From assembly GCA_024398715.1 (NCBI GenBank), contig JAKSIP010000005.1, forward strand, positions 1-64,000: 64,000 bases of DNA. Direction: 5' to 3'. Shown in pieces: positions 1 through 64,000 of the stretch; positions within the stretch are counted from its first letter, which is position 1; each line of letters opens with the position of its first letter. Below the pieces are notes generated by a model. That model searched no databases. It had not been told where the DNA came from and saw nothing but the letters and a program-made list of their open reading frames with translations. A program made the position numbers and the translations under genes. Origin of the DNA: Bacteroidaceae bacterium (lineage in GTDB: Bacteria; Bacteroidota; Bacteroidia; Bacteroidales; Bacteroidaceae).

Positions 1-81
1 AATTCCATATCCCTGCAAATTTAATCATTCTTATCGAACTCACTATCAACTTTTCTATAATTCATTTAACCCCAAATCATC

Positions 82-210
82 ATGGATTTTTCAAACAACA
101 GAATTAAAGACGGGGAGCAGCGTCCGATGTTCTCGGCCCTGATGGAAAAGGTCAGGCGCGGAGAGTACCAGCAACTGCTTTTCAGCGAGTTCAGCCGTAT
201 GGGCGGATGA
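82..210 (+). CDS. Small ORF of unknown function (42 aa)
   Basis: An ATG-initiated frame of 42 codons ending in TGA. It is polar and rich in charged residues, with no signal peptide or membrane segment. I do not recognise it. It could be the last piece of a larger gene that was cut when the neighbouring accessory genes arrived, or a chance frame. No ribosome-binding site is obvious. It converges on the aldehyde dehydrogenase gene, with 17 bases between the two stop codons. Confidence 0.3.
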   Translation: MDFSNNRIKDGEQRPMFSALMEKVRRGEYQQLLFSEFSRMGG

Positions 211-227
211 ATCAGGACGTATACGTT

Positions 228-1646
228 TCACTTTTCCAGAAAACGGAGCAGAGGCAGAACCTTTTTCTCACAGTATGGATGTTCTCTTAGAGACAAATTC
301 AGCCTGGTACTTCCTTTCAATACGGTCGAAGCGTGTGTGAATTCGCGGAACCCCCACTCACCGTGATATGCGCCCATTCCGGAATGACCCACGCCTCCGA
401 AAGGCACACCTTTCACCATCATATGTACGCATACCTCGTTGATGCAACCGCCGCCATACTGATGTGAACGCATCACCCGTTCAGCCCACTTAATATCCTT
501 AGTGAACAGATACATTGCAAGAGGATGCTCCCTTTCTGCTATAACGTCAAGCACTGCACCGACATAGCTGTCCCTGAAAGGTACTATGGGCAGCAGCGGA
601 CAGAACAGTTCTTTCTGCACTATGCTTTCGTTGATGTCAACCGGATAGATGACAGTAGGAGAGTACCTAAGTTTCCCGGCATTGCCTTTGCCGCCAAAAA
701 CAATACGCTCCCGATACTCGTCGGCTATGGATGAACATTGATTGTAGGCCTGCGTAGTAATCAATTTGGGATATTCCTCATTATCCTGCGCGTTCTCGCC
801 AATCTGAGAGCGGAATGCGTCCTTCAGGGCCTCAATGAATTCATCCGCTATCTCCTGCGCAACAGCTACCTGATTAATGTTTATGCATATCTGACCGGCA
901 TTGCACAGTTTGAAGAACGCTATCTTGCGTGCAGCGTCCTTTATATCGGCATCCTTGCGGACAATACACCAGTTTCCGGTTTCGCCTCCCAGTTCCAGGG
1001 CTACGGGCGTCAGATTCTCTGCCGCTTTGGCCAGAACGTGTTTGCCGACCTTTGGTGACCCTGTATAGAAAATCTTGTCCCACCTTTGTTCAAGGCACAT
1101 ATCGGCTACATCATGTCCTCCGTCAATCAAAGTGACGAATTCAGGAGGAAAGACCTCTGCAATGAATTTTTTCAATGCTTCCGTGCAATGCCGCGACTTG
1201 GCGCTGGCTTTGATTACAACCGTGTTGCCTCCGCAGATGCTGGCCGCAACTACTCCAAGCGTAAGCAGAATAGGGAAATTGAAAGGACTTATCACGAGCG
1301 TGACTCCATACGGCATCTTATATACCTTGGTAACAAGACTCGGGAAGCACATCAATCCGCTGAAATGCTTCTCCGGGCGTGCCCAGCGGCGCAAGCCGCG
1401 TAGCATCTCATTGATTTCCACCACAATGGGACCTATATCACAAAGATATGCTTCTGTGGCACTCCGGCCAAGATCGGCGTACAGAGCCTCTTCAAAAACC
1501 TTATCATTGGCAATGACGGCATCGCGCAATCTGCGCAGCTGGCGCAGACGCCATTTTACGTCCAGCGTGGCTCCTGTGCGGAAAAATGTTCTCTGGGCAT
1601 CAACAATATGCTGTATGTCTGAAACCGTGTATGAAATATTCTCCAT
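228..1646 (-). CDS. NAD(P)-dependent aldehyde dehydrogenase (class 3-like)
   Basis: A 472-residue aldehyde dehydrogenase that should oxidise an aldehyde to the acid with NAD(P)+ in the cytoplasm. The PFNFP segment (about 121-125), the cofactor-loop motif FYTGSPKVG (193-201), the general base Glu218 in ELGG and the nucleophile Cys254 in NAGQIC are all visible. Length and the lack of an N-terminal extension fit the class 3/coniferyl-aldehyde type, but the substrate cannot be told. The residue after ELGG, normally Lys, is Glu222, which is unusual. The gene stands alone between accessory genes. A good promoter lies so close that the mRNA may start at or next to the ATG. Confidence 0.88.
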   Translation of the reverse strand: MENISYTVSDIQHIVDAQRTFFRTGATLDVKWRLRQLRRLRDAVIANDKVFEEALYADLGRSATEAYLCDIGPIVVEINEMLRGLRRWARPEKHFSGLMCFPSLVTKVYKMPYGVTLVISPFNFPILLTLGVVAASICGGNTVVIKASAKSRHCTEALKKFIAEVFPPEFVTLIDGGHDVADMCLEQRWDKIFYTGSPKVGKHVLAKAAENLTPVALELGGETGNWCIVRKDADIKDAARKIAFFKLCNAGQICININQVAVAQEIADEFIEALKDAFRSQIGENAQDNEEYPKLITTQAYNQCSSIADEYRERIVFGGKGNAGKLRYSPTVIYPVDINESIVQKELFCPLLPIVPFRDSYVGAVLDVIAEREHPLAMYLFTKDIKWAERVMRSHQYGGGCINEVCVHMMVKGVPFGGVGHSGMGAYHGEWGFREFTHASTVLKGSTRLNLSLREHPYCEKKVLPLLRFLEK

Positions 1647-1650
1647 ATTA

Positions 1651-1682
1651 CAAAAATAACTAACTTATCCATTAACTGCAAA
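1651..1682 (-). promoter_or_regulatory. Bacteroidota-type promoter of the aldehyde dehydrogenase gene
   Basis: On the minus strand TTTG (1679-1682) is followed after 20 bases by TATTTTTG (1651-1658), a full match to the TTTG/TAnnTTTG pattern. The -7 box ends four bases before the ATG (1644-1646). With the usual distance to the start point, transcription would begin at about 1645-1647, giving a leaderless or nearly leaderless mRNA. Confidence 0.5.
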
Positions 1683-1718
1683 ATCGGATCAGTGAAAAAA
1701 TAGTGGGGCTGATAAATT

Positions 1719-1787
1719 ATTGAAATTTTCCGGAACCGACTTGAGCGACCCCATATTGCGCAGCAGCCATATCATTCTATCGGACAG
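1719..1787 (-). pseudogene. Relic of an Rpn/PD-(D/E)XK transposase-family gene
   Basis: About 69 bases match positions 24699-24767, inside the Rpn-family gene at 24369-25343, with only a few differences and in the same orientation. There is no gene around the copy. It is what remains of a second copy of that family, sitting next to the accessory island. The rest of the gap 1647-1844 holds the aldehyde dehydrogenase promoter and nothing else that I can recognise. Confidence 0.65.
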
Positions 1788-1844
1788 CGGACGACATTGC
1801 ACGTAGAACTTTCCCGATATATATACTTCCTGTGAAAAATATTG

Positions 1845-2714
1845 CTAACTTCGCGTATCAATTAGGTTATTACTTTCTTTATCATTTGGTGGCAACAGAT
1901 AATCGCTTGCCTTTGCCGAGGAAATGGCGGATTTGCCAGTCTTGCTCTCCAATTGCTTGCGTGCTGCTTTGGCTACACTGCCACCTTCCTTTGCTATCCT
2001 GGCACTCTGCGCAAAACCTTTGGGGTTCTTTTCTTTTGATATTTCAGCTGTCGATGCTTCGGCCAGCATGTTGAGAGCAAGTTCTACATTGGTCATGTTA
2101 TCACGCAGGCTTTCTTTCTTCAGTCCCTTATGTTGCTTGTACTGACGTGTGGTCATTCCGCTCCATTCCTTGGTGATGATGTCAGTGAGCGATGCATACT
2201 GCGTGCCCTGCTTCACACCGGCGCGATCCCATTCGTCAGTCAGTTCCTTCCTTACCTCGATGCCCTTTATGCGGCTGTTTATCCATTTGTCGGTATAACC
2301 GAGACGCTTGTAGTCTGCTATGGCTTGGTCGATACTGAGTTCAGGGTCCTGCATCTGGTCAAGGCGTTGGGATGCTACTTGGGCCATCCATATTTTGAAC
2401 GGCTCTGCCTTTGGTGATGGAATGGACTGGATTAGGCGGAACATCTGTTCCTGGTCCGCTACGTCAGTAAGGCGCATTTTGCCATCGGCTGAGAGCAATT
2501 TCAACCGGTTACAATTTGTAACCGTTTCGTTTCCCTCCTTTACCAGCCTATGTTTAAGCACTTTCCAATAGTTTCTTGCGTGTTCTTGATCTGGCTGATT
2601 GGTTAGAATTCCACAGATATCCACTATAGAAAAGTACCATTTCTCTTGCTCGCTGTCCCAAACGGAGCGGACCTTCTTGTCCTCGTAGAGCTGAATTTCT
2701 TGTTTCTTTGTCAT
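1845..2714 (-). CDS. BRO/antirepressor-like DNA-binding protein
   Basis: A protein of 289 residues from the second ATG (2714); the first ATG at 2732 would add six residues and cannot be excluded. The N-terminal 100 residues look like a BRO-N domain: an opening KVRSVWDSEQEKWYFSIVDI followed by a segment on WKVLKHRL and a closing DVADQEQMFRLIQSIPSPKA. BRO domains occur in phage antirepressors and DinD-like proteins. The C-terminal half is charged, probably helical, and ends in a Lys/Ala/Ser-rich tail. It lies downstream of vsr on the same strand, 128 bases away. It may be a phage-derived regulator. Its function here is inferred from the family only. Confidence 0.7.
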   Translation of the reverse strand: MTKKQEIQLYEDKKVRSVWDSEQEKWYFSIVDICGILTNQPDQEHARNYWKVLKHRLVKEGNETVTNCNRLKLLSADGKMRLTDVADQEQMFRLIQSIPSPKAEPFKIWMAQVASQRLDQMQDPELSIDQAIADYKRLGYTDKWINSRIKGIEVRKELTDEWDRAGVKQGTQYASLTDIITKEWSGMTTRQYKQHKGLKKESLRDNMTNVELALNMLAEASTAEISKEKNPKGFAQSARIAKEGGSVAKAARKQLESKTGKSAISSAKASDYLLPPNDKESNNLIDTRS

Positions 2715-2842
2715 CGTTTGTTTTTTTATCAATGTAAAAGAATAAACCTATGCTAATGGTGATATTCCAGTGTATATCATATATGCTTGAAAGTTACACC
2801 AAAAATTGCAAGAGTGCAACTTTTTATGGACAAATATGACAT

Positions 2843-3304
2843 TCAACCCGATGCCACCATTTGCCTTACCCTGTGGTTTTCAATGAAAATGTGGCTGAGT
2901 GTGAATGTCAGTGACCTCAGTGTCTTTTCCCTGATTCCTGGTTTCAGCTGACATTCCCACAATGTGATGGAAATCCATCCCATCGATGCCAGCTTCTGCC
3001 GCACTTCCTTGTCACGTTCTTTGTTTCGTTCAATTTTCTTTTGCCAGAAATCGGTATTTGATTTCGGTACAACATAGAACCTGCAGCCTTCATGCCCGTG
3101 CCAGAAACATCCGTTCACAAAAATGCATGTCCTGTGCGAGTAGAGTACAATATCCGGCTTCCCCGGCAATCGCGGATGATTCAGCCTATACCTGAACCCA
3201 TGTGCCCACAAATACTGCCGCACAATAATTTCCGGTTTTGTATTCCGCGCCCTGATGTGCGCCATACACTTGTGCCTCTGTTCCCTTGTCAGTCTGTCAC
3301 TCAT
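2843..3304 (-). CDS. vsr: Very short patch repair endonuclease (Vsr)
   Basis: A 153-residue Vsr endonuclease. It should nick the strand carrying the T in T:G mismatches that arise when 5-methylcytosine deaminates, so it guards the sites of the nearby cytosine methyltransferase. Visible are the opening MSDRLTREQRHKCMAHIRA, the catalytic Asp51 in GKPDIVLY, and CFWHGHEGC with the expected zinc and active-site residues (Cys66, His69, His71, Cys74). I chose the ATG at 3304 because the Vsr consensus begins there; the frame is open upstream to 3415, but those residues do not fit the family. It is the last gene of the restriction-modification island, 179 bases after the 387-residue gene. Confidence 0.92.
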   Translation of the reverse strand: MSDRLTREQRHKCMAHIRARNTKPEIIVRQYLWAHGFRYRLNHPRLPGKPDIVLYSHRTCIFVNGCFWHGHEGCRFYVVPKSNTDFWQKKIERNKERDKEVRQKLASMGWISITLWECQLKPGIREKTLRSLTFTLSHIFIENHRVRQMVASG

Positions 3305-3332
3305 TGGCGATTGATAAATCCTTCTGGATTTT

Positions 3333-3360
3333 TCGGACAAAGTTAACGCTTTTTGTCCGA
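3333..3360 (-). promoter_or_regulatory. Palindrome overlapping a -7 box upstream of vsr
   Basis: Perfect 9-base inverted arms (3333-3341 and 3352-3360) are separated by ten bases. On the minus strand TAACTTTG (3338-3345), a match to the Bacteroidota -7 box, overlaps the arm proximal to vsr and ends 33 bases before the ATG. No clear -33 element is visible. It could be an operator for vsr or a hairpin in a longer transcript. Confidence 0.35.
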
Positions 3361-3483
3361 TGTCACCACGGTCTCCCTGCATTTGATATTTCTTCTTTGC
3401 CGAGCATAACGACATTGATTAATACAGCCGAAAAGACGCAATGCACTGGTCAGACTGGAAATATGTGGCTCACTGGGTGCTTA

Positions 3484-4647
3484 TTATTTTAAAATTTCAT
3501 ATATATTTTTTTCTTCTACTATATTGGTCTTGAACAAAGATAGAAAACCATTGCTCGATATTTCCAATTCTGGATTATACTTCCATGGTGATGAATCTAG
3601 GCACCAATTCAAAACAACATCTCCGCAATCATGCTTGACTATGACACCTAACCCCTTTGCTGCGCGTCTTGCATATTTATAGTCTTCTGTATAGTTTCGT
3701 AGTATATTTTCGCAATATTTATAATGTTCGGCCTTTGGCTTCATAATAATGATGGCACATCCAGTGCGTGATATATATGTTGCTTTTATATCGCAAGGAT
3801 CAGGAGTATCACATTTAATAACATCCAATAGCCGTTGTTTAAAGCAGAAAATTTCTTGTCGATTCAGTTTCGCTAACTCTTTAACAACCTCTATGTATGC
3901 ATTATCGTCTTTTGTCCGAACAACGGAATCTCTGAATTTGTCTAAAAAAGGAAATAAATTAATTTTGTTGTCATTCTGTTCAATAGCGGTACAAATTATC
4001 TCCAAATCATCAATATATGAGGTGTTTATTTCTAAGTCTTTGGAATTGTGAAAGTAGTGTGCAAGGATATATCGTTCGGTTAAATGTAATTTAGGATAAT
4101 ATGATAACAAAGCTTCACGGAAGTTAAGAAAATCATGCAATTCTGTTGGCGACATTAGGTATCGGCAAATGAGGTAGTAATCTTCGGATGATAAGATATG
4201 AATGAATAATCCGTCTTGCGTCCTGTATTTTACTTCAGGGTCGAACCCTTCAGGAATAGCCTCGTTAATATGATATATTATGACATTGTGAATTTGTTTA
4301 AGGTTTGAATAATGCAATGTTGAAACGTGGTTATGACCATTTTGAATATCAATACCATCGCTTTCCTTCATCCATTCATTTGTGTTTTTTATCTGCTCCT
4401 TTGCCTTATTAAGTACTTTGTTGTCAAACCATTTATTCAGGCTTTCAAGTGAATCAATTTTGTCTGTGTTCCTTTCTTTAATTTGTATGATGATAAGAAG
4501 ACTATCTAGCCATAGGATATTATCAGCTAATTCAACACGTTTATTATCCTTTGTAATGAAATCAGTCTTATCAAAAGTGAATTCATTATAAAAAACATTC
4601 TGGTTAATTCGAGTTATTAGTTTTTCCGAGTTAGTTGTAAGCATCAT
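3484..4647 (-). CDS. PD-(D/E)XK-like protein of a restriction-modification island
   Basis: A 387-residue protein whose first 60 residues carry a nuclease-like signature: Glu39 and Asp42 in VELADNI, then after 12 residues Gln55-Ile-Lys57 in IIIQIKER. A D...(E/Q)xK layout following a hydrophobic strand is typical of the PD-(D/E)XK fold. The rest has no motif I recognise. No signal peptide or membrane segment is seen. Two adjacent ATG codons open the frame. It lies between the duplicated restriction-type gene and vsr on the same strand, and the region is more AT-rich than the flanking core genes. It could be an accessory restriction endonuclease subunit or a separate defence nuclease. Confidence 0.6.
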   Translation of the reverse strand: MMLTTNSEKLITRINQNVFYNEFTFDKTDFITKDNKRVELADNILWLDSLLIIIQIKERNTDKIDSLESLNKWFDNKVLNKAKEQIKNTNEWMKESDGIDIQNGHNHVSTLHYSNLKQIHNVIIYHINEAIPEGFDPEVKYRTQDGLFIHILSSEDYYLICRYLMSPTELHDFLNFREALLSYYPKLHLTERYILAHYFHNSKDLEINTSYIDDLEIICTAIEQNDNKINLFPFLDKFRDSVVRTKDDNAYIEVVKELAKLNRQEIFCFKQRLLDVIKCDTPDPCDIKATYISRTGCAIIIMKPKAEHYKYCENILRNYTEDYKYARRAAKGLGVIVKHDCGDVVLNWCLDSSPWKYNPELEISSNGFLSLFKTNIVEEKNIYEILK

Positions 4648-4667
4648 TATTTCACTTTATTCTCTTT

Positions 4668-4904
4668 CTAATTTATCTCCAGTTCCAACTGAGCATATGG
4701 ATCACTTACTGCGCGATATGTTGCGTAATTCTCTGTCAACGGATTCATTGCAGTAGTCTTTGCCTTGGTACAGATAAAATCCCTATTAGCTTCGTTCTGC
4801 ATGCAATGGTGCCGCTGGGCTGGGTCAGATGATCTGACATATACTATTTCTTAGTTTCAGACGATATAACATCAACTAATACTCCAAACACTCCATATGA
4901 ATCA
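4668..4904 (-). pseudogene. Decayed gene fragment between two island genes
   Basis: The gap between the two island genes contains coding-like sequence in two frames. One frame, closed by TAG at 4668-4670, is open for 60 codons up to 4850 and includes SSDPAQRHHCMQNEANRDF and a plausible C-terminus DPYAQLELEIN. Just upstream, about 4854-4900, another frame reads SYGVFGVLVDVISSETKK before a stop. The two pieces join naturally if a frameshift occurred near 4850. I do not recognise the parent protein. A short intact peptide of 44 residues starting at the internal Met is the alternative reading. Confidence 0.4.
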
Positions 4905-6581
4905 TTACTCTGGTAGATGCTTGATTCTGACGTTTAATGTACCCTTGTCATTACCATTGACTTTCTTAATCCAAGGAAGCATTTCAGGAGTTCTCTTTTT
5001 TGGAAGTCCTTTACCTCTTATAGAAAATATGAGATAATTCCATACGGCATGTGCAAAGTTTTCTTTCGAATAATATACCCAAGTTGAAGTATCATCCGGC
5101 AAGCCTATCGAAAGAACAAAATCCGCAGGTGCAGGGGAATCTTCAGTTCCAGCCCCTTTGAATGCGAAGTATTCAAGAAGTGGAGTTAAATATTGCTCAT
5201 TTGATGTTCCATCTTCCATTATGCAGAATGGGTTGTCCAGCATTGAAATATTAGAAACGTCCTCACCGCATTTCCCCTTCAGGCGCAAGTCCCAATATCT
5301 GTCAACAATCCTGTCAAGTGGCAGTATGGACGAATTTACGCTTTGCATTACACGCAAGATTTTTTCTCTGGATGTCTGGTTGATTAGTGTAACAGCACCA
5401 CCTCTGCGTGATTTCACGGAAATGCCAACTCCATTTACATACACATCGGACTTATGACCTGATGGCGATTTGGCCGCTTTTATCTGATTGCATACATACA
5501 CTATCATTTTCGGACTCTGACTGTTCCAGTCCAACCATGACCGTGGTATTCCGTATTCTTCATCCTTGGAACCTACACTCCTTACTATCTGATTTTCCTC
5601 TCCGATTGGAATAGGCAGTTTCTTTTGACGGCAATCTACAAGAAACAGTTTTATCAGATATTCATCGAGCTCGCCTTGGTTAACACAAACCTCCTGAAGT
5701 TCCTGGTCATGAATCACTTCAAACTGTTTGGAGAAATCACGAGCATGCTCTTCTGCATTGAACCTTTCGATTCTGATATGCAAAGCACCTTTCCTCCTGT
5801 CATTTTTAACACATATCCATCTCCAAAGATCTCTGTTCTCCGACAGATCAAGTTCGTCATCCGTTGGCATACCTTTATTGTCACGCAGTGAAAAACGCAG
5901 ATATGGCCACACCGTGTCAAAGTATGTTTCCGCGTTATAGAGGGACCAGGTTGATTCATCCCACGGCACAACATAGTCCAAGATGTTATCTACGGTTTCG
6001 GCAATGAATCTGTCATCATTATATGGATAGTCATAATCGAACGAATGAAATACCATATAGCTGAGCAGCTCTTTCAGATAATCATGATGATCAACGAAAG
6101 GATTCATTGATGAATAAGGGTGACAGTCCTCATTGAAGATGCCCCAGTTTCTGCAAATCCAGTAATCATCAACCATTTTGTCAAGTTTCTCAATCGGAAG
6201 ATTTATTCTCTTGCATACTTCCTCGTATTTCCGTCGATGACTATGATTGATAAGCGGTCTGTCAATATAATTGAGACATCGGATGCTGTAATTCTTTCCA
6301 TTGACAGTTATATCAATTTTACTGACAATCTTACCATAAGCATTGCGCTTTTTGCGGTATCCAATCCGCTTGCATAGATCAAGTGCATCAGCAACACTGA
6401 TGGCTGACAAATCAGTATTCTTCAGTTCGGGAAGGGTCAGCAGTTCCTTATTACGATATTTAACAGATACAATTGACCATCCTGTATGAGACTCAAGGTA
6501 TATGTCTCTCATCTGTACCAGACGCAATACAACATACAGCAGCTCATGCTTTAAGTCGAAATCCCTGTGTGTCACTTCCAT
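4905..6581 (-). CDS. Probable type II restriction endonuclease with duplicated domain
   Basis: A 558-residue protein located 11 bases after the cytosine methyltransferase gene, so it is the likely cognate restriction enzyme. The family is not recognised. It consists of two copies of one domain, about residues 50-273 and 345-556. Matching blocks are KLDKMVDDYW/PLDRIVDRYW, STWSLYNAETYFDTVWPYL/STWVYYSKENFAHAVWNYL and KGALHIRIERF/KGTLNVRIKHL. In the second copy Asp379 and Lys390 (SDVYVNG then ISVKS) resemble a D...xK nuclease site. The first copy has Asp90 at the same place but Arg101 instead of Lys. The likely reading is one catalytic copy and one DNA-binding or structural copy. It could instead act as a single-chain pseudo-dimer. 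Confidence 0.62.
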   Translation of the reverse strand: MEVTHRDFDLKHELLYVVLRLVQMRDIYLESHTGWSIVSVKYRNKELLTLPELKNTDLSAISVADALDLCKRIGYRKKRNAYGKIVSKIDITVNGKNYSIRCLNYIDRPLINHSHRRKYEEVCKRINLPIEKLDKMVDDYWICRNWGIFNEDCHPYSSMNPFVDHHDYLKELLSYMVFHSFDYDYPYNDDRFIAETVDNILDYVVPWDESTWSLYNAETYFDTVWPYLRFSLRDNKGMPTDDELDLSENRDLWRWICVKNDRRKGALHIRIERFNAEEHARDFSKQFEVIHDQELQEVCVNQGELDEYLIKLFLVDCRQKKLPIPIGEENQIVRSVGSKDEEYGIPRSWLDWNSQSPKMIVYVCNQIKAAKSPSGHKSDVYVNGVGISVKSRRGGAVTLINQTSREKILRVMQSVNSSILPLDRIVDRYWDLRLKGKCGEDVSNISMLDNPFCIMEDGTSNEQYLTPLLEYFAFKGAGTEDSPAPADFVLSIGLPDDTSTWVYYSKENFAHAVWNYLIFSIRGKGLPKKRTPEMLPWIKKVNGNDKGTLNVRIKHLPE

Positions 6582-6592
6582 AATAAAAACAT

Positions 6593-7921
6593 TTACTTCA
6601 ATTTCAAGGCTTCCAACAACTTTTCCGCTGTAGCCTGTATGGCAGGTACTGCTACAGAATTTCCAAACTGCTTATATGCAGAAGCATCGGCTACTACGAT
6701 TTTGAAATTATCTGGAAAACCTTGCAGTCTGGCCCATTCGCGTGGAGTCATTTTTCTGATTCCGTCAGTATTGACTGTACCCTTAATGTGTGTGGTAGGA
6801 GTAAGATCCTTCTGTCGTCTATCTATTACAAGATTGCGCTCCCGTCCCATTCCGCCAACTACAATGGCATTTGCAATTCCATCATCAGGAATGATTTCAT
6901 AACCGAATCCATTCCCCTTGGCTGCATGTCTGGCTTTATGGTTAATCAACGTCTGAACGTATGTAGAGCTGAGATAATATTTTGCAGGAACAGGCTTTTC
7001 TTCTCTTATATCAATAAAATGCTTTGTAATTTCCTTTTGATCGGGGTATGAAAAATCAGTTTTTTTGATACCCAGGTCTTTCCTGAAGCCGACAATGTAG
7101 ATTCGTTCCCTATGTTGTGGCACTCCAAAAAACATGGCGTTTACAATCTTCGGATCGGGAACGACATAACCGACTTCATCAAGTGTGTTGAGTATGGTTT
7201 CAAGAGTCTTACCCTTGTCGTGGATAGCCAGTCCTTTTACATTTTCAAGGAAAATGGCTTTTGGTTGATGTCTGCGTAATATCTCAGCCACATCAAAGAA
7301 GAGAGTTCCTCGAGTTTCTTCAAAACCTCTTCTCTTGCCCGCCAACGAAAATGCCTGGCAAGGAAACCCTGCACAGAGGATGTCGAAATTCTTAGGTATG
7401 TATTGTTTGATGCTTTCTTTGGTGATATCACCAAATGGAACTTCTCCAAAATTTGCATAATATGTCCGCTGTGCCTGTTCATCAAACTCGGATGAATACA
7501 CACATTCGCCACCAAGATTCTGCATTGCAATTCTAAATCCACCTATTCCTGCAAACAAATCAATGAAAGTGAACTTTGGCTTGTCTATCGCTCTGAATGG
7601 TGCTTTGAACAACTCCTGGAACAGGTATAGCTGTTGGGCACATAAATTTTCTGCAACATTGTTCTTCATGGAATTAACCTTTGGGATATCAATATTTATA
7701 TCTGTAAAACTCGTCCATAGATCAAGCAATTCCCGGCCTTTGGAATAAGTGGACAGATCTGTTTTGTCCAAGTTCTGCAGGTAATGAGTGATAATCGCTG
7801 CCTGCTCATTAAAGGACATTATGGAACCGTCATCATTTATACACGATGAGTCATATACCTGTGCAGCTGGTGTTCCTTTCCGCTTGCAGAAATCAATTAA
7901 TGAAAAGGCACTGGAATCCAT
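6593..7921 (-). CDS. DNA (cytosine-5-)-methyltransferase
   Basis: A 442-residue C5-cytosine methyltransferase that transfers a methyl group from S-adenosylmethionine to cytosine in a specific DNA site. Motif I FIDLFAGIGGFR (119-130), the catalytic Cys188 in GFPCQAFS, motif VI ENVKG (226-230), motif VIII QHRERIYIVGF and the closing QFGNSVAVPAI are all in order. The target-recognition region lies between motifs VIII and IX and does not reveal the site. An N-terminal extension of about 115 residues, not part of the catalytic core, is unusual for small enzymes such as HhaI. It is the first gene of the right-to-left island, with a full promoter upstream, and sits with a putative endonuclease and Vsr. 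Confidence 0.95.
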   Translation of the reverse strand: MDSSAFSLIDFCKRKGTPAAQVYDSSCINDDGSIMSFNEQAAIITHYLQNLDKTDLSTYSKGRELLDLWTSFTDINIDIPKVNSMKNNVAENLCAQQLYLFQELFKAPFRAIDKPKFTFIDLFAGIGGFRIAMQNLGGECVYSSEFDEQAQRTYYANFGEVPFGDITKESIKQYIPKNFDILCAGFPCQAFSLAGKRRGFEETRGTLFFDVAEILRRHQPKAIFLENVKGLAIHDKGKTLETILNTLDEVGYVVPDPKIVNAMFFGVPQHRERIYIVGFRKDLGIKKTDFSYPDQKEITKHFIDIREEKPVPAKYYLSSTYVQTLINHKARHAAKGNGFGYEIIPDDGIANAIVVGGMGRERNLVIDRRQKDLTPTTHIKGTVNTDGIRKMTPREWARLQGFPDNFKIVVADASAYKQFGNSVAVPAIQATAEKLLEALKLK

Positions 7922-7991
7922 AATTGTAAGTAGTAATGTTAAATTTCGCCAAGATGGATTTTAAAAATAAATCATTTGAAAAAAATATTTT

Positions 7992-8023
7992 CAAAGATAA
8001 GCAAAGCCTATTTTTATTCCAAA
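7992..8023 (-). promoter_or_regulatory. Promoter of the restriction-modification island
   Basis: On the minus strand TTTG (8020-8023) and TATCTTTG (7992-7999) are 20 bases apart, a full match to the Bacteroidota promoter pattern. The predicted start point near 7988 leaves a leader of about 65 bases before the methyltransferase ATG at 7921. The remainder of the 641-base gap (7922-8563) holds the structured element at 8157-8318 and the leader of the next plus-strand gene. Confidence 0.5.
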
Positions 8024-8156
8024 TTTTTAAGCATATTTTGAGCCCCTTTTGCAATCTACGTCTCTCAACTGTCAATAGTGCGCATTGATTTTTAATTATC
8101 GATTCAATACATGATTAATTGTGCTGAGAATGCTAATCGTATTTTTTTCTCGAATA

Positions 8157-8318
8157 GTATTTGGAATATATGCGGCAAGGACCCTCAGCACCCGTTCTGA
8201 GGTGAACGGGAGGGACCCGAAAGTTAGAATTGCAGAGCAAGGCTAACTTTTGGGAGGGACGAGCAGTTAGTCAGCGCAGCGCTAACTGCGAGCGTCCGCA
8301 GCGCATATATCCAAATAC
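8157..8318. repeat. Structured intergenic element: closing stem around three hairpins
   Basis: Positions 8157-8174 pair with 8302-8318 (17 pairs, one bulged A at 8165). Inside are three further perfect stems: CCCGTTC 8191-8197 with 8204-8210, AAAGTTAG 8220-8227 with 8243-8250, and GCAGTTAG 8263-8270 with 8282-8289. GGGAGGGAC occurs twice, after the first and the second hairpin. CTAACTGCGAG at 8283-8293 recurs at 8345-8355. No open frame explains it. It may be a mobile palindromic element or a structured RNA. Strand is unknown because the fold is nearly symmetric. Confidence 0.6.
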
Positions 8319-8563
8319 GTAAGCGCATGGGACCATACGGAATGCTAACTGCGAGTATTCGCTGTTCATCCATACATACCATTAATTTTGACGCGCTACT
8401 AATTGCCTTGAATCAGAAAAATACAAATTTTAAGTAAAAATTGCACTAATTCCGAAAATTTTGATTAGCTTTGAGTAAATTTATTCTTGTCAGCATTCCA
8501 TATAGAAAAAGAAAAGCAAATCAACAACAGAATACTATATATAAACTTTTATAAAGCAAAAAA

Positions 8564-9289
8564 ATGAAAACAAAACTCTTTACTCTTGCTCTCGCGGCCC
8601 TCACGGTGGGGCTGCTGGGCTCATGCGAAAAGGAAGATCCTGTCAAGGTTGCACCCGAGGGTGCTCTTTCCGGTGTATTCAGCGTCAGCGCTGACAAGAA
8701 GGTTTACTTCTCGAAGGGCAACCTGTGGGCAGACGGTAGCAATGCGCTGCATTTCGAGGCAAACCAGTACAGCACCGCAAGCAGTTGGGATGCATCTCAC
8801 GTATCTCATTTCACCTGGTCAAGCACAGTTGAAGCCGCAGTTGGTAACAACAACAGCGGAGACTCTCTCTTCTGCGACGAGAGCCATAAGGTTTCAGTTG
8901 ACGGCGGTGAGGCTATTTATTATGCTCTCTCCAGAGACGAGTGGACATATTTGTTCAACAACCATTCCAAGAAATGGGCTAAGGTCAATGGATTGAGTGG
9001 TTATGTCATAGCTCCGGACGGCTTTGAAGGGAAACTGGCCAATTCATACGCAAATGACGCTGAATTGGTAACCGCCGGCAACCTCGTCTTCCTTCCCGCT
9101 GCGGGCTACCGCCGTGGTTTCGATGATGTCAGCCTTGTCGGCGGCAACGGCTACTATTGGTCATCTACCGCCTACGACAGCGACTGCGCGTACTACTTGT
9201 ACTTCGATAGCGACGGTGTCTACCCTGACGACGGCTACAACAGCCGCGAATACATCCACAGTGTACGCCTCATTACAGAGGTCAAGTGA
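8564..9289 (+). CDS. Lipoprotein with C-type-lectin-like variable-region fold
   Basis: A 241-residue surface lipoprotein: signal sequence, then lipobox LLGSC with Cys21. The C-terminal half has the layout of the Fibrobacter-major/formylglycine-generating-enzyme-like C-type lectin fold: WTYLFNN, then FLPAAGYRRG (about 176-185), GYYWSSTA (196-203) and a closing HSVRLI (232-237). Between WSSTA and SVR the chain is almost all Asp, Tyr, Ser and Gly, and 23 of about 31 codons are NNC. This is the pattern left when AAC template codons are mutagenised at their adenines by a diversity-generating retroelement. No reverse transcriptase or template repeat is seen here. A ligand-binding surface protein is the best guess. 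The -33/-7 signal upstream is weak. Confidence 0.7.
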   Translation: MKTKLFTLALAALTVGLLGSCEKEDPVKVAPEGALSGVFSVSADKKVYFSKGNLWADGSNALHFEANQYSTASSWDASHVSHFTWSSTVEAAVGNNNSGDSLFCDESHKVSVDGGEAIYYALSRDEWTYLFNNHSKKWAKVNGLSGYVIAPDGFEGKLANSYANDAELVTAGNLVFLPAAGYRRGFDDVSLVGGNGYYWSSTAYDSDCAYYLYFDSDGVYPDDGYNSREYIHSVRLITEVK

Positions 9290-9321
9290 CATTGCCTGCA
9301 ATCAAACAGATAAAATCAAGT

Positions 9322-9351
9322 CGTGGTCTCTGCCAAACAGCAGGGACCACG
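9322..9351 (+). terminator. Hairpin downstream of the variable lipoprotein
   Basis: CGTGGTC (9322-9328) pairs with 9345-9351 and the stem continues through CTGC/GCAG to a six-base loop CAAACA, 12 pairs in all with one G.T. No clear T-run follows, so it is a weak intrinsic terminator. Retroelement-diversified genes often carry a hairpin just after the variable region, so the other possible role is a homing-associated hairpin. Confidence 0.45.
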
Positions 9352-9423
9352 TCTGATTCTTGCTGCATTTTCCGCACGGTTGGCCTGTTTCCGTAGTTAC
9401 CACACGGTTGGCCGGTTTTTCAC

Positions 9424-9461
9424 AAAAAAAGTGACCATAAGCCGAAAGACCTATGGTCACT
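9424..9461 (-). terminator. Intrinsic terminator of the ilv operon
   Basis: A perfect 10-bp stem (9430-9439 with 9452-9461) with a 12-base loop. Read on the minus strand it is followed by seven T residues. It lies 29 bases beyond the ilvC stop codon and ends the ilvD-ilvB-ilvN-ilvC transcript. Confidence 0.85.
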
Positions 9462-9490
9462 CTATGTATAGGAATGGTCTCCTGTTCGTC

Positions 9491-10534
9491 TTAGTTGTTC
9501 TCCGGACGGAGACGGCGTACAACAGCGCCTGTCTGCCACATCTCACTCTCACGCAAAGCCTTAAGTTCCTGCTCAAGACCCTGGCGATAGTCAGGTTTGG
9601 AGTTGGCATCGATAGAAATCTGAGCCTCGTTACCGGTTACAACACTGTGGTACAGCTTCTCAACAACAGGCTTGATAGCATCGTGGAACGGGCCCATCCA
9701 GTCAAGAGCACCACGCTGTGCAGTAGTAGAACAGTTAGCATACATCCAGTCCATACCCTTAGCTGCAAAGAGCGGGCCAAGGCTCTGGGTAAGCTCCTCA
9801 ACAGTCTCGTTGAAAGCCTCTGATGGAGTATGGCCATTCTCACGCAGAACCTCGTACTGAGCAAGAAGAAGACCTTGGATAGCACCCATAAGAGAACCAC
9901 GCTCACCTGTAAGGTCACTGGTAGCCTCGCGCTTGAAAGTAGTCTCGAACATATAACCTGAACCGATACCGATACCGAAAGCAAGAACCTTCTCAAGAGC
10001 CTTGCCGCTGGCATCCTGGTAAACAGCGTATGAGCTGTTCAGACCGCGACCCTCAAGGAACATGGTACGCAAAGATGTACCTGAACCTTTAGGAGCAACC
10101 ATGATAACATCGATATCCTTTGGAGGAACAACACCTGTACGGTCATTCCAGTTGATAGCGAAACCGTGAGAGAAATAAAGAGTCTTGCCAGCTGTAAGAT
10201 AAGGCTTTACTGTAGGCCATACCTGCATCTGGGCTGCATCTGAAAGCAACATACAGATAATAGTACCCTTTTGGGCAGCCTCTTCCAAAGAGAACAGAGT
10301 CTTGCCTGGAACCCAGCCGTCAGCAACAGCCTTGTCATAAGTTTTGCCCGGACGCTGGCCAACGATAACGTTGAAACCGTTGTCACGAAGGTTGCAAGAC
10401 TGACCAGGGCCCTGTACACCGTAACCCAGTACTGCGATTGTTTCGTTTTTCAATACTTCGCGAGCTTTCTCCAATGGAAACTCTTCGCGGGTCATTACCT
10501 CTTCAATGACACCGCCAAAATTCATTTTTGCCAT
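9491..10534 (-). CDS. ilvC: Ketol-acid reductoisomerase
   Basis: A 347-residue enzyme that isomerises and reduces acetolactate or acetohydroxybutyrate to the dihydroxy acids of valine and isoleucine synthesis, using NAD(P)H and Mg2+. The nucleotide-binding turn GYGVQGPGQ (37-45), the segment MVAPKGSGTSLR (145-156) and the metal-binding Asp207 and Glu211 in SDLTGERGSLMG are present. The ATG three codons before MNFGG is used. It is the last gene of the operon, 31 bases after ilvN, and is followed by a strong terminator. Confidence 0.97.
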   Translation of the reverse strand: MAKMNFGGVIEEVMTREEFPLEKAREVLKNETIAVLGYGVQGPGQSCNLRDNGFNVIVGQRPGKTYDKAVADGWVPGKTLFSLEEAAQKGTIICMLLSDAAQMQVWPTVKPYLTAGKTLYFSHGFAINWNDRTGVVPPKDIDVIMVAPKGSGTSLRTMFLEGRGLNSSYAVYQDASGKALEKVLAFGIGIGSGYMFETTFKREATSDLTGERGSLMGAIQGLLLAQYEVLRENGHTPSEAFNETVEELTQSLGPLFAAKGMDWMYANCSTTAQRGALDWMGPFHDAIKPVVEKLYHSVVTGNEAQISIDANSKPDYRQGLEQELKALRESEMWQTGAVVRRLRPENN

Positions 10535-10565
10535 TTGTTTTTATAATAAAAAAAGTTACAAATAT

Positions 10566-11117
10566 TCAATTCTTGGCGAAGCGGCGGGAAATCTTGTCCA
10601 GATATTCGCTTACATGCTCAATGCGGGCACGTGTAATAGCGATGCGTCCGGAACTTACAAACTGCAGAATGCAGCCTGTTCCTGCCAACTCGCGGTTCAA
10701 ATCCATTATATCGTCCTTTTTACCGGACTTTTCAACAACACTGAAAGTAGGGTTCACCTCAATGATATTGGCCTGATACTTCCTGATAATCTGGGAAACC
10801 TCAGGATTGCTCATCATGACCGATGTGATAATCTTGAAGAGAGCAATCTCCTGCATGAAGATTTCGCTGTCCTCAAAGAACTGGCACTGCAGTACATCAA
10901 CCTTACGTTCAATCTGCAGTACTACACGCTCAATTTCGCTGCGTGTGGCATATGCGGTAATAGTGTAGCGGTGTACGCCTTCAATAGACGATGCCGACAC
11001 ATTCAAACTCTCAATGTTAATCTGACGACGGGTGAATACAGCCGTTATCTGGTTCAGAATACCGGCTACGTTTTCGGAATGTACAATCAGCGTATAAAGT
11101 TTCTTTTCCGTTTCCAT
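10566..11117 (-). CDS. ilvN: Acetolactate synthase small (regulatory) subunit
   Basis: A 183-residue ACT-domain protein that binds the large subunit and mediates feedback inhibition, usually by valine. The ACT domain is at about residues 4-80, opening with KLYTLIVHSENVAGILNQI and containing RRQINIESLNV. A second alpha/beta region follows. I chose the ATG at 11117, seven bases after the ilvB stop; the frame is open to 11159, but that part overlaps ilvB and does not fit the family. Tight spacing suggests translational coupling with ilvB. Confidence 0.92.
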   Translation of the reverse strand: METEKKLYTLIVHSENVAGILNQITAVFTRRQINIESLNVSASSIEGVHRYTITAYATRSEIERVVLQIERKVDVLQCQFFEDSEIFMQEIALFKIITSVMMSNPEVSQIIRKYQANIIEVNPTFSVVEKSGKKDDIMDLNRELAGTGCILQFVSSGRIAITRARIEHVSEYLDKISRRFAKN

Positions 11118-11124
11118 AGTCAAT

Positions 11125-12825
11125 TCAGTCTTGAGGTCCGTAATATACTTGGTCAACATCCGAGCCCGGACGGATCATAGGCCAGACATTTTCCTCGTCT
11201 TCAACAACAACTTCAAGGAAGAAAGGCCCTTTGGCGGCAAGCATAGCCTTTACGCCCGCCTCCAGATCCTGGCGCTTTTCTATCCTCATGTAGTCAAATC
11301 CGTATGCAGCGGCAATGTCCTGGTACACAGGGCTGAGCATGTGTGTCAGAGAGTAGCGGTCATTGAACATAAGATGCTGCCACTGACGTACATTTCCAAG
11401 ATAATGATTGTTCATGACAACCATCTTGACAGGAATATGATACTCCATTATAGTGCCGAATTCCTGTATGGTCATCTGAATACCGCCGTCTCCCGCAAAC
11501 ATGATTACCGGTCTTTCAGGGGCGCCCGTTGCCGCACCTATGGCGGCAGGAATGGCGAATCCCATTGTGCCAAGTCCTCCGGACGATACTATGCTGCGCC
11601 TGCTGCGGTATTTGAAATAACGCACAGCAAACATCTGGTTAAGACCCACGTCTGTAACCATGACAGAATTGTCCGGTGCCTGAAGAGCAACCTGATGCAC
11701 CGTTTCACCCATCTTGATGGGACCCGATGCCGGAGCAATAGCCTTGTCAATGACAAGCTCCTTCTCTTTCTGTGCCAAAGGAGCAAACTCCTTTATCCAG
11801 TCAGCGTGGCTGTTCTTTTTTATGCGGGCTGTAAGCATAGGCAGAGACTCCTTGCAATCGCCCAGGATAGGTACATCGCATGGTACAATCTTGCCTATTT
11901 CGGATTTGTCAATATCAAGATGTATAATCTTTGCTTTCTTTGCATAATTGGCAACCACACCCGTTACGCGGTCATCAAAACGCATACCAACGGCAATGAT
12001 AAGATCTGCCTGATTGGTAAGAATGTTCGGAGCAGCGTTGCCGTGCAGACCAAGCATACCCATGTTGAGCGGATGGTCCGATGACAGGGCTGACAGTCCC
12101 AGCAGCGTGCGTGCTGCCGGCAGATTGCCTTTCTCTATGAAATCCTGCAGCTCCTGCTGTGCACCTGCAAGCTCTACACCCTGGCCAACAAGAACCAGCG
12201 GCTTTCTGCAGTTGTCAATAAGCTCTGCAGCCTGCTCTATTGAGGCGGGGCTGACGTCGGTCTTGGGTATATAGCTGCGGATATAGTCTATTGAATACGG
12301 CTTGTATTCCGCAAGACCTGCCTGTGCATCTTTTGTAAAGTCAAGCACCACAGGACCAGGGCGGCCTGTGCTTGCAATATAGAATGCTTTGGCTACAGCC
12401 ATTGTTATATCTTCAGTGCGGCGTATCTGGTAGCTCCATTTGGTGATTGGTTGGGTGATGCCCACCAGATCAACCTCTTGAAAGGCATCAGTGCCAAGTG
12501 CTGTACTTGCAGCCTGTCCTGCAATTACAACAATAGGGGTGCTGTCCAGCATTGCATCGGCAATACCGGTTATGGTGTTGGTCACACCTGGTCCGCTGGT
12601 GACTATTGCCACGCCCACTCGGCCTGAGACACGCGCATAGCCTTCTGCTGCGTGTGCGGCACCCTGTTCATGACGTACCAGAATCTGGTTGATCTTATCA
12701 CGATAGTCCATCATTACGTCAAAGACAGATATGATGTTACCGCCGGGGTAGGCAAAGATTGTATCTACCTTCTGCCCGGTAAGCGCTTTGAGCAAGATTT
12801 CGGATCCTTTGATTTTTGCACCCAT
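11125..12825 (-). CDS. ilvB: Acetolactate synthase large (catalytic) subunit
   Basis: A 566-residue thiamine-diphosphate enzyme that condenses pyruvate with pyruvate or 2-oxobutyrate, the first common step to valine, leucine and isoleucine. The catalytic Glu53 in RHEQGAAHAAEGYAR and the diphosphate-binding motif starting GDGGIQMTIQEFGTI and ending VVMNN are clear, as is the central FAD/structural domain. It starts 10 bases after ilvD ends and runs directly into ilvN. Confidence 0.97.
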   Translation of the reverse strand: MGAKIKGSEILLKALTGQKVDTIFAYPGGNIISVFDVMMDYRDKINQILVRHEQGAAHAAEGYARVSGRVGVAIVTSGPGVTNTITGIADAMLDSTPIVVIAGQAASTALGTDAFQEVDLVGITQPITKWSYQIRRTEDITMAVAKAFYIASTGRPGPVVLDFTKDAQAGLAEYKPYSIDYIRSYIPKTDVSPASIEQAAELIDNCRKPLVLVGQGVELAGAQQELQDFIEKGNLPAARTLLGLSALSSDHPLNMGMLGLHGNAAPNILTNQADLIIAVGMRFDDRVTGVVANYAKKAKIIHLDIDKSEIGKIVPCDVPILGDCKESLPMLTARIKKNSHADWIKEFAPLAQKEKELVIDKAIAPASGPIKMGETVHQVALQAPDNSVMVTDVGLNQMFAVRYFKYRSRRSIVSSGGLGTMGFAIPAAIGAATGAPERPVIMFAGDGGIQMTIQEFGTIMEYHIPVKMVVMNNHYLGNVRQWQHLMFNDRYSLTHMLSPVYQDIAAAYGFDYMRIEKRQDLEAGVKAMLAAKGPFFLEVVVEDEENVWPMIRPGSDVDQVYYGPQD

Positions 12826-12835
12826 AGTGTAAACT

Positions 12836-14638
12836 TTATTCTATGATTCTGACACCGCCCTTATCTGCAGAACTTACCATGTTGGCATAAGCCTTCAGGC
12901 TCTTTGCAACAACACGCTTGCGCTGTAACGGACGCATGGGGCGTGCTGCAAGTTCAGCATCGCTGAGGCGTACGTTGATTGAACGGGACGGTATGTCAAT
13001 CTCAATTATATCTCCATCAATTATCTTCCCGATGGCTCCACCGCTTGCGGCCTCGGGCGATACGTGTCCTATGCTCAAACCAGATGTTCCGCCGCTGAAA
13101 CGGCCGTCAGTAATAAGAGCGCATTCCTTGCCAAGATGACGTGACTTGAGGTAAGATGTGGGGTAGAGCATCTCCTGCATACCCGGTCCGCCTTTCGGAC
13201 CTTCGTGTGTGATGACTACAACATCGCCGGCTACAACCTTGCCTCCAAGAATTCCTTCTACGGCATCTTCCTGGGAATCGAATACTTTTGCCGGACCTTC
13301 AAAGTGCCATAGGGACTCATCCACACCTGCGGTTTTTACAACGCAGCCGTCAACAGCTATATTTCCCTTCAATACGGCAAGACCGCCATCTGTGGTGTAG
13401 GCGTGTGCCATATCGCGTATGCAACCCTGTGCACGGTCTGTATCAAGTGTGGGGTATGTGCAGTTCTGTGCACCCATCTCTATGCAGAACCTGTTTGCCG
13501 GGGCACTGCTGTATATGCGCAGGGCGTCGGCATCGGGCTGTGCTTTGCTGAGCGAATATTTATCTGTAAGCTGTCCGTAGTTCATGCCGGTTACGCTTTT
13601 TGCGTTGCGGTCAAGCAGGCCGGCTGCGGAAAGCTGGGCAAGTATGTTGAGTACACCGCCTGCGCGGTTTACATCCTGGACGTGATATCTGTTGGTGTTC
13701 GGTGCAACCTTGCACAGACATGGAACTTTGCGTGACAGAGCGTCTATGTCTGCCATGGTAAAGTCAACTCCTGCCTCCTGGGCAACTGCCAGCAGGTGCA
13801 GTATTGTATTTGTGGAACCGCCCATTGCTATGTCAAGAGACATGGCGTTGAGGAATGCCGGTTTTGTGGCAATGCTCAGCGGAAGAACACTGTCATCGCC
13901 GTCGCGGTAATATTTGAAGGCATTCTCTACAATCAGTTTGGCGGCATCCTTGAACAGCTGTATGCGGTTGGCGTGGGTTGCAAGTATGGTACCGTTGCCG
14001 GGAAGTGAAAAACCCAGTGCCTCGGTAAGGCAGTTCATTGAGTTTGCAGTGAACATACCGCTGCAGCAGCCGCATGTGGGGCAGGCTGTCTTTTCAACCT
14101 GTGCTACATATTCATCGGAACACTGTGTGTCTGCAGATTTGATCATGGCGTCGATCAGGTCAAGGTTCTCGTCTCCCAGTCTGCCGGCTTCCATAGGACC
14201 GCCGCTGACAAATACTGTAGGGATGTTCAGACGCATTGTTGCCATAAGCATACCCGGGGTTATCTTGTCGCAGTTGCTTATGCAGACAAGGGCATCGGCC
14301 TTATGGGCATTGACCATGTACTCAACGCTGTCTGCAATGATGTCTCGCGATGGCAGTGAGTAGAGCATTCCGTCATGGCCCATGGCTATGCCGTCGTCTA
14401 TGGCTATGGTGTTGAATTCTGCTGCAAAACAGCCAAGTTTCTCAATCTCAGCCTTTACAATCTGACCTATTTCATGCAGATGTGTATGACCCGGTACAAA
14501 CTGTGTGAAAGAGTTTGCAATAGCAATGATGGGCTTGCCGAACTGTTCTTTTTTCATGCCGTTGGCAACCCACAAAGCTCTGGCTGCAGCCATTCTGCGG
14601 CCTACAGTCGTATCATCGCTTCTTAATGGATTTTTCAT
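12836..14638 (-). CDS. ilvD: Dihydroxy-acid dehydratase
   Basis: A 600-residue Fe-S dehydratase that makes the 2-oxo acids of valine and isoleucine from dihydroxy acids. Cluster cysteines are seen in [13 protein letters not shown] and [11 protein letters not shown], and the conserved [19 protein letters not shown] is near the end. I prefer the ATG at 14638. An ATG seven codons upstream (14659) is in frame but falls almost on the predicted transcription start. It is the first gene of the ilv operon, with a full promoter in the short gap after slyD. Confidence 0.96.
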
Positions 14639-14665
14639 TATTTGTCCCTGATTTTTCAAAACCTA

Positions 14666-14697
14666 CAAAATTATACCTTTTTGCAGTAAAAGGCAAA
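14666..14697 (-). promoter_or_regulatory. Promoter of the ilv operon
   Basis: On the minus strand TTTG (14694-14697), a 20-base spacer and TAATTTTG (14666-14673). The predicted start near 14662 leaves a leader of about 24 bases with AGGGA before the ATG at 14638. No leader peptide rich in branched-chain codons is visible, so attenuation is not supported. Confidence 0.6.
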
Positions 14698-14712
14698 TTG
14701 TATCGCTATTTT

Positions 14713-15300
14713 TTAGTGGCATCCGCAGCCGCATCCGTGGTCGTGGTCACCGCATTCGTGGTCATGCCCGCAACCGCAGTCGCATGAGTCGCAGCCGCAG
14801 CCGCAACCGCCGCTGAGCTGTTTTGCAAATTCTGCAACCTCTTCTACAGTAGCTTCCCTGTTTTCAAGTATCACACCCTTGAAAGTGAGGTCGTCACCTG
14901 CCAACGGATGGTTAAGGTCAACAACTACCTTTTCTTCAAGGATTTGTGTAACCAGGGCGTTGAAGGTCTGTGTTCCGTCTGAAAGCGGAATGATCTGTCC
15001 CTCCTTTACATGCTCGCTGTCAAACTTGCCGTTGCGCATGAATATGCCTTTGTCAAGTTCAAGCACGTTTTCCTTGTCATACAATCCGTAACCTTGTGCG
15101 GCTGGGATTGTGAATTCGAAAGATGCTCCCTTTTCAAGTTTTGCAACATTCTTTTCGAACAGGTCAAGTGTGTAGTTGAGACCTGATACGAATTCAAACG
15201 GTTTTTCCTTTGGAGCGGCCTCGAAGAACTGCGGTTCTTCTCCGTTTTGTGAAATGTATAACTCGTAAGAAAGTGAGATGAATTTGTTTTCGTTTTCCAT
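14713..15300 (-). CDS. slyD: FKBP-type peptidyl-prolyl isomerase, SlyD-like
   Basis: A 195-residue cytoplasmic prolyl isomerase/chaperone. Residues 1-150 form the FKBP fold with inserted chaperone flap, recognisable from FISLSYEL, the AAQGYGLYDKEN turn and VDLNHPLAGDDLTFKGVIL. The last 35 residues are nearly all Gly, Cys, His and Asp, a metal-binding tail like that of SlyD, which binds nickel and serves in metal-enzyme maturation. It follows the ROK kinase gene by 12 bases on the same strand. Confidence 0.9.
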   Translation of the reverse strand: MENENKFISLSYELYISQNGEEPQFFEAAPKEKPFEFVSGLNYTLDLFEKNVAKLEKGASFEFTIPAAQGYGLYDKENVLELDKGIFMRNGKFDSEHVKEGQIIPLSDGTQTFNALVTQILEEKVVVDLNHPLAGDDLTFKGVILENREATVEEVAEFAKQLSGGCGCGCDSCDCGCGHDHECGDHDHGCGCGCH

Positions 15301-15312
15301 TATGTTTGTTTT

Positions 15313-16245
15313 TTAGTTATTTGATACGTTAGCCGGTATGGTGGCGGCTGCACCCAGTATGGCGGCATCGGCTCCGTTGAGTGTGGAGATGAGTACCTTG
15401 CATTTGCCGCGCAGAACGGGCATGATGTTCCTGTCCATCTCTTCAGTGAGCGATGGCATGAAGAATCTGTTTGCTGCAGCAAGTCCGCCGAACAGTACTA
15501 TGGCCTGCGGGTCGGTGATCTGGATTATAAGGGCCATTGCTCTTCCAAGCTGCCTGCCTACAGTCTTGAAAATCTCTATTGCGGTCTGGTCTCCGCTGCA
15601 TGCCGCGTTGTATATGTCAAGCGATGTCAACGCCTGTCTGCTGTCTTTGTACATCTCTTTTGCCGTGCGTACTACGCCTGTGGCCGAACAGTAGGTCTCA
15701 AGGCATCCTTTGGAACCGCAGCCGCACTGGCGGGCGTTGTCTGAATAGTCAATGCGCAGGTGTCCCACTTCTCCGCCGCAGCTGTTGGCCCCGTGTATCA
15801 GCTTTCCGTGGCTGATAACACCTCCGCCTACGCCTGTGCCTAACGTGATCATCACCATATCTTCAATGCCGCGTGCCACACCGTATTTGAATTCTCCAAG
15901 GGCGGCGGCGTTGGCATCGTTATCAAGATATACCGGAACGCCAAGACGGTCTGAGAGTTCTTTGCATATAGGTTCTATGCCTTTCCACGGCAGGTTTGCA
16001 GCATGTTCAATGCAGCCTGTCCTGTAATTGGCGCTGGCCGCACCTATGCCTACAGCCTTGAGAGTGGCACTCTGCGATGCCAGCAGTTCTCTGACTGCCC
16101 CGGCAATGGCCTCAATATAGTCAATGAACTGTGCATAGTCCGGTGTGGACAGAGTTTTGCGGGCAATGATTTTGCCCTCAGCATTGACCAGTCCTATCTT
16201 TGTATTGGTACCTCCTATGTCTATTCCTGCAACTGCGCCTGTCAT
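15313..16245 (-). CDS. ROK-family sugar kinase (probable glucokinase)
   Basis: A 310-residue ROK kinase, most likely phosphorylating glucose with ATP. The phosphate-binding loop GIDIGGTNTKIGLV is at 8-21, the ROK motif at GGEVGHLRIDY, and the zinc-binding CGCGSKGCLE follows. The substrate is inferred from the ExGH motif and from the neighbours: a phosphosugar mutase-like HAD gene 8 bases upstream and then pgi, which suits entry of hexoses into glycolysis. An N-acetylmannosamine or fructose kinase cannot be excluded. Confidence 0.88.
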   Translation of the reverse strand: MTGAVAGIDIGGTNTKIGLVNAEGKIIARKTLSTPDYAQFIDYIEAIAGAVRELLASQSATLKAVGIGAASANYRTGCIEHAANLPWKGIEPICKELSDRLGVPVYLDNDANAAALGEFKYGVARGIEDMVMITLGTGVGGGVISHGKLIHGANSCGGEVGHLRIDYSDNARQCGCGSKGCLETYCSATGVVRTAKEMYKDSRQALTSLDIYNAACSGDQTAIEIFKTVGRQLGRAMALIIQITDPQAIVLFGGLAAANRFFMPSLTEEMDRNIMPVLRGKCKVLISTLNGADAAILGAAATIPANVSNN

Positions 16246-16253
16246 TTTTGCAT

Positions 16254-16937
16254 TTATCTGTTAAGTGTGTCCCAGTCCTGGCAGAATGCGTTCATGGAGG
16301 GGTAGAGTATCTTAGCTCCTTCCTGAAGCAGATACCTGTCTTCCAGCGGACCCGTGTTGAGCGCTATCACGTCTATGCCTGCAGCAACGCCTGCACGCAC
16401 GCCGTAGGGAGCGTTCTCAATAACTACCGCTTTGTCCGGACCTACGCCTGCTTTCTGCAGTCCTGCAAGGTATGGATCGGGGTAGGGTTTGCCGCGTTTG
16501 ACTTCAAAAGCGGTTACCATCATGTCTCTTGTGACGTACGCTCCGAAATCGTCAAGCAGACGGTTTATCATATCGGGCTGGCCGGAACCTGTCACTATGA
16601 CAATGGTCTTTCCTGCCTGTTTGATTTTTTCAAAAACCTCCAATGCACCGGGCATTATATCCACTTTTCCCATTGAACGGAATATTTCCGATTTGAGACG
16701 GTAGATGTCCTGGCACATCTGGTCTGTAACATCAAGGTCGTTGCGTTCGCGCCCCATGTTCTTTATTACCTGCGGACCGGTGCAGCCTTCCTGAAAATAG
16801 ACATCTTCAGTTTTCATGCTTATACCGGTGCGGTTCATGGCTTCTACCCAGGCGCGGGCATGATTGGGCATGGAGTTGTAAAGAACTCCGTCCATGTCGA
16901 ACAGAAAAGCCTGTTTTTCTTTTACAGAGAATGTCAT
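16254..16937 (-). CDS. HAD-superfamily hydrolase, beta-phosphoglucomutase-like
   Basis: A 227-residue HAD protein with motif I FDMDGVLYNSMPNH, a helical cap, motif II VTGSGQPDMI, motif III Lys in RGKPYPDPYL and motif IV IENAPYGVRAG. The cap and the YPDPYL/NAPYGV segments are those of the beta-phosphoglucomutase/sugar-phosphatase subfamily. It may interconvert or dephosphorylate a hexose phosphate. It lies between pgi (4 bases away) and the ROK kinase gene, in one operon of sugar-phosphate enzymes. Confidence 0.88.
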   Translation of the reverse strand: MTFSVKEKQAFLFDMDGVLYNSMPNHARAWVEAMNRTGISMKTEDVYFQEGCTGPQVIKNMGRERNDLDVTDQMCQDIYRLKSEIFRSMGKVDIMPGALEVFEKIKQAGKTIVIVTGSGQPDMINRLLDDFGAYVTRDMMVTAFEVKRGKPYPDPYLAGLQKAGVGPDKAVVIENAPYGVRAGVAAGIDVIALNTGPLEDRYLLQEGAKILYPSMNAFCQDWDTLNR

Positions 16938-16941
16938 GCCG

Positions 16942-18288
16942 TTATTCCAGACCTTTTATTTTCTCTTTGATGAGTGCAGACTCTTTCTCGTATCCCGGTT
17001 TGTCCAGCAGTGCGAACATGTTCTTTTTGTATGCTTCAACGCCCGGCTGGTCAAAAGGATTGACTCCGAGCAGATAGCCTGATATGCCGCATGCTTTTTC
17101 AAACATGTAGATAAGCTGTCCTAACCAGTACTCGTCCAGTTCAGGCAGTGTGATGCGTATGTTTGGTACGCCGCCGTCAATATGTGCAAGGCGTGTTCCC
17201 AGTTCTGCCATCTTGTTGACCTGGTCAACGTGTTTGCCGGCAAGGAAATTGAGACCGTCAACGTTTGCGGCATCGGATGGGACAATAAGGCTGTGCTGTA
17301 CCTTGTCAACGGAGATGACTGTTTCAAAGATTGTGCGCTCGCCCTGCTGTATCCATTGTCCCATGGAGTGAAGGTCTGTGGAGAAGTCAACGCTGGCAGG
17401 GTAGATGGCCTTGCCGTCCTTTCCTTCAGATTCACCGTAAAGCTGTTTCCACCACTCTGCAAAGAAATGCAGTTTGGGGCAGAAGTTGACAAGTATCTCT
17501 ATTTTCTTTCCACCTTTATATAATAGGTTGCGGGCTGCTGCATATACGGCTGCCGGGTTCTGCTCGAACGGAACACTGCCCAGGGTTCTCTGGCGCATGT
17601 CGCAGGCTCCCTCAACAAGTTTCTTGATATCGTATCCTGCAACGGCAATGGGCAGGAGTCCTACAGGAGTAAGCACTGAGTAGCGGCCGCCAACGTTGTC
17701 CGGAATGATGAAGCTCTTGTAACCTTCTTTATCGGCGGTTGTGCGGGCTGCACCTTTTTTGGCATCGGTTATGGCTACAATCACTTTGCGCGCCATATCG
17801 GCTCCGCGCTGTTTCTCACACTGTGCTTTGAGCAGACGGAATGCCAGGGCTGTCTCTGTTGTGGTTCCGGATTTTGATATGTTGATGACACCAAAATCTT
17901 TGTCTTTCAGGAACTCTGTAAGCTCAAACAGATAATCTTCTGATATGTTGTGTCCTGCAAATACTATTGTAGGGTTCTTCTTGTCTGTGAGCAACCATTG
18001 GAAGCTGTTTGCGAATGCTTCTATGACTGCGCGTGCTCCAAGATAGCTGCCTCCAATACCTGCTACAACTACTACGCTGCAGTTTTGGCGCAATGTCTTG
18101 GCTGTGGCGTTGATCTCTCCAATGAAGTCCGGTGTGATTTCCGTGGGAAGGTCAAGCCAGCCTGTAAAATCGTTTCCGGCACCTGTCCTGTTTTCAAGAG
18201 TGCTTAGAGCTTTGGTAACATCGGCTTTGTAACTGTCAAGTCTTGCAAGTTGCTCTTTTCCAATTTGGTTGATGTCAATTGTTATCAT
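16942..18288 (-). CDS. pgi: Glucose-6-phosphate isomerase
   Basis: A 448-residue isomerase converting glucose 6-phosphate and fructose 6-phosphate. The sugar-phosphate binding [16 protein letters not shown], the [14 protein letters not shown] block and the active-site [19 protein letters not shown] are visible. The length is that of the short bacterial form rather than the 550-residue proteobacterial form. It follows gpsA by 7 bases. Confidence 0.97.
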
Positions 18289-18295
18289 AGGCGTA

Positions 18296-19297
18296 TCATT
18301 TAAAACAGTCTGTCAATAATTTGATAGCCATTGTAGGCTGTATATGTTCATAAAGAATATTGTACATGGCATCAAGAATAGGCATATTTACTCTGTAATG
18401 CTCATTTATCTCTTTCATGCACTTTACTCCGTAGTATCCCTCGGCTATCATCTCCATTTCCATCTGGGCTGCCGTTACTGAGTATCCTTTGCCTATCATT
18501 GTACCGAATACGCGGTTGCGTGAGAACTTGGAGTATGCGGTAACAAGAAGATCGCCCAGATAAACCGAATCGTTGACGGCCCTGTCTGCCCAAGGTCTTG
18601 CCACTTCAAGAAAATGGTTCATCTCCTGAATGGCGTTGGAAATGAGTACGGCCTGGAAATTGTCTCCATATTTCAAGCCGTTGCATACACCGGCGGCCAG
18701 AGCATACACATTCTTGAGTACGGAACTGAACTCTATTCCGGGTACATCTATACTGGTTGATGTTCTTACAAAACGGTTGGTGAATTTTTTTGCCAAAGAT
18801 TCGGCCGATTCAATGTCTGTGCATCCTATTGTAAGGTATGAACGACGTTCCATTGCAACCTCTTCGGCGTGGCACGGACCTGCCACTACGGCAATGTTGT
18901 CCTGCGGCACTCCGTAGAACTTGTGGAAATATTCAGACATTATGAGATTGTCGTCAGGAACAATTCCCTTGACTGCCGATACAATGAATTTGTCTCTGAG
19001 CGGCAGTGTCAGATTCTTCAGATGGGATTTGAAATATGGGGACGGAGTCACAAATATCAGAACCTCTGAATCTCTTACAACCTGGTCAATGTCAGAGTAG
19101 AAATTGATCTGGTTTATGTTGAACTGTACACTGGTAAGATATGCGGGGTTGTGCCCCAGACGTTTGAAATCCGCAATGCGGTCCTCACGGCGTATGTACC
19201 AGTTGATGGAATCCTCGTGTGTAAGAATGATTTTGGCAATGGCGGTAGCCCAGCTTCCGCCACCCATAATTGCAAGTTTACCTTTTGGAAATCCCAT
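18296..19297 (-). CDS. gpsA: Glycerol-3-phosphate dehydrogenase [NAD(P)+]
   Basis: A 333-residue dehydrogenase that makes sn-glycerol 3-phosphate from dihydroxyacetone phosphate for phospholipid synthesis. The dinucleotide fold opens with [14 protein letters not shown], and the catalytic Lys is in the segment [12 protein letters not shown]. The substrate domain has [20 protein letters not shown]. It lies in the operon between lysS (22 bases) and pgi. Confidence 0.95.
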
Positions 19298-19319
19298 AAA
19301 ATAAGTTTTATGTTAGTAA

Positions 19320-20861
19320 TTATTCCTGTTTCTCTGCAGGTGTATCTTTTGGCTCAGGCTTCATCTGAGGGAAGAGCAGAACTTCCTGAATTGTAGGTTT
19401 GCCTGTAAGAATCATTACAAGACGGTCTATGCCGATGCCGATGCCGCTTGTTGGAGGCATACCGTATTCAAGAGCACGTACAAAGTCCTGATCAATGAAC
19501 ATGGCCTCGTCATCGCCTTTCTGGCTCAAACGCAACTGGTCCTGGAAACGTTCATACTGGTCAATAGGATCATTCAGCTCACTGTAGGCGTTGGCCAGCT
19601 CCTTGCCGTTGACCATCAGCTCAAAACGTTCTGTAAGACCAGCCTTGCTGCGGTGCATCTTGGTAAGAGGAGACATCTCAACAGGGTAGTCAGTAATGAA
19701 TGTAGGCTGTATGTATGTGCCTTCGCAGAACTCGCCGAATATTTCGTCAATGAGTTTGCCCTTGCCCATGCTGGGGTCAACGTCCATTTTGAGAGCTTTG
19801 CATACGGCACGGATTTCGTCCTCGGACTTGCCTTCAAGGTCATATCCGGTTTTTTCTTTTATTGAGTCGAGAATGGAAATACGCTTGAACGGAGCCTTGA
19901 AACTGATTGTGTTTTCTCCGATAGTTGCTTCCGGTTTGCCGTTAACTTCGGTACATATCCGCTCCAGAAGTTTTTCGGTAAAGTCCATCATCCATATATA
20001 ATCCTTGTACTGAACGTAAAGTTCCATACATGTGAATTCAGGGTTGTGGTTCTTGTCCATACCCTCGTTACGGAAGTTCTTGCCAATTTCATACACACCC
20101 TCAAAACCGCCTACAATAAGACGCTTAAGGTAAAGCTCTGTTGCTATGCGGCAATACAGGTCTATATCCAGAGAGTTGTGGTGAGTAATGAACGGACGTG
20201 CTGCGGCACCGCCTGGGATGGACTGCAGAACAGGAGTCTCAACCTCTGTATAGCCGGCATCGTCAAGAACGGCACGCATGGTCTTGAGTATCTTTGAGCG
20301 TTTGAGGAATGTCTCCTTTACGCCGTCGTTTACAACAAGGTCAACATAGCGCTGGCGGTAACGCAGATCAGGATCGTCAAAACGGTCATATGCAACACCG
20401 TCTTTGTATTTTACAATTGGCAGCGGACGCAGGGATTTTGCAAGAACTGTCAGGCGCTGTGCATGAACTGTGATTTCTCCCATCTGTGTGCGGAATACAA
20501 ATCCCTCTATACCGATAAAATCTCCAATGTCAAGCAGTTTCTTGAACACTTTGTTGTACATGTCGGTATTTTCGGCATCGGGACAGATGTCATCGCGGGT
20601 AATATATACCTGAATGCGTCCTTTTGAGTCCTGAAGTTCAATGAACGATGCCTTTCCCATAACGCGGCGGCTCATTAAACGGCCTGCAATGCATACCTGG
20701 CGTTTAGGTTCCTGATCGTCTTTGAATTCTGCCTTTATATCTGTAGAAAATGCGTTTGTAGGGTACATCGCTGCCGGATACGGGTCGATGCCCATGGCAC
20801 GCAATTCATTCAAACTGTTTCTTCTGTATTGTTGCTGATCGTTTAACTCGTTAATATCCAT
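19320..20861 (-). CDS. lysS: Lysyl-tRNA synthetase (class II)
   Basis: A 513-residue class II synthetase charging tRNA-Lys. An anticodon-binding OB fold at about 55-160 is followed by the catalytic core with IPGGAAARPFITHHNSLD, motif 2 RNEGMDKNHNPEFTCMELY and motif 3 GIGIGIDRLVMILTG. A short charged tail extends past the core. It starts 23 bases after aspS ends. Confidence 0.97.
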   Translation of the reverse strand: MDINELNDQQQYRRNSLNELRAMGIDPYPAAMYPTNAFSTDIKAEFKDDQEPKRQVCIAGRLMSRRVMGKASFIELQDSKGRIQVYITRDDICPDAENTDMYNKVFKKLLDIGDFIGIEGFVFRTQMGEITVHAQRLTVLAKSLRPLPIVKYKDGVAYDRFDDPDLRYRQRYVDLVVNDGVKETFLKRSKILKTMRAVLDDAGYTEVETPVLQSIPGGAAARPFITHHNSLDIDLYCRIATELYLKRLIVGGFEGVYEIGKNFRNEGMDKNHNPEFTCMELYVQYKDYIWMMDFTEKLLERICTEVNGKPEATIGENTISFKAPFKRISILDSIKEKTGYDLEGKSEDEIRAVCKALKMDVDPSMGKGKLIDEIFGEFCEGTYIQPTFITDYPVEMSPLTKMHRSKAGLTERFELMVNGKELANAYSELNDPIDQYERFQDQLRLSQKGDDEAMFIDQDFVRALEYGMPPTSGIGIGIDRLVMILTGKPTIQEVLLFPQMKPEPKDTPAEKQE

Positions 20862-20884
20862 AGCGTAGTGTTGCGAATATGTTT

Positions 20885-22639
20885 TTACTTGTTGTTGATT
20901 GAAATTTTAAGTTCGTCAAGCTGTGACTGGTCCAGATAGCCGGGGGCATCGAGCATGACATCGCGGCCGGAGTTGTTCTTTGGGAACGCAATGCAGTCAC
21001 GTATGCTGTCAAGTTTTGCAAACAGGCTTACAAGACGGTCAAGACCGAATGCCAGACCTCCATGAGGTGGTGCTCCGTATTTGAATGCATTCATCAGGAA
21101 GCCGAATTTCTGCTGTGCCTGTTCAGGTGTAAAGCCAAGAACCTTGAATATTTTCTGCTGCAGTACTGAGTCATGAATACGTATGGAACCGCCGCCAACT
21201 TCAACGCCGTTGATAACCATATCGTATGCGTTTGCCCTTACACTCTCCGGATTGGTGTCAAGCATATCCACATCTTCCAGCTTAGGCGATGTGAACGGGT
21301 GGTGCATAGCCATAAGACGGTTTTCTTCCTCGCTCCATTCGTACATTGGGAAATCAATAACCCAAAGACATACAAACTTGTCCTTGTCTCTTAGTCCAAG
21401 TTGCGATGCCATCTCAAGACGCAGTTCCGAAAGCTGTTTGCGGGTCTTCATGGCATCGTCTCCGCTGAGGATAAGAATCAAATCGCCGGCCTCGGCATTG
21501 AATGCCTTTTTCATTTCCTGAAGAACATCCTGTGTGTAGAACTTGTCAACGCTTGACTTGACGCTTCCGTCCTGCTCAACGCGTGCGTAAACCAAACCTT
21601 TGGCTCCGATTTGCGGACGTTTTACAAACTCTGTCAGGGCATCGATCTGCTTGCGCGTATAGCTTGCGGCCCCCTTTGCACAGATACCGCCAATGTATGC
21701 GGCGCTGTCAAATACGCCAAATCCGTGTCCTTTCATTATGCCGTCAATCTCTACAAAACGCATGTCAAAGCGCAGGTCCGGTTTGTCGCTGCCGTAATAC
21801 TTCATTGCATCCTGCCATGTCATGCGCGGGAAGGCTTCTTTCATGTCGATGCCGAGTATTGTCTTGAACAGATGTTTTGCAAGTGACTCGAATATGCTTA
21901 TGATGTCTTCCTGTTCAACGAAAGACATTTCGCAGTCAATCTGTGTGAATTCAGGCTGACGGTCAGCGCGAAGGTCCTCGTCGCGGAAACATTTTGCAAT
22001 CTGGAAATAGCGGTCAAAGCCGGATACCATAAGAAGCTGTTTCAGTATCTGCGGGCTCTGCGGCAGAGCGTAGAACTGTCCGGGATTCATGCGTGACGGA
22101 ACAACAAAGTCACGTGCGCCTTCCGGAGTGGAGTTGATAAGAATAGGGGTTTCAACCTCCATAAAGTTCAAACTGTCAAGGAACTTGCGTATTTCCATAA
22201 CAATCTTGTGGCGCAGTTCCAGATTTGCGCGTACTGCCGTGCGGCGCAGATCAAGATAACGGTATTTCATGCGGATGTCATCTCCGCCGTCTGTATTGTC
22301 TTCTATTGTGAAAGGCGGTGTCAGCGCCTGGTTGATGACGTTAAGCTGTGAAACAAGAATCTCAATGTCTCCTGTTGGCATCTTGGGATTCTTTGAACTG
22401 CGTTCGCTTACAGTTCCCTTGACCTGAATTACAAATTCGCGACCCAGTTGCGATGCCGCTTTGCAAAGCTCTGCATCTGCACTTTCATTGAAGACCAGCT
22501 GTGTTATGCCGTAACGGTCACGCAGGTCAACAAAAATCATACCGCCCATTTTGCGGACACGCTGAACCCAACCTGCCAATGTGACGTCCTGTCCGGCATT
22601 TTCCAGTCTGAGTTCTCCACAAGTTTTTGTTCTGAACAT
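20885..22639 (-). CDS. aspS: Aspartyl-tRNA synthetase
   Basis: A 584-residue class II synthetase of the bacterial AspRS type, with an N-terminal OB fold ([19 protein letters not shown]), motif 2 [18 protein letters not shown], the inserted GAD domain at about 290-410 and motif 3 [11 protein letters not shown]. It is the first gene of the long minus-strand run down to ilvC. Whether it is AspRS only or AspRS/AsnRS cannot be told, but a separate asnS at 44.7 kb argues for a discriminating enzyme. Confidence 0.96.
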
Positions 22640-22700
22640 ATTGTATTAAAATTTTATCCGTTCTCTGGAATCTGTTGCAAAGATTCTTGGTTTTGAACCG

Positions 22701-22708
22701 CAAAATTA
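22701..22708 (-). promoter_or_regulatory. Possible -7 box of aspS
   Basis: TAATTTTG on the minus strand, 61 bases before the aspS ATG. No convincing -33 element is present at the normal distance. The gap is shared with the divergent tRNA-Pro promoter. Confidence 0.35.
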
Positions 22709-22769
22709 GCAAAAAAATAGTTATCCATACCTTAATAATAAGAAGAAATACAAAAATAATGCTGATTTC

Positions 22770-22800
22770 TTGCATTTGTTCAAAAATAGATATAATTTTG
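22770..22800 (+). promoter_or_regulatory. Promoter of tRNA-Pro
   Basis: TTG (22770-22772), 20 bases, TAATTTTG (22793-22800), followed by CACCGCTTTT. The same TTTTGCACCGC string follows the -7 box of the tRNA-Leu gene at 41.87 kb, which suggests a shared start region for stable RNA genes. Confidence 0.6.
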
Positions 22801-22824
22801 CACCGCTTTTCAGAAGAAAGCATT

Positions 22825-22899
22825 CGGGATGTAGTTCAGTCCGGTTAGAATACCTGGTTTGGGACCAGGGGGTCGAAGGTTCGAATCCTTTCATCCCGA
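22825..22899 (+). tRNA. tRNA-Pro (anticodon TGG)
   Basis: A 75-base cloverleaf. The acceptor stem CGGGATG pairs with CATCCCG, the D arm is in GTAGTTCAGTCCGGTTAGA, the anticodon loop TTTGGGA sits between CTGG and CCAG, and the T arm contains GGTTCGAATCC. CCA is not encoded; the next bases are CAAG. It is followed by an intrinsic terminator. Confidence 0.96.
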
Positions 22900-22903
22900 C
22901 AAG

Positions 22904-23053
22904 AACCACAAAAATCAAAAAGCAGAGAAATCCTCTGCTTTTTTTATTTCAGTTGTGTCCCCGCTGAGTGCAAATCCATTTGAATTCAGAGGGAACACAA
23001 CTGAAATATGTAAGGCAACGCGGGGGCGTTGCCTTATTTTGATTTTTGTGGTT
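22904..23053. repeat. Nested palindromes forming a potential four-way junction
   Basis: A perfect 17-bp closing stem (22904-22920 with 23037-23053) surrounds three hairpins: 22921-22927 with 22933-22939, a long one opening with 13 perfect pairs (22946-22958 with 22995-23007) and continuing inward, and 23011-23021 with 23026-23036 (11 pairs, loop GGGG). Nearly every base is in a stem. The first hairpin also serves as the tRNA-Pro terminator. No coding frame is supported. A mobile palindromic element or cruciform-forming site is the likely nature. Confidence 0.7.
22921..22945 (+). terminator. Intrinsic terminator after tRNA-Pro
   Basis: AGCAGAG (22921-22927) pairs with CTCTGCT (22933-22939), a five-base loop lies between them, and T residues run to 22945. 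It is 21 bases past the end of the tRNA. Confidence 0.8.
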
Positions 23054-23057
23054 TTTT

Positions 23058-23123
23058 CAGCCGACCCGCGGTAGCGCAAAGGATGGAGCGACCGTAGGGA
23101 GCTCAATCCTTTCAGGTCGGCTG
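23058..23123. repeat. Palindromic element (66 bases)
   Basis: Nine perfect outer pairs (23058-23066 with 23115-23123), then seven (23078-23084 with 23106-23112) and four more (23086-23089 with 23101-23104), with an 11-base loop. It follows the cloverleaf element directly. The composition and layout resemble repetitive extragenic palindromes. The next 130 bases up to 23254 hold the promoter of the secreted-protein gene. Confidence 0.6.
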
Positions 23124-23164
23124 CAGTCTGATCTCCAGCCAGAGAACAAATTCATTTTCTTTTT

Positions 23165-23195
23165 TTTGCATTATTACCAAATGTTGGTAACTTTG
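23165..23195 (+). promoter_or_regulatory. Promoter with overlapping operator-like palindrome
   Basis: TTTG (23165-23168), 19 bases, TAACTTTG (23188-23195). A perfect palindrome TTACCAA-ATG-TTGGTAA (23174-23190) covers the spacer and the start of the -7 box, where a repressor would block polymerase. The leader to the ATG at 23255 is about 55 bases. Confidence 0.55.
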
Positions 23196-23254
23196 TGATT
23201 TAGAGAATCTAAGCAAAATCAATTCATTTGACCCAATTGGAAATATTATAGCGT

Positions 23255-24256
23255 ATGAAAAAACTATTCTTTATTGTTGCAGTACTGCTGTCCTTGAATT
23301 CATTTGCCCAAGAACTGGTGCCTGTAACCGAATATGACGGAGGTTATCTGTATGTCATACAGTCGGACTTTACAAAGGAAAAGAAACCGTTCCTGTACAG
23401 TCGCTGCAGTGGCAAGGCAGAGGGCAGTGATTATATCAGTGAATGGTTTACTGTGTTTGACTCTGACCTCCGTACAGTGACATCTGGGATTATCCCCATC
23501 AAAATACTGAAATATCAGGTTAGGGAAGTGAAAGAAAACCGTCGTTTCTTTTCAAAAAGTGGTGGCGGTATAACTAAGACACAGATTATCGGTCCTACAT
23601 CATATTTTCTGGATGATGAATGGATGACGGTATCTGATGATACATTAGAATATGAGACCTGCGCCGGGTCAATAATCGGATCTTCTTTTTTTGGTATGAG
23701 AGATAATTTCATCACCAACAGCATCTATCTTACTCAGACCATGTTTGATGATGATGAAGATTTTGAGTATCTGTATCAGCATTATGAAGTTGTTCCGTTG
23801 GATTCCAAATCGGAAGGCCAGCCAGATAATATTCATCTTTCGTATGATCCGTTGAATGCCGGTGTGTATTATGACTATTACGATTATGAATACAGTCAGG
23901 AACTGCAAGGATATATATTCACATTATACCGTACAACTTATTATGGCGGAATACAGCAAACCGGTACAGATGTCTGTTCTTTGTCTGATGGCAGTGTAAA
24001 AAATACTCTTTCCAACATTACAGATGTGAAAAGTGCCATTGTTTTCGAATCGGCGGTATATATTGCCGGTTATGATTTGAAAACGAATACATATTGCTTG
24101 TATCGTATTGACAAAGGAATAAGCGGAGTTGAACGTGTAGCGCAGATATCAGATGAAATGCAATTCGGTACCATGTACAGTATTCAAGGCATCCCTGTGT
24201 CCGAAAGTTACAATGGAATAAAATTGAGTAATGGACTGAAGTTCTTGAACAGGTAA
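23255..24256 (+). CDS. Secreted protein of unknown function
   Basis: A 333-residue protein with a clear signal peptide (cleavage likely after SFA, residue 18). The mature part is rich in Asp, Tyr and aromatic residues and looks like beta-structure. I do not recognise the family. The last 25 residues, MYSIQGIPVSESYNGIKLSN and a short tail, resemble the C-terminal signal of type IX secretion cargo or the degenerate end domain common in Bacteroidota surface proteins. It stands alone between its own promoter and terminator. The palindrome in the promoter suggests dedicated regulation. Confidence 0.7.
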   Translation: MKKLFFIVAVLLSLNSFAQELVPVTEYDGGYLYVIQSDFTKEKKPFLYSRCSGKAEGSDYISEWFTVFDSDLRTVTSGIIPIKILKYQVREVKENRRFFSKSGGGITKTQIIGPTSYFLDDEWMTVSDDTLEYETCAGSIIGSSFFGMRDNFITNSIYLTQTMFDDDEDFEYLYQHYEVVPLDSKSEGQPDNIHLSYDPLNAGVYYDYYDYEYSQELQGYIFTLYRTTYYGGIQQTGTDVCSLSDGSVKNTLSNITDVKSAIVFESAVYIAGYDLKTNTYCLYRIDKGISGVERVAQISDEMQFGTMYSIQGIPVSESYNGIKLSNGLKFLNR

Positions 24257-24306
24257 ACGTCAACTGTTACAGAGAAGCGCAACGCGTAGTTATGCGGAGT
24301 TAAAGC

Positions 24307-24357
24307 AAGGGACGGTGTAGCAATCAAAACGCTATACCGTTCCCTTTGTTTCTATTT
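24307..24357 (+). terminator. Intrinsic terminator after the secreted-protein gene
   Basis: A stem AAGGGACGGTGTAGC (24307-24321) with 24331-24346, one bulge and one G.T pair, nine-base loop, followed by TTTGTTTCTATTTT. It lies between two convergent genes and may serve both. Confidence 0.7.
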
Positions 24358-24368
24358 TCAATCACAGA

Positions 24369-25343
24369 TTACAAAGCTGCAATCTGTTCTGCTGTCAGGC
24401 CTGTACACTGACTGATGATTGTAGCGTCAAGGCCAGCAACTTTCATTTTGCGTGCAGTTTCAAGTTTGCCTTCAGCCAACCCTTCTGCAAGACCTTCTTC
24501 GCGGCCTTTTGCCAAACCTTTTTCCAAGCCTTTTGCCTGACCTTCCTCCCAACCGCGCTTGAGCCCCTTGTCAATGGCGGCCTCAAGTTCTGCTGCGCGG
24601 TCAAGCTCAGCATGGAACTTGGCAAGATAATCCATCTGTTCCTGGTAAGTCATGGCAGCAAAATTAGAAATATCAAACAGTTTTTCCAAACATTTGTCAT
24701 TGAAATTTTCCGGAACGGACTTGAGCGACCCCATATTGCGTAGCAGCCATATCATTCTATCGGACAGGGTTTTCAGATCAGACATACTCTTCTTGAACTT
24801 GGGTAGTTCCACAGTCACATAATGCACGTTGTCCGTAAGTGTTTTGCAGATGTCTTTGTCGTTACGTATGCAGAAACTGTTTATGACATTATCTGTAGTT
24901 CTGTCACCATCCATGCTGAAATCCATGATTGCTATTATGTACAGCGGTGCCAGACTGTATTTTTTATCACCGCTCCGCACCTGTTCACGTATTGGATAGG
25001 TGGAGTAATATACCAGACGGTCATTGAAATCCTTCTTCTCTGCCAGCTGCATCTCAATGACCACAGTCTCGCCGTCCTCGGTCGTGGCCTTGATGTCGAA
25101 TATAGTCTTCTTGTCATCCTGACAGTCTCCAATGTTCTCCTGATTGCCAAGAGCCAGTGTCTTGACATGCAAATCTGGTAGGATACTGTCAATGAGCATC
25201 TTGAGAAGTTCTTCATTGCCCGGTGTAGCAAAAACACGTTTGAAGGCAACATCTACACGGAGGTCTATGAACCTGATGTCCTCATCATTTGGATTGATCA
25301 CTGCCGCACCCTGTGCGGAAACTTTGCTTTTTTCTTTTTTCAT
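24369..25343 (-). CDS. Rpn-family recombination-promoting nuclease/putative transposase
   Basis: A 324-residue protein of the PD-(D/E)XK nuclease-family transposase group (Rpn-like). The opening FIDLRVDVAFKRVFATPGNEELLKMLIDSIL and DIKATTEDGETVVIEMQL, with the D...ExQ-type active site, are typical. The C-terminal part is a Lys/Glu/Gly heptad-like run of GLxEGLAEG repeats ending in a small helical domain. Such genes occur in many copies in Bacteroidota, and a 69-base relic of another copy lies at 1719-1787. A possible -7 box TATCTTTG is at 25427-25434 on the minus strand. No terminal repeats are seen. Confidence 0.88.
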   Translation of the reverse strand: MKKEKSKVSAQGAAVINPNDEDIRFIDLRVDVAFKRVFATPGNEELLKMLIDSILPDLHVKTLALGNQENIGDCQDDKKTIFDIKATTEDGETVVIEMQLAEKKDFNDRLVYYSTYPIREQVRSGDKKYSLAPLYIIAIMDFSMDGDRTTDNVINSFCIRNDKDICKTLTDNVHYVTVELPKFKKSMSDLKTLSDRMIWLLRNMGSLKSVPENFNDKCLEKLFDISNFAAMTYQEQMDYLAKFHAELDRAAELEAAIDKGLKRGWEEGQAKGLEKGLAKGREEGLAEGLAEGKLETARKMKVAGLDATIISQCTGLTAEQIAAL

Positions 25344-25597
25344 AGAAATTCAGATTTAATGTGTTTGTAAAAAATATTCATAGCGTACCAATTCATCGGA
25401 TGTAGTGATTTCATGGTTACGTATGGCAAAGATAACATGTAGTTTAAAATAATTGGATACTCAACACTGAAATTTACTGAATTTTTACTGACAGCAGACA
25501 ACTTTGCAATCATAACGCTCATAGGGCCAATTTTATGCAATATTGGCGGCAAAACGCACACCTTCCAAATTGAATACTGCTGCAATCATGTCCAACA

Positions 25598-25628
25598 TTG
25601 ATTGTTTGGGGACTTTTTACTATATTCG
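25598..25628 (+). promoter_or_regulatory. Promoter of the CE15 esterase gene
   Basis: TTG (25598-25600), 20 bases, TATATTCG (25621-25628), one base off the -7 consensus. The start codon is at 25656. The rest of the 312-base gap 25344-25655 shows no gene or repeat that I can recognise. Confidence 0.45.
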
Positions 25629-25655
25629 CGGAATAATCAAAATATTGTTTTTGAG

Positions 25656-27026
25656 ATGGACAGAAAGAATGTAGTGGCAAAAGCGCTTTTGCTTGTTTTG
25701 ATGGTAGCGGCATTTCCGGTGACCGCCAGTGCACAGTTCGGTTTCGGATTCGGAGGCGGGCAGAGAGTGAACCGTGACAGTTTGAACAAAGCCACGCTGG
25801 CAGACTATAACAATATGCTGCAGCAGTTGGGTATAGGACAACCGCGTGAGGGCCGTCAGCCAAACTCGCCTGACCAGACCAAACATCCCAATTATAATGA
25901 GCTGACTGCGAATCCGTATCCGGTCTATCCCGATCCGCTTGTCACATTCAGCGGCAAGGAGGTGAAAAATGCAAAGATGTGGAACAAGGTGCGCCGTCCC
26001 GAACTGGTACGTTCTTTTGAGGATAATGTTTACGGCAGGATTCCGGAGAACACACCGCAGGTGACATGGACCGTTACAAGCGAACAGAAGGCTGAACTGG
26101 GAGGCATCCCGGTGGTAATACGTAACCTGAACGGCAGTGTGGACAATTCTGCCTGCCCTTCAATTGAAGTGAATATCCAGGCGCAGGTCATCTGGCCCGA
26201 AGGGAAAACAAACCTGCCGGTAGTAATGGAATTCGGTTTTATTTCCGGCGGACTGCCCCGTGCATACGGAAACAGCACGCCATGGCAGCAGCAGGTTGTT
26301 GAACGCGGATGGGCGGCGGCATCGGTTAATCCTGGATCAATACAGGCTGATGCAGGCTATGGGCTCACAAGCGGAATAATTGGCTTGTGCAATGAGGGCG
26401 AATACCGTAAACCTACGGACTGGGGTGCTTTGCGCGCCTGGGGATGGGGTGCCGGAAAGGTGTTGGATTACTTTGAATCCTGTCCTGAATTCGATGCCGG
26501 AAAGGTTGCGATAGAGGGTGTGTCACGCTATGGAAAAGCCGCTTTGGTGACTATGGCTTTTGACGAAAGGTTCTTGTCTGCCTTTGTTGCCTCGAGCGGT
26601 AAATCGGGTGCTGCAGGGTGGCGCAGAGATTGCGGTGAAAGTATAGGAAATATCGTTTCCAACGAGGAATACCACTGGGTCTGCGGCAATCTGATAAAGT
26701 ATGGTACTGATCCTATGACAGAGAATGATCTCCCGGTTGACCAGCATGAACTGATAGCGTTGTGTGCTCCGCGTCCGTGTTTCATATCCGCCGGAACTTT
26801 CGATGGAGACAAATGGCAGGATGTTACAGGTTCATTTTATTCTGCAGCTATGGCAAGTCCGGTATATGAACTTTTAGGCAAACAGGGTGTAGGCACTTAC
26901 ATGTTTCCTGGAGTTGACTATGGACTGACAGACGGTGACCTTGCATACAGACAGCATCATGGCGGTCACGAAGCCGGTCCAAACTGGCCCTATTTTCTTG
27001 ATTTCTTTGCACGTTACGTAAAATAA
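25656..27026 (+). CDS. Glucuronoyl esterase-like hydrolase (CE15)
   Basis: A 456-residue secreted alpha/beta hydrolase of the CE15 type, which cleaves esters between lignin alcohols and glucuronoyl groups of xylan. It has a signal peptide (cleavage likely after ASA), then a Gly/Phe-rich linker. The nucleophile is Ser290 in GVSRYGKAAL, and the active-site region SSGKSGAAGWRRDCGESIGN and the His segment HHGGHEAGPNWP near the end match the family. The ATG at 25656 is used because it gives the signal peptide; an open frame extends upstream to 25602. The next gene starts one base after the stop, so both are probably one unit. Confidence 0.88.
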   Translation: MDRKNVVAKALLLVLMVAAFPVTASAQFGFGFGGGQRVNRDSLNKATLADYNNMLQQLGIGQPREGRQPNSPDQTKHPNYNELTANPYPVYPDPLVTFSGKEVKNAKMWNKVRRPELVRSFEDNVYGRIPENTPQVTWTVTSEQKAELGGIPVVIRNLNGSVDNSACPSIEVNIQAQVIWPEGKTNLPVVMEFGFISGGLPRAYGNSTPWQQQVVERGWAAASVNPGSIQADAGYGLTSGIIGLCNEGEYRKPTDWGALRAWGWGAGKVLDYFESCPEFDAGKVAIEGVSRYGKAALVTMAFDERFLSAFVASSGKSGAAGWRRDCGESIGNIVSNEEYHWVCGNLIKYGTDPMTENDLPVDQHELIALCAPRPCFISAGTFDGDKWQDVTGSFYSAAMASPVYELLGKQGVGTYMFPGVDYGLTDGDLAYRQHHGGHEAGPNWPYFLDFFARYVK

Positions 27027-27027
27027 T

Positions 27028-27762
27028 ATGGATATGTTGGCATCGGTTAAAAACATTCTGTTGTCTTGTGCAGTGCTGTTCTTGTGTTCCTGTACAAAAA
27101 ATGCAGTAGAGACTTCTATGGTAGCTGTTTTTATTGACCGCACTCATGTTGCTTCTGAAGAGATACCGTCTGTGTTTGATTCCGCCGCAGTAAAATACAA
27201 TCCGGTTTCGGTGTTGAACTGGAAAGATGCATATCCGTATCTTCCGCAGGTTGATTTTGCAGTGGCTCACAACGGCACCAATCTGCTTATCCATTACCGT
27301 GTTACAGAGAAAAGAACCATTGGTACAATGGAAAATGACCTTGAGGGCGTGTATAAGGAATCCTGCTGTGAGTTCTTTTTCATGGAAGAAGGTGACAGCC
27401 TTTACTACAATATAGAGTCCAATTGCATTGGTGCAATCAATATGGAGTGCGGAACGGAGAGGGCTGACAGAACTTCATCAACATTGGAGAATCTTGAGAA
27501 GATAGACCGTTGGACATCTCTTGGAAGAAAAAGTGTGGGACGTATTGATAGTCTGACTCATTGGGAACTGGCCATTTCAGTGCCGCTGCAGGCATTATGG
27601 AAGCACAGCTTTGAGACTCTTTCCGGCAAAACACTGCTTGCCAATGTGTATAACTGTGTTGGGAGTGGCGATGACCGCCAATATGTCACCTGGCATCCGG
27701 TGAAAACTGCTACTCCTGATTTTCACCGTCCGGAATATTTCAAACCTATTTATTTTGAATAA
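27028..27762 (+). CDS. CBM9-like lipoprotein
   Basis: A 244-residue lipoprotein with lipobox LFLCSC. The mature chain has the pattern of the CBM9/DOMON-like beta-sandwich: VDFAVAHNGTNLLIHYRV, then SCCEFFFMEEGDSLYYNIESN, HWELAISVPLQAL and a closing YVTWHPVKTATPDFHRPEYF. Related domains bind carbohydrate or heme. It begins one base after the esterase stop codon, so it may hold or present the same plant-polysaccharide substrate at the cell surface. The exact ligand is unknown. Confidence 0.75.
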   Translation: MDMLASVKNILLSCAVLFLCSCTKNAVETSMVAVFIDRTHVASEEIPSVFDSAAVKYNPVSVLNWKDAYPYLPQVDFAVAHNGTNLLIHYRVTEKRTIGTMENDLEGVYKESCCEFFFMEEGDSLYYNIESNCIGAINMECGTERADRTSSTLENLEKIDRWTSLGRKSVGRIDSLTHWELAISVPLQALWKHSFETLSGKTLLANVYNCVGSGDDRQYVTWHPVKTATPDFHRPEYFKPIYFE

Positions 27763-27764
27763 AT

Positions 27765-27795
27765 TTTGTCGGTTCGGATTTTTAATGTACGTTTG
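27765..27795 (+). promoter_or_regulatory. Predicted promoter upstream of the peptide cassette
   Basis: TTTG (27765-27768), 19 bases, TACGTTTG (27788-27795). It begins right at the end of the CBM9-like gene. If used, the leader before the NVEALA peptide gene (28087) is about 285 bases. Only short inverted repeats and no open frame are seen in the rest of 27763-28086. Confidence 0.45.
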
Positions 27796-28086
27796 CAAAA
27801 CGCAAATGTGAAACACGATTACGGAATCTATATGTGCGCGCGTTACAAACATGTCTTTTGGTAGTACTAGCCATACTATACGAAATTCGTTTGTGTATTT
27901 TAGCAGGTCATATTTTGCAGAGTCTAACCGTAAAGAAGGAGTTTGCGGCATAGATGTAATAGTTGTTTAGCAATCTGTGTGCGCGTTCCCGTTGCATGGA
28001 ATTGACTTATCAGTTTTGGAACAATTCAAATAATGGAATTCTGTGAAATTAAACACAAAACAGTTTCCCAAACTAAAAAAACAAAA

Positions 28087-28275
28087 ATGATGAAAAAGAT
28101 ATTATTTTCAATTTTAAGTGTAGCTTCTGCAACTGCTTTATTTGTTTTATCCAACAATAAAATTCAACAAATACCTCTTTTGTCGGATAATATTGAGGCT
28201 TTAACTAGATATGTAAATCATGGACCTGAGGGGCCAAGTGGCTATGATGAAGTTACTGAAGTATTATTTATGTGA
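28087..28275 (+). CDS. NVEALA-type small exported peptide
   Basis: A 62-residue precursor with two adjacent ATG codons, a basic start (MMKKILFS), a hydrophobic segment to about residue 24, and LLSDNIEALT at about 33-42, which is the NVEALA motif. A 22-residue tail RYVNHGPEGPSGYDEVTEVL follows. NVEALA peptides are short exported precursors of unknown role in Bacteroidota, thought to be cut near the motif. I prefer this start to an in-frame ATG at 28033, which adds 18 charged residues before the signal. It is followed 66 bases later by the membrane protein gene of the cassette. Confidence 0.78.
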   Translation: MMKKILFSILSVASATALFVLSNNKIQQIPLLSDNIEALTRYVNHGPEGPSGYDEVTEVLFM

Positions 28276-28341
28276 TGGCTGGTGAAAAATCTTATACAAT
28301 TAAACTTACTTGTAATGTGAAATAATACAAATACCAGAAAA

Positions 28342-29985
28342 ATGAAAAAACACGTTGTATTGAGCGACTGCCTGGTGGCAGCGATTGTCCTGTTGTGCTC
28401 ATTGCTGTTACTCTGTGGCAATGGCGCGGATAATGGGCGGACTTTGTTTTCAATTTGGTGTATGGCTGCAGTATATTGCGCTTGTCGCCTGTCTTTTGTA
28501 TGTGTAGGTAAATATATGCAATACATATTGCCTGTATTAATAGCTGTTGCATGTTTGTACGAATCGGTACTGGGCATTCTGCAACTGACAGGTTTGTCTG
28601 ATTCCAACAATTGTTTCTTTGGTTGTACAGGCTCATTTAAGAATCCCGGACCTTATGGAGGTTTTCTTGCCGTCTGCATAGCTGTAACTGGTTTCTATGC
28701 GCTGCGAGACTGTAGCAAAAGAATTAGAATCATTACCGGTTTGTCTGCGTTATCCGGTCTGATAATTCTTCCGTCTACCATGAGCAGAGCAGCAATTCTT
28801 GCGCTTGCCGCCGCTGTGCTGTATTTGGCATTGACAAGTGAAAATGGCAAAATTTTTCTGAAAAAACATATAGTTTGGCTTGCACCTGCTGTTATTGTAC
28901 TTTGCTGTTGTGCGTATGTAATAAAAAGACCGTCGGCCGACGGGCGTATGTTCATTAACCGTATGAGTGGGCGTATGATATGCCGCCATGCATTGACCGG
29001 AGTGGGGCAGGGATGCTATGCAGGAGCATATGGCGAGGAACAGTACAATTATTTCAATACACAGATAAGCCGGAAAGGAACAGACTCGACCGATTGGACC
29101 GTATTGGACCAGAATCAGCGCATGGTTGCCGACAGTCCCGAATATGCATTCAATGAATTTCTGCAGTTCGGCGCAGAAAACGGAGTGGCAGCCATGACCC
29201 TTCTGATTGCTCTGTTTGTAATTGGCATTGTCCAGTCACACAAACAGCGTACTGCATGGTGCGGAGGGCTTGTCTCTTTTGCGGTGTTTGCCATGTTTTC
29301 TTATCCGATGCATGTTGTTTCCTTTCAGATATTGTTGCCTGTAATGTTGGCGGCAGGAGTTTCTGAGAAAAGTGCTGAAACAGGACATATATTAATGGTC
29401 AAGTACGCAAACATATTAATGCTGATTATACTGACAGTGCTGATTGCCTGCAAAATCCCTTTTGTATATAAACAGAAAAGTGCACGCAGTACATGGGAAA
29501 AGACAGAGTATTGGTACAACTCCGGTTTTTATGATTATGTAATAGCCGATGCCGACTCTCTGTATGATTATATGAAACATGATTCTAACTTTTTGTTTGA
29601 ATATGGTCAGGCTTTGAGTAAAACAGGACAGTATGAGAAGAGTGACTCCGTTCTGATGCAGGGACTGAAAATAAGCTGTGACCCAATGTTCTGGAACGTT
29701 ATGGGAAACAACAGTTTTGAACGCGGTGATTTTGACAAGGCAGTTGAGCGTTATACCCATGCGTTCTGTATGGTGCCCAACAGACTCTATCCGTTGTGCA
29801 GAATTGCCCGCACATATTTTGCCCGTCAAGAAACTGACGACTTTGATTATATGCTGCAAAAGATAAATTCTTTTCCTGCAAAGGTTGAGTCTGCAACAAC
29901 AGAAAAGTTGAGAAAAGAAATAAATGAGCTGCCGGTTACAGGCAACCTTGACGATACTGTAAATAAAACACATAAATTCAGATAA
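28342..29985 (+). CDS. Wzy/O-antigen-ligase-like membrane protein with TPR tail
   Basis: A 547-residue inner-membrane protein. About ten hydrophobic helices cover residues 8-375, with the segment FGCTGSFKNPGPYGGFLAV (near 95) and a long periplasmic loop after GRMICRHALTGVGQGCYAGA, as in O-antigen ligases and polymerases. Residues about 390-525 read as tetratricopeptide-like helices (FLFEYGQALSKTGQYEKSDS, then FWNVMGNNSFERGDFDKAVE). Family members join or transfer glycans from a lipid carrier. Here it is between an exported peptide and a signal peptidase, not in a polysaccharide cluster. The next gene starts one base after its stop. Confidence 0.78.
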   Translation: MKKHVVLSDCLVAAIVLLCSLLLLCGNGADNGRTLFSIWCMAAVYCACRLSFVCVGKYMQYILPVLIAVACLYESVLGILQLTGLSDSNNCFFGCTGSFKNPGPYGGFLAVCIAVTGFYALRDCSKRIRIITGLSALSGLIILPSTMSRAAILALAAAVLYLALTSENGKIFLKKHIVWLAPAVIVLCCCAYVIKRPSADGRMFINRMSGRMICRHALTGVGQGCYAGAYGEEQYNYFNTQISRKGTDSTDWTVLDQNQRMVADSPEYAFNEFLQFGAENGVAAMTLLIALFVIGIVQSHKQRTAWCGGLVSFAVFAMFSYPMHVVSFQILLPVMLAAGVSEKSAETGHILMVKYANILMLIILTVLIACKIPFVYKQKSARSTWEKTEYWYNSGFYDYVIADADSLYDYMKHDSNFLFEYGQALSKTGQYEKSDSVLMQGLKISCDPMFWNVMGNNSFERGDFDKAVERYTHAFCMVPNRLYPLCRIARTYFARQETDDFDYMLQKINSFPAKVESATTEKLRKEINELPVTGNLDDTVNKTHKFR

Positions 29986-29986
29986 C

Positions 29987-30859
29987 ATGAAAAAGATTCC
30001 CGTTATTGCCGTTAAAATCTGCAGCAGATGTATGTATGCTTCGGTGCTGTTGATTCTGTTGCATTTCTGCAGAAGAATATTTATAGCAGAAAAGTTTATA
30101 ATTCCTTCATATTCCATGTATCCAACGCTGATTCCCGGCGATAGAATTCTTGTAAGCAAACTTGAATACGGTGCAAGAATATACAGAAGCTTTGATTTTT
30201 CAGATCATGCGGCTTTGAGGTGTATGCGTATGCCTGCTTTGGGAAAAATCAGTGCGGGAGATATTCTGGTTTTCAATCAAGTCCATCCTTATGGAGACTG
30301 GAGCAAAATTGAATTTAAGATCAACAGCGTATTCTGTAAAAGGGTGCTTGGAGCACCCGGAGATACTGTCAGTATTGCTGATGGTGTGAATTTCAACAAC
30401 CATTACAGCGGAACAATCGGACTGATGCAGTCTCAGAACAGTTTGCAGAATGTGCCGGACAGTCTTTTGATAAATTCAAACTGTTTTTATGCATATCCGT
30501 GGACAAACGGATACAACATCAAGAATCTTGGTCCTTTGTATGTCCCTGCCAAAGGTGACTGTGTTGAATTGGACCTGTGGCATTGCACGCTGTATGCCAA
30601 ACCGGTTGAATATGAAACAGGGCTTGAACTGACCTATTCGGACGGACAGGCCTTTCTTGGTACCGAACCTGTAAGCAGTTATACGTTTCAGGATGACTGG
30701 TTCTATACGGTTGGAGACAACTGCATAGATTCTCAGGATAGCCGGTATTGGGGCTTTGTGCCAGGCCGTCATGTTATTGGTGTGGCGAAATTCATATTGT
30801 GGTGCCGTGACAGCAATACGAATCACCGTAATGCAGGCAGAAATTTTATAAAACTCTAA
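29987..30859 (+). CDS. Signal peptidase I (S26 family)
   Basis: A 290-residue type I signal peptidase anchored by one N-terminal helix (about 15-35). The Ser43 nucleophile in PSYSMYPTLIPGDRI and the general base Lys118 in FCKRVLGAPGDTVSI form the Ser-Lys dyad, and the closing GDNCIDSQDSRYWGFVP is box E. It is probably dedicated to a nearby substrate, such as the peptide at 28087, rather than being the housekeeping enzyme, since it is cotranscribed with the membrane protein gene (1 base gap). It is followed 26 bases later by the transglutaminase-like gene. Confidence 0.88.
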   Translation: MKKIPVIAVKICSRCMYASVLLILLHFCRRIFIAEKFIIPSYSMYPTLIPGDRILVSKLEYGARIYRSFDFSDHAALRCMRMPALGKISAGDILVFNQVHPYGDWSKIEFKINSVFCKRVLGAPGDTVSIADGVNFNNHYSGTIGLMQSQNSLQNVPDSLLINSNCFYAYPWTNGYNIKNLGPLYVPAKGDCVELDLWHCTLYAKPVEYETGLELTYSDGQAFLGTEPVSSYTFQDDWFYTVGDNCIDSQDSRYWGFVPGRHVIGVAKFILWCRDSNTNHRNAGRNFIKL

Positions 30860-30885
30860 TAATCTAATGTTTATATATTTTTATT

Positions 30886-32871
30886 ATGAAAATTGATTCT
30901 TTTACCGTATTTGTGTGTCTGCTGCCTGTAACATGCGGGCTTGTTTCCTGTATGGATAACAGCTTGCTGCAGCAGTCCCTGCAATTGGCAGGTGATAACC
31001 GTGTGGAACTGGAACACGTTCTGGAACATTACCGTAGTGACGGTGAGAAACTTGCTGCCGCAGAATTTCTGATTGCCAATATGCCTGCGCATTACTCGTA
31101 CAGTGACCGGGCTGCAATTGACAGCTATTATGAACTTGCCCAAAAGGTGCTTGAGTGTGATACGCTGACCATTGTGCAGCAGCGTGACACTTTGAAGAAT
31201 TTCTGCGATAATGAAATTCCGTATGCTGGGCACAGGCTGGTTTCCGATGTCAGGATTATCAGGTCAGACTATCTGATCCATTCCATTGACCAGGCTTTTG
31301 ACAAGTGGAAAAACTGTCCGTGGGCGGAACATCTGTCTTTTGATGAATTCTGTGAATGGCTGCTCCCGTATAAGGTTGAAGAGTGCCAGGAACTGGATTA
31401 TTGGCGTGATACCTTGCAGCTGTATTATGGAGACGATATAAAACGTATGATACCGGACGATGTGGAATACAATACATGTTTCAAAACATTGGATTTTGTC
31501 CGCAACGAGGTGCTGAGAGAGGTCAAACCTTACGGAATGTACACCGATGCCGGTCTGCCTATACTCAAAGCGTCTCTTTTGCCCAAACAGACCTATGGAC
31601 GCTGTGTTGATTATGTCAATCTTGGTGTGATGACTTACCGCAGTTTCGGATTGCCTGTCATAAAGGACCATACTCCGTATTGGGGCAGATACCGTGCCGG
31701 CCATTCATGGTATACGGTGCTGGGTGACCGCGGACAGGAACTACCTGCCGAATGGGATTTGAACTCTGTTCCGGGGTGGCAGTTCTTCCCGTTTGAGCGA
31801 ATACCGAAAGTTTTTCGCAGTACATATTCAATCAATCCGGATGTTCTTGAATATAAAAACCGTTCCGTATACAAGTACCCGTTTTCTCTCTGCAGATTGG
31901 ATGTTACAGAAAAGTACATGAATCCGTCGGCAGTGGAAATACCTGTGCCGAAAGTATCGGTTACCGGTGAAAAAATCAGACTGGTTGAACCTTATGCATA
32001 TATCTGCACTTTCAACGGACGCAATACTGACTGGAATATAGTTGATTATGGTAAAATAATACATGGAAAAGTACGTTTTGAGAAAATGGGACGTAACATT
32101 CTGTATATTGTTATGGTATATGATGGAAAAGGACTGGTTCCGGTTTGCCGTCCTTTTGTGCTGAAGAAAAACGGGGCGGTTGGATATGTGGAAACAGACT
32201 ACGATGTCCTTACAAGCATTGTGTTGCGGAGAAAGTATTATGAATCCACCAATGTTGTGGACAAACGCCGCCGTATTCTCGGTGCCAGAATCCAATGCAG
32301 CAATAATTCTGGTTTCAGAAACGCAAAAACAGTGTATGTTGTAGATACAGTGACAATTCCGGACAAGATTGCAGTCCGGGCGGACAAACCGTACCGTTAC
32401 TGGCGGTATCTGGCTGCGGACAGTACATATGGAAGTATTGCCGAACTGGCATTTTTTGACAATGCCGGAACGCAGATTACGGGACGTGCAATAGCGTGCG
32501 CTGCGGCATCGGAACAGGCTGTAGCCAATGCTTTTGACGGTAACAGGCTTACCAATTTTGAAACGGAAGATGCCGATGCCCCGCATGGCGCCTGGATTGG
32601 CCTTGATATGGGAGCGCCGGCGCAGGTTGCCTATGTCCGTATTGTGCCGCGCGGAGACGAGAATGATATTATTCCGGGCGATGAATACGAGCTTCGGTAC
32701 TGGGGCGCGGATAATACATGGGTGTTGACCGGGAAACGTATTGCGGAAGATAATTCGTTGCGGTATGACAGCATTCCGCGCGGGGCGTTGCTCTGGCTCA
32801 GGAATTACTCCAGAGGATGGGATGAACGCCCGTTTATGTTTGTGGACGATAAAAATATAGTCTGGTGGTAA
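30886..32871 (+). CDS. Transglutaminase-like lipoprotein with discoidin-like domain
   Basis: A 661-residue lipoprotein (lipobox GLVSC, Cys22). The core has a transglutaminase/papain-like triad: Cys240 in TYGRCVDYVNLG, His273 in AGHSWYTVLG and Asp291 in AEWDLN. An N-terminal helical region (about 25-215) precedes it. A beta-rich middle follows, and the last 140 residues resemble a discoidin/F5-8C domain (YRYWRYLAADSTYGSIAELA, then AFDGNRLTNFET). Family members cut or cross-link peptides at the cell surface. It is the last gene of the cassette with NVEALA peptide, Wzy-like protein and signal peptidase. The substrate is not known. Confidence 0.75.
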   Translation: MKIDSFTVFVCLLPVTCGLVSCMDNSLLQQSLQLAGDNRVELEHVLEHYRSDGEKLAAAEFLIANMPAHYSYSDRAAIDSYYELAQKVLECDTLTIVQQRDTLKNFCDNEIPYAGHRLVSDVRIIRSDYLIHSIDQAFDKWKNCPWAEHLSFDEFCEWLLPYKVEECQELDYWRDTLQLYYGDDIKRMIPDDVEYNTCFKTLDFVRNEVLREVKPYGMYTDAGLPILKASLLPKQTYGRCVDYVNLGVMTYRSFGLPVIKDHTPYWGRYRAGHSWYTVLGDRGQELPAEWDLNSVPGWQFFPFERIPKVFRSTYSINPDVLEYKNRSVYKYPFSLCRLDVTEKYMNPSAVEIPVPKVSVTGEKIRLVEPYAYICTFNGRNTDWNIVDYGKIIHGKVRFEKMGRNILYIVMVYDGKGLVPVCRPFVLKKNGAVGYVETDYDVLTSIVLRRKYYESTNVVDKRRRILGARIQCSNNSGFRNAKTVYVVDTVTIPDKIAVRADKPYRYWRYLAADSTYGSIAELAFFDNAGTQITGRAIACAAASEQAVANAFDGNRLTNFETEDADAPHGAWIGLDMGAPAQVAYVRIVPRGDENDIIPGDEYELRYWGADNTWVLTGKRIAEDNSLRYDSIPRGALLWLRNYSRGWDERPFMFVDDKNIVWW

Positions 32872-32889
32872 AAAAAACGGTATTGTCAG

Positions 32890-32920
32890 TTGTGATTTTT
32901 TTCAATTAATGTTACTTTTG
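32890..32920 (+). promoter_or_regulatory. Promoter of the efflux operon
   Basis: TTG (32890-32892), 20 bases, TACTTTTG (32913-32920). The start point near 32924 lies downstream of the first possible ATG (32909) and so supports the ATG at 32948 as the real start of the TolC-like gene. Confidence 0.6.
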
Positions 32921-32947
32921 GAAAATTTATTTGTGAAAATAAAAAAT

Positions 32948-34450
32948 ATGTCTTTTTCAACGAATTTCAAGAAAGCCTTTATTTGTCTTTCTGTTTTATT
33001 TTTTTCAAGTTTCCATTTACACGCCCAGTTTACATACAAGCGTATGTTAAGTATGGATGATGTCATCCAACTGGCGCAGGAAAACTCAGTCAGCGGTATG
33101 ACCAACCGCAATAATTTTCTGGCATCTTACTGGAGTTACCGCTCCTTTAAGGCTAACTATCTGCCGTCAGTCAGCGTGAGTGCCCAGTTGATGAATTTCA
33201 ACCGTTCTCTGGTTGCGTTGCAGGATTATAATACCGGTGAGATCAATTACCGCTCCAATTATAATCTTTCAAACCAGGTTACATTGTCAATCAGGCAGAA
33301 CATTGCGGCTACTGGCGGTACAATCCAATTGTATTCCGATATGCGCAGGCTTGACCAGTTCCAGCCGAGTCACAGACAGACATACTATGTACAACCTGTA
33401 ACATTGTATTACCTCCAGCCAATCTGGCAGTACAACAGCCTGAAATGGGACAAGAAGATTGAACCTAACCGTTACGAGCGTTCAAAACGCCAGTATCTTG
33501 AGAGCATGGAGCGTGTTACCCAGACGGCTACCAGTTACTTCTGGAATTATGTGCGTGCCCGCGTTGAGTACGATATGGCTGTGGATAATTTTGAGAAGGA
33601 CAAAAAACTGTACAAGAATGCCCAGACCAGATTTGCCATGGGTACAAAGACCAAAGATGATATTCTTCAGCTGGAACTCAACGTGTTGAAGGATTCCATA
33701 TCGGTTACGGACCAGTCTGTCAATCTTACCAATGCCAGAAATAATCTGTGTTCGTTTATTGGCTATACGGAAGATGCCGATTTTGATTTGCAGGTTTCTT
33801 ACGTAATTCCGGAACTGCAGCTTGATTATGATGATGTTCTTGACAAGTCTCTGAACAATTCTTCTTTTACAATAGGACAGCTTATCTCCAAACTTGAGTC
33901 TGACCGCTCTATCGCCCAGGCTAAGGGGCAGCGCGGTGTAAGGGCTTCTTTCAATGCCACATTCGGTTTGTCCAACAACAATGACCTGTTCAGTCAGGTG
34001 TTCAAAGATGTTCAGGACCAGGAGGTTGTTGGTGTCACTATTGATATTCCTATTCTTGACTGGGGACTTGGCAAGGGCCGTGTCAAGATGGCCGAGGCTC
34101 AGGCCGAAGCTACAAGATACCAGTTGCAGCAGGACCGTCAGGATTATGAACGTGATCTGTTCACAAGGGTGGTCCAGTTCAACAACCAGTATGCACAGTG
34201 CCAGATAGCAAAACGTGCCGCACAGGTTGCTGAGGAGAGCTATCAGAATGCTGTAGATAACTTTGGTAACGGGGCGATGTCTGTTACGGATCTGAATGCA
34301 CTGAAGAGCTCAAGAGACAATGCCCGCTTGAGCTATGTGAACAGTGTTGCCAATTACTGGAACTACTATTTTACAATCAGGGGACTGACTCTGTTTGATT
34401 ATGCAACTTTTACAAACATTAGTGCTGAATTCGATAAACTGACAAAATAA
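32948..34450 (+). CDS. TolC-family outer-membrane efflux protein
   Basis: A 500-residue outer-membrane factor with a signal peptide (cleavage likely after LHA). Two similar coiled-coil halves of the TolC family are seen, with blocks such as QLELNVLKDSISVTDQSVNL and ALKSSRDNARLSYVNSVANYW. It forms the exit duct of the pump encoded downstream. The adaptor gene starts 11 bases after its stop. Confidence 0.92.
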   Translation: MSFSTNFKKAFICLSVLFFSSFHLHAQFTYKRMLSMDDVIQLAQENSVSGMTNRNNFLASYWSYRSFKANYLPSVSVSAQLMNFNRSLVALQDYNTGEINYRSNYNLSNQVTLSIRQNIAATGGTIQLYSDMRRLDQFQPSHRQTYYVQPVTLYYLQPIWQYNSLKWDKKIEPNRYERSKRQYLESMERVTQTATSYFWNYVRARVEYDMAVDNFEKDKKLYKNAQTRFAMGTKTKDDILQLELNVLKDSISVTDQSVNLTNARNNLCSFIGYTEDADFDLQVSYVIPELQLDYDDVLDKSLNNSSFTIGQLISKLESDRSIAQAKGQRGVRASFNATFGLSNNNDLFSQVFKDVQDQEVVGVTIDIPILDWGLGKGRVKMAEAQAEATRYQLQQDRQDYERDLFTRVVQFNNQYAQCQIAKRAAQVAEESYQNAVDNFGNGAMSVTDLNALKSSRDNARLSYVNSVANYWNYYFTIRGLTLFDYATFTNISAEFDKLTK

Positions 34451-34461
34451 ATACTACCGAT

Positions 34462-35550
34462 ATGAAATATAATTTTTTGACAATAGCAATCTCTTTGGTC
34501 CTTACAGCAGGATTCGCAAGCTGCAAAAACGATAAGAAAAATGAAAGCCAGGAAGAAGAACTTGCCAGACTTTCCTATTCAATGGAAAACAATCAGGTAA
34601 CGGCAGCTCCGCTGGTACGCAGGACATTCTACAAGCAGTTGGTCTGCAATGGCCGTCTTGAGGCTGTGCAGCGCAGCAATATCAGCTTTCAGACGCAGGG
34701 AATAGTTGCGTCAATCAAAGTGAAAGAGGGCGATGAGGTGAAGCGTAATCAGGCTTTGGCAGAGCTGGACAAGGAGTCTTTGAATTCTGCAATGCAGTCT
34801 GCCCAACTTTCATATGACAAGGCTGTGCTGAATCTTGCCGACCGTCTGTTGGATTACGGCTATTCCTTGGAAGACACCGCATCAATTCCGGCCGCAACCA
34901 AAAGAATAATCTATATCAATACTGGGTATGCCGATGCGCAGCTGGCTTTCCGGAATGCGCAGCGCAATCTGCAGAATGCTGTGCTCAGAGCTCCGTTTGC
35001 CGGTAAGATTGTAGGTGTCCAGGCAAAGAAATACGAGAATACCAACGGTGTGTTCTGTACCCTTATTGATGACTCGTATATGACTGTCAGATTCAACGTT
35101 CTTGAAACCGAGTATAATTTTGTCAGTGTAGGACAGTCTGTAAAAGTGACTCCGTTCAATGACAACAGTATAGTGATTTTAGGAAATATTGAGTCAATCA
35201 ATCCATCTGTAGATGATCATGGCCAGATAGCTGTTACGGCAAAGGTAAAGAACAACGGAGCGTTACTGGATGGCATGAACGTGAAAATTGTTGTGGAAAA
35301 CAGTGTCCCTGACCAGCTGGTCGTACCCAAAAGCGCTGTTGTAATAAGAGATAATCTTGAGGTGGTGTTCCGTTATGTTGACGGCAAATCCATATGGACC
35401 TATGTAAAGGTTCTGCTAAGCAATACTACAGAGCATTCAATTGTAGCCAATACTGAAAGGGGAGCGGAACTGCACGAGGGCGATATGATTATCACATCGG
35501 GTAATCTGAATCTTGGCAGCGGAGAAGTACCTGTAAAACTTGTCAAATAA
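34462..35550 (+). CDS. RND efflux periplasmic adaptor (membrane fusion protein)
   Basis: A 362-residue lipoprotein adaptor (lipobox GFASC). It has a short lipoyl-type half (GIVASIKVKEGDEVKRNQAL), a helical hairpin, the second lipoyl half (APFAGKIVGVQAKKYE), a beta-barrel and a membrane-proximal end GDMIITSGNLNLGSG. It links inner-membrane permease to TolC. Only one adaptor serves the two permease genes. Confidence 0.93.
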   Translation: MKYNFLTIAISLVLTAGFASCKNDKKNESQEEELARLSYSMENNQVTAAPLVRRTFYKQLVCNGRLEAVQRSNISFQTQGIVASIKVKEGDEVKRNQALAELDKESLNSAMQSAQLSYDKAVLNLADRLLDYGYSLEDTASIPAATKRIIYINTGYADAQLAFRNAQRNLQNAVLRAPFAGKIVGVQAKKYENTNGVFCTLIDDSYMTVRFNVLETEYNFVSVGQSVKVTPFNDNSIVILGNIESINPSVDDHGQIAVTAKVKNNGALLDGMNVKIVVENSVPDQLVVPKSAVVIRDNLEVVFRYVDGKSIWTYVKVLLSNTTEHSIVANTERGAELHEGDMIITSGNLNLGSGEVPVKLVK

Positions 35551-35558
35551 CTGCTGCT

Positions 35559-38500
35559 ATGTTTAAAGGGTTGATCAAAAGACCTATTGCGGTTGTTATG
35601 GTGCTGATTGCAGTTCTTGTACTCGGCATAGCCGCAATAAGGATGCTGCCGGTATCGCTGGTGCCGGATATTGCCATTCCTCAGATTACTGTCAAGGTGG
35701 TATCGCCTAACAAATCTGCCAGGGAACTGAATGAGACAATGATGACGCCGCTAAGGAATCAGTTGATTCAGGTGAATCATCTTGACAATCTTGTGTGTCA
35801 GACAAAAGACGGAAACGGTGTCATTACCATGGATTTTGATTACGGGGCCGATGCCGATTATATTTTTATTGATGTGAATGAACGTATTGACCGTACCATG
35901 AGTTCATGGCCAAGAGACGAGGAACGTCCTATGGTAATACGTGCAAGCGCAACCGATATCCCAGCCTTTTTTATCAATATCACGTTAAAGGAAGAAGATA
36001 AGGATTTTGTTCCGGACGATATCAATACCGTATCACCCAGATTTATCCAGATGAGTGATTTCTCACGTCAGGTGATTCTGCGCAGGATAGAACAGCTGAA
36101 AGAAGTGGCCATGGTAGATATAACAGGTCAGATTTTCCCTGAACTGCTTATTGTACCAGACATGGAGAAACTGTCGTCAATGGGAATATCGGAGAATGAC
36201 CTTGCCTCAGCAATCTCAAATTCCAATGTCAGTCTTGGAAATCTTGTAATCAGAGACGGAGAGTATCGTTTCAATGTGCGTTTCGAGTCCCAGATACTGA
36301 CAAAGGAAGATATTGAGAATGTATATCTGAAAATTTCGGGGCGTGTATATCAGATAAAGGATCTTGCCGATGTGTATGAACATCAGCAACAGCAGGAGGG
36401 AACAGTCTTGTCAGATGGGAAACCTGCAATTACTCTGGCCGTAATCAAAAGAACCGAATCAAAAATGTCTGAACTGAAAAAGGATATCAGAACTCTGCTT
36501 GATTCTTTTGAGGAGGACTATCCGGAACTGGAGTTTACTGTAACGAGAGATCAGACCGAATTGTTGGATTATTCCATCCATAACATGATAGGCAACCTGA
36601 TTTTCGGTGCTGTTTTTGCCTGTCTGATCATTTTCTTCTTTATGCAGGATGTCAAGTCCCCCTCTTTGGTCGTTCTTACAATCCCGCTGTCCATTATTCT
36701 GTCTTTCCTGTTTTTTTATCTGTTCAAACTTACCATCAATATCATTTCATTGTCCGGACTGGTATTGGGAATAGGAATGCTGGTGGACAACTCGATTATT
36801 GTTGTTGACAATATTACCAGAATGTGGAAAGCTGGCGCTCCTCTTGACAGAGCCTGCGTGGATGGCGCCAGAGAGGTGTTTACTCCAATGCTCAGTTCTG
36901 TCCTTACCACATGCGCCATATTCGTTCCGCTGATTTTCTTGAGCGGAATATCCGGCGCGTTGTTCTATGACCAGGCTATGGCTGTTACAATAACACTGTT
37001 TTCCGCATTGATTGTGTCTGTTGTTGTAATCCCGGTGTTCTATTACCAGTTCTACAAGAAACAGACATGCTTTGTACCCAACACATTCATTGAACGGATA
37101 TCTGTGCGTAATATGGATGCCGGTTATGACCGCGTATTGACATGGTTCTTCCGCCGCAGATACGTTATGTGGGTAATATTCGGCTTTTCCGTAGCATTCT
37201 CGGCATTGCTTTTCATGAATCTTGAAAAACGCAAGCTGCCGCAATTGTCCCATACTGATACGCTTGTCAATATAGAGTGGAACAACCGTATTACACTTGA
37301 AGAGAATGTACGCCGTTGCAACATGCTTGTTGAACATTTTGCAGAGAATATTGAACAGTCTACCGTAATGGCCGGAGTCAATCAGTTTGTGCTGTCCCAT
37401 ACCGACCAGATTGGAATAACAGAGTCTATTGTCTATCTCAAGGCGGCAGACGAGAAGGCCCTTGCGCAGATAGAGAACGGAATAGGAGACTATATCCATT
37501 CATTGTGGCCCGATGCAGTGTGCGGCTGCAAGGCCTCCGGAAATATATTCGACATGATTTTTGCTGAAAAGGAGGCTCCTCTCGTTGCAAAACTGCGCTC
37601 TACGGACGGAAAGACTCCTGACCCTTCACAACTGGGTTATGTGTTGTCCAAAATCCAACAAACCGTTCCTGAAGCCAATATGCAGTCTGCAGAGTGGAAT
37701 GAACATATTGAACTTGTTGCAAGTCCTGAGAAACTGGCATTGTATGGTGTCTCTTACAATAGTCTGCTATCATTTCTGAGACAGAATCTGAATGACAACT
37801 CCATACTCAGGGTATCAAAAGGGACTATGTCTGTACCTGTTGTTCTGGGTAACAATAACAGCGATGTCAAGGATCTGATCCAAAACCAGTATATCAATGC
37901 CGGTAATGGAGTACGTGTCCCGGTTGAACTTCTGCTTAGAGAAACCCGTAACAGAGATCTGAAACTGATTACAAGCGGAGTGGAAGGTGAGTATTATAAT
38001 GTTGAACTGGATGTAAAGGGGGCACGGAACGTGCGTTCCATAATGAACCGCATTACCGATATTGTAAGAGACGATATACGTTTCGAGGTTGATTTTTCGG
38101 GTTCATTCTTCTCCAATAACGAGATGATCAAGGAATTGTGCATTGTCCTGCTGATATCGGTATTGCTGCTGTTCTTTATTCTTGCAGCCCAGTTCGAATC
38201 CCTGATCCAGCCGCTGATTATTCTGTCCGAGCTTCTGATAGATATATTTGCAGCATTGCTTACGTTGAAACTTTTCAATGTCAGCCTTAATCTGATGTCT
38301 ATGATAGGAATTGTGGTTATGTGCGGTATTGTAATCAATGACTCAATTCTGAAGGTGGATACCATAAACAAATTGCGGGAAAGCGGTATGGGCTTGAAAC
38401 GTGCTATCCTGGTGGCCGGACAGCGCAGGCTGAAAGCTATTCTGATGACATCTCTGACAACAATTCTTGCAATTGCGCCTTTCCTGGTACGTGGAAATAT

Positions 38501-38624
38501 GGGAAGCGATCTGCAGTATCCGCTTTCTCTTGCTTTGATCAGCGGAATGATAGTAGGAACGTTTGTCAGCGTGTTCTTTATTCCTTTGGCATACTATGTA
38601 ATTGAAAGACACCGTGAAAGATAA
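35559..38624 (+). CDS. RND-family efflux permease (first of two)
   Basis: A 1021-residue inner-membrane proton-driven pump subunit of the HAE/AcrB type: twelve predicted helices and two large periplasmic loops. TM4 has GLVLGIGMLVDNSIIVVDN, so the first proton-relay Asp is present and the second is Asn. In TM10 the usual Lys region reads GIVINDSILKVD. It starts 9 bases after the adaptor gene and its end overlaps the second permease gene. The substrate cannot be told. Confidence 0.93.
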   Translation: MFKGLIKRPIAVVMVLIAVLVLGIAAIRMLPVSLVPDIAIPQITVKVVSPNKSARELNETMMTPLRNQLIQVNHLDNLVCQTKDGNGVITMDFDYGADADYIFIDVNERIDRTMSSWPRDEERPMVIRASATDIPAFFINITLKEEDKDFVPDDINTVSPRFIQMSDFSRQVILRRIEQLKEVAMVDITGQIFPELLIVPDMEKLSSMGISENDLASAISNSNVSLGNLVIRDGEYRFNVRFESQILTKEDIENVYLKISGRVYQIKDLADVYEHQQQQEGTVLSDGKPAITLAVIKRTESKMSELKKDIRTLLDSFEEDYPELEFTVTRDQTELLDYSIHNMIGNLIFGAVFACLIIFFFMQDVKSPSLVVLTIPLSIILSFLFFYLFKLTINIISLSGLVLGIGMLVDNSIIVVDNITRMWKAGAPLDRACVDGAREVFTPMLSSVLTTCAIFVPLIFLSGISGALFYDQAMAVTITLFSALIVSVVVIPVFYYQFYKKQTCFVPNTFIERISVRNMDAGYDRVLTWFFRRRYVMWVIFGFSVAFSALLFMNLEKRKLPQLSHTDTLVNIEWNNRITLEENVRRCNMLVEHFAENIEQSTVMAGVNQFVLSHTDQIGITESIVYLKAADEKALAQIENGIGDYIHSLWPDAVCGCKASGNIFDMIFAEKEAPLVAKLRSTDGKTPDPSQLGYVLSKIQQTVPEANMQSAEWNEHIELVASPEKLALYGVSYNSLLSFLRQNLNDNSILRVSKGTMSVPVVLGNNNSDVKDLIQNQYINAGNGVRVPVELLLRETRNRDLKLITSGVEGEYYNVELDVKGARNVRSIMNRITDIVRDDIRFEVDFSGSFFSNNEMIKELCIVLLISVLLLFFILAAQFESLIQPLIILSELLIDIFAALLTLKLFNVSLNLMSMIGIVVMCGIVINDSILKVDTINKLRESGMGLKRAILVAGQRRLKAILMTSLTTILAIAPFLVRGNMGSDLQYPLSLALISGMIVGTFVSVFFIPLAYYVIERHRER

Positions 38625-41600
38625 TAATGATACAAGATTCAAAATACCGTCTTTTTCGGTTATTTTGATAATGGTTGTGCTGATGATAATTGGTGGCGCA
38701 CTGCTGCCAAAGCTGAATGTGCAGTATTCTCCAAAAAGGGAAAGCAATGTGATTTCTGTCAGCTTTGGGTATCAGGCGGCATCGGCCCGTATTGTAGAAC
38801 AGGAGGTTACGTCCAAGATAGAGGGCGCTTTGAATTCTCTTGACGGTGTGGTAAATGTCAGGGCACGCTCATATTACGGTGGCGGATCGGTAAGCCTTAC
38901 TTTCAAGAAGGGTACCAAAATGGAGGCGGCACGTTTTGCCGTGGCCACCCAGATAAGGCAGATATATGACAGACTGCCGCAGGGAGTGTCTTACCCCAGT
39001 GTGAGCAGTTCAATATCGGGAAACAGCAGCTCTACGCTTTTGCTGATGTACACTATCAATGCCGATATGCCCGCCGACAGGATTGTCAAGTATGCACAGG
39101 ACCTGATAGTTTCTCCATTGTCAAGAGTGGAGGGCATTGAATCTGTGCGAACATCGGGCGCCCAGCCGTTTGAATGGGTTATAACATTTGATCCCAATTC
39201 TTTGCGCTCGGCTGAACTCACTCCGTCTGACCTGAGTGCCGCATTCAACGAATATTTCCGCAATAACATTGTAGGTTCAATGGTTGTTGATGATAAGCTG
39301 ATGCTGCTCAAACTCCGGTCTGAAGATTTGGATGTGTCGCTGGAAAGGATTCCTGTAAAGAAGGTCAACGGGCGGTTGTATTATGTTGGAGATTTTGCTA
39401 CCGTTTCTTATCAGGAAATGGAACCTGATTTCTATGACAGGTACAACGGCTTGAATACTATCTCCGTATCTGTATATGCCCAAGAGGGAATAAACTCCAT
39501 CAAGGTAGCGGAAAATGTAAGGAACAGGATGCTTGAGCTGCAGGAGAATTTTCCCGACAATTATACAATAAAACTGGATTATGACTCATCTACCAGTCTG
39601 AAGGAAGAAATCCATAAAATTTTCAAACGTTCCATCTTATCTTTGCTGATACTGCTGGTTTTTGTTCTTGCGGTGAGCCGCAGTTTCAAATATCTTGGTG
39701 TGATAGCCTTATCCATTACGGCAAACCTGTTGATTGCCGTGATATTCTACTATCTGCTGGGAATAGATATTGAATTGTATTCAATGGCAGGAATAACCGT
39801 GTCTTTGGGTATTATAATAGATACGGCCATTGTGATGACTGACCATTATGCTTATTACCGGAACAGAAGTGTGGCATTTTCCATAACAGGCGCACTATTG
39901 ACAACCATTGCTGCCATGATGATCATATTCTTTCTTCCTGAGGAACAGAAACACAATCTGATTGGATTTGTGTGGGTAATAATCCTAAATCTGTCCATCT
40001 CTCTCTTTGTTGCCTTTTTACTTATTCCGGCAATGCTGGACAGAATATCGCTGACAACCGACGGAGGTGTGATACATAGCGGATGGCGTTACAAACGCTG
40101 GCTTGTAGGTGTTTCCGGCAAGTACGGCAAATATATCGCGTGGGGCAGGAGGCACCGCTGGATTTACATAGTGGTTCTTGTTCTTGGGTTCGGACTCCCC
40201 ATACGCCTGTTGCCCAACCAGGTCTCGCGTGGAAAAGAGTACAGGATAGAGAATAATGTTGTGTATTACAATTCTGACCCCAACAGATATAGGGGCGGAC
40301 TTGTAGGTTTGTATAACTGCACTATTGGAAGCAAGTGGTATCAGAAACATAAAAAGATTTTTGAAGTGTCTCTTGGAGGCGCATTCAACTGGTTTAAAAG
40401 TAAGGAGAATAATTTGTCCTATATCTTCTCCAATATCTCTGGCAGTCAGGATAACAGGGTTGTTCTTAATGTATCCGCACAGATGCCGGAGGGCACAAAT
40501 GCCAGACAGATGAATCAGGTGATGAAAGAAATGGAAAACTGGTTGAGCCAGTTTGACCAGATTGAATCATATTCCACAACAATCGGCGGAAATTACGGCA
40601 GTATGACTATTCACTTCAAGAAGAAATACGAACGTACCAGATTCCCGCATATGCTGAAACAGCAGTTGTGGACAAAGGCTGTCGGATATGGCGCTGCTAC
40701 ATGGTATGTAAGCGCGCTGGATCAGGAAGACCACTCTCTGTCAAACTCTGTTGTCCAGACATCTTTTGACCATTCCATTCCGATTTACGGATACAATTAT
40801 GACATGTTGTACCGTTTTGCCCAGATGCTGATGGATTCTTTGAAAGTCAACAAGAGAGTCTCTGCAACCGGTTTGTCTGCCGAATGGCGCCAGATGGCCG
40901 GAAACGAGTTCTATCTGGACTTCAATAAGGAAAGGATTGTAAACAATAACCTTAATGTTGGCAGTTACAACAATTATTTGAGTGAACAGCTGTTCAACCG
41001 TACAATAGGAACTGTGTTTGACGGCTCTGAAAGCTCAAATGTCAGATTGGTTTCTTCTCAGGCGGATTATTTTGACCTGTGGCACATAACGAACGATATG
41101 GTTGTAATTGACAATACTCCTACACGAATGAGCGATGTCGGGTCACTGACAAAAAGCAAAACGTCTATGGACATTGAAAGGAACAACCAGCAGTATGTTC
41201 TGAATGTCGGTTTCAACTTTGTTGGCTCAAGCTATCTGTGTGAGAAAATGGTTTCAGAAAAAGTGAAACACATGAATCAGATTCTTCCGCTTGGATTTTC
41301 TGTAGGTGGCGAGTCTTTTTACGACTATTACAGCAGCAGCGGTAAAAAACAGTCCGGTCTGATAGTCCTGGTCATACTTGTCATTTTCATGATCTGCTCA
41401 ATAATGACAGAATCTCTGGTAAAGCCGTTGTCTGTAATACTGATGATTCCTGTGGGTCTGATAGGCCTGTTTCTGGTGTTCCCCATGTTCCATACGCAGT
41501 TCAGCAGCGGCGGTTTTGCGTCTATGGTTATGCTGTGCGGTATTGTTGTGAATGCCGGCATATACATAATGAGTGAATACAGAACCGTGTCCGACAAGTC

Positions 41601-41829
41601 CGGAACTCCGGAAGTGAAACGTTTTGTCAAGGCCTTCAACCGAAAGGTGATACCCACTTTGCTCACCATAATCTCTACAGTGCTTGGCCTTATTCCGTTC
41701 CTGTTCGATGGCAAGACACAGACGTTCTGGTTTTCTTTTGCAATAGGCGTAATGGGTGGAATGCTGTTCTCGATATTGGGCCTGTTCTTTTATTTCCCGG
41801 TCTTTATGCCTTTGAAAGAAAAGAAATAG
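38602..41829 (+). CDS. RND-family efflux permease (second of two)
   Basis: A 1075-residue RND permease, clearly diverged from its neighbour. TM4 reads GITVSLGIIIDTAIVMTDH, with one Asp and then Thr, and TM10 CGIVVNAGIYIMSEY. No ATG fits the start: the frame opens with TTG at 38602 or GTG at 38614, inside the end of the first permease gene (23 or 11 bases overlap), which suggests translational coupling. The two permeases may form a mixed trimer, as MdtB and MdtC do, or act as alternatives on the same adaptor. Confidence 0.9.
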   Translation: MKDTVKDNNDTRFKIPSFSVILIMVVLMIIGGALLPKLNVQYSPKRESNVISVSFGYQAASARIVEQEVTSKIEGALNSLDGVVNVRARSYYGGGSVSLTFKKGTKMEAARFAVATQIRQIYDRLPQGVSYPSVSSSISGNSSSTLLLMYTINADMPADRIVKYAQDLIVSPLSRVEGIESVRTSGAQPFEWVITFDPNSLRSAELTPSDLSAAFNEYFRNNIVGSMVVDDKLMLLKLRSEDLDVSLERIPVKKVNGRLYYVGDFATVSYQEMEPDFYDRYNGLNTISVSVYAQEGINSIKVAENVRNRMLELQENFPDNYTIKLDYDSSTSLKEEIHKIFKRSILSLLILLVFVLAVSRSFKYLGVIALSITANLLIAVIFYYLLGIDIELYSMAGITVSLGIIIDTAIVMTDHYAYYRNRSVAFSITGALLTTIAAMMIIFFLPEEQKHNLIGFVWVIILNLSISLFVAFLLIPAMLDRISLTTDGGVIHSGWRYKRWLVGVSGKYGKYIAWGRRHRWIYIVVLVLGFGLPIRLLPNQVSRGKEYRIENNVVYYNSDPNRYRGGLVGLYNCTIGSKWYQKHKKIFEVSLGGAFNWFKSKENNLSYIFSNISGSQDNRVVLNVSAQMPEGTNARQMNQVMKEMENWLSQFDQIESYSTTIGGNYGSMTIHFKKKYERTRFPHMLKQQLWTKAVGYGAATWYVSALDQEDHSLSNSVVQTSFDHSIPIYGYNYDMLYRFAQMLMDSLKVNKRVSATGLSAEWRQMAGNEFYLDFNKERIVNNNLNVGSYNNYLSEQLFNRTIGTVFDGSESSNVRLVSSQADYFDLWHITNDMVVIDNTPTRMSDVGSLTKSKTSMDIERNNQQYVLNVGFNFVGSSYLCEKMVSEKVKHMNQILPLGFSVGGESFYDYYSSSGKKQSGLIVLVILVIFMICSIMTESLVKPLSVILMIPVGLIGLFLVFPMFHTQFSSGGFASMVMLCGIVVNAGIYIMSEYRTVSDKSGTPEVKRFVKAFNRKVIPTLLTIISTVLGLIPFLFDGKTQTFWFSFAIGVMGGMLFSILGLFFYFPVFMPLKEKK

Positions 41830-41862
41830 TATATTAATAAATTATATTGCAAATTATTTTTG

Positions 41863-41870
41863 TATTTTTG
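41863..41870 (+). promoter_or_regulatory. -7 box of tRNA-Leu
   Basis: TATTTTTG followed by CACCGCCTTA, as at the tRNA-Pro gene. No -33 element is clear at the usual spacing. It sits 11 bases before the tRNA. Confidence 0.5.
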
Positions 41871-41881
41871 CACCGCCTTAT

Positions 41882-41963
41882 GCGACTGTGGCGGAATTGG
41901 TAGACGTGCCAGACTTAGGATCTGGTGCCGTGAGGCGTGAAGGTTCGAGTCCTTTCAGTCGTA
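41882..41963 (+). tRNA. tRNA-Leu (anticodon TAG)
   Basis: A class II tRNA of 82 bases. Acceptor GCGACTG pairs with CAGTCGT (one G.T), D arm TGGCGGAATTGGTAGACG, anticodon loop CTTAGGA between CCAGA and TCTGG, a long variable arm TGCCGTGAGGCGTG and T arm AGGTTCGAGTCCTTT. CCA is not encoded. Confidence 0.97.
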
Positions 41964-42027
41964 CAGGTTTCTGCTGTGAAAGCAGGTTGTTGAAAATACG
42001 GAAAAACAATTTATTTTTATATAAAAA

Positions 42028-43374
42028 GTGGAACTTGATGAACTTACTGCCGTGTCTCCGATAGACGGACGCTATCACGGTAAAACTGCCGCTCTTGCAG
42101 ATTATTTTTCTGAATACGCTTTGATCCGTTACAGAGTAAGAGTGGAGATTGAGTATTTTATAACATTATGTGAATTGCCTCTGCCCCAGCTGAAAAACAT
42201 AGATATGCAGGCTGTGCAGAATTTGCGCTCTGTCTGGCAGAACTTTTCAGTTGGAGATGCCGCCCATATCAAAGAGATAGAAAGCGTAACAAATCACGAT
42301 GTCAAGGCTGTAGAGTATTTTCTGAAAGAAAAGTTCGATTTGTCTCCAGCACTTGTCCCTTTCAAGGAATTTATCCATTTTGGTCTGACCAGTCAGGATA
42401 TCAACAACACTTCTGTTCCTCTTTCCATCAAAGAGGCTTTGGAAAACGAATACTATCCTCAGATTGAAAAGCTTATTGCAAAACTCAATGAGTATGCAAA
42501 GGAATGGGAACGTATCCCGATGCTGGCGCGTACCCACGGACAGCCGGCATCGCCTACAAGACTCGGTAAAGAGATCAAGGTCTATGCCTACCGTCTGCAG
42601 ACCCAGCTTGATGCATTGAAACAGGTTCCTCTTTCTGCCAAGTTCGGTGGTGCGACAGGTAATTTCAATGCGCATCATGTAGCTTATCCTGAGTATGACT
42701 GGAAAGCATTCGGAGCAGGATTCCTTAAAGATAAACTTGGTCTTGTAAGAGAGGAATATACCACCCAGATTTCCAATTACGATAATCTGTCCGCTCTGTT
42801 TGACGGTATGAAACGTCTGAATACCATTCAGATTGATATGAACCGCGATTTCTGGCAGTACATTTCAATGGAATATTTCAAACAGCAGATCAAGGCCGGC
42901 GAGGTGGGCTCAAGCGCTATGCCCCACAAGGTAAATCCTATTGATTTTGAGAACGCCGAGGGAAATCTTGGAATGGCAAATGCCGTTCTTGAACATTTGT
43001 CCAGAAAACTCCCTGTTTCAAGATTGCAGAGAGACCTTACCGATTCTACGGTCATAAGGAATGTGGGCGTACCGTTCGGCCATCAGCTTATTGCCATCAA
43101 GAGTTCTATGAAAGGACTTGGAAAACTCTTGCTCAACCGTCCTGCCATCGAGCGTGATCTTGATGAATGCTGGAGCGTTGTTGCCGAGGCTATCCAGACC
43201 ATACTGCGCCGTGAGGGCTATCCTCATCCGTACGAGGCTCTGAAAGCACTTACCAGAACAAATAATGCCATTACAAAGGAATCCATTGCGGAGTTTATTG
43301 AGACCCTTCAGGTAAGCGATTCAGTAAAAGCGGAATTGAGAGCAATTACTCCGTCCAACTATTTCGGAATGTAA
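42028..43374 (+). CDS. purB: Adenylosuccinate lyase
   Basis: A 448-residue lyase acting at two steps of purine synthesis: SAICAR to AICAR, and adenylosuccinate to AMP. The start LDELTAVSPIDGRYHGKT, the FGLTSQDINNT segment, ARTHGQPASPTRLGKE and the signature GSSAMPHKVNPIDFENAEG are clear. A GTG start at 42028 is required, because the family consensus (MEL..LTAVSPIDGRY) begins exactly there and no ATG precedes it in frame. GTG starts are uncommon in this phylum. The gene begins 64 bases past tRNA-Leu and may be read from its promoter. Confidence 0.96.
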   Translation: MELDELTAVSPIDGRYHGKTAALADYFSEYALIRYRVRVEIEYFITLCELPLPQLKNIDMQAVQNLRSVWQNFSVGDAAHIKEIESVTNHDVKAVEYFLKEKFDLSPALVPFKEFIHFGLTSQDINNTSVPLSIKEALENEYYPQIEKLIAKLNEYAKEWERIPMLARTHGQPASPTRLGKEIKVYAYRLQTQLDALKQVPLSAKFGGATGNFNAHHVAYPEYDWKAFGAGFLKDKLGLVREEYTTQISNYDNLSALFDGMKRLNTIQIDMNRDFWQYISMEYFKQQIKAGEVGSSAMPHKVNPIDFENAEGNLGMANAVLEHLSRKLPVSRLQRDLTDSTVIRNVGVPFGHQLIAIKSSMKGLGKLLLNRPAIERDLDECWSVVAEAIQTILRREGYPHPYEALKALTRTNNAITKESIAEFIETLQVSDSVKAELRAITPSNYFGM

Positions 43375-43438
43375 AAAGAATAATGAAAGAGACCGTGAGG
43401 TCCGGAAAGAAATAATAACACTTAACTTTAAAAGAAAA

Positions 43439-44656
43439 ATGGAAACAGCAGATCATGGAAATAGGTTCTATGAGGAAAATGACAATGAAAGAAATGAACA
43501 GAGAGTCTCATCCCGTCCGCGTTTTGTAAGAACGGATTCTGAAAGACAACGGTTCTCAAAGGTAGAGAGACCCCAGTACGGTCGCCGCGATGACAATCGC
43601 AGCTATGGCTATGGCGAACGCAGAAACTGGAACAGCTCTGACAGAGAAGATAGCTATGGCAGTGAACGCCGCCGCAGTTACGGAAACCGTTCAGGCAGCT
43701 ATAACAATGACCGCCGCAGTTACGGAGACCATCGCAGCAATTATACAAGCCGTTATCAGGAGGGCGGCTACGAGCAGCGTGAACGCCGCCCGTACGGTGA
43801 ACGTCCCAATAACAACGGTGGCTATCGCAAACCATCCTATAATAATGCAGCATCTCCAAGACCTATGGTAAAGAGGGGCGCTTCTGCTCAAGCCAAGAAG
43901 AAAACTATTGAATACAGAGATGTCATCAATGATCCTAACGAGCCAATACGTTTGAACAAGTATCTGGCCAATGCCGGTGTATGTTCACGCCGCGAGGCTG
44001 ATGATTTCATTCAGGCAGGTGTGGTTAAGGTTAACGGCGAGACCATCACCGAACTTGGCACAAAGGTACGTCGCGGCGATGTTGTCATGTTCCATGACCA
44101 GAGTGTAGGCATCGAACGCAAAATATATATTGTGCTCAACAAGCCAAAGAACTGTGTAACAACAGTTGATGACCCGCAGGAGCGCAAGACCGTAATGGAT
44201 TATATCAAAGGCGCATGTACGGAACGTGTTTATCCTGTAGGACGTCTGGATAGAAATACAACGGGTGTGCTGTTGCTGACCAACGATGGTGAACTGGCAA
44301 CAAAACTTACCCATCCAAAGTTCAAGAAGAAAAAAATCTATCATGTATTCCTGGACCGCAAGCTTGAGCAGGAAGACTTTGACAAGCTGATTAACGGAAT
44401 TGAGCTTGAACCGGGTGATGTTGTAAGTGCCGATGATGCATCTTACGTAAACGACAAACCGGACGAGATAGGTGTTGAAATCCACTCCGGACGTAACCGT
44501 ATTGTACGCCGTATGTTCGATGCTCTTGGCTATAAGGTTGTAAAACTTGACCGTGTACAGTTTGCAGGTCTTACAAAGAAGAAACTGCGCCGCGGTGACT
44601 GGCGTTTCCTGACAGAACAGGAAGTCAATATGCTCAGAATGGGTTCGTATGAATAA
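43439..44656 (+). CDS. 23S rRNA pseudouridine synthase (RluB-like) with disordered leader
   Basis: A 405-residue protein. The last 240 residues are a complete RluB/RsuA-type synthase: S4 domain RLNKYLANAGVCSRREADDF, catalytic Asp in VGRLDRNTTGVLLLTNDGEL, and closing GRNRIVRRMFDALGYKVVKL. The first 160 residues are low complexity, dominated by Arg, Tyr, Ser, Asn and Gly, with RRSYG repeated and a 15-base direct repeat in the DNA (43670-43684 and 43712-43726). Such a tail may bind RNA non-specifically. The modified base cannot be fixed from sequence. It starts 64 bases after purB. Confidence 0.9.
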   Translation: METADHGNRFYEENDNERNEQRVSSRPRFVRTDSERQRFSKVERPQYGRRDDNRSYGYGERRNWNSSDREDSYGSERRRSYGNRSGSYNNDRRSYGDHRSNYTSRYQEGGYEQRERRPYGERPNNNGGYRKPSYNNAASPRPMVKRGASAQAKKKTIEYRDVINDPNEPIRLNKYLANAGVCSRREADDFIQAGVVKVNGETITELGTKVRRGDVVMFHDQSVGIERKIYIVLNKPKNCVTTVDDPQERKTVMDYIKGACTERVYPVGRLDRNTTGVLLLTNDGELATKLTHPKFKKKKIYHVFLDRKLEQEDFDKLINGIELEPGDVVSADDASYVNDKPDEIGVEIHSGRNRIVRRMFDALGYKVVKLDRVQFAGLTKKKLRRGDWRFLTEQEVNMLRMGSYE

Positions 44657-44671
44657 AATTCAGATAAGATA

Positions 44672-46075
44672 ATGGCAAGTTTGAAAAGAACGCGCATAGT
44701 TGATCTGCTCAAGAGAACAGATTTTGGCGCAGATGTAATTGTTAAAGGTTGGGTCCGCACACGTCGCGGCAGCAAAACGGTAAGTTTTATTGCTTTGAAC
44801 GATGGCTCTACAATAAAGAATGTACAGATAGTTGCAGATAATGGCAATTTTGACGAGGAACTGATGAAGAACATCACCACCGGTGCATGTATTGCAGTTG
44901 AAGGAAAAATTGTAGAAAGTATAGGTGCTGATCAGGCATTGGAGATTCAAGCATTGAAAATTGAACTTCTTGGAGCATGCCCCAACGACTATCCCATGCA
45001 GAAAAAGGGCCAGAGTTTTGAGTATATGCGTTCATTCGCCCATATGCGTCTGCGTACCAATACTTTCGGAGCTGTGTTCCGCATACGTCACAACATGGCT
45101 TTTGCAATCCACAAATTCTTTCATGACAAGGGCTTTGTCTATTTCCATACTCCGCTGATTACGGCATCTGACTGCGAGGGAGCAGGTCAGATGTTCCAGG
45201 TAACAACCATGGATCTGAACAATCTTCCCAAGACTGAAGATGGTAAGATTGATTTTGATCAGGATTTCTTTGGCAAACCTGCAAGTCTGACTGTTTCGGG
45301 TCAGCTTGAGGGTGAACTCGGTGCTACTGCACTTGGAGCAATCTATACGTTCGGACCAACGTTCCGTGCAGAGAACTCAAATACTCCGCGTCACTTGGCA
45401 GAGTTCTGGATGATTGAACCGGAAATGGCTTTCTATGACATTGATGACAACATGGATCTTGCCGAGGAGTTCATAAAGTATTGCGTAAAATGGGCTCTTG
45501 ACAACTGTAAGGATGACCTTGAGTTCCTTAACAAGATGATAGACAAGGAACTTGTTGCACGTCTGGAATCTGTTGTGAATACTGATTTTGTACGTCTTGA
45601 ATATACGGAAGGTGTAAAGATTCTTGAAGAGGCTGTCAAGAATGGCCACAAATTTGAGTATCCTGTATTCTGGGGTGCCGATTTGCAGTCTGAGCACGAG
45701 CGCTTCCTTGTTGAGGAACATTTCAAGCGCCCTGTAATCCTTACCGGTTATCCAAAGGAAATCAAGGCATTCTATATGAAACAGAATCCTGACGGCAAAA
45801 CAGTCCGTGCTATGGATGTGCTCTTCCCGAAGATTGGAGAGATTATCGGAGGAAGCGAGCGTGAAGAGAATTACGACAAACTGCTTGCACGTATTCAGGA
45901 ACTCAATATCCCTATGAAGGATATGTGGTGGTATCTTGATACACGCAAGTTCGGAAGCTGCCCTCACAGCGGATTCGGTCTTGGTTTTGAGCGTCTGCTT
46001 CTGTTTGTTACAGGTATGCAGAATATCCGCGATGTGATTGCATTCCCGCGTACTCCGCGTACAGCTGAATTCTAA
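44672..46075 (+). CDS. asnS: Asparaginyl-tRNA synthetase
   Basis: A 467-residue class II synthetase charging tRNA-Asn. The OB fold is at about 15-100 ([19 protein letters not shown]), motif 2 in [20 protein letters not shown] and motif 3 in [16 protein letters not shown] presence of AsnRS means the cell does not need the tRNA-dependent transamidation route for asparagine. It begins 15 bases after the pseudouridine synthase gene. Confidence 0.97.
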
Positions 46076-46086
46076 ACTGATTTTTT

Positions 46087-47406
46087 ATGAAACATCCCAA
46101 AGGCCTGTATTGTCTGTTTACCACAGAGATGTGGGAGAGATTCAGTTACTATGGCATGCGTGCCATTCTTGTACTGTATCTTACTGCGTCATTGGTAAAC
46201 GGCGGTCTGGGATATGAACCGGAAAAAGCCACAGTTCTGTATGGTATTTTTACCGGTCTGGTTTACGTTACGCCTTTGTTGGGAGGGTGGCTTGCCGATA
46301 ATTATCTGGGCAAGCGTCTGGCTGTAAATATCGGCACAATAACCTGTATGGCGGGACATCTGTGTCTGGCATCGGGAGCAAATGCGGTGTGCCTATATTC
46401 CGGCCTTACGCTTCTGATAATAGGAAACGGCTTTTTCAAGCCCAACATAAGTGTAATGGTTGGTGAACTGTACAGCGCTCAGGATGACAGAAAGGATGCC
46501 GCATATACAATCTTTTACATGGGCATCAATCTTGGTGCTTTTTTCAGCCCGCTTGTCTGCGGCACACTGTCGGATACCTGCGGCTACCGCTATGGTTTTC
46601 TTGCTGCTGCAATAGGTATGCTGTGCGGCCTGATAATATTCAATACAGTTGGCCGCAAGGCTCTTGGACATATCGGGGACAAACCTGTCAGGGTAGCAAA
46701 GAATGCAGGTAATGCAGTCTTGGGCAATGGTGCGGCGTCTCTTACAAAAGAGGAAAAGGACCGTACTTGGGTTATTGTAGTTCTTGTTGTGTTCAGCGTA
46801 TTCTTCTTTGCGGGGTTTGAGCAGGCAGGCAGTTCCATGACACTGTATGCCGACAAGTTCATCAACCGCCAGATAGGAAACTGGACATTGCCCACATCGT
46901 GGCTGCAATCCGTCAATCCGGTGTTCATACTGATTCTTGCACCGTTGTTTTCCATGCTGTGGCAGAAACTGGCCCGCATCGGAAAGGAACCGTCCATTCC
47001 AATCAAGATGGGACTTGGTATGATAATACTCGGACTTGGATTCCTTGTTCTTGACTGGGCATGCATTGAACGCGGAGGAAACAATCCTGACGAGACTGTC
47101 AAGGCAAGTCTTATGTTTATGATTGGTGCTTATTTTCTGCACACGGTAGGAGAGTTGTGCCTTTCACCTATAGGCTTGTCTATGGTAAGCAAATTGTCTC
47201 CTGTCAAGTTGGCATCGCTTATGATGGGCGTATGGCTGTTGAGTTCTTTTGTTGCTAATATATTCGGCGGTTTTCTGGCCCGTTTTACAGAGACATTGGG
47301 TGCACTGGAGATATTCCTGGTGATTGCCGCATTCAGCATTGTGCTGGGTATTGTGCTTTTGTGTCTGAATAAATGGCTGGTCAGAAAGAGCCATGGTGTG
47401 TTGTGA
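46087..47406 (+). CDS. POT-family proton-dependent oligopeptide transporter
   Basis: A 439-residue inner-membrane protein with about twelve to fourteen helices. The family motif EMWERFSYYGMRAILVLYL at 15-33 (ExxERFxYYG) and the GNGFFKPNISVMVGELY segment are diagnostic. It imports di- and tripeptides with protons. The stop codon overlaps the nadD start (TGATG). Confidence 0.92.
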   Translation: MKHPKGLYCLFTTEMWERFSYYGMRAILVLYLTASLVNGGLGYEPEKATVLYGIFTGLVYVTPLLGGWLADNYLGKRLAVNIGTITCMAGHLCLASGANAVCLYSGLTLLIIGNGFFKPNISVMVGELYSAQDDRKDAAYTIFYMGINLGAFFSPLVCGTLSDTCGYRYGFLAAAIGMLCGLIIFNTVGRKALGHIGDKPVRVAKNAGNAVLGNGAASLTKEEKDRTWVIVVLVVFSVFFFAGFEQAGSSMTLYADKFINRQIGNWTLPTSWLQSVNPVFILILAPLFSMLWQKLARIGKEPSIPIKMGLGMIILGLGFLVLDWACIERGGNNPDETVKASLMFMIGAYFLHTVGELCLSPIGLSMVSKLSPVKLASLMMGVWLLSSFVANIFGGFLARFTETLGALEIFLVIAAFSIVLGIVLLCLNKWLVRKSHGVL

Positions 47407-47987
47407 TGGACAGAACGCGCATAGGAATTTACGGAGGTACTTTCAGTCCTTTGCATAACGGCCATCTGCGTGTGGCCATGAAAGCTGTGGAACTGGGCGT
47501 GGTTGATCAGGTGTGGCTTATGGTAACTCCGCTGAACCCGTGGCGGGTAGAGGAGCATCTGCTTGACAATGAAGCCCGCTTTGGGATGGTACGGCGCGCT
47601 GTTGGAAAGTATCCGTATCTGAAGGCTTGCGATTTTGAGTTTTCCCTGCCTGTCCCGCAGTATTCAAGCCGGACATTGCGTGCATTGAAAGAACAGTATG
47701 CCGATTATGACTTTTCCCTGATTGTAGGGTCTGACAATTGGGTCCGTTTCAAGGAATGGCATGACTGCGATTATATAATAGAGAATTTCCCGGTGATAAC
47801 TTTCCCGCGGGACGGATATCCGATAGTTGATATTGGTTATCCGGTTAAGGTTATGGATGTGGAATGTTTTGATATCAGTTCAACACGTTTGCGCAGTATG
47901 GTGCGTAACGGTGAAGATATTACAGGATATGTTCCTGAGAGTGTTGCTCAGGATATTAGGAATAACGGATATTATTTACAGATATGA
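47406..47987 (+). CDS. nadD: Nicotinate-nucleotide adenylyltransferase
   Basis: A 193-residue enzyme joining ATP and nicotinate mononucleotide in NAD synthesis. GIYGGTFSPLHNGHLRVA has the HxGH-type motif, and DISSTRLRSMV is the ISSTxxR motif. I chose the ATG at 47406, which shares a base with the POT stop; the frame is open upstream to 47373, but that part lies inside the POT gene. Its own stop overlaps the purN start by four bases. Confidence 0.94.
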   Translation: MDRTRIGIYGGTFSPLHNGHLRVAMKAVELGVVDQVWLMVTPLNPWRVEEHLLDNEARFGMVRRAVGKYPYLKACDFEFSLPVPQYSSRTLRALKEQYADYDFSLIVGSDNWVRFKEWHDCDYIIENFPVITFPRDGYPIVDIGYPVKVMDVECFDISSTRLRSMVRNGEDITGYVPESVAQDIRNNGYYLQI

Positions 47988-48661
47988 TAAAACTTGCAAT
48001 TCTGGCATCGGGTAACGGAACTAATGCCCAGGCTATTCTTGAAGCTGTCCAAAGCGGTGAACTGCAGGCTGATGTGAAGGTTGTTCTGACCAATAAACCG
48101 CAGGCTGGCGTCATTGCGCGTGCACAGAAGTTCAATGTCCCCGTAGAAATCATTCCTTCAAAGGGAATAAAGGACCGCGATGCATACGATGCCGCCGTTG
48201 TAGAGTGCCTTGAAAAGTATGGCGTGGATACCATTGCCCTGGCCGGTTGGATGCGTATTCTGAGCAATACGTTTCTTGATGCTTTCCCCGATAGAATAAT
48301 CAATCTGCATCCGGCAATATTGCCAAGTTTCACTGGCGGAACCGGAATTCAGGATGCATTTGACTACGGAGTCAAGATTACCGGTTGCACCGTGCATCTG
48401 GTAACTCCGGTGCTTGATGCCGGTCCTATCATAATTCAGGCAGGCGTACCTGTAGGAAACGATGTGGATGTTCTTGAAGCACAGATACACCGTATGGAAC
48501 ATATGATTTTTGTACAGGCTCTGAAATGGTTTGCGCAGGACCGGCTGAGCGTTTCAGGACGCACTGTCAATCTTAAACCTGCCGGACCCGGCGTGACATA
48601 TTGCAGTGTTATTGAAGGCTGTCTTGTTAATCCCCCTATAGAAAACCAAATATCATTATAG
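47984..48661 (+). CDS. purN: Phosphoribosylglycinamide formyltransferase
   Basis: A 225-residue enzyme that formylates GAR with 10-formyl-tetrahydrofolate in purine synthesis. LAILASGNGTNAQAILEA is the N-terminal phosphate loop; Asn and His in INLHPAILPSFTGGTG and Asp in VTPVLDAGPIIIQ make the active site. It overlaps nadD by ATGA. The C-terminus is about 25 residues longer than in E. coli. Confidence 0.94.
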   Translation: MIKLAILASGNGTNAQAILEAVQSGELQADVKVVLTNKPQAGVIARAQKFNVPVEIIPSKGIKDRDAYDAAVVECLEKYGVDTIALAGWMRILSNTFLDAFPDRIINLHPAILPSFTGGTGIQDAFDYGVKITGCTVHLVTPVLDAGPIIIQAGVPVGNDVDVLEAQIHRMEHMIFVQALKWFAQDRLSVSGRTVNLKPAGPGVTYCSVIEGCLVNPPIENQISL

Positions 48662-48664
48662 AAA

Positions 48665-49090
48665 ATGAAACATACATTATTTTTTGTATTTGCATTGTTC
48701 CTTGTTGGTCTGTCAGCAACCGGTTGCAAAAAAGAAAAGTTGGCATCGTTACCCTCTTATCAGATAAAAATGGATAAGGACCAGGTGTATGTTGGTGATA
48801 CCGTATTGTTTTATGCGGATGTTATTGACAGAGGTGCCTATTACGCAATAGGCAAATATGACTGGAAAATGTCGGGTGTAGAAACATCCAGTGCAACAAT
48901 TTCCATTACAGATCCCTATCACTGTGCTCCTATGGAGATAGGTTATAAGGTGGTCATAAAAAAATCAGGGAACCATTCAGTCAGTATGAGTGCTACATTC
49001 CAGTTCCTGGCACCATCGCCCACTGGCCAGTTGTATGGTTCGGTGACGGCAAAGGGATTCTCTTTCGTTGCACTTGAACGTGAAAATTAA
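48665..49090 (+). CDS. Small lipoprotein of unknown function
   Basis: A 141-residue protein with a signal sequence and lipobox LSATGC. The mature part, with QVYVGDTVLFYADV and a closing beta-rich region, resembles a single immunoglobulin/PKD-like sandwich. The start is three bases after purN, so it is probably cotranscribed, but no functional link is evident. I do not recognise the family. Confidence 0.6.
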   Translation: MKHTLFFVFALFLVGLSATGCKKEKLASLPSYQIKMDKDQVYVGDTVLFYADVIDRGAYYAIGKYDWKMSGVETSSATISITDPYHCAPMEIGYKVVIKKSGNHSVSMSATFQFLAPSPTGQLYGSVTAKGFSFVALEREN

Positions 49091-49110
49091 GGCCAAATCC
49101 ATGCGTTTCC

Positions 49111-49965
49111 ATGCGTAGGATAAAGGAACATATTTCAGAATCCTTATCGGAAAAGTATAGCGCCTTGGAAGTGAAAGAAATTTCCAAGGCGTTGTGCATT
49201 GAATTGCTGGGGACTGGTATCAACGACTATTATCTTGACAGAGAAACCAGTCTGGATAGTGCACAGCAGCAACTGCTGGATTTTGCTCTTTCAAGACTGG
49301 GCAGCGGGGAACCGTTGCAATATGTTCTGGGATACACTTTCTTTTGCGGGCTTAAACTGAAAACCGATGCCCGCGCCCTGATACCGCGTCCCGAAACAAC
49401 GGAACTTGTTGAGTGGATACTGCAGGACCACGCTACAGAATCTGGCTGTGACTTTTCAGTGCTGGATATTGGCGTTGGAAGCGGTGCAATCTCATTAGCT
49501 TTGAAGCAAAACCGTCCTTTGTGGAAGGTTTGCGGGGTTGATGTGGAACCTGCTGCATTGGGTCTGGCATCGGAGAATGTGATTGGAACCGGTCTTGACG
49601 TGGAACTGATGCTGTCTGATATTCTTGAATGGCGTGACAGTGCCCTGTCAGCAAGAAAATTCAACCTGATTGTCAGTAATCCTCCGTATATTGCTGAAAG
49701 TGAGGCCCTGCAGATGGAGCCTACCGTTCTGGACTATGAACCCGGTTCCGCACTTTTTGTTCCTGACAGCGACCCTCTTCTTTTCTATAGGAAAATTCTG
49801 GAGTATGCTTTGCACTCTCTTGTTCCCGGTGGAAAGGTGTATTTTGAAATTAATCCGCTATTTGTGGAGGAACTTGAGACGCTGGTGCTTGAACTGGGGT
49901 TCAGAAATGTGGATGTGCGCAACGATATCTCGGGCAAACAACGTATGGTAAGGGCAATGCTATGA
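49111..49965 (+). CDS. prmC: Peptide chain release factor N5-glutamine methyltransferase
   Basis: A 284-residue methyltransferase that modifies the GGQ glutamine of release factors. The N-terminal helical domain ends at GEPLQYVLGYTFFCGL, RPETTELVEWIL opens the catalytic part, the SAM loop is VLDIGVGSGAISLAL and the active site is NLIVSNPPYIAESE. It overlaps recX by four bases. Confidence 0.94.
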   Translation: MRRIKEHISESLSEKYSALEVKEISKALCIELLGTGINDYYLDRETSLDSAQQQLLDFALSRLGSGEPLQYVLGYTFFCGLKLKTDARALIPRPETTELVEWILQDHATESGCDFSVLDIGVGSGAISLALKQNRPLWKVCGVDVEPAALGLASENVIGTGLDVELMLSDILEWRDSALSARKFNLIVSNPPYIAESEALQMEPTVLDYEPGSALFVPDSDPLLFYRKILEYALHSLVPGGKVYFEINPLFVEELETLVLELGFRNVDVRNDISGKQRMVRAML

Positions 49966-50444
49966 AAAGAAACACTGATTCACATAAGTCTGAACAGGAA
50001 CTCAAACTGATGGCGGAACGCTATTGCATGACTTCTGAACATTCCGTACGTCAGGTCAATGACAAACTGCATGAGTGGGGCGTGGAATCTGCAACTGCCG
50101 CTGAACGTATAATATCGGGTCTGATAAAAGACAGATATATCGATGAGCAGCGTTTTGCCAGCGCGGTTGTTCATGATAAGCTTATGTTCAACAGATGGGG
50201 CCGCGTAAAGATAAGATTGTATTTGAAAAACCAGTGTATAGATGAACTGACAATAAACACAGCCATGGAACAGATTGATGAAAAAGAGTATGTGGAGATA
50301 CTCAGAAGCGTTGTAGCAGGTAAAAGCAAGTCTATAAAGGCAACCGATAAGTGGCAGCATGATGCCAAACTTATGCGTTCGGTAGTCCAGTGTGGTTTTG
50401 AACCGGAACTGGTGCGTTCTTTTGTGTCACAGCCTGAAGAATAA
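49962..50444 (+). CDS. recX: RecX-family regulatory protein
   Basis: A 160-residue helical protein of the RecX family, which binds RecA filaments and limits their activity. The pattern ERYCMTSEHSVRQVNDKL, ISGLIKDRYIDEQRFASAVV and NRWGRVKIRLYLKNQCI is that of the three-helix RecX repeats. recA is not next to it. It starts within the prmC stop codon and is followed 5 bases later by comF. Confidence 0.85.
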   Translation: MKRNTDSHKSEQELKLMAERYCMTSEHSVRQVNDKLHEWGVESATAAERIISGLIKDRYIDEQRFASAVVHDKLMFNRWGRVKIRLYLKNQCIDELTINTAMEQIDEKEYVEILRSVVAGKSKSIKATDKWQHDAKLMRSVVQCGFEPELVRSFVSQPEE

Positions 50445-50449
50445 CCGGC

Positions 50450-51166
50450 ATGGGTGTAATCAAGTGGTTGCGCTCGGTAGCGGATATGCTGCTGCCGCGC
50501 TATTGCAAGGTCTGTGGTTGCCGCCTTGATTTTTCTGAAGAACATTTGTGTGTATTGTGTCTTGCCCGCATGCCTTTTTGCGATAATGCGGATCTTGTGA
50601 ACAATATTTCCATGCGTCCGTTTATACATGACAGACGTGTTGTCCATGCCGCAAGTCTTTTCCATTACTACAAGGACAGTTCTTACCGTAACCTGATATA
50701 TCATTTGAAATACTACTCTCATCCGTCTGTTGGTGTACTGCTTGGACGGATGGTTGCAGAACGGTTGGCCGGCAGCGGATTTTTTGACGGTATTGATATG
50801 ATTGTCACTGTTCCGGTTACAAAACGCAAACTGAAAAAACGCGGTTACAACCAGTGTGACTATATTGCGCGCGGCATAAGCTCTGTAGTTGGAACAGAAT
50901 GGCGCGGTGACGTGATACGCCGCCTGACATCGGGTGTTGCGCAGGCCAAAAAAGGACGGTACGAGCGCCTTGCCACAAACGACGGCCATAATGGTGTAGT
51001 CAATCCGTTTGTCATGTCAGAACAGTCTGCCGGACTTATTTATGGAAAACATATCCTTATTGTTGACGATGTCCTTACCACGGGAGCTACGCTCAATAAT
51101 GTACTGTCATCCATTCCTCTTTCCAATGTCCGTATTTCAATTATGACATTGGGTGTTGTTTTATGA
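50450..51166 (+). CDS. ComF-family phosphoribosyltransferase-like protein
   Basis: A 238-residue protein with an N-terminal zinc ribbon (YCKVCGC then LCVLCLARM, about 18-43) and a phosphoribosyltransferase domain ending with the PRPP motif ILIVDDVLTTGATLNNV. ComF homologues assist DNA uptake in competent bacteria, but their biochemical role is not settled. It is in an apparent run with prmC and recX. Confidence 0.88.
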   Translation: MGVIKWLRSVADMLLPRYCKVCGCRLDFSEEHLCVLCLARMPFCDNADLVNNISMRPFIHDRRVVHAASLFHYYKDSSYRNLIYHLKYYSHPSVGVLLGRMVAERLAGSGFFDGIDMIVTVPVTKRKLKKRGYNQCDYIARGISSVVGTEWRGDVIRRLTSGVAQAKKGRYERLATNDGHNGVVNPFVMSEQSAGLIYGKHILIVDDVLTTGATLNNVLSSIPLSNVRISIMTLGVVL

Positions 51167-51186
51167 AAAAAAAGGATGTATTTTTG
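51156..51186 (+). promoter_or_regulatory. Promoter of the NSS transporter gene
   Basis: TTG (51156-51158), 20 bases, TATTTTTG (51179-51186), inside and just after the end of comF. The predicted start near 51190 is only about five bases before the ATG at 51195, so the leader would be very short. Confidence 0.45.
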
Positions 51187-51194
51187 TGGATGTT

Positions 51195-52559
51195 ATGAGA
51201 GAGACATTCGGATCTAAATTAGGCGCGTTTGCCGCTTTGGCAGGCTCCACAATCGGATTGGGCAACATGTGGCGTTTCCCATATCTGATGACAGAGAATG
51301 GCGGTGGGTCATTTATTCTGATATATATATTGGTTTCTGCACTTTTTTCTTTACCGCTGTTTACGCTTGAGATGATAATAGGGCGCCGCGGACGTGCTTC
51401 TACTGCAGTTTCCATGCAGAATATTTCTGGAGAGAAAAAGTGGAGCTGGTACAGCATCATAGGCGTTTTTGTGCCGTTGTGCATGTTCTCTTTCTATGTT
51501 GTTGTAGGCGGTTGGACTATACGTTACTGCGTTGAATCGTTTTCTTTCGGATTTGACGGCATGAACAGTGTTGCGCAGTCCGGAGCGTTTTTTGCAGGTT
51601 TTGTGGGTAACAACGCATCGAATCTGGTCTATACATTGATATTCCTGTTCTTTTCTCTGGTTATCACGGCATTGGGTGTTTCAAAGGGTATTGAACGCTT
51701 TACGCGCCCTATGATGCTGCTTATGATTGTTCTTATGGTACTGGTGGTAATACGCTCGGTTACGCTTCCAGGTGCCGGTGACGGATTGAAATACCTGTTT
51801 GTGCCGGATCTTTCGAAGGTGAGCATGAAGACCGTGTTTATTGCCATGGGGCAGAGTTTCATGTCTATGAGTGTTGGTATCGGTGCAATAGTGGTATATG
51901 CATCGTATGTAAAGAAAGAAGACAGCCTGTTGCGCTATTCGGTACTGACCTGCGTGTCCGATACCGGTTTTGCATTACTTAGCGGAATAGCTATTGTTCC
52001 GGCTATTTATTATGCTGCCCACGTGGGTGGTTATGAACCTACCATGCAGAGTGGTCCGGGTCTGGTTTTTGAAATGCTTCCTGTTGTATTCAACGCAATG
52101 CCTGCAGGTAATATTATTGCTATCCTGTTCTTTTTCTCACTGTTTGTAGCTGCGCTGACATCGGCAATTTGTATGGTGGAAACGGTGAACAGTGTGTATA
52201 TGGATATGCTTGGCTTTTCCAGAAAGAAGGCGGTTGTATATACTTTTTTGAGCTGTATCGTATTTGTTGTACTGAGTTCTCTGTCTTTCGGCGCACTGAA
52301 AGACGTTACAATTTTTGGAAAAACGTTCTTTGATCTGTTTGACAATTCTACAAATTCCGTATTGCCGATATCTGCATTGCTTATCTGTATTTTTGCCGGC
52401 AAACATATAAAGAAAGCTGTCATCAGAGAAGAATTGTCTCCCGATGGTAAGGCGGACGCACACAAATTCATTGTGAATTTCATGTCTGTCATGACAAGAA
52501 GTATTATGCCGCTGCTGCTTGTTGCAATGATAGTTGCTTGGATAATGGGTATAAGCTGA
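51195..52559 (+). CDS. Sodium-dependent transporter (NSS/SNF family)
   Basis: A 454-residue inner-membrane symporter with about eleven helices. The first helix FAALAGSTIGLGNMWRFPYL is the NSS signature with the Na+-binding unwound region. Members move amino acids with sodium. I use the ATG at 51195 because the family begins there (RETFGSKLGAFAAL); the frame is open to 51153 inside comF. Confidence 0.92.
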   Translation: MRETFGSKLGAFAALAGSTIGLGNMWRFPYLMTENGGGSFILIYILVSALFSLPLFTLEMIIGRRGRASTAVSMQNISGEKKWSWYSIIGVFVPLCMFSFYVVVGGWTIRYCVESFSFGFDGMNSVAQSGAFFAGFVGNNASNLVYTLIFLFFSLVITALGVSKGIERFTRPMMLLMIVLMVLVVIRSVTLPGAGDGLKYLFVPDLSKVSMKTVFIAMGQSFMSMSVGIGAIVVYASYVKKEDSLLRYSVLTCVSDTGFALLSGIAIVPAIYYAAHVGGYEPTMQSGPGLVFEMLPVVFNAMPAGNIIAILFFFSLFVAALTSAICMVETVNSVYMDMLGFSRKKAVVYTFLSCIVFVVLSSLSFGALKDVTIFGKTFFDLFDNSTNSVLPISALLICIFAGKHIKKAVIREELSPDGKADAHKFIVNFMSVMTRSIMPLLLVAMIVAWIMGIS

Positions 52560-52580
52560 ACCGAAAAACAGTCCTGTAAG

Positions 52581-54026
52581 ATGAAGATCCTGTCAAAAGA
52601 AGAGATAGTTGCCAGACTTGATACCAAGGTGTTCCGCATGCTTTCCGCTTGTGCCGATGAACTTGGACTGGAATGTTATGTTGTGGGCGGTTGGGTCAGA
52701 GACCTGTTTCTTGAACGCCCCAGCACCGATATTGATGTTGTTGTGGTGGGTAGCGGAATTGAGATGGCAAAAGCCGTGGCCAAGGCATGGGGCAGGGGCG
52801 CATTCCTGAGTGTTTTCAAGAACTTTGGAACGGCTCAGGTCAAAAAAGGAGATCTGGAACTTGAATTTGTAGGAGCACGCCGCGAGTCTTACAGTCATGA
52901 TTCACGGAAACCCAAGGTGGAAGACGGCACTCTTGAAGATGACCAGCAACGGCGGGATTTTACTATCAACGCTCTTGCCATATCATTGAACGGTGCTGCA
53001 TTCGGCACTCTGGTAGATCCGTTTGACGGGGTGTATGATCTGGAAGACCGTATTATCCGTACCCCTTTGGACCCGGATATTACGTTTGACGATGATCCGT
53101 TGCGTATGCTGCGCTGCATACGTTTTGCCACTCAGCTCAATTTCTATATTGAAGACGAAACCTTTGAATCCATAGAACGGAACAGGGAACGTATCAGGAT
53201 AATCTCGGGAGAACGTGTTGCGCAGGAACTGAACAAGATAATAATGTCTCCAATACCGTCAAAAGGTTTCATAGATCTTGAGCGGTGCGGCTTGCTGGAA
53301 CTGATTATGCCGCAGCTGGCAGCATTGCAGGGTGTGGAAACAGTGAACGGACGCGGACATAAGGATGTGTTCTACCATACTTTGCAGGTTTTGGACAATG
53401 TTGCTTTGCACAGTGATAATCTTTGGCTGCGTTGGGCTGCTCTTCTGCACGATATAGGCAAGCCTGCAACCAAACACTGGGACAACCGTCACGGCTGGTC
53501 TTTCCATAACCACAATTATATAGGGGCAAAAATGGTCCCGCAGATTTTCCGTGAACTGAAACAGCCCTGCAACGAAAAAATGAAGTATGTACAGAAAATG
53601 GTAGATCTGCACATGCGCCCCATTGCGATTGTTGACGATATTGTTACGGATTCTGCTGTCCGCCGCCTTTTGTTCGATGCCGGAGACGATATTGAAGACC
53701 TTATGCTGCTGTGCGAGAGCGACATAACATCGCGCAACGAGGTCCGCAAACAGACTCTGTTGAGCAATTTCCAGCTTGTGCGCCAGAAACTTGTGGATCT
53801 TGAAGAGCGTGACCGCATCCGCAATTTCCAGCCTCCGGTGGACGGAAACGATATTATGGAAATTTTCGGTCTGGAACCGACTTCTGTTGTAGGAGAACTG
53901 AAGGCTATGATCAAAGACGCGATTCTTGACGGCGTTATCCCCAATGAACGTGCCGCCGCGTACGAATTCCTGCTGAAAATAGCTGCGGAGAAAGGACTTT
54001 ATCCAGTCAAGGATATCAGCTTATGA
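52581..54026 (+). CDS. cca: CCA tRNA nucleotidyltransferase with HD domain
   Basis: A 481-residue enzyme that adds CCA to tRNA 3' ends. The nucleotidyltransferase head has YVVGGWVRDLFLERPSTDID with the DxD metal pair, and RRDFTINALAIS. An HD phosphohydrolase domain follows (AALLHDIGKPATKHWD). Both tRNAs in the window lack an encoded CCA, so the enzyme is needed for their synthesis. The 3' end overlaps the convergent gmk gene by 11 bases. Confidence 0.94.
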   Translation: MKILSKEEIVARLDTKVFRMLSACADELGLECYVVGGWVRDLFLERPSTDIDVVVVGSGIEMAKAVAKAWGRGAFLSVFKNFGTAQVKKGDLELEFVGARRESYSHDSRKPKVEDGTLEDDQQRRDFTINALAISLNGAAFGTLVDPFDGVYDLEDRIIRTPLDPDITFDDDPLRMLRCIRFATQLNFYIEDETFESIERNRERIRIISGERVAQELNKIIMSPIPSKGFIDLERCGLLELIMPQLAALQGVETVNGRGHKDVFYHTLQVLDNVALHSDNLWLRWAALLHDIGKPATKHWDNRHGWSFHNHNYIGAKMVPQIFRELKQPCNEKMKYVQKMVDLHMRPIAIVDDIVTDSAVRRLLFDAGDDIEDLMLLCESDITSRNEVRKQTLLSNFQLVRQKLVDLEERDRIRNFQPPVDGNDIMEIFGLEPTSVVGELKAMIKDAILDGVIPNERAAAYEFLLKIAAEKGLYPVKDISL

Positions 54027-54570
54027 TATTGTAAACCTGCTGTACGGCAGAGTCAAGATTGTCATTTACAATTATATGGTCGAACTGCTGGGCGAATGTC
54101 ATCTCGTACTCAGCCTTGCCAAGTCTTTTGAGTATCATTTCCTCTGAGTCTGTTGCACGAGCGCGCAGACGCTGTTCCAGAATTTCCATTGACGGCGCCT
54201 GGATAAAGAACGATACTGCCTGGTCTGCATAGTGCTTCTTTATGTTTAAGCCTCCTTTGACATCGACATCGAACATGACATTCCTGCCCTGATCCAACAG
54301 ATTTTCCACCTGTTCAAGAAGTGTGCCGTAGAAATGGTCCGGATAGACTTCTTCATATTCAAGAAAGGCTCCCTGTGCAATCCTGTCCCTGAACTCCTGC
54401 GGTGTCAGAAAGAAATATTCCTTACCGTTCTGTTCTGTGCCGCGTGGAGCACGGCTGGTAGCGGAAATGGAAAAACAGAGGTTCAGCTCAGGGTGCTGCA
54501 TAAGCTTGCCTATGATTGTTGATTTGCCTGAGCCCGACGGAGCAGAAAATATGTAGCATTTACCGCGCAT
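54016..54570 (-). CDS. gmk: Guanylate kinase
   Basis: A 184-residue kinase making GDP from GMP. The P-loop FSAPSGSGKSTIIGKL is at 8-23, and GMP binding is by TSRAPRGTEQNGKEYFFL. It is downstream of yicC with 18 bases between, a pairing seen in many bacteria. The tail overlaps the end of cca on the other strand. Confidence 0.95.
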   Translation of the reverse strand: MRGKCYIFSAPSGSGKSTIIGKLMQHPELNLCFSISATSRAPRGTEQNGKEYFFLTPQEFRDRIAQGAFLEYEEVYPDHFYGTLLEQVENLLDQGRNVMFDVDVKGGLNIKKHYADQAVSFFIQAPSMEILEQRLRARATDSEEMILKRLGKAEYEMTFAQQFDHIIVNDNLDSAVQQVYNIIS

Positions 54571-54588
54571 AATGTATTTTTTCCAGTA

Positions 54589-55464
54589 TTACATAACATT
54601 CAGGACCTGCTCTTTGATCTGCTCAAGCTGGTCTTTCATCTGTACCACAATATTCTGCATTTCGCTATGGTTGCTCTTGCTTCCGGTAGTGTTGATTTCG
54701 CGCCCCATTTCCTGAGCGATGAATCCGAGTTTCTTCCCTTGGCCTTCTCCGTTGTCCATAGTTTCCATAAAGTATTTCAAATGGTTGGAAAGACGCTGCT
54801 TTTCCTCGTTGATATCGAGCTTTTCTATATAATATATCAGTTCCTGTTCAAAGCGGTTGGCATCGTAATTCACACCAAGTTCCTGATTGAGCGAGTCTTT
54901 GATGCGGGCTTTGATTTTCTCAATACGTTCCTTTTCAAACGGCTCGATGCTTGCAAGCAGGGCCTTGATGTTGCTTATCTTTTCCGCGAACATTCTGTAT
55001 AGCCCCTGACCTTCCTGGCGGCGGAATGCAATAAGTCCTGCAATTGCCTGTCTTGTTGCTTCCATGGCAACTTCAAGCTCTTCTTGAGACGGTTCGATTA
55101 CCTCTGTACGGGTGAGCACATCCGGCAAACGCAGTACTGTACTGAACCAGTCGGACGGAAGTTCAAGACCTGTCTGCTGTGACAGTTCCTTTATCTGGTT
55201 GACGTATCCCTGGAATACCTGGGCATTGATGGGCTGCGTCTTGACAGGATCATCGGTCTCGAAATAGAGGGAGAAGTCAACTTTTCCACGTTGCAGTTCC
55301 GAACCTATGAGCGAACGTATCTCCATCTCTTTTTCTCTGTAGAGTTGGCATATCTTTGTGCTCAAGTCAAGAGATTTGCTGTTCAGAGACTTTATTTCTG
55401 CCGTGATTTTCTTGTTCTGGAAAGCGATTGTAGCTTTGCCGTATCCTGTCATTGAAAGTATCAT
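54589..55464 (-). CDS. YicC-family endoribonuclease-like protein
   Basis: A 291-residue protein of the YicC family, which in E. coli acts in RNA turnover. It opens with MILSMTGYGKATIAFQNKKI and closes with LGFIAQEMGREINTTGSKSN and a short helix. The ATG at 55464 is used: it matches the family start, and a -7 box lies 26 bases before it, downstream of the first ATG of the frame at 55530. Confidence 0.92.
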   Translation of the reverse strand: MILSMTGYGKATIAFQNKKITAEIKSLNSKSLDLSTKICQLYREKEMEIRSLIGSELQRGKVDFSLYFETDDPVKTQPINAQVFQGYVNQIKELSQQTGLELPSDWFSTVLRLPDVLTRTEVIEPSQEELEVAMEATRQAIAGLIAFRRQEGQGLYRMFAEKISNIKALLASIEPFEKERIEKIKARIKDSLNQELGVNYDANRFEQELIYYIEKLDINEEKQRLSNHLKYFMETMDNGEGQGKKLGFIAQEMGREINTTGSKSNHSEMQNIVVQMKDQLEQIKEQVLNVM

Positions 55465-55490
55465 AATTATACCTTTTTTCTTACACTTTG

Positions 55491-55498
55491 CAAAATTA
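55491..55498 (-). promoter_or_regulatory. -7 box of yicC-gmk
   Basis: TAATTTTG on the minus strand, 26 bases before the yicC ATG. The -33 element is weak. The gap 55465-55608 also holds the divergent tsaB promoter. Confidence 0.45.
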
Positions 55499-55552
55499 TA
55501 TAAGAATTCTTGAAATGAGGCATATTGCACTAATTTTTATGTATCGGCAGAC

Positions 55553-55583
55553 TTGCTAATTAACTTGATTTGCACTATTTTTG
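55553..55583 (+). promoter_or_regulatory. Promoter of tsaB
   Basis: TTG (55553-55555), 20 bases, TATTTTTG (55576-55583), with a leader of about 22 bases to the ATG at 55609. Confidence 0.55.
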
Positions 55584-55608
55584 TAAAGATATTATGCAAT
55601 GCTGACAA

Positions 55609-56298
55609 ATGGGGTGTATTTTAAGTATAGAATCGGCGGTGACATCGGCCTCGGTAGCTGTAAGCCAGGACGGAGCGTTGCTGTTTGACAAGCAGGACAA
55701 TGAGGCGCGTTCACATGCATCCATGTTGGGCGTTTTTGTTGACCAGGCCTTGTCTTTTATTGACAGTCGCGGGCTGGCGCTTGATGCAGTAGCCGTAAGC
55801 AAGGGACCGGGCTCCTACACCGGTTTGCGTGTTGGGGTCTCAATGGCCAAGGGTATATGTTATGGGCGTGGCGTCAGGTTGCTGGGCATTCCAACTCTGC
55901 AGGTTCTGTGCGTTCCTACGCTGCTGTATGCCGACCTTCCTGAGAATGCACTGCTTTGTCCCATGATTGATGCCCGCCGCATGGAGGTGTATTCCGCTTT
56001 GTATGACAGATCGTTGAAAGAGATGATGCCTACCAGTGCTGTTGTAATAGACAAGGATTCCTTCAAAGATGTTCTTGACAGGCAACCTGTATGGTTTATG
56101 GGTGACGGTGCTGAAAAATGCAAAGGAGTAATAGTGCATGAGAACGCACATTTTGTGGATGGAGCCGTGCCAAGCGCAAAGAGTATGTTTGTTCTGGCTG
56201 AAAAGGCGTTCAATCAGGGCGAATTCCAGGATATCGCATACTTTGAACCGTTCTATCTCAAAGATTTTATTGCAATAAAACCCAAACCTTTATTTTGA
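55609..56298 (+). CDS. tsaB: tRNA threonylcarbamoyladenosine biosynthesis protein TsaB
   Basis: A 229-residue ASKHA-fold protein that is the scaffold partner of TsaD and TsaE in making t6A37 of ANN-decoding tRNAs. ILSIESAVTSASVAVSQDG opens the fold, HASMLGVFVDQAL follows and the conserved SKGPGSYTGLRVGVSMAKG is at 64-82. tsaD and tsaE are not in the window. It has its own promoter. Confidence 0.92.
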   Translation: MGCILSIESAVTSASVAVSQDGALLFDKQDNEARSHASMLGVFVDQALSFIDSRGLALDAVAVSKGPGSYTGLRVGVSMAKGICYGRGVRLLGIPTLQVLCVPTLLYADLPENALLCPMIDARRMEVYSALYDRSLKEMMPTSAVVIDKDSFKDVLDRQPVWFMGDGAEKCKGVIVHENAHFVDGAVPSAKSMFVLAEKAFNQGEFQDIAYFEPFYLKDFIAIKPKPLF

Positions 56299-56329
56299 TT
56301 GGATATATATGACTGAACCGGATAATACA

Positions 56330-56377
56330 GCCGTAAAACGTTACGGCGTGCGCCCTACGGGCGACTCCCCTTTGGGG
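56330..56377. repeat. Three consecutive hairpins in the tsaB-DUF4290 gap
   Basis: GCCGTAA (56330-56336) pairs with 56341-56347, CGCCC (56351-56355) with 56359-56363, and CCCC (56367-56370) with 56374-56377. The sequence is GC-rich against its surroundings. It may be a repetitive extragenic palindrome. It could also end tsaB transcription, although no T-run follows. Confidence 0.45.
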
Positions 56378-56400
56378 TTGGGGGGTATAAAAGGACTTGA

Positions 56401-56465
56401 ATCATAAAGTTCAGTTTTATTTTGCCCCGATTTATTGATAATGCTTATAACTGAACTTTTATGAT
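56401..56465 (+). promoter_or_regulatory. Long inverted repeat over the DUF4290 start codon
   Basis: ATCATAAAGTTCAGTT (56401-56416) is the inverse of 56449-56465 with one extra base. The right arm contains the ATG (56461-56463). If both arms are in the mRNA, the stem hides the start codon. A weak -7-like TTATTTTG at 56417-56424 would instead place the left arm in the promoter, making the pair an operator. Confidence 0.5.
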
Positions 56466-57057
56466 TTATAATACGCAACAGAATGAATTGCCGATGCCGG
56501 AGTACGGCCGTTCCGTTCAGGAAATGGTTGATTATGCCGTTTCAATACAGGACAGAGAGGAACGTACCCGTTGTGCATATACCATTATATCCATTATGGG
56601 AGGTATGTTCCCCAATTTGAGGGATATTGCGGACAATAGAAAAACATTGTGGGACCATCTTGCTCTTATGAGCGGATATAAACTTGATATAGATTATCCT
56701 GTAGAGATTACCCATATAGATTCAAAAGTCCAAAAACCTGAATTGCTCCCATATTCCTATTCAGAGGTGTCAATACGCCATTACGGACGTATCATTCCTG
56801 TCCTTTTGAAGAAAGTGACAGAAATCAGTGACCCTGAGCAGCAGGCCGAACTTGTTCGTCTGACCGCTTTGCAGATGAAAAAAGACCTCTTGGTATGGAA
56901 TAAGGAACTCGCAACCAACCAGCGCGTTATTGACGATGTAAAGATTCTTACAGACGGAAAAATAAATATTGATGAGTCTATTTTGAATGTGGAGTTTGCA
57001 AAGCAGCCCATGCAGCCAAAACAGCATCAGTCAAGAAAAGAACAGAAAAAACGTTAG
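56461..57057 (+). CDS. DUF4290 domain protein
   Basis: A 198-residue cytoplasmic protein of the DUF4290 family, which is found in Bacteroidota and has no known function. It opens with YNTQQNELPMPEYGRSVQEM, and a basic Gln/Lys-rich tail ends the chain. In this lineage it is commonly next to murA, as here (4 bases apart). A role near cell-wall synthesis is only a guess from position. Confidence 0.85.
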   Translation: MIYNTQQNELPMPEYGRSVQEMVDYAVSIQDREERTRCAYTIISIMGGMFPNLRDIADNRKTLWDHLALMSGYKLDIDYPVEITHIDSKVQKPELLPYSYSEVSIRHYGRIIPVLLKKVTEISDPEQQAELVRLTALQMKKDLLVWNKELATNQRVIDDVKILTDGKINIDESILNVEFAKQPMQPKQHQSRKEQKKR

Positions 57058-57061
57058 TATC

Positions 57062-58369
57062 ATGTCTGCTTTCATCATTCAGGGAGGCCATAAATTGGAT
57101 GGCGAGATAGTACCGCAAGGTGCAAAGAACGAGTCTTTGCAGATCCTTTGTGCGTTGCTACTGACAGAGCAGGAGGTTATTGTCAACAACCTTCCCCATA
57201 TTCTGGATGTGGAGAACCTTATTAAGATGTTAGGCAGACTGGGCGTGGAAATAAAAGACCTGGGGAACGGATCCGTTTCTTTCAAGGCCGCCAATCTTGA
57301 TACTGATTTTGCGTTCAGCAGGGATTATATTGACATGAGCGCATCGTTGCGCGGTTCAATTATGCTCCTTGGTCCGTTGCTTGCCCGTCTTGGACGTGCT
57401 GTGGTAAGCAAACCTGGCGGAGACAAGATAGGACGCCGCAGACTTGATACGCACATTCTCGGTTTGCAGTCATTGGGTGCCGTTTTCTGCAATAATGAAC
57501 AGAACGGCACTTTGGAGATGCACTGCAAACAGCTTAAGGGAACATACATGCTGCTAGACGAGGCGTCTGTTACCGGTACCGCCAATATCGTTATGGCCGC
57601 CGTTACCGCCAAAGGAACAACAACAATCTATAATGCCGCGTGTGAACCGTATGTCCAGCAGTTGTGCCATATGCTGGTCAGAATGGGTGCGCGTATTGAA
57701 GGTATTGGCAGTAATCTTCTGCATATAGAGGGAGTGGAAAAGTTATCCGGTACCACACATACAATATTGCCTGATATGATAGAAGTGGGCAGTTTTATCG
57801 GTATGGCAGCCATGACAGGCAGCCGTCTTACAATAAAGAACGTTTCATATTCGAATCTGGGCATCATACCGCAGAGCTTTGGCCGTTTGGGAATTAAGTT
57901 CGAACAGCGTGGCGATGATATTTTTGTTCCTGCACAGGACAATTATCAGATAGAATCCTTTATTGACGGTTCAATAATGACTATAGCCGATGCCCCTTGG
58001 CCTGGTCTTACTCCTGATCTGCTGAGTGTTATGCTGGTAACTGCAATTCAGGCAAAAGGCAGTGTCCTTATACATCAGAAAATGTTCGAAAGCCGTTTGT
58101 TCTTTGTTGACAAACTGATTGACATGGGCGCTCAGGTAATACTCTGTGATCCGCATAGGGTAGTGGTCATTGGTCATGACCACCAGTTCAAATTGCAGGG
58201 CCGCCGTATGTCATCGCCCGATATCCGCGCCGGTATTGCCATGCTGATTGCGGCCATGAGCGCAGATGGGGAGAGCCGTATTGACAACATATCACAGATA
58301 GACCGCGGTTATCAGAATATTGACGGCCGCCTTAATGCCATTGGCGCTAAAATAAAAAGGGTCGAATGA
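57062..58369 (+). CDS. murA: UDP-N-acetylglucosamine 1-carboxyvinyltransferase
   Basis: A 435-residue enzyme that transfers enolpyruvate from PEP to UDP-GlcNAc, the first committed step of peptidoglycan synthesis. IVPQGAKNESLQILCALLL and the repeated EPSP-synthase-like folds are clear. The active-site loop reads KPGGDKIGRRRLDTHI: Asp121 takes the place of the catalytic Cys that fosfomycin attacks, so the enzyme should be insensitive to that drug. I chose the ATG at 57062; an open frame runs upstream inside the DUF4290 gene. The stop overlaps rimM by four bases. Confidence 0.95.
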   Translation: MSAFIIQGGHKLDGEIVPQGAKNESLQILCALLLTEQEVIVNNLPHILDVENLIKMLGRLGVEIKDLGNGSVSFKAANLDTDFAFSRDYIDMSASLRGSIMLLGPLLARLGRAVVSKPGGDKIGRRRLDTHILGLQSLGAVFCNNEQNGTLEMHCKQLKGTYMLLDEASVTGTANIVMAAVTAKGTTTIYNAACEPYVQQLCHMLVRMGARIEGIGSNLLHIEGVEKLSGTTHTILPDMIEVGSFIGMAAMTGSRLTIKNVSYSNLGIIPQSFGRLGIKFEQRGDDIFVPAQDNYQIESFIDGSIMTIADAPWPGLTPDLLSVMLVTAIQAKGSVLIHQKMFESRLFFVDKLIDMGAQVILCDPHRVVVIGHDHQFKLQGRRMSSPDIRAGIAMLIAAMSADGESRIDNISQIDRGYQNIDGRLNAIGAKIKRVE

Positions 58370-58887
58370 TAACGGAGCAGGAATTATTCAGTATCGGCAA
58401 ACTGATCAAGACTCACGGGACCGCCGGAGAAATAATTGCCAATTTCGATGCAGCCGATGCCTATGCATTGGCCGATGCTGATTTTTTTGTGCTTCAGATG
58501 GACGGTTTGTATGTTCCTTTTTTTGTAAAGTCCTACAAGGCCCGTTCAAACAATTCCGCTCTTATATCTTTTGATGGAGTGGACAATATGGAACAGGCTG
58601 AAACCAAATGCGGAAAGGAACTGTTTCTGCATAACCGTTTTGCCGGACTGTTGGCTGAAGATGAAGAGCCTTCTCTGCTTATGCTGAAAGGTTTTGAGAT
58701 AATAGATAGCAGTTATGGCGTGTTGGGTACAGTCTCAGATATTGATGACCGTACGGCCAACCTGCTGTTTGTTGTGGACGGGAAGAACGGTGAAATACTG
58801 TTACCGGCTGCAGATGCGTTTGTACGAAAGATAGATGTTGCAAAACATAAACTATACACCAAATATCCTTTGGATATGCCAATATGA
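58366..58887 (+). CDS. rimM: Ribosome maturation factor RimM
   Basis: A 173-residue 16S processing factor that binds ribosomal protein S19 in 30S assembly. The N-terminal barrel has SIGKLIKTHGTAGEIIANFD, and the PRC-barrel domain begins at about residue 100 (LLMLKGFEIIDSSYGVLGTV). It starts in the murA stop and ends in the start of the next gene, each with ATGA. Confidence 0.92.
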   Translation: MITEQELFSIGKLIKTHGTAGEIIANFDAADAYALADADFFVLQMDGLYVPFFVKSYKARSNNSALISFDGVDNMEQAETKCGKELFLHNRFAGLLAEDEEPSLLMLKGFEIIDSSYGVLGTVSDIDDRTANLLFVVDGKNGEILLPAADAFVRKIDVAKHKLYTKYPLDMPI

Positions 58888-59744
58888 CAATTATGAAGAA
58901 TAAGAATAAAAGACAATACGGATGGTTTCTGAAAAACAGTAAAGGAAAACGTTTTTTCAAAAAGTACAATATTCTGATTCAGGATCCTGATTTCCAGAGA
59001 ACGGTCAAGCAGGTCCGCAGTTCCCGTTTTGTACTTACATTGAAAATTGCTGCAATTGTACTTCTTTCATTTGCCGCATCGTTCTATACATACAGATTCA
59101 TTCCTTCTGTAAACGTAGAAAAGGATCTGAGCAAAAACCAGCTTATGCATATATTTTTCCATATAGATTCATTGGAAAATGCAATATACAACCATGACAA
59201 ATATATTGAAGGGATTAAAGATGTTTTCAAAGGGAATATTGCTCCTGAATCGATGAGTATGCTTGATTCCGTTGCAGTGTTCCAGACCGATTCACTGCTT
59301 GCTCCCGGTAAAATTGAGCAGTTGTTTGTTGATAATTTCGCTCAGGAAGGCATGGAACAGTTTGAAAATCCAGGCCCTGTACAGCTGAATATGTATTGTC
59401 CGGTCCATGGAACCATTCTCAAACATTACAACACAAAGAAAAAGATATACGGAATGACTTTCAAGGCGGATCCGTCCTCTTATCTTGTATCTCCGCAATA
59501 CGGATGGGTGGCTTTTGCGGAAAGTACTTCTGCACATGGTAATGTTATTGTTATCAGTCATTCAAACGGATATACATCCATATTCCAGAATTGCGGTTCA
59601 TTGATTGTCCAGCCCGGAGAAATGGTAAATGCAGGCGAGGCAATATCTCTTATGCCATCCAGTTCGAAAGTGCCGAATCTGTACTATGAACTCTGGTATG
59701 ACGGGGAAACAGTCAATCCTGAAATGTTTATTGAATTTTATTGA
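58884..59744 (+). CDS. M23/LytM-fold protein with degenerate active site
   Basis: A 286-residue inner-membrane-anchored periplasmic protein. One helix (about 52-71) follows a basic cytoplasmic part. A short helical stretch leads to a LytM domain at about 165-280. The usual HxxxD is replaced (KKKIYGMTFKADPSS) and the HxH motif reads SIFQNCG, so zinc cannot be bound normally. Such non-catalytic LytM proteins often activate cell-wall amidases. The gene overlaps rimM by four bases and is followed at once by dxr. Confidence 0.8.
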   Translation: MTIMKNKNKRQYGWFLKNSKGKRFFKKYNILIQDPDFQRTVKQVRSSRFVLTLKIAAIVLLSFAASFYTYRFIPSVNVEKDLSKNQLMHIFFHIDSLENAIYNHDKYIEGIKDVFKGNIAPESMSMLDSVAVFQTDSLLAPGKIEQLFVDNFAQEGMEQFENPGPVQLNMYCPVHGTILKHYNTKKKIYGMTFKADPSSYLVSPQYGWVAFAESTSAHGNVIVISHSNGYTSIFQNCGSLIVQPGEMVNAGEAISLMPSSSKVPNLYYELWYDGETVNPEMFIEFY

Positions 59745-59745
59745 A

Positions 59746-60906
59746 ATGGACAAACGTAAAATAGCAATATTAGGCTCAACCGGTTCTATTGGAACGCAGG
59801 CTCTTGAAGTTATCGCTTCTCATTCCCAGGAATTTGAGGTCTATGCAATATCGGCCAACAACAGTGTGGATCTGTTGATAGAACAGGCAAGAAAATACAA
59901 TCCTGAGGTAGTGGCTATTGCAAATACTGCGCATTATTGCACTTTGAAAGCCGCATTGGCGGATCTCCCTGTCAAGGTTTTTGCAGGTGAGGATGCTATT
60001 TGCCAGATGGTGGAAATGGAACCTGTTGACATGGTTCTTGCTTCGATGGTCGGATTCGCAGGTCTGAAACCTACAATTCATGCCATTAAGGCCGGAAAGG
60101 CATTGGCCCTGGCCAACAAGGAAACACTGGTTGTAGCAGGCGAACTGGTAACCGCTCTTGCCAACGAATACAAAGTCCCCATTCTTCCTGTAGATTCAGA
60201 GCATTCTGCAGTATTCCAGAGTATTGTGGGTGAATCTTTTGATACAATAGAGAAAATTATTCTGACGGCATCGGGCGGACCGTTCAGGAATTTTACCAGA
60301 GAGCAGCTTCTGACCGTAACCAAGGAGCAGGCCCTGAAACATCCCAATTGGGATATGGGTGCAAAAATTACCATTGATTCCGCATCGATGATGAATAAGG
60401 GTTTTGAAGTTATAGAAGCCAAATGGCTGTTTGGAGTCCCTTATTCCAAGATTGAAGTTGTTGTACATCCCCAGTCAATCATTCACAGCATGGTCCAGTA
60501 TCACGACGGAGCAATCAAGGCACAGCTTGGTGTTCCTGATATGAAACTGCCCATCCAATATGCTTTCTCATATCCCAAACGTTTGGGTTCGGCATTTGAC
60601 CGCATATCTTTTGACACTCTTACGGAGCTTACATTCCAGAAACCGGATGTGGAGCGTTTCCCGAATCTTGGTCTGGCTTATCAGGCTATCCGTGACGGAG
60701 CCAGTATGCCGTGTGTGCTGAATGCCGCCAACGAGGTCTGTGTTGCCGCATTCCTGCATGACAGGATTGGTTTTCTGCAGATGAGCAGTGTTATTGAGAA
60801 AACAATGTCAAGAGTGGCGCTGGTCAGGAATCCGTCTTTGGAAGATTATTTGGAAATAGATAGGGAAAGCCGCCGTATAGCGGAAGAGTTGATAGGATTA
60901 GGATAA
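59746..60906 (+). CDS. dxr: 1-deoxy-D-xylulose 5-phosphate reductoisomerase
   Basis: A 386-residue NADPH enzyme that converts DXP to MEP, the first committed step of the non-mevalonate isoprenoid route. ILGSTGSIGTQALEVI is the nucleotide fold, metal ligands are in VDSEHSAVFQ, and ALANKETLVVAGE and MMNKGFEVIEAKWLF are diagnostic. The ATG at 59746 is one base after the preceding stop; an open frame upstream to 59629 lies inside the LytM gene. Confidence 0.96.
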   Translation: MDKRKIAILGSTGSIGTQALEVIASHSQEFEVYAISANNSVDLLIEQARKYNPEVVAIANTAHYCTLKAALADLPVKVFAGEDAICQMVEMEPVDMVLASMVGFAGLKPTIHAIKAGKALALANKETLVVAGELVTALANEYKVPILPVDSEHSAVFQSIVGESFDTIEKIILTASGGPFRNFTREQLLTVTKEQALKHPNWDMGAKITIDSASMMNKGFEVIEAKWLFGVPYSKIEVVVHPQSIIHSMVQYHDGAIKAQLGVPDMKLPIQYAFSYPKRLGSAFDRISFDTLTELTFQKPDVERFPNLGLAYQAIRDGASMPCVLNAANEVCVAAFLHDRIGFLQMSSVIEKTMSRVALVRNPSLEDYLEIDRESRRIAEELIGLG

Positions 60907-60932
60907 ATCATTAAAACAGGATAAATATAAAT

Positions 60933-62423
60933 ATGTCAGGAGTTTTTTGGATAAAGGCAATTCAGATGGTGGCATCGTTATCGCTGCTTGTGCTGATACA
61001 TGAATTTGGTCATTTCTTGTTTTCACGTCTGTTCCATACGCGTGTTGAAAAATTCTATGCATTCTTCAATCCCAGTTTTTCGTTGATGAGATGCAAAAAG
61101 ATAAACGGCAAATGGCAGTTCAAGTTTTTTGCACCGAATGTGCCGGACAGTTACGACAAGCAGATTTTTACCAATCCTGCCGGGAAAGAGGCTGTGATAT
61201 ACACCCCGATTGACCTTTCAAAACTGCCGGAGGATGATTGGCGCCGCTACCCCGAATCTACCGAGTTCGGCATAGGCTGGTTGCCTCTTGGAGGCTATTG
61301 CAAGATTTCCGGAATGATAGATGAGTCTATGGATGCCGGAGAGATGCAACAGGTCCCGCAACCATGGGAATTCAGAACAAAACCTGCCTGGCAGCGTTTG
61401 CTGATTATGGCCGGCGGTGTAATGTTTAACGTTCTGTTTGCCTTTTTCCTATATTCAATGCTGATTCTCAAAAACGGAGAAACATATATTCCGTTGCAGA
61501 ATCTGCAGTACGGTATGGAATTCAATGGAAAGGCATTGGAAGACGGATTTGCCGATGGAGATATAATACTTTCCGTTGACGGTGAATCTGTAAAGGAATA
61601 CGATGCCTACCTTTGGCGTAAGATTGTTTCTGCCCAACAGGTTGTAGTCAGACGTGGCGGTCAGGAGGTTACAATAGATGTTCCTGAGGACCTCACCCTA
61701 TTTGACTTTACAGAAGTGTTCCCGTACATGGCCATATATGACCCTATGGTAGTTGACAGCGTGGTCCCAAACGGACCTGCAGATTTGAAAGGCTTGCGCA
61801 AGGGAGACCGTATATTGAGCATAAACGGTCACCGTGCCGATACCTGGACCTCGTTCCAGGCAGAGATTTTCCAATTGCGCAAGGCCGAAGAAAGCGGCAT
61901 AGTCAATCATAAGCTTGAGGTTATGTTTGACCGCCCTGGACGTGGAATAATCAGTACAAATATTGTTACCGATTCCAGATTCCAGTTTGGAATTACCCAT
62001 AAAACAACGGTTTACGAGCCAGTTACAGAACATTATTCTTTCATGCAATCCATTCCTGCCGGTATCCGTTACGGGTGGAGAACGCTGTGCGGTTACGTGA
62101 GCGACTTCAAGTATGTATTTACAAAAGAGGGTGCAAAGAACCTGGGCGGATTCGGTTCTATCGGGTCAATCTTCCCATCAGAATGGGATTGGAACCAGTT
62201 TTTCACTCTTACCGCATTGCTCTCAATAGTACTTGCGTTCATGAATGTGCTGCCTATTCCGGCACTTGATGGCGGATATATATTGTTTTTGCTGGTTGAA
62301 CTGGTAACCGGCAAGAAACCCAGTGACAAGTTTATGGAACGTGCCGTCTCAGTAGGTATGATACTTATGCTGTTGCTGCTTATCTGGGCTAACATGAACG
62401 ATGTAATCAGATTTATCCATTAA
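60933..62423 (+). CDS. rseP: Site-2 membrane protease RseP
   Basis: A 496-residue zinc membrane protease that cuts anti-sigma factors or other membrane substrates after a first cut. HEFGH (23-27) is the zinc motif in the first helix, two PDZ-like regions lie in the middle (VDSVVPNGPADLKGLRKGDR) and NVLPIPALDGGYILF gives the third ligand. It follows dxr by 26 bases, as in many bacteria where dxr and rseP are paired. Confidence 0.94.
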   Translation: MSGVFWIKAIQMVASLSLLVLIHEFGHFLFSRLFHTRVEKFYAFFNPSFSLMRCKKINGKWQFKFFAPNVPDSYDKQIFTNPAGKEAVIYTPIDLSKLPEDDWRRYPESTEFGIGWLPLGGYCKISGMIDESMDAGEMQQVPQPWEFRTKPAWQRLLIMAGGVMFNVLFAFFLYSMLILKNGETYIPLQNLQYGMEFNGKALEDGFADGDIILSVDGESVKEYDAYLWRKIVSAQQVVVRRGGQEVTIDVPEDLTLFDFTEVFPYMAIYDPMVVDSVVPNGPADLKGLRKGDRILSINGHRADTWTSFQAEIFQLRKAEESGIVNHKLEVMFDRPGRGIISTNIVTDSRFQFGITHKTTVYEPVTEHYSFMQSIPAGIRYGWRTLCGYVSDFKYVFTKEGAKNLGGFGSIGSIFPSEWDWNQFFTLTALLSIVLAFMNVLPIPALDGGYILFLLVELVTGKKPSDKFMERAVSVGMILMLLLLIWANMNDVIRFIH

Positions 62424-62444
62424 TATCAATTGATACCCATTACT

Positions 62445-63626
62445 ATGATTCTGATAAAAAACGTTCTCAATGACGGGAAAAGGTGCAATATCCTTATTGA
62501 AGACAATTACTTTAAAGCTATTGAACCCGCAAGTTCATGTAGCTCTCTTCCAGGTATAGACGTTGAAGAGGTTATCGATGGCACCAATATGGCAATTGTG
62601 CCTTCTTTCTTCAACACCCATACCCATGCAGCCATGACATTGCTGCGCGGATATGCAGAAGGACATGACCTGTTTGAGTGGCTGAGTCAGTACATATGGC
62701 CATACGAGGCAAAAATGACAGGCGAAGACATACGTTACGGTTCAGAAATGGCCACTAAAGAGATGATTCAGACAGGAACCACCTTCTTTAACGATATGTA
62801 TTTTGACATTGAAAAAACCATAGACGTTATAGACAAGTCCGGAATGCGCGCCGCAATCGGAATAACCGTAATGGATAACCATTCACAGGCTGTAACAGAT
62901 CAGAAAGTGGAATTTCTCAAGCAGTGGAAAGATCCTACCGGCGGACGCATCCAGCTGGTTATGGCACCTCATGCCATCTATACTGTCAATACCGAACGTC
63001 TGAAATGGTGCTCCAAGCTTGCCCGCGAAAACGGATTGCGCATACACATCCACGTTTCAGAAACAAAGCAGGAGGTGGAGGACTGCGTTAAGGCTCATGG
63101 TATGACTCCTGTCAGATATCTTGATTCAATAGGGCTTCTTGGTCCCGATGTACTTGCTGCACATTGTGTCTGTGTTGATGAGCAGGAGTGGGATATCCTG
63201 GCCAAACGCGGTGTAACGGTATCACATTGCCCGTGCTCCAACATGAAGCTTGGCAGCGGACGCTTCCCGTACGAGCTTGCCATCAGATCAGGTTGCAATA
63301 TCACGCTCGGTACCGACGGCGCATCGTCAAACGATTCGCTCAGCATGATTCAGGAAATGAAATTTGCGGCACTTTTTGCAAAATCTACGGGAAACGCCAC
63401 CATTCTTCCGTCAAATCAGGTGTTTGAGTGGGCTACAGCCAACGGGGCGCGTGCTTTCGGATACGATGCCGGAGTCATAGCGGAGGGCAAACTTGCCGAT
63501 GCTATCCTGCTCGATATGGACGACATTCACATGCAACCTTGTCACAGCCTTGTTTCTAATCTTGTTTATGCGGCAGATTCGGCCAGCATCAAACATGTTA
63601 TCTGTAACGGAAAAATATTGAAGTAA
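62445..63626 (+). CDS. mtaD: 5-methylthioadenosine/S-adenosylhomocysteine deaminase-like amidohydrolase
   Basis: A 393-residue amidohydrolase of the MTA/SAH deaminase type, acting on adenosine-like substrates after methyl transfer. Metal ligands are in FFNTHTHAAMTLLRGYAEGH, His in HIHVSETKQE, and Asp in LGTDGASSNDSLSM. The ATG at 62445 is used rather than a TTG at 62430. It is 21 bases after rseP. The symbol is given from family resemblance; guanine or chlorohydrolase types are less likely. Confidence 0.85.
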   Translation: MILIKNVLNDGKRCNILIEDNYFKAIEPASSCSSLPGIDVEEVIDGTNMAIVPSFFNTHTHAAMTLLRGYAEGHDLFEWLSQYIWPYEAKMTGEDIRYGSEMATKEMIQTGTTFFNDMYFDIEKTIDVIDKSGMRAAIGITVMDNHSQAVTDQKVEFLKQWKDPTGGRIQLVMAPHAIYTVNTERLKWCSKLARENGLRIHIHVSETKQEVEDCVKAHGMTPVRYLDSIGLLGPDVLAAHCVCVDEQEWDILAKRGVTVSHCPCSNMKLGSGRFPYELAIRSGCNITLGTDGASSNDSLSMIQEMKFAALFAKSTGNATILPSNQVFEWATANGARAFGYDAGVIAEGKLADAILLDMDDIHMQPCHSLVSNLVYAADSASIKHVICNGKILK

Positions 63627-63631
63627 GAGAA

Positions 63632-64000
63632 TCAGACCACGGCGTCAATACTTCCGGAATATACGTACCAGATATAGCCTTCTACATTGGGCATGCCCAT
63701 GGCCCGGAGCAGTGATATGTATTCCTTTACCTGGGATACATATTCCGGACGTTCTTTACCGAACTTGAAATCTACCACTACGGTGCGGTCCTGGTACAGC
63801 ATTATGCGGTCCGGTCTTTTGTTGTAAGCCTTGTTGTCCTGCTTGAACAGAATTGTCCCTTCGTTGATAAGTCTGTAATTTCCGCTGAACCATTCGGCTA
63901 CTTCTTTCTTTTCAAGGGCTTTGGTTACAAACTTTTGTATATATTCCTGCTCTTTTCCTGGTCTGACCAACCCTTGGCGTACCATGTTGGCAATGGCATC
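63632..64000 (-). CDS. C-terminal part of a UvrD/RecB-like helicase-nuclease (runs off the window)
   Basis: The last 122 codons of a gene whose start lies beyond 64000. The frame is open to the edge (DAIAN before the first visible Met). The RecB-type nuclease signature is visible: DRIMLYQDRTVVVDFKFG with Asp and Lys of the PD-(D/E)XK site, then QVKEYISLLRAMG. This is the C-terminal nuclease module of the Bacteroidota exonuclease V/helicase type, used in double-strand break repair. It converges on mtaD with 5 bases between. Confidence 0.75.
   Translation of the reverse strand, partial: DAIANMVRQGLVRPGKEQEYIQKFVTKALEKKEVAEWFSGNYRLINEGTILFKQDNKAYNKRPDRIMLYQDRTVVVDFKFGKERPEYVSQVKEYISLLRAMGMPNVEGYIWYVYSGSIDAVV

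Follow-up and report, generated by a model that had tools for sequence, protein, structure and literature searches.

In the window, that is, the whole stretch of 64,000 nucleotides analyzed here, eight plus-strand genes lie in a row at positions 28087-41829:

28087..28275, plus strand: NVEALA-like precursor of 62 aa, with a K-containing start, one hydrophobic segment, NIEALT and a Cys-free tail of 22 residues
28342..29985, plus strand: Wzy/WaaL-like multipass membrane protein with a C-terminal TPR domain
29987..30859, plus strand: S26 signal peptidase with Ser43/Lys118 (PF10502, 97.2 bits; top PDB hits: signal peptidase I)
30886..32871, plus strand: predicted lipoprotein with a transglutaminase-fold domain (Cys240-His273-Asp291) and a discoidin/CBM-like C-terminus
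32948..34450, plus strand: TolC-type outer membrane channel (PF02321, 132.7 bits)
34462..35550, plus strand: periplasmic adaptor (MFP) of the pump (TIGR01730, 130.1 bits)
35559..38624, plus strand: RND pump subunit 1 (PF00873, 510.5 bits)
38671..41829, plus strand: RND pump subunit 2 (PF00873, 352.7 bits)

The TolC gene has an earlier in-frame ATG at 32909, and the ORF of the second RND subunit opens at a TTG at 38602, its first ATG being at 38671.

The sequence-only reading had described the first four genes as a cassette. Their ORFs, their strand and the gaps of 66, 1 and 26 bases between them were borne out, but the four genes are not the full unit, as the TolC, adaptor and two RND genes directly adjoin past 32871, co-occur with the four and belong to the conserved unit. 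With PF00873 present twice in addition to TIGR01730 and PF02321, the tripartite RND pump is complete; among 42 loci, the TolC cluster was found in 23 and that of RND subunit 1 in 24. A scan of the genome's contigs with the window Wzy returned a single locus only. Protein families were scanned in 49 window ORFs, which include all of the 50 larger ORFs except 10506-11177 and 20888-22639. No glycosyltransferase family was found among these 49, in agreement with the earlier claim that no glycosyltransferase cluster is nearby, and a plain polysaccharide role was set aside on this ground.

The first gene encodes, as had been proposed, a 62-residue precursor with a NIEALT motif. We call it NVEALA-like only, because its PF14055 score (17.5 bits) falls below the curated cut-off of 27; profile A1, built from 20 locus peptides including the window's own, matched it with an E-value of 2.5e-8. 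The peptide is atypical in having a tail of only 22 residues, no Cys and no propeller gene beside it; two to five cysteines occur in 126 of 137 tails, and the tails vary strongly. The last residue of the motif is Ala in 121 of 136 rows (otherwise S 11, T 2, G 1 and C 1, one mis-anchored row being omitted), and A, S, T or C closes the motif in 50 of the 55 candidate ORFs that precede a propeller or DUF4221 gene. The motif end is small-x-small, a pattern like that of a signal-peptidase site, and fits the specificity of S26 enzymes. At the distant locus L124, three peptides adjoining a propeller, an S26 gene and a pump carry NRQAIA, NVVAFA and NTDAFA, in which the Glu is gone and A-x-A is kept. 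Linker and motif of the window peptide together extend 19 residues past the hydrophobic segment, farther than in a usual signal peptide, and the small motif residues could serve another purpose, because the entire N-V-E-A-L-A-x-x-E block is conserved. Peptides of the NVEALA type were detected in 38 of 80 genomes, a chosen, non-random set. The literature searched yielded no paper naming NVEALA, no role for such peptides and nothing on DUF5128; in the excerpts available, the matches to PF14055 concerned malaria or enzyme profiles and are probably coincidences of gene numbers.

A gene of the beta-propeller cluster follows 51 of 87 candidate peptide ORFs, and a propeller or DUF4221 gene follows 55. 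In the window's genome, two peptide-propeller pairs lie on other contigs (L073 and L074); a fourth peptide match (L075, E 0.0019) has no motif ORF and was left out of the counts. As the machinery lies in the window and these pairs lie elsewhere, the window machinery probably also serves peptides encoded at other places in the genome. The frequency of propeller or DUF4221 neighbors and the strong variation of the tails would also suit a sensing system, in which secreted peptide signals are read by the propeller proteins together with a membrane-anchored winged-helix regulator (the Trans_reg_C protein cluster, found in 9 of the 42 loci). Since the regulator was seen in just nine of the 42 stretches read and not in the window, we regard sensing as very unlikely.

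Co-occurrence within the family was assessed in 80 genomes out of 301, 41 with and 39 without Wzy. The locus-type S26, for which thresholds were chosen after a gap in the scores was seen, was present in 35/41 Wzy-positive vs 0/39 Wzy-negative genomes (Fisher p 8e-17), the MFP adaptor in 37/41 vs 2/39 (p 7e-16) and NVEALA-type peptides in 35/41 vs 3/39 (p 4e-13), all three p values overstating the significance because the genomes are related. Peptide, Wzy-TPR and S26 genes do co-occur in other genomes, so the sequence-only reading is not refuted by the condition it had set, a lack of such co-occurrence. Among the exceptions, G024 and G088 have S26 and adaptor but no peptide match, G091 and G103 have peptide and adaptor but lack a full S26, G001 and G054 have the adaptor but none of Wzy, S26 and peptide, and G048 has peptides but none of Wzy, S26 and adaptor; the remaining peptide matches in Wzy-negative genomes are weak (G059, E 0.009; G063, E 0.002). 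The gene set is more than chance, since its members occur together in other genomes too and are clustered there. In relatives, beta-propeller and thioredoxin-like genes also belong to the unit.

Most of these data come from one family, whose members are related by descent, as would be expected if unrelated envelope genes had merely been kept as neighbors in one lineage. We consider such shared synteny extremely improbable, as the genes remain adjacent even though their order differs from lineage to lineage, the genera g3, g6, g9 and g23 each include genomes with the full set and genomes with none of it (with some partial patterns), pump and peptides co-occur even in G149, where the pump lies ~950 kb from Wzy, and the association recurs outside the family. 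There, 12 peptide genomes were compared with 36 controls out of 233 peptide-free genomes: the MFP adaptor was present in 8/12 vs 6/36, Wzy in 6/12 vs 2/36 and a full-length S26 in 5/12 vs 0/36. The pump adaptor goes with more of the peptide genomes than either of the others, its match being missing in four. At L140, the genes for peptide, propeller, TolC, MFP, RND and RND follow in succession.

The signal peptidase is complete, as the sequence-only reading had stated: its Pfam score lies well above the cut-off of 22.9, and the catalytic pair Ser43 and Lys118 is invariant in a 23-row alignment. Across genomes, 28 of 40 S26 genes adjoin Wzy on the same strand, and both gene orders were seen. The window S26 is the sole S26 found in this assembly and may for this reason be a housekeeping enzyme in this organism, although in all five congeners examined, a further S26 match (reading frame of 483-502 aa) was found.

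The Wzy/O-antigen-ligase-like protein with its TPR tail was confirmed by a Wzy_C match (PF04932, 38.1 bits, cut-off 31.7) and the TPR domain, and its predicted structure has a WaaL fold. The lipoprotein was assigned to the transglutaminase superfamily from the core fold of its predicted structure together with Cys240, His273 and Asp291, which are located as the sequence-only reading had placed them; the protein itself did not match PF01841 at E 0.1, and several of its homologues carry this domain. In a 111-row alignment His273 is invariant and Cys240 and Asp291 are conserved in at least 90% of rows, and in a wider 29-row alignment Cys240 and His273 are present in 29/29 and Asp291 in 6/29.

Four Wzy-positive genomes without S26, adaptor and peptides bear a separate Wzy clade, and the tree splits off type B Wzy-transglutaminase loci (11 rows, support 97/97), the placement of L085 and one L088 row being unsure because of long branches. 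With Wzy typed on the tree in 35 genomes (six of the 41 Wzy-positive genomes being unplaced), the 30 genomes with the window's clade had S26 in 29, MFP in 30 and peptide in 28, and the five with the other clade only had S26 in none, MFP in one and peptide in one. Of six scanned neighbors of type B genes, three matched no Pfam family at 0.01, and the other three had matches below the curated cut-off only.

The Wzy-TPR and transglutaminase-fold proteins bear on two further readings. In one, a narrowed form of the route in the sequence-only reading, S26 cuts the peptide, and the WaaL-like and transglutaminase-fold enzymes join it to a glycan or surface protein for display and not release. We judge this unlikely, as no glycosyltransferase was detected among the 49 window ORFs scanned, and four genomes outside the family (G354, G397, G409 and G537) have peptide and adaptor and no Wzy match. 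The same Wzy and transglutaminase families also pair without peptide, S26 or adaptor in G011, G039, G101 and G200, and the two proteins are therefore not specific to the NVEALA-like peptide. In the other, the transglutaminase-fold protein is a cysteine peptidase that cuts the motif, and S26 removes ordinary signal peptides only; LapG, which cuts at a di-alanine site, is a model for such cutting. However, 9 of the 45 genomes with the transglutaminase family (matches at E 1e-20 or better; at 1e-3, 57 of 80 genomes match) have no peptide match, and within Wzy-positive genomes the occurrence of peptides goes with that of S26 (p 0.002) but not with that of the transglutaminase gene (p 1.0). As the small-x-small motif end also fits S26, we find cutting by the transglutaminase-fold protein quite improbable.

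Given the gene content, conservation, co-occurrence, clustering and motif pattern observed, we lean, on balance, toward 28087-41829 being an example of a conserved locus for peptide secretion in two steps. The NVEALA-like precursor would enter the inner membrane through Sec and be cut there by the local S26 after the small-x-small motif end; the released tail, which is small and usually Cys-containing, would then leave the cell through the RND-MFP-TolC pump. The thioredoxin-like neighbors in relatives may pair the peptide cysteines, the Wzy-TPR and transglutaminase-fold proteins may modify or trim the peptide, and the beta-propeller proteins may bind the peptides encoded beside them. The earlier reading's export route with its own signal peptidase fits, but its unit was drawn too small, as it exceeds four genes by the pump. 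More tentatively, and with rather less confidence, the locus could belong to a new system found in many families of one order, in which a large pool of variable peptides, encoded in peptide-propeller pairs at sites across the genome, is cut, modified and exported by one central machine made up of the system's own signal peptidase, the WaaL-like TPR enzyme, the transglutaminase-fold lipoprotein and the RND-MFP-TolC pump; NVEALA would be the universal cut site and the propeller the cognate receptor or immunity protein of each peptide. Pump, extra signal peptidase and small-peptide family tend to co-occur in Bacteroides and kin. If two-step secretion is true, these bacteria have a dedicated peptide secretion route with large and variable cargo, and tying NVEALA-type peptides to one signal peptidase and pump makes each step testable by gene removal; B. 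thetaiotaomicron, discussed below, is a tractable laboratory organism.

Several known systems resemble parts of the locus. Double-glycine-leader bacteriocins, which undergo type I secretion by C39 peptidase transporters, likewise have small precursors with a conserved leader, a variable tail and linked genes for cutting and export. In contrast, the NVEALA-like leader has a hydrophobic segment, and the scan of 49 window ORFs revealed neither a C39 peptidase nor an ABC transporter family, whether beside the peptide or elsewhere; the view of NVEALA as a leader of the double-glycine type was rejected accordingly. The toxin STb of E. coli is exported by Sec, cut by signal peptidase, disulfide-paired and expelled from the periplasm by the tripartite pump MacAB-TolC. 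The proposed route would share all four steps, whereas the pump here is of the RND type and the locus adds S26, WaaL-like and transglutaminase-fold proteins, with propellers in relatives. The NVEALA family (PF14055), found in 119 of the 120 homologues listed, out of 279, for the locus-peptide profile, shares the hydrophobic start, the motif at about residue 37 and a mostly Cys-containing tail; the window peptide differs in its score below the curated cut-off, its NIEALT and its short Cys-free tail. WaaL/PglL/Wzy ligases are alike in the Wzy_C match and the predicted WaaL fold, but the window protein has a TPR tail and is tied to peptides and a pump, with no glycosyltransferase and no glycan donor pathway found in the 49 window ORFs scanned. 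In the portion available of an iron-response table of B. thetaiotaomicron, an O-antigen ligase (BT0662), a 6-bladed propeller (BT0664), a signal peptidase I (BT0667) and an RND adaptor (BT0669) appear as separate genes, with no system described (PMC10434189); by their gene names, BT0662-BT0669 look like an equivalent locus.

The sequence-only reading had grouped four plus-strand genes of the window, encoding an NVEALA-like peptide (28087-28275), a Wzy-TPR protein (28342-29985), an S26 signal peptidase (29987-30859), and a transglutaminase-fold lipoprotein (30886-32871); these coordinates were borne out, with intergenic gaps of 66, 1, and 26 bases. NVEALA is a six-residue motif of small exported precursors (PF14055), and the part following it is here called the tail. 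Directly 3′ of the lipoprotein gene, on the same strand, lie the genes of an RND pump: a TolC-type channel, an adaptor, and two RND subunits. With the TolC start placed at 32948 and that of the second RND subunit at its first ATG, the gaps from the lipoprotein gene through the pump genes are 76, 11, 8, and 46 bases. A glucuronyl-esterase-like gene and a CBM9 gene flank the locus 5′, and tRNA-Leu and the adenylosuccinate lyase gene flank it 3′. The assembly (2.1 Mb, 71 contigs) is 97.8% complete. Matches to the Bacteroides-type promoter, which we take to be TTG, 19-23 bases, TAnnTTTG, were seen at 27766 (5′ of the peptide gene) and 32890 (5′ of tolC), and are weak because 20 occur across both strands of the window. 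Elsewhere in the window, positions 1848-7921 (minus strand) look like a restriction-modification island, with a C5 DNA methylase, a Vsr endonuclease, a Bro-N protein, and ORFs of 387 and 558 aa for which no Pfam match was found at 1e-5. A transposase-type protein of the PD-(D/E)XK nuclease family (PF12784; 24369-25343, minus strand) is encoded between the esterase gene and a 333-aa ORF that comes after tRNA-Pro.

Relatives of the Wzy protein were identified in 114 of 301 Bacteroidaceae genomes. We read 42 loci: the window, L031, and 40 stretches around Wzy matches, mostly the stronger ones.

Gene families in the 42 loci (protein clusters, the Pfam name taken from one member of each; peptides by pattern search)
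Wzy: 42/42
Transglutaminase: 30/42
NVEALA-type peptides: 30/42
S26: 29/42
Beta-propeller, two largest clusters: 26/42 and 16/42
RND: 24/42
TolC: 23/42
Adaptor: 22/42
Redoxin/DUF1573: 19/42
Winged-helix regulator: 9/42

When further loci are included, 28 of 40 S26 genes have a same-strand Wzy neighbour (downstream in 17, upstream in 11). Locus L067 carries five NVEALA peptide genes in tandem (17410-19239), whose leaders are nearly identical and whose tails differ, with no called genes between them.

Co-occurrence was compared between two sets of family genomes, 41 whose Wzy match reached E 1e-20 and 39 in which there was none at 1e-3. S26 of the locus type (cut-off E 1e-28; weakest counted 7.2e-41, next best match 7.9e-26) was found in 35/41 versus 0/39, the adaptor (E 1e-20) in 37/41 versus 2/39, peptides (E 0.01) in 35/41 versus 3/39, two of these three being weak, and the transglutaminase protein (E 1e-20) in 40/41 versus 5/39. 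Four Wzy-positive genomes (G011, G039, G101, and G200) lack peptide, S26, and adaptor alike. Running against the association are G024 and G088 (S26 and adaptor, no peptide match), G091 and G103 (peptide and adaptor, no full S26; the G091 match is split and weak), G048 (peptides and transglutaminase gene only), and G001 and G054 (adaptor alone). Full sets and full absences both occur within each of the genera g3, g6, g9, and g23, with partial sets too in g3, g9, and g23; shared ancestry is thus not the whole explanation, and co-occurrence p values for the family genomes are still inflated.

A tree of 60 Wzy proteins set a clade of 11 (type B) apart from the other 49 with support of 97/97. An S26 or adaptor gene lies within 7 kb of Wzy in 0/11 versus 36/49 rows, and type B loci are a separate system. 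Among rows placed on the tree, G011, G039, G101, G200, and G103 have solely type B Wzy. Type B loci (L077-L079, L084-L088, L091, and probably L076, whose Wzy is cut by a contig end and is not on the tree) mostly contain a transglutaminase gene, and L076, L077, and L079 have partner proteins of 315-341 and 452-465 aa in common.

In a set of 247 genomes of the order, peptides at E 1e-4 occur in 12 that lie outside the family and belong to 10 families. Compared with 36 of the 233 peptide-free genomes, they more often have the adaptor (E 1e-40; 8/12 versus 6/36), Wzy (E 1e-15; 6/12 versus 2/36), and full-length S26 (E 1e-80; 5/12 versus 0/36); at E 1e-25, housekeeping enzymes included, S26 matches in 47/48. 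Peptide, propeller, TolC, adaptor, and two RND genes are consecutive in G397 (L140), three tandem peptides, a propeller, thioredoxin-like genes, S26, and the pump share ~12 kb in G354 (L124), and longer S26 genes adjoin loci with peptide, Wzy, and transglutaminase in G366 (L125-L127). Propellers also adjoin the pump at two adaptor loci from genomes without a peptide match (L142 and L143); at L143, a 151-aa Cys-rich ORF (10681-11136) with CxxCxGxG-type repeats adjoins both.

The 137 distinct peptides, a motif-biased set since mostly gathered by profile search, share the block S-D-L-x-x-x-N-V-E-A-L-A-x-x-E, the final NVEALA residue being A in 121, S in 11, T in 2, G in 1, and C in 1 (one row mis-anchored). 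A scan leaving the -3 and -1 positions free yielded 87 candidate ORFs, of which 55 have a propeller-cluster (51) or DUF4221 (4) gene next on the same strand. The -1 residue is A, S, T, or C in 50 of these; inspection of the other five showed one mis-anchored ORF and four that do not belong to this peptide class. The G354 peptides (NRQAIA, NVVAFA, and NTDAFA) have lost the Glu and retained A-x-A, as the -3/-1 rule of signal peptidases predicts, and S26 is present at their locus. We infer from these residues that the locus S26 may cut at the motif, whose spacing from the hydrophobic segment is unusual.

On other contigs of the window's genome, peptide genes with NVEALS (L073) and NVEAMS (L074) lie 56 and 58 bases 5′ of propeller genes; another peptide match is weak, and a second transglutaminase-Wzy locus (L076) is at a contig end. 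No S26 other than the window's was found in this assembly. In each of the five congeners examined, a reading frame of 483-502 aa gives another S26 match, so an assembly gap is a likely reason. The tail of the window peptide ranks third shortest among the 137. This peptide is Cys-free, adjoins Wzy rather than a propeller gene, and is perhaps a degenerate member. Its stop is overlapped by a 16-codon ORF in a different frame (28275-28325) that encodes a Cys, and the short tail might be a truncated form.

No mention of NVEALA was found in the literature searched, where most subscription papers were out of reach, so absence from print is not proven. A B. thetaiotaomicron iron-response table has separate entries for BT0662 (O-antigen ligase), BT0664 (propeller), BT0667 (signal peptidase), and BT0669 (RND adaptor), and the parts of that paper available to us contain no description of BT0662-BT0669 as one system (PMC10434189).

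We lean slightly towards the conserved locus being a two-step peptide secretion system with predicted catalytic and transport steps. Sec would insert the precursor, S26 would then cut it at the motif, the cysteines of the freed peptide would be paired, and RND-MFP-TolC would export it; the WaaL-like and transglutaminase-fold proteins would modify or trim the peptide or its attachment. Two-step secretion has a precedent in MacAB-TolC, which exports STb.
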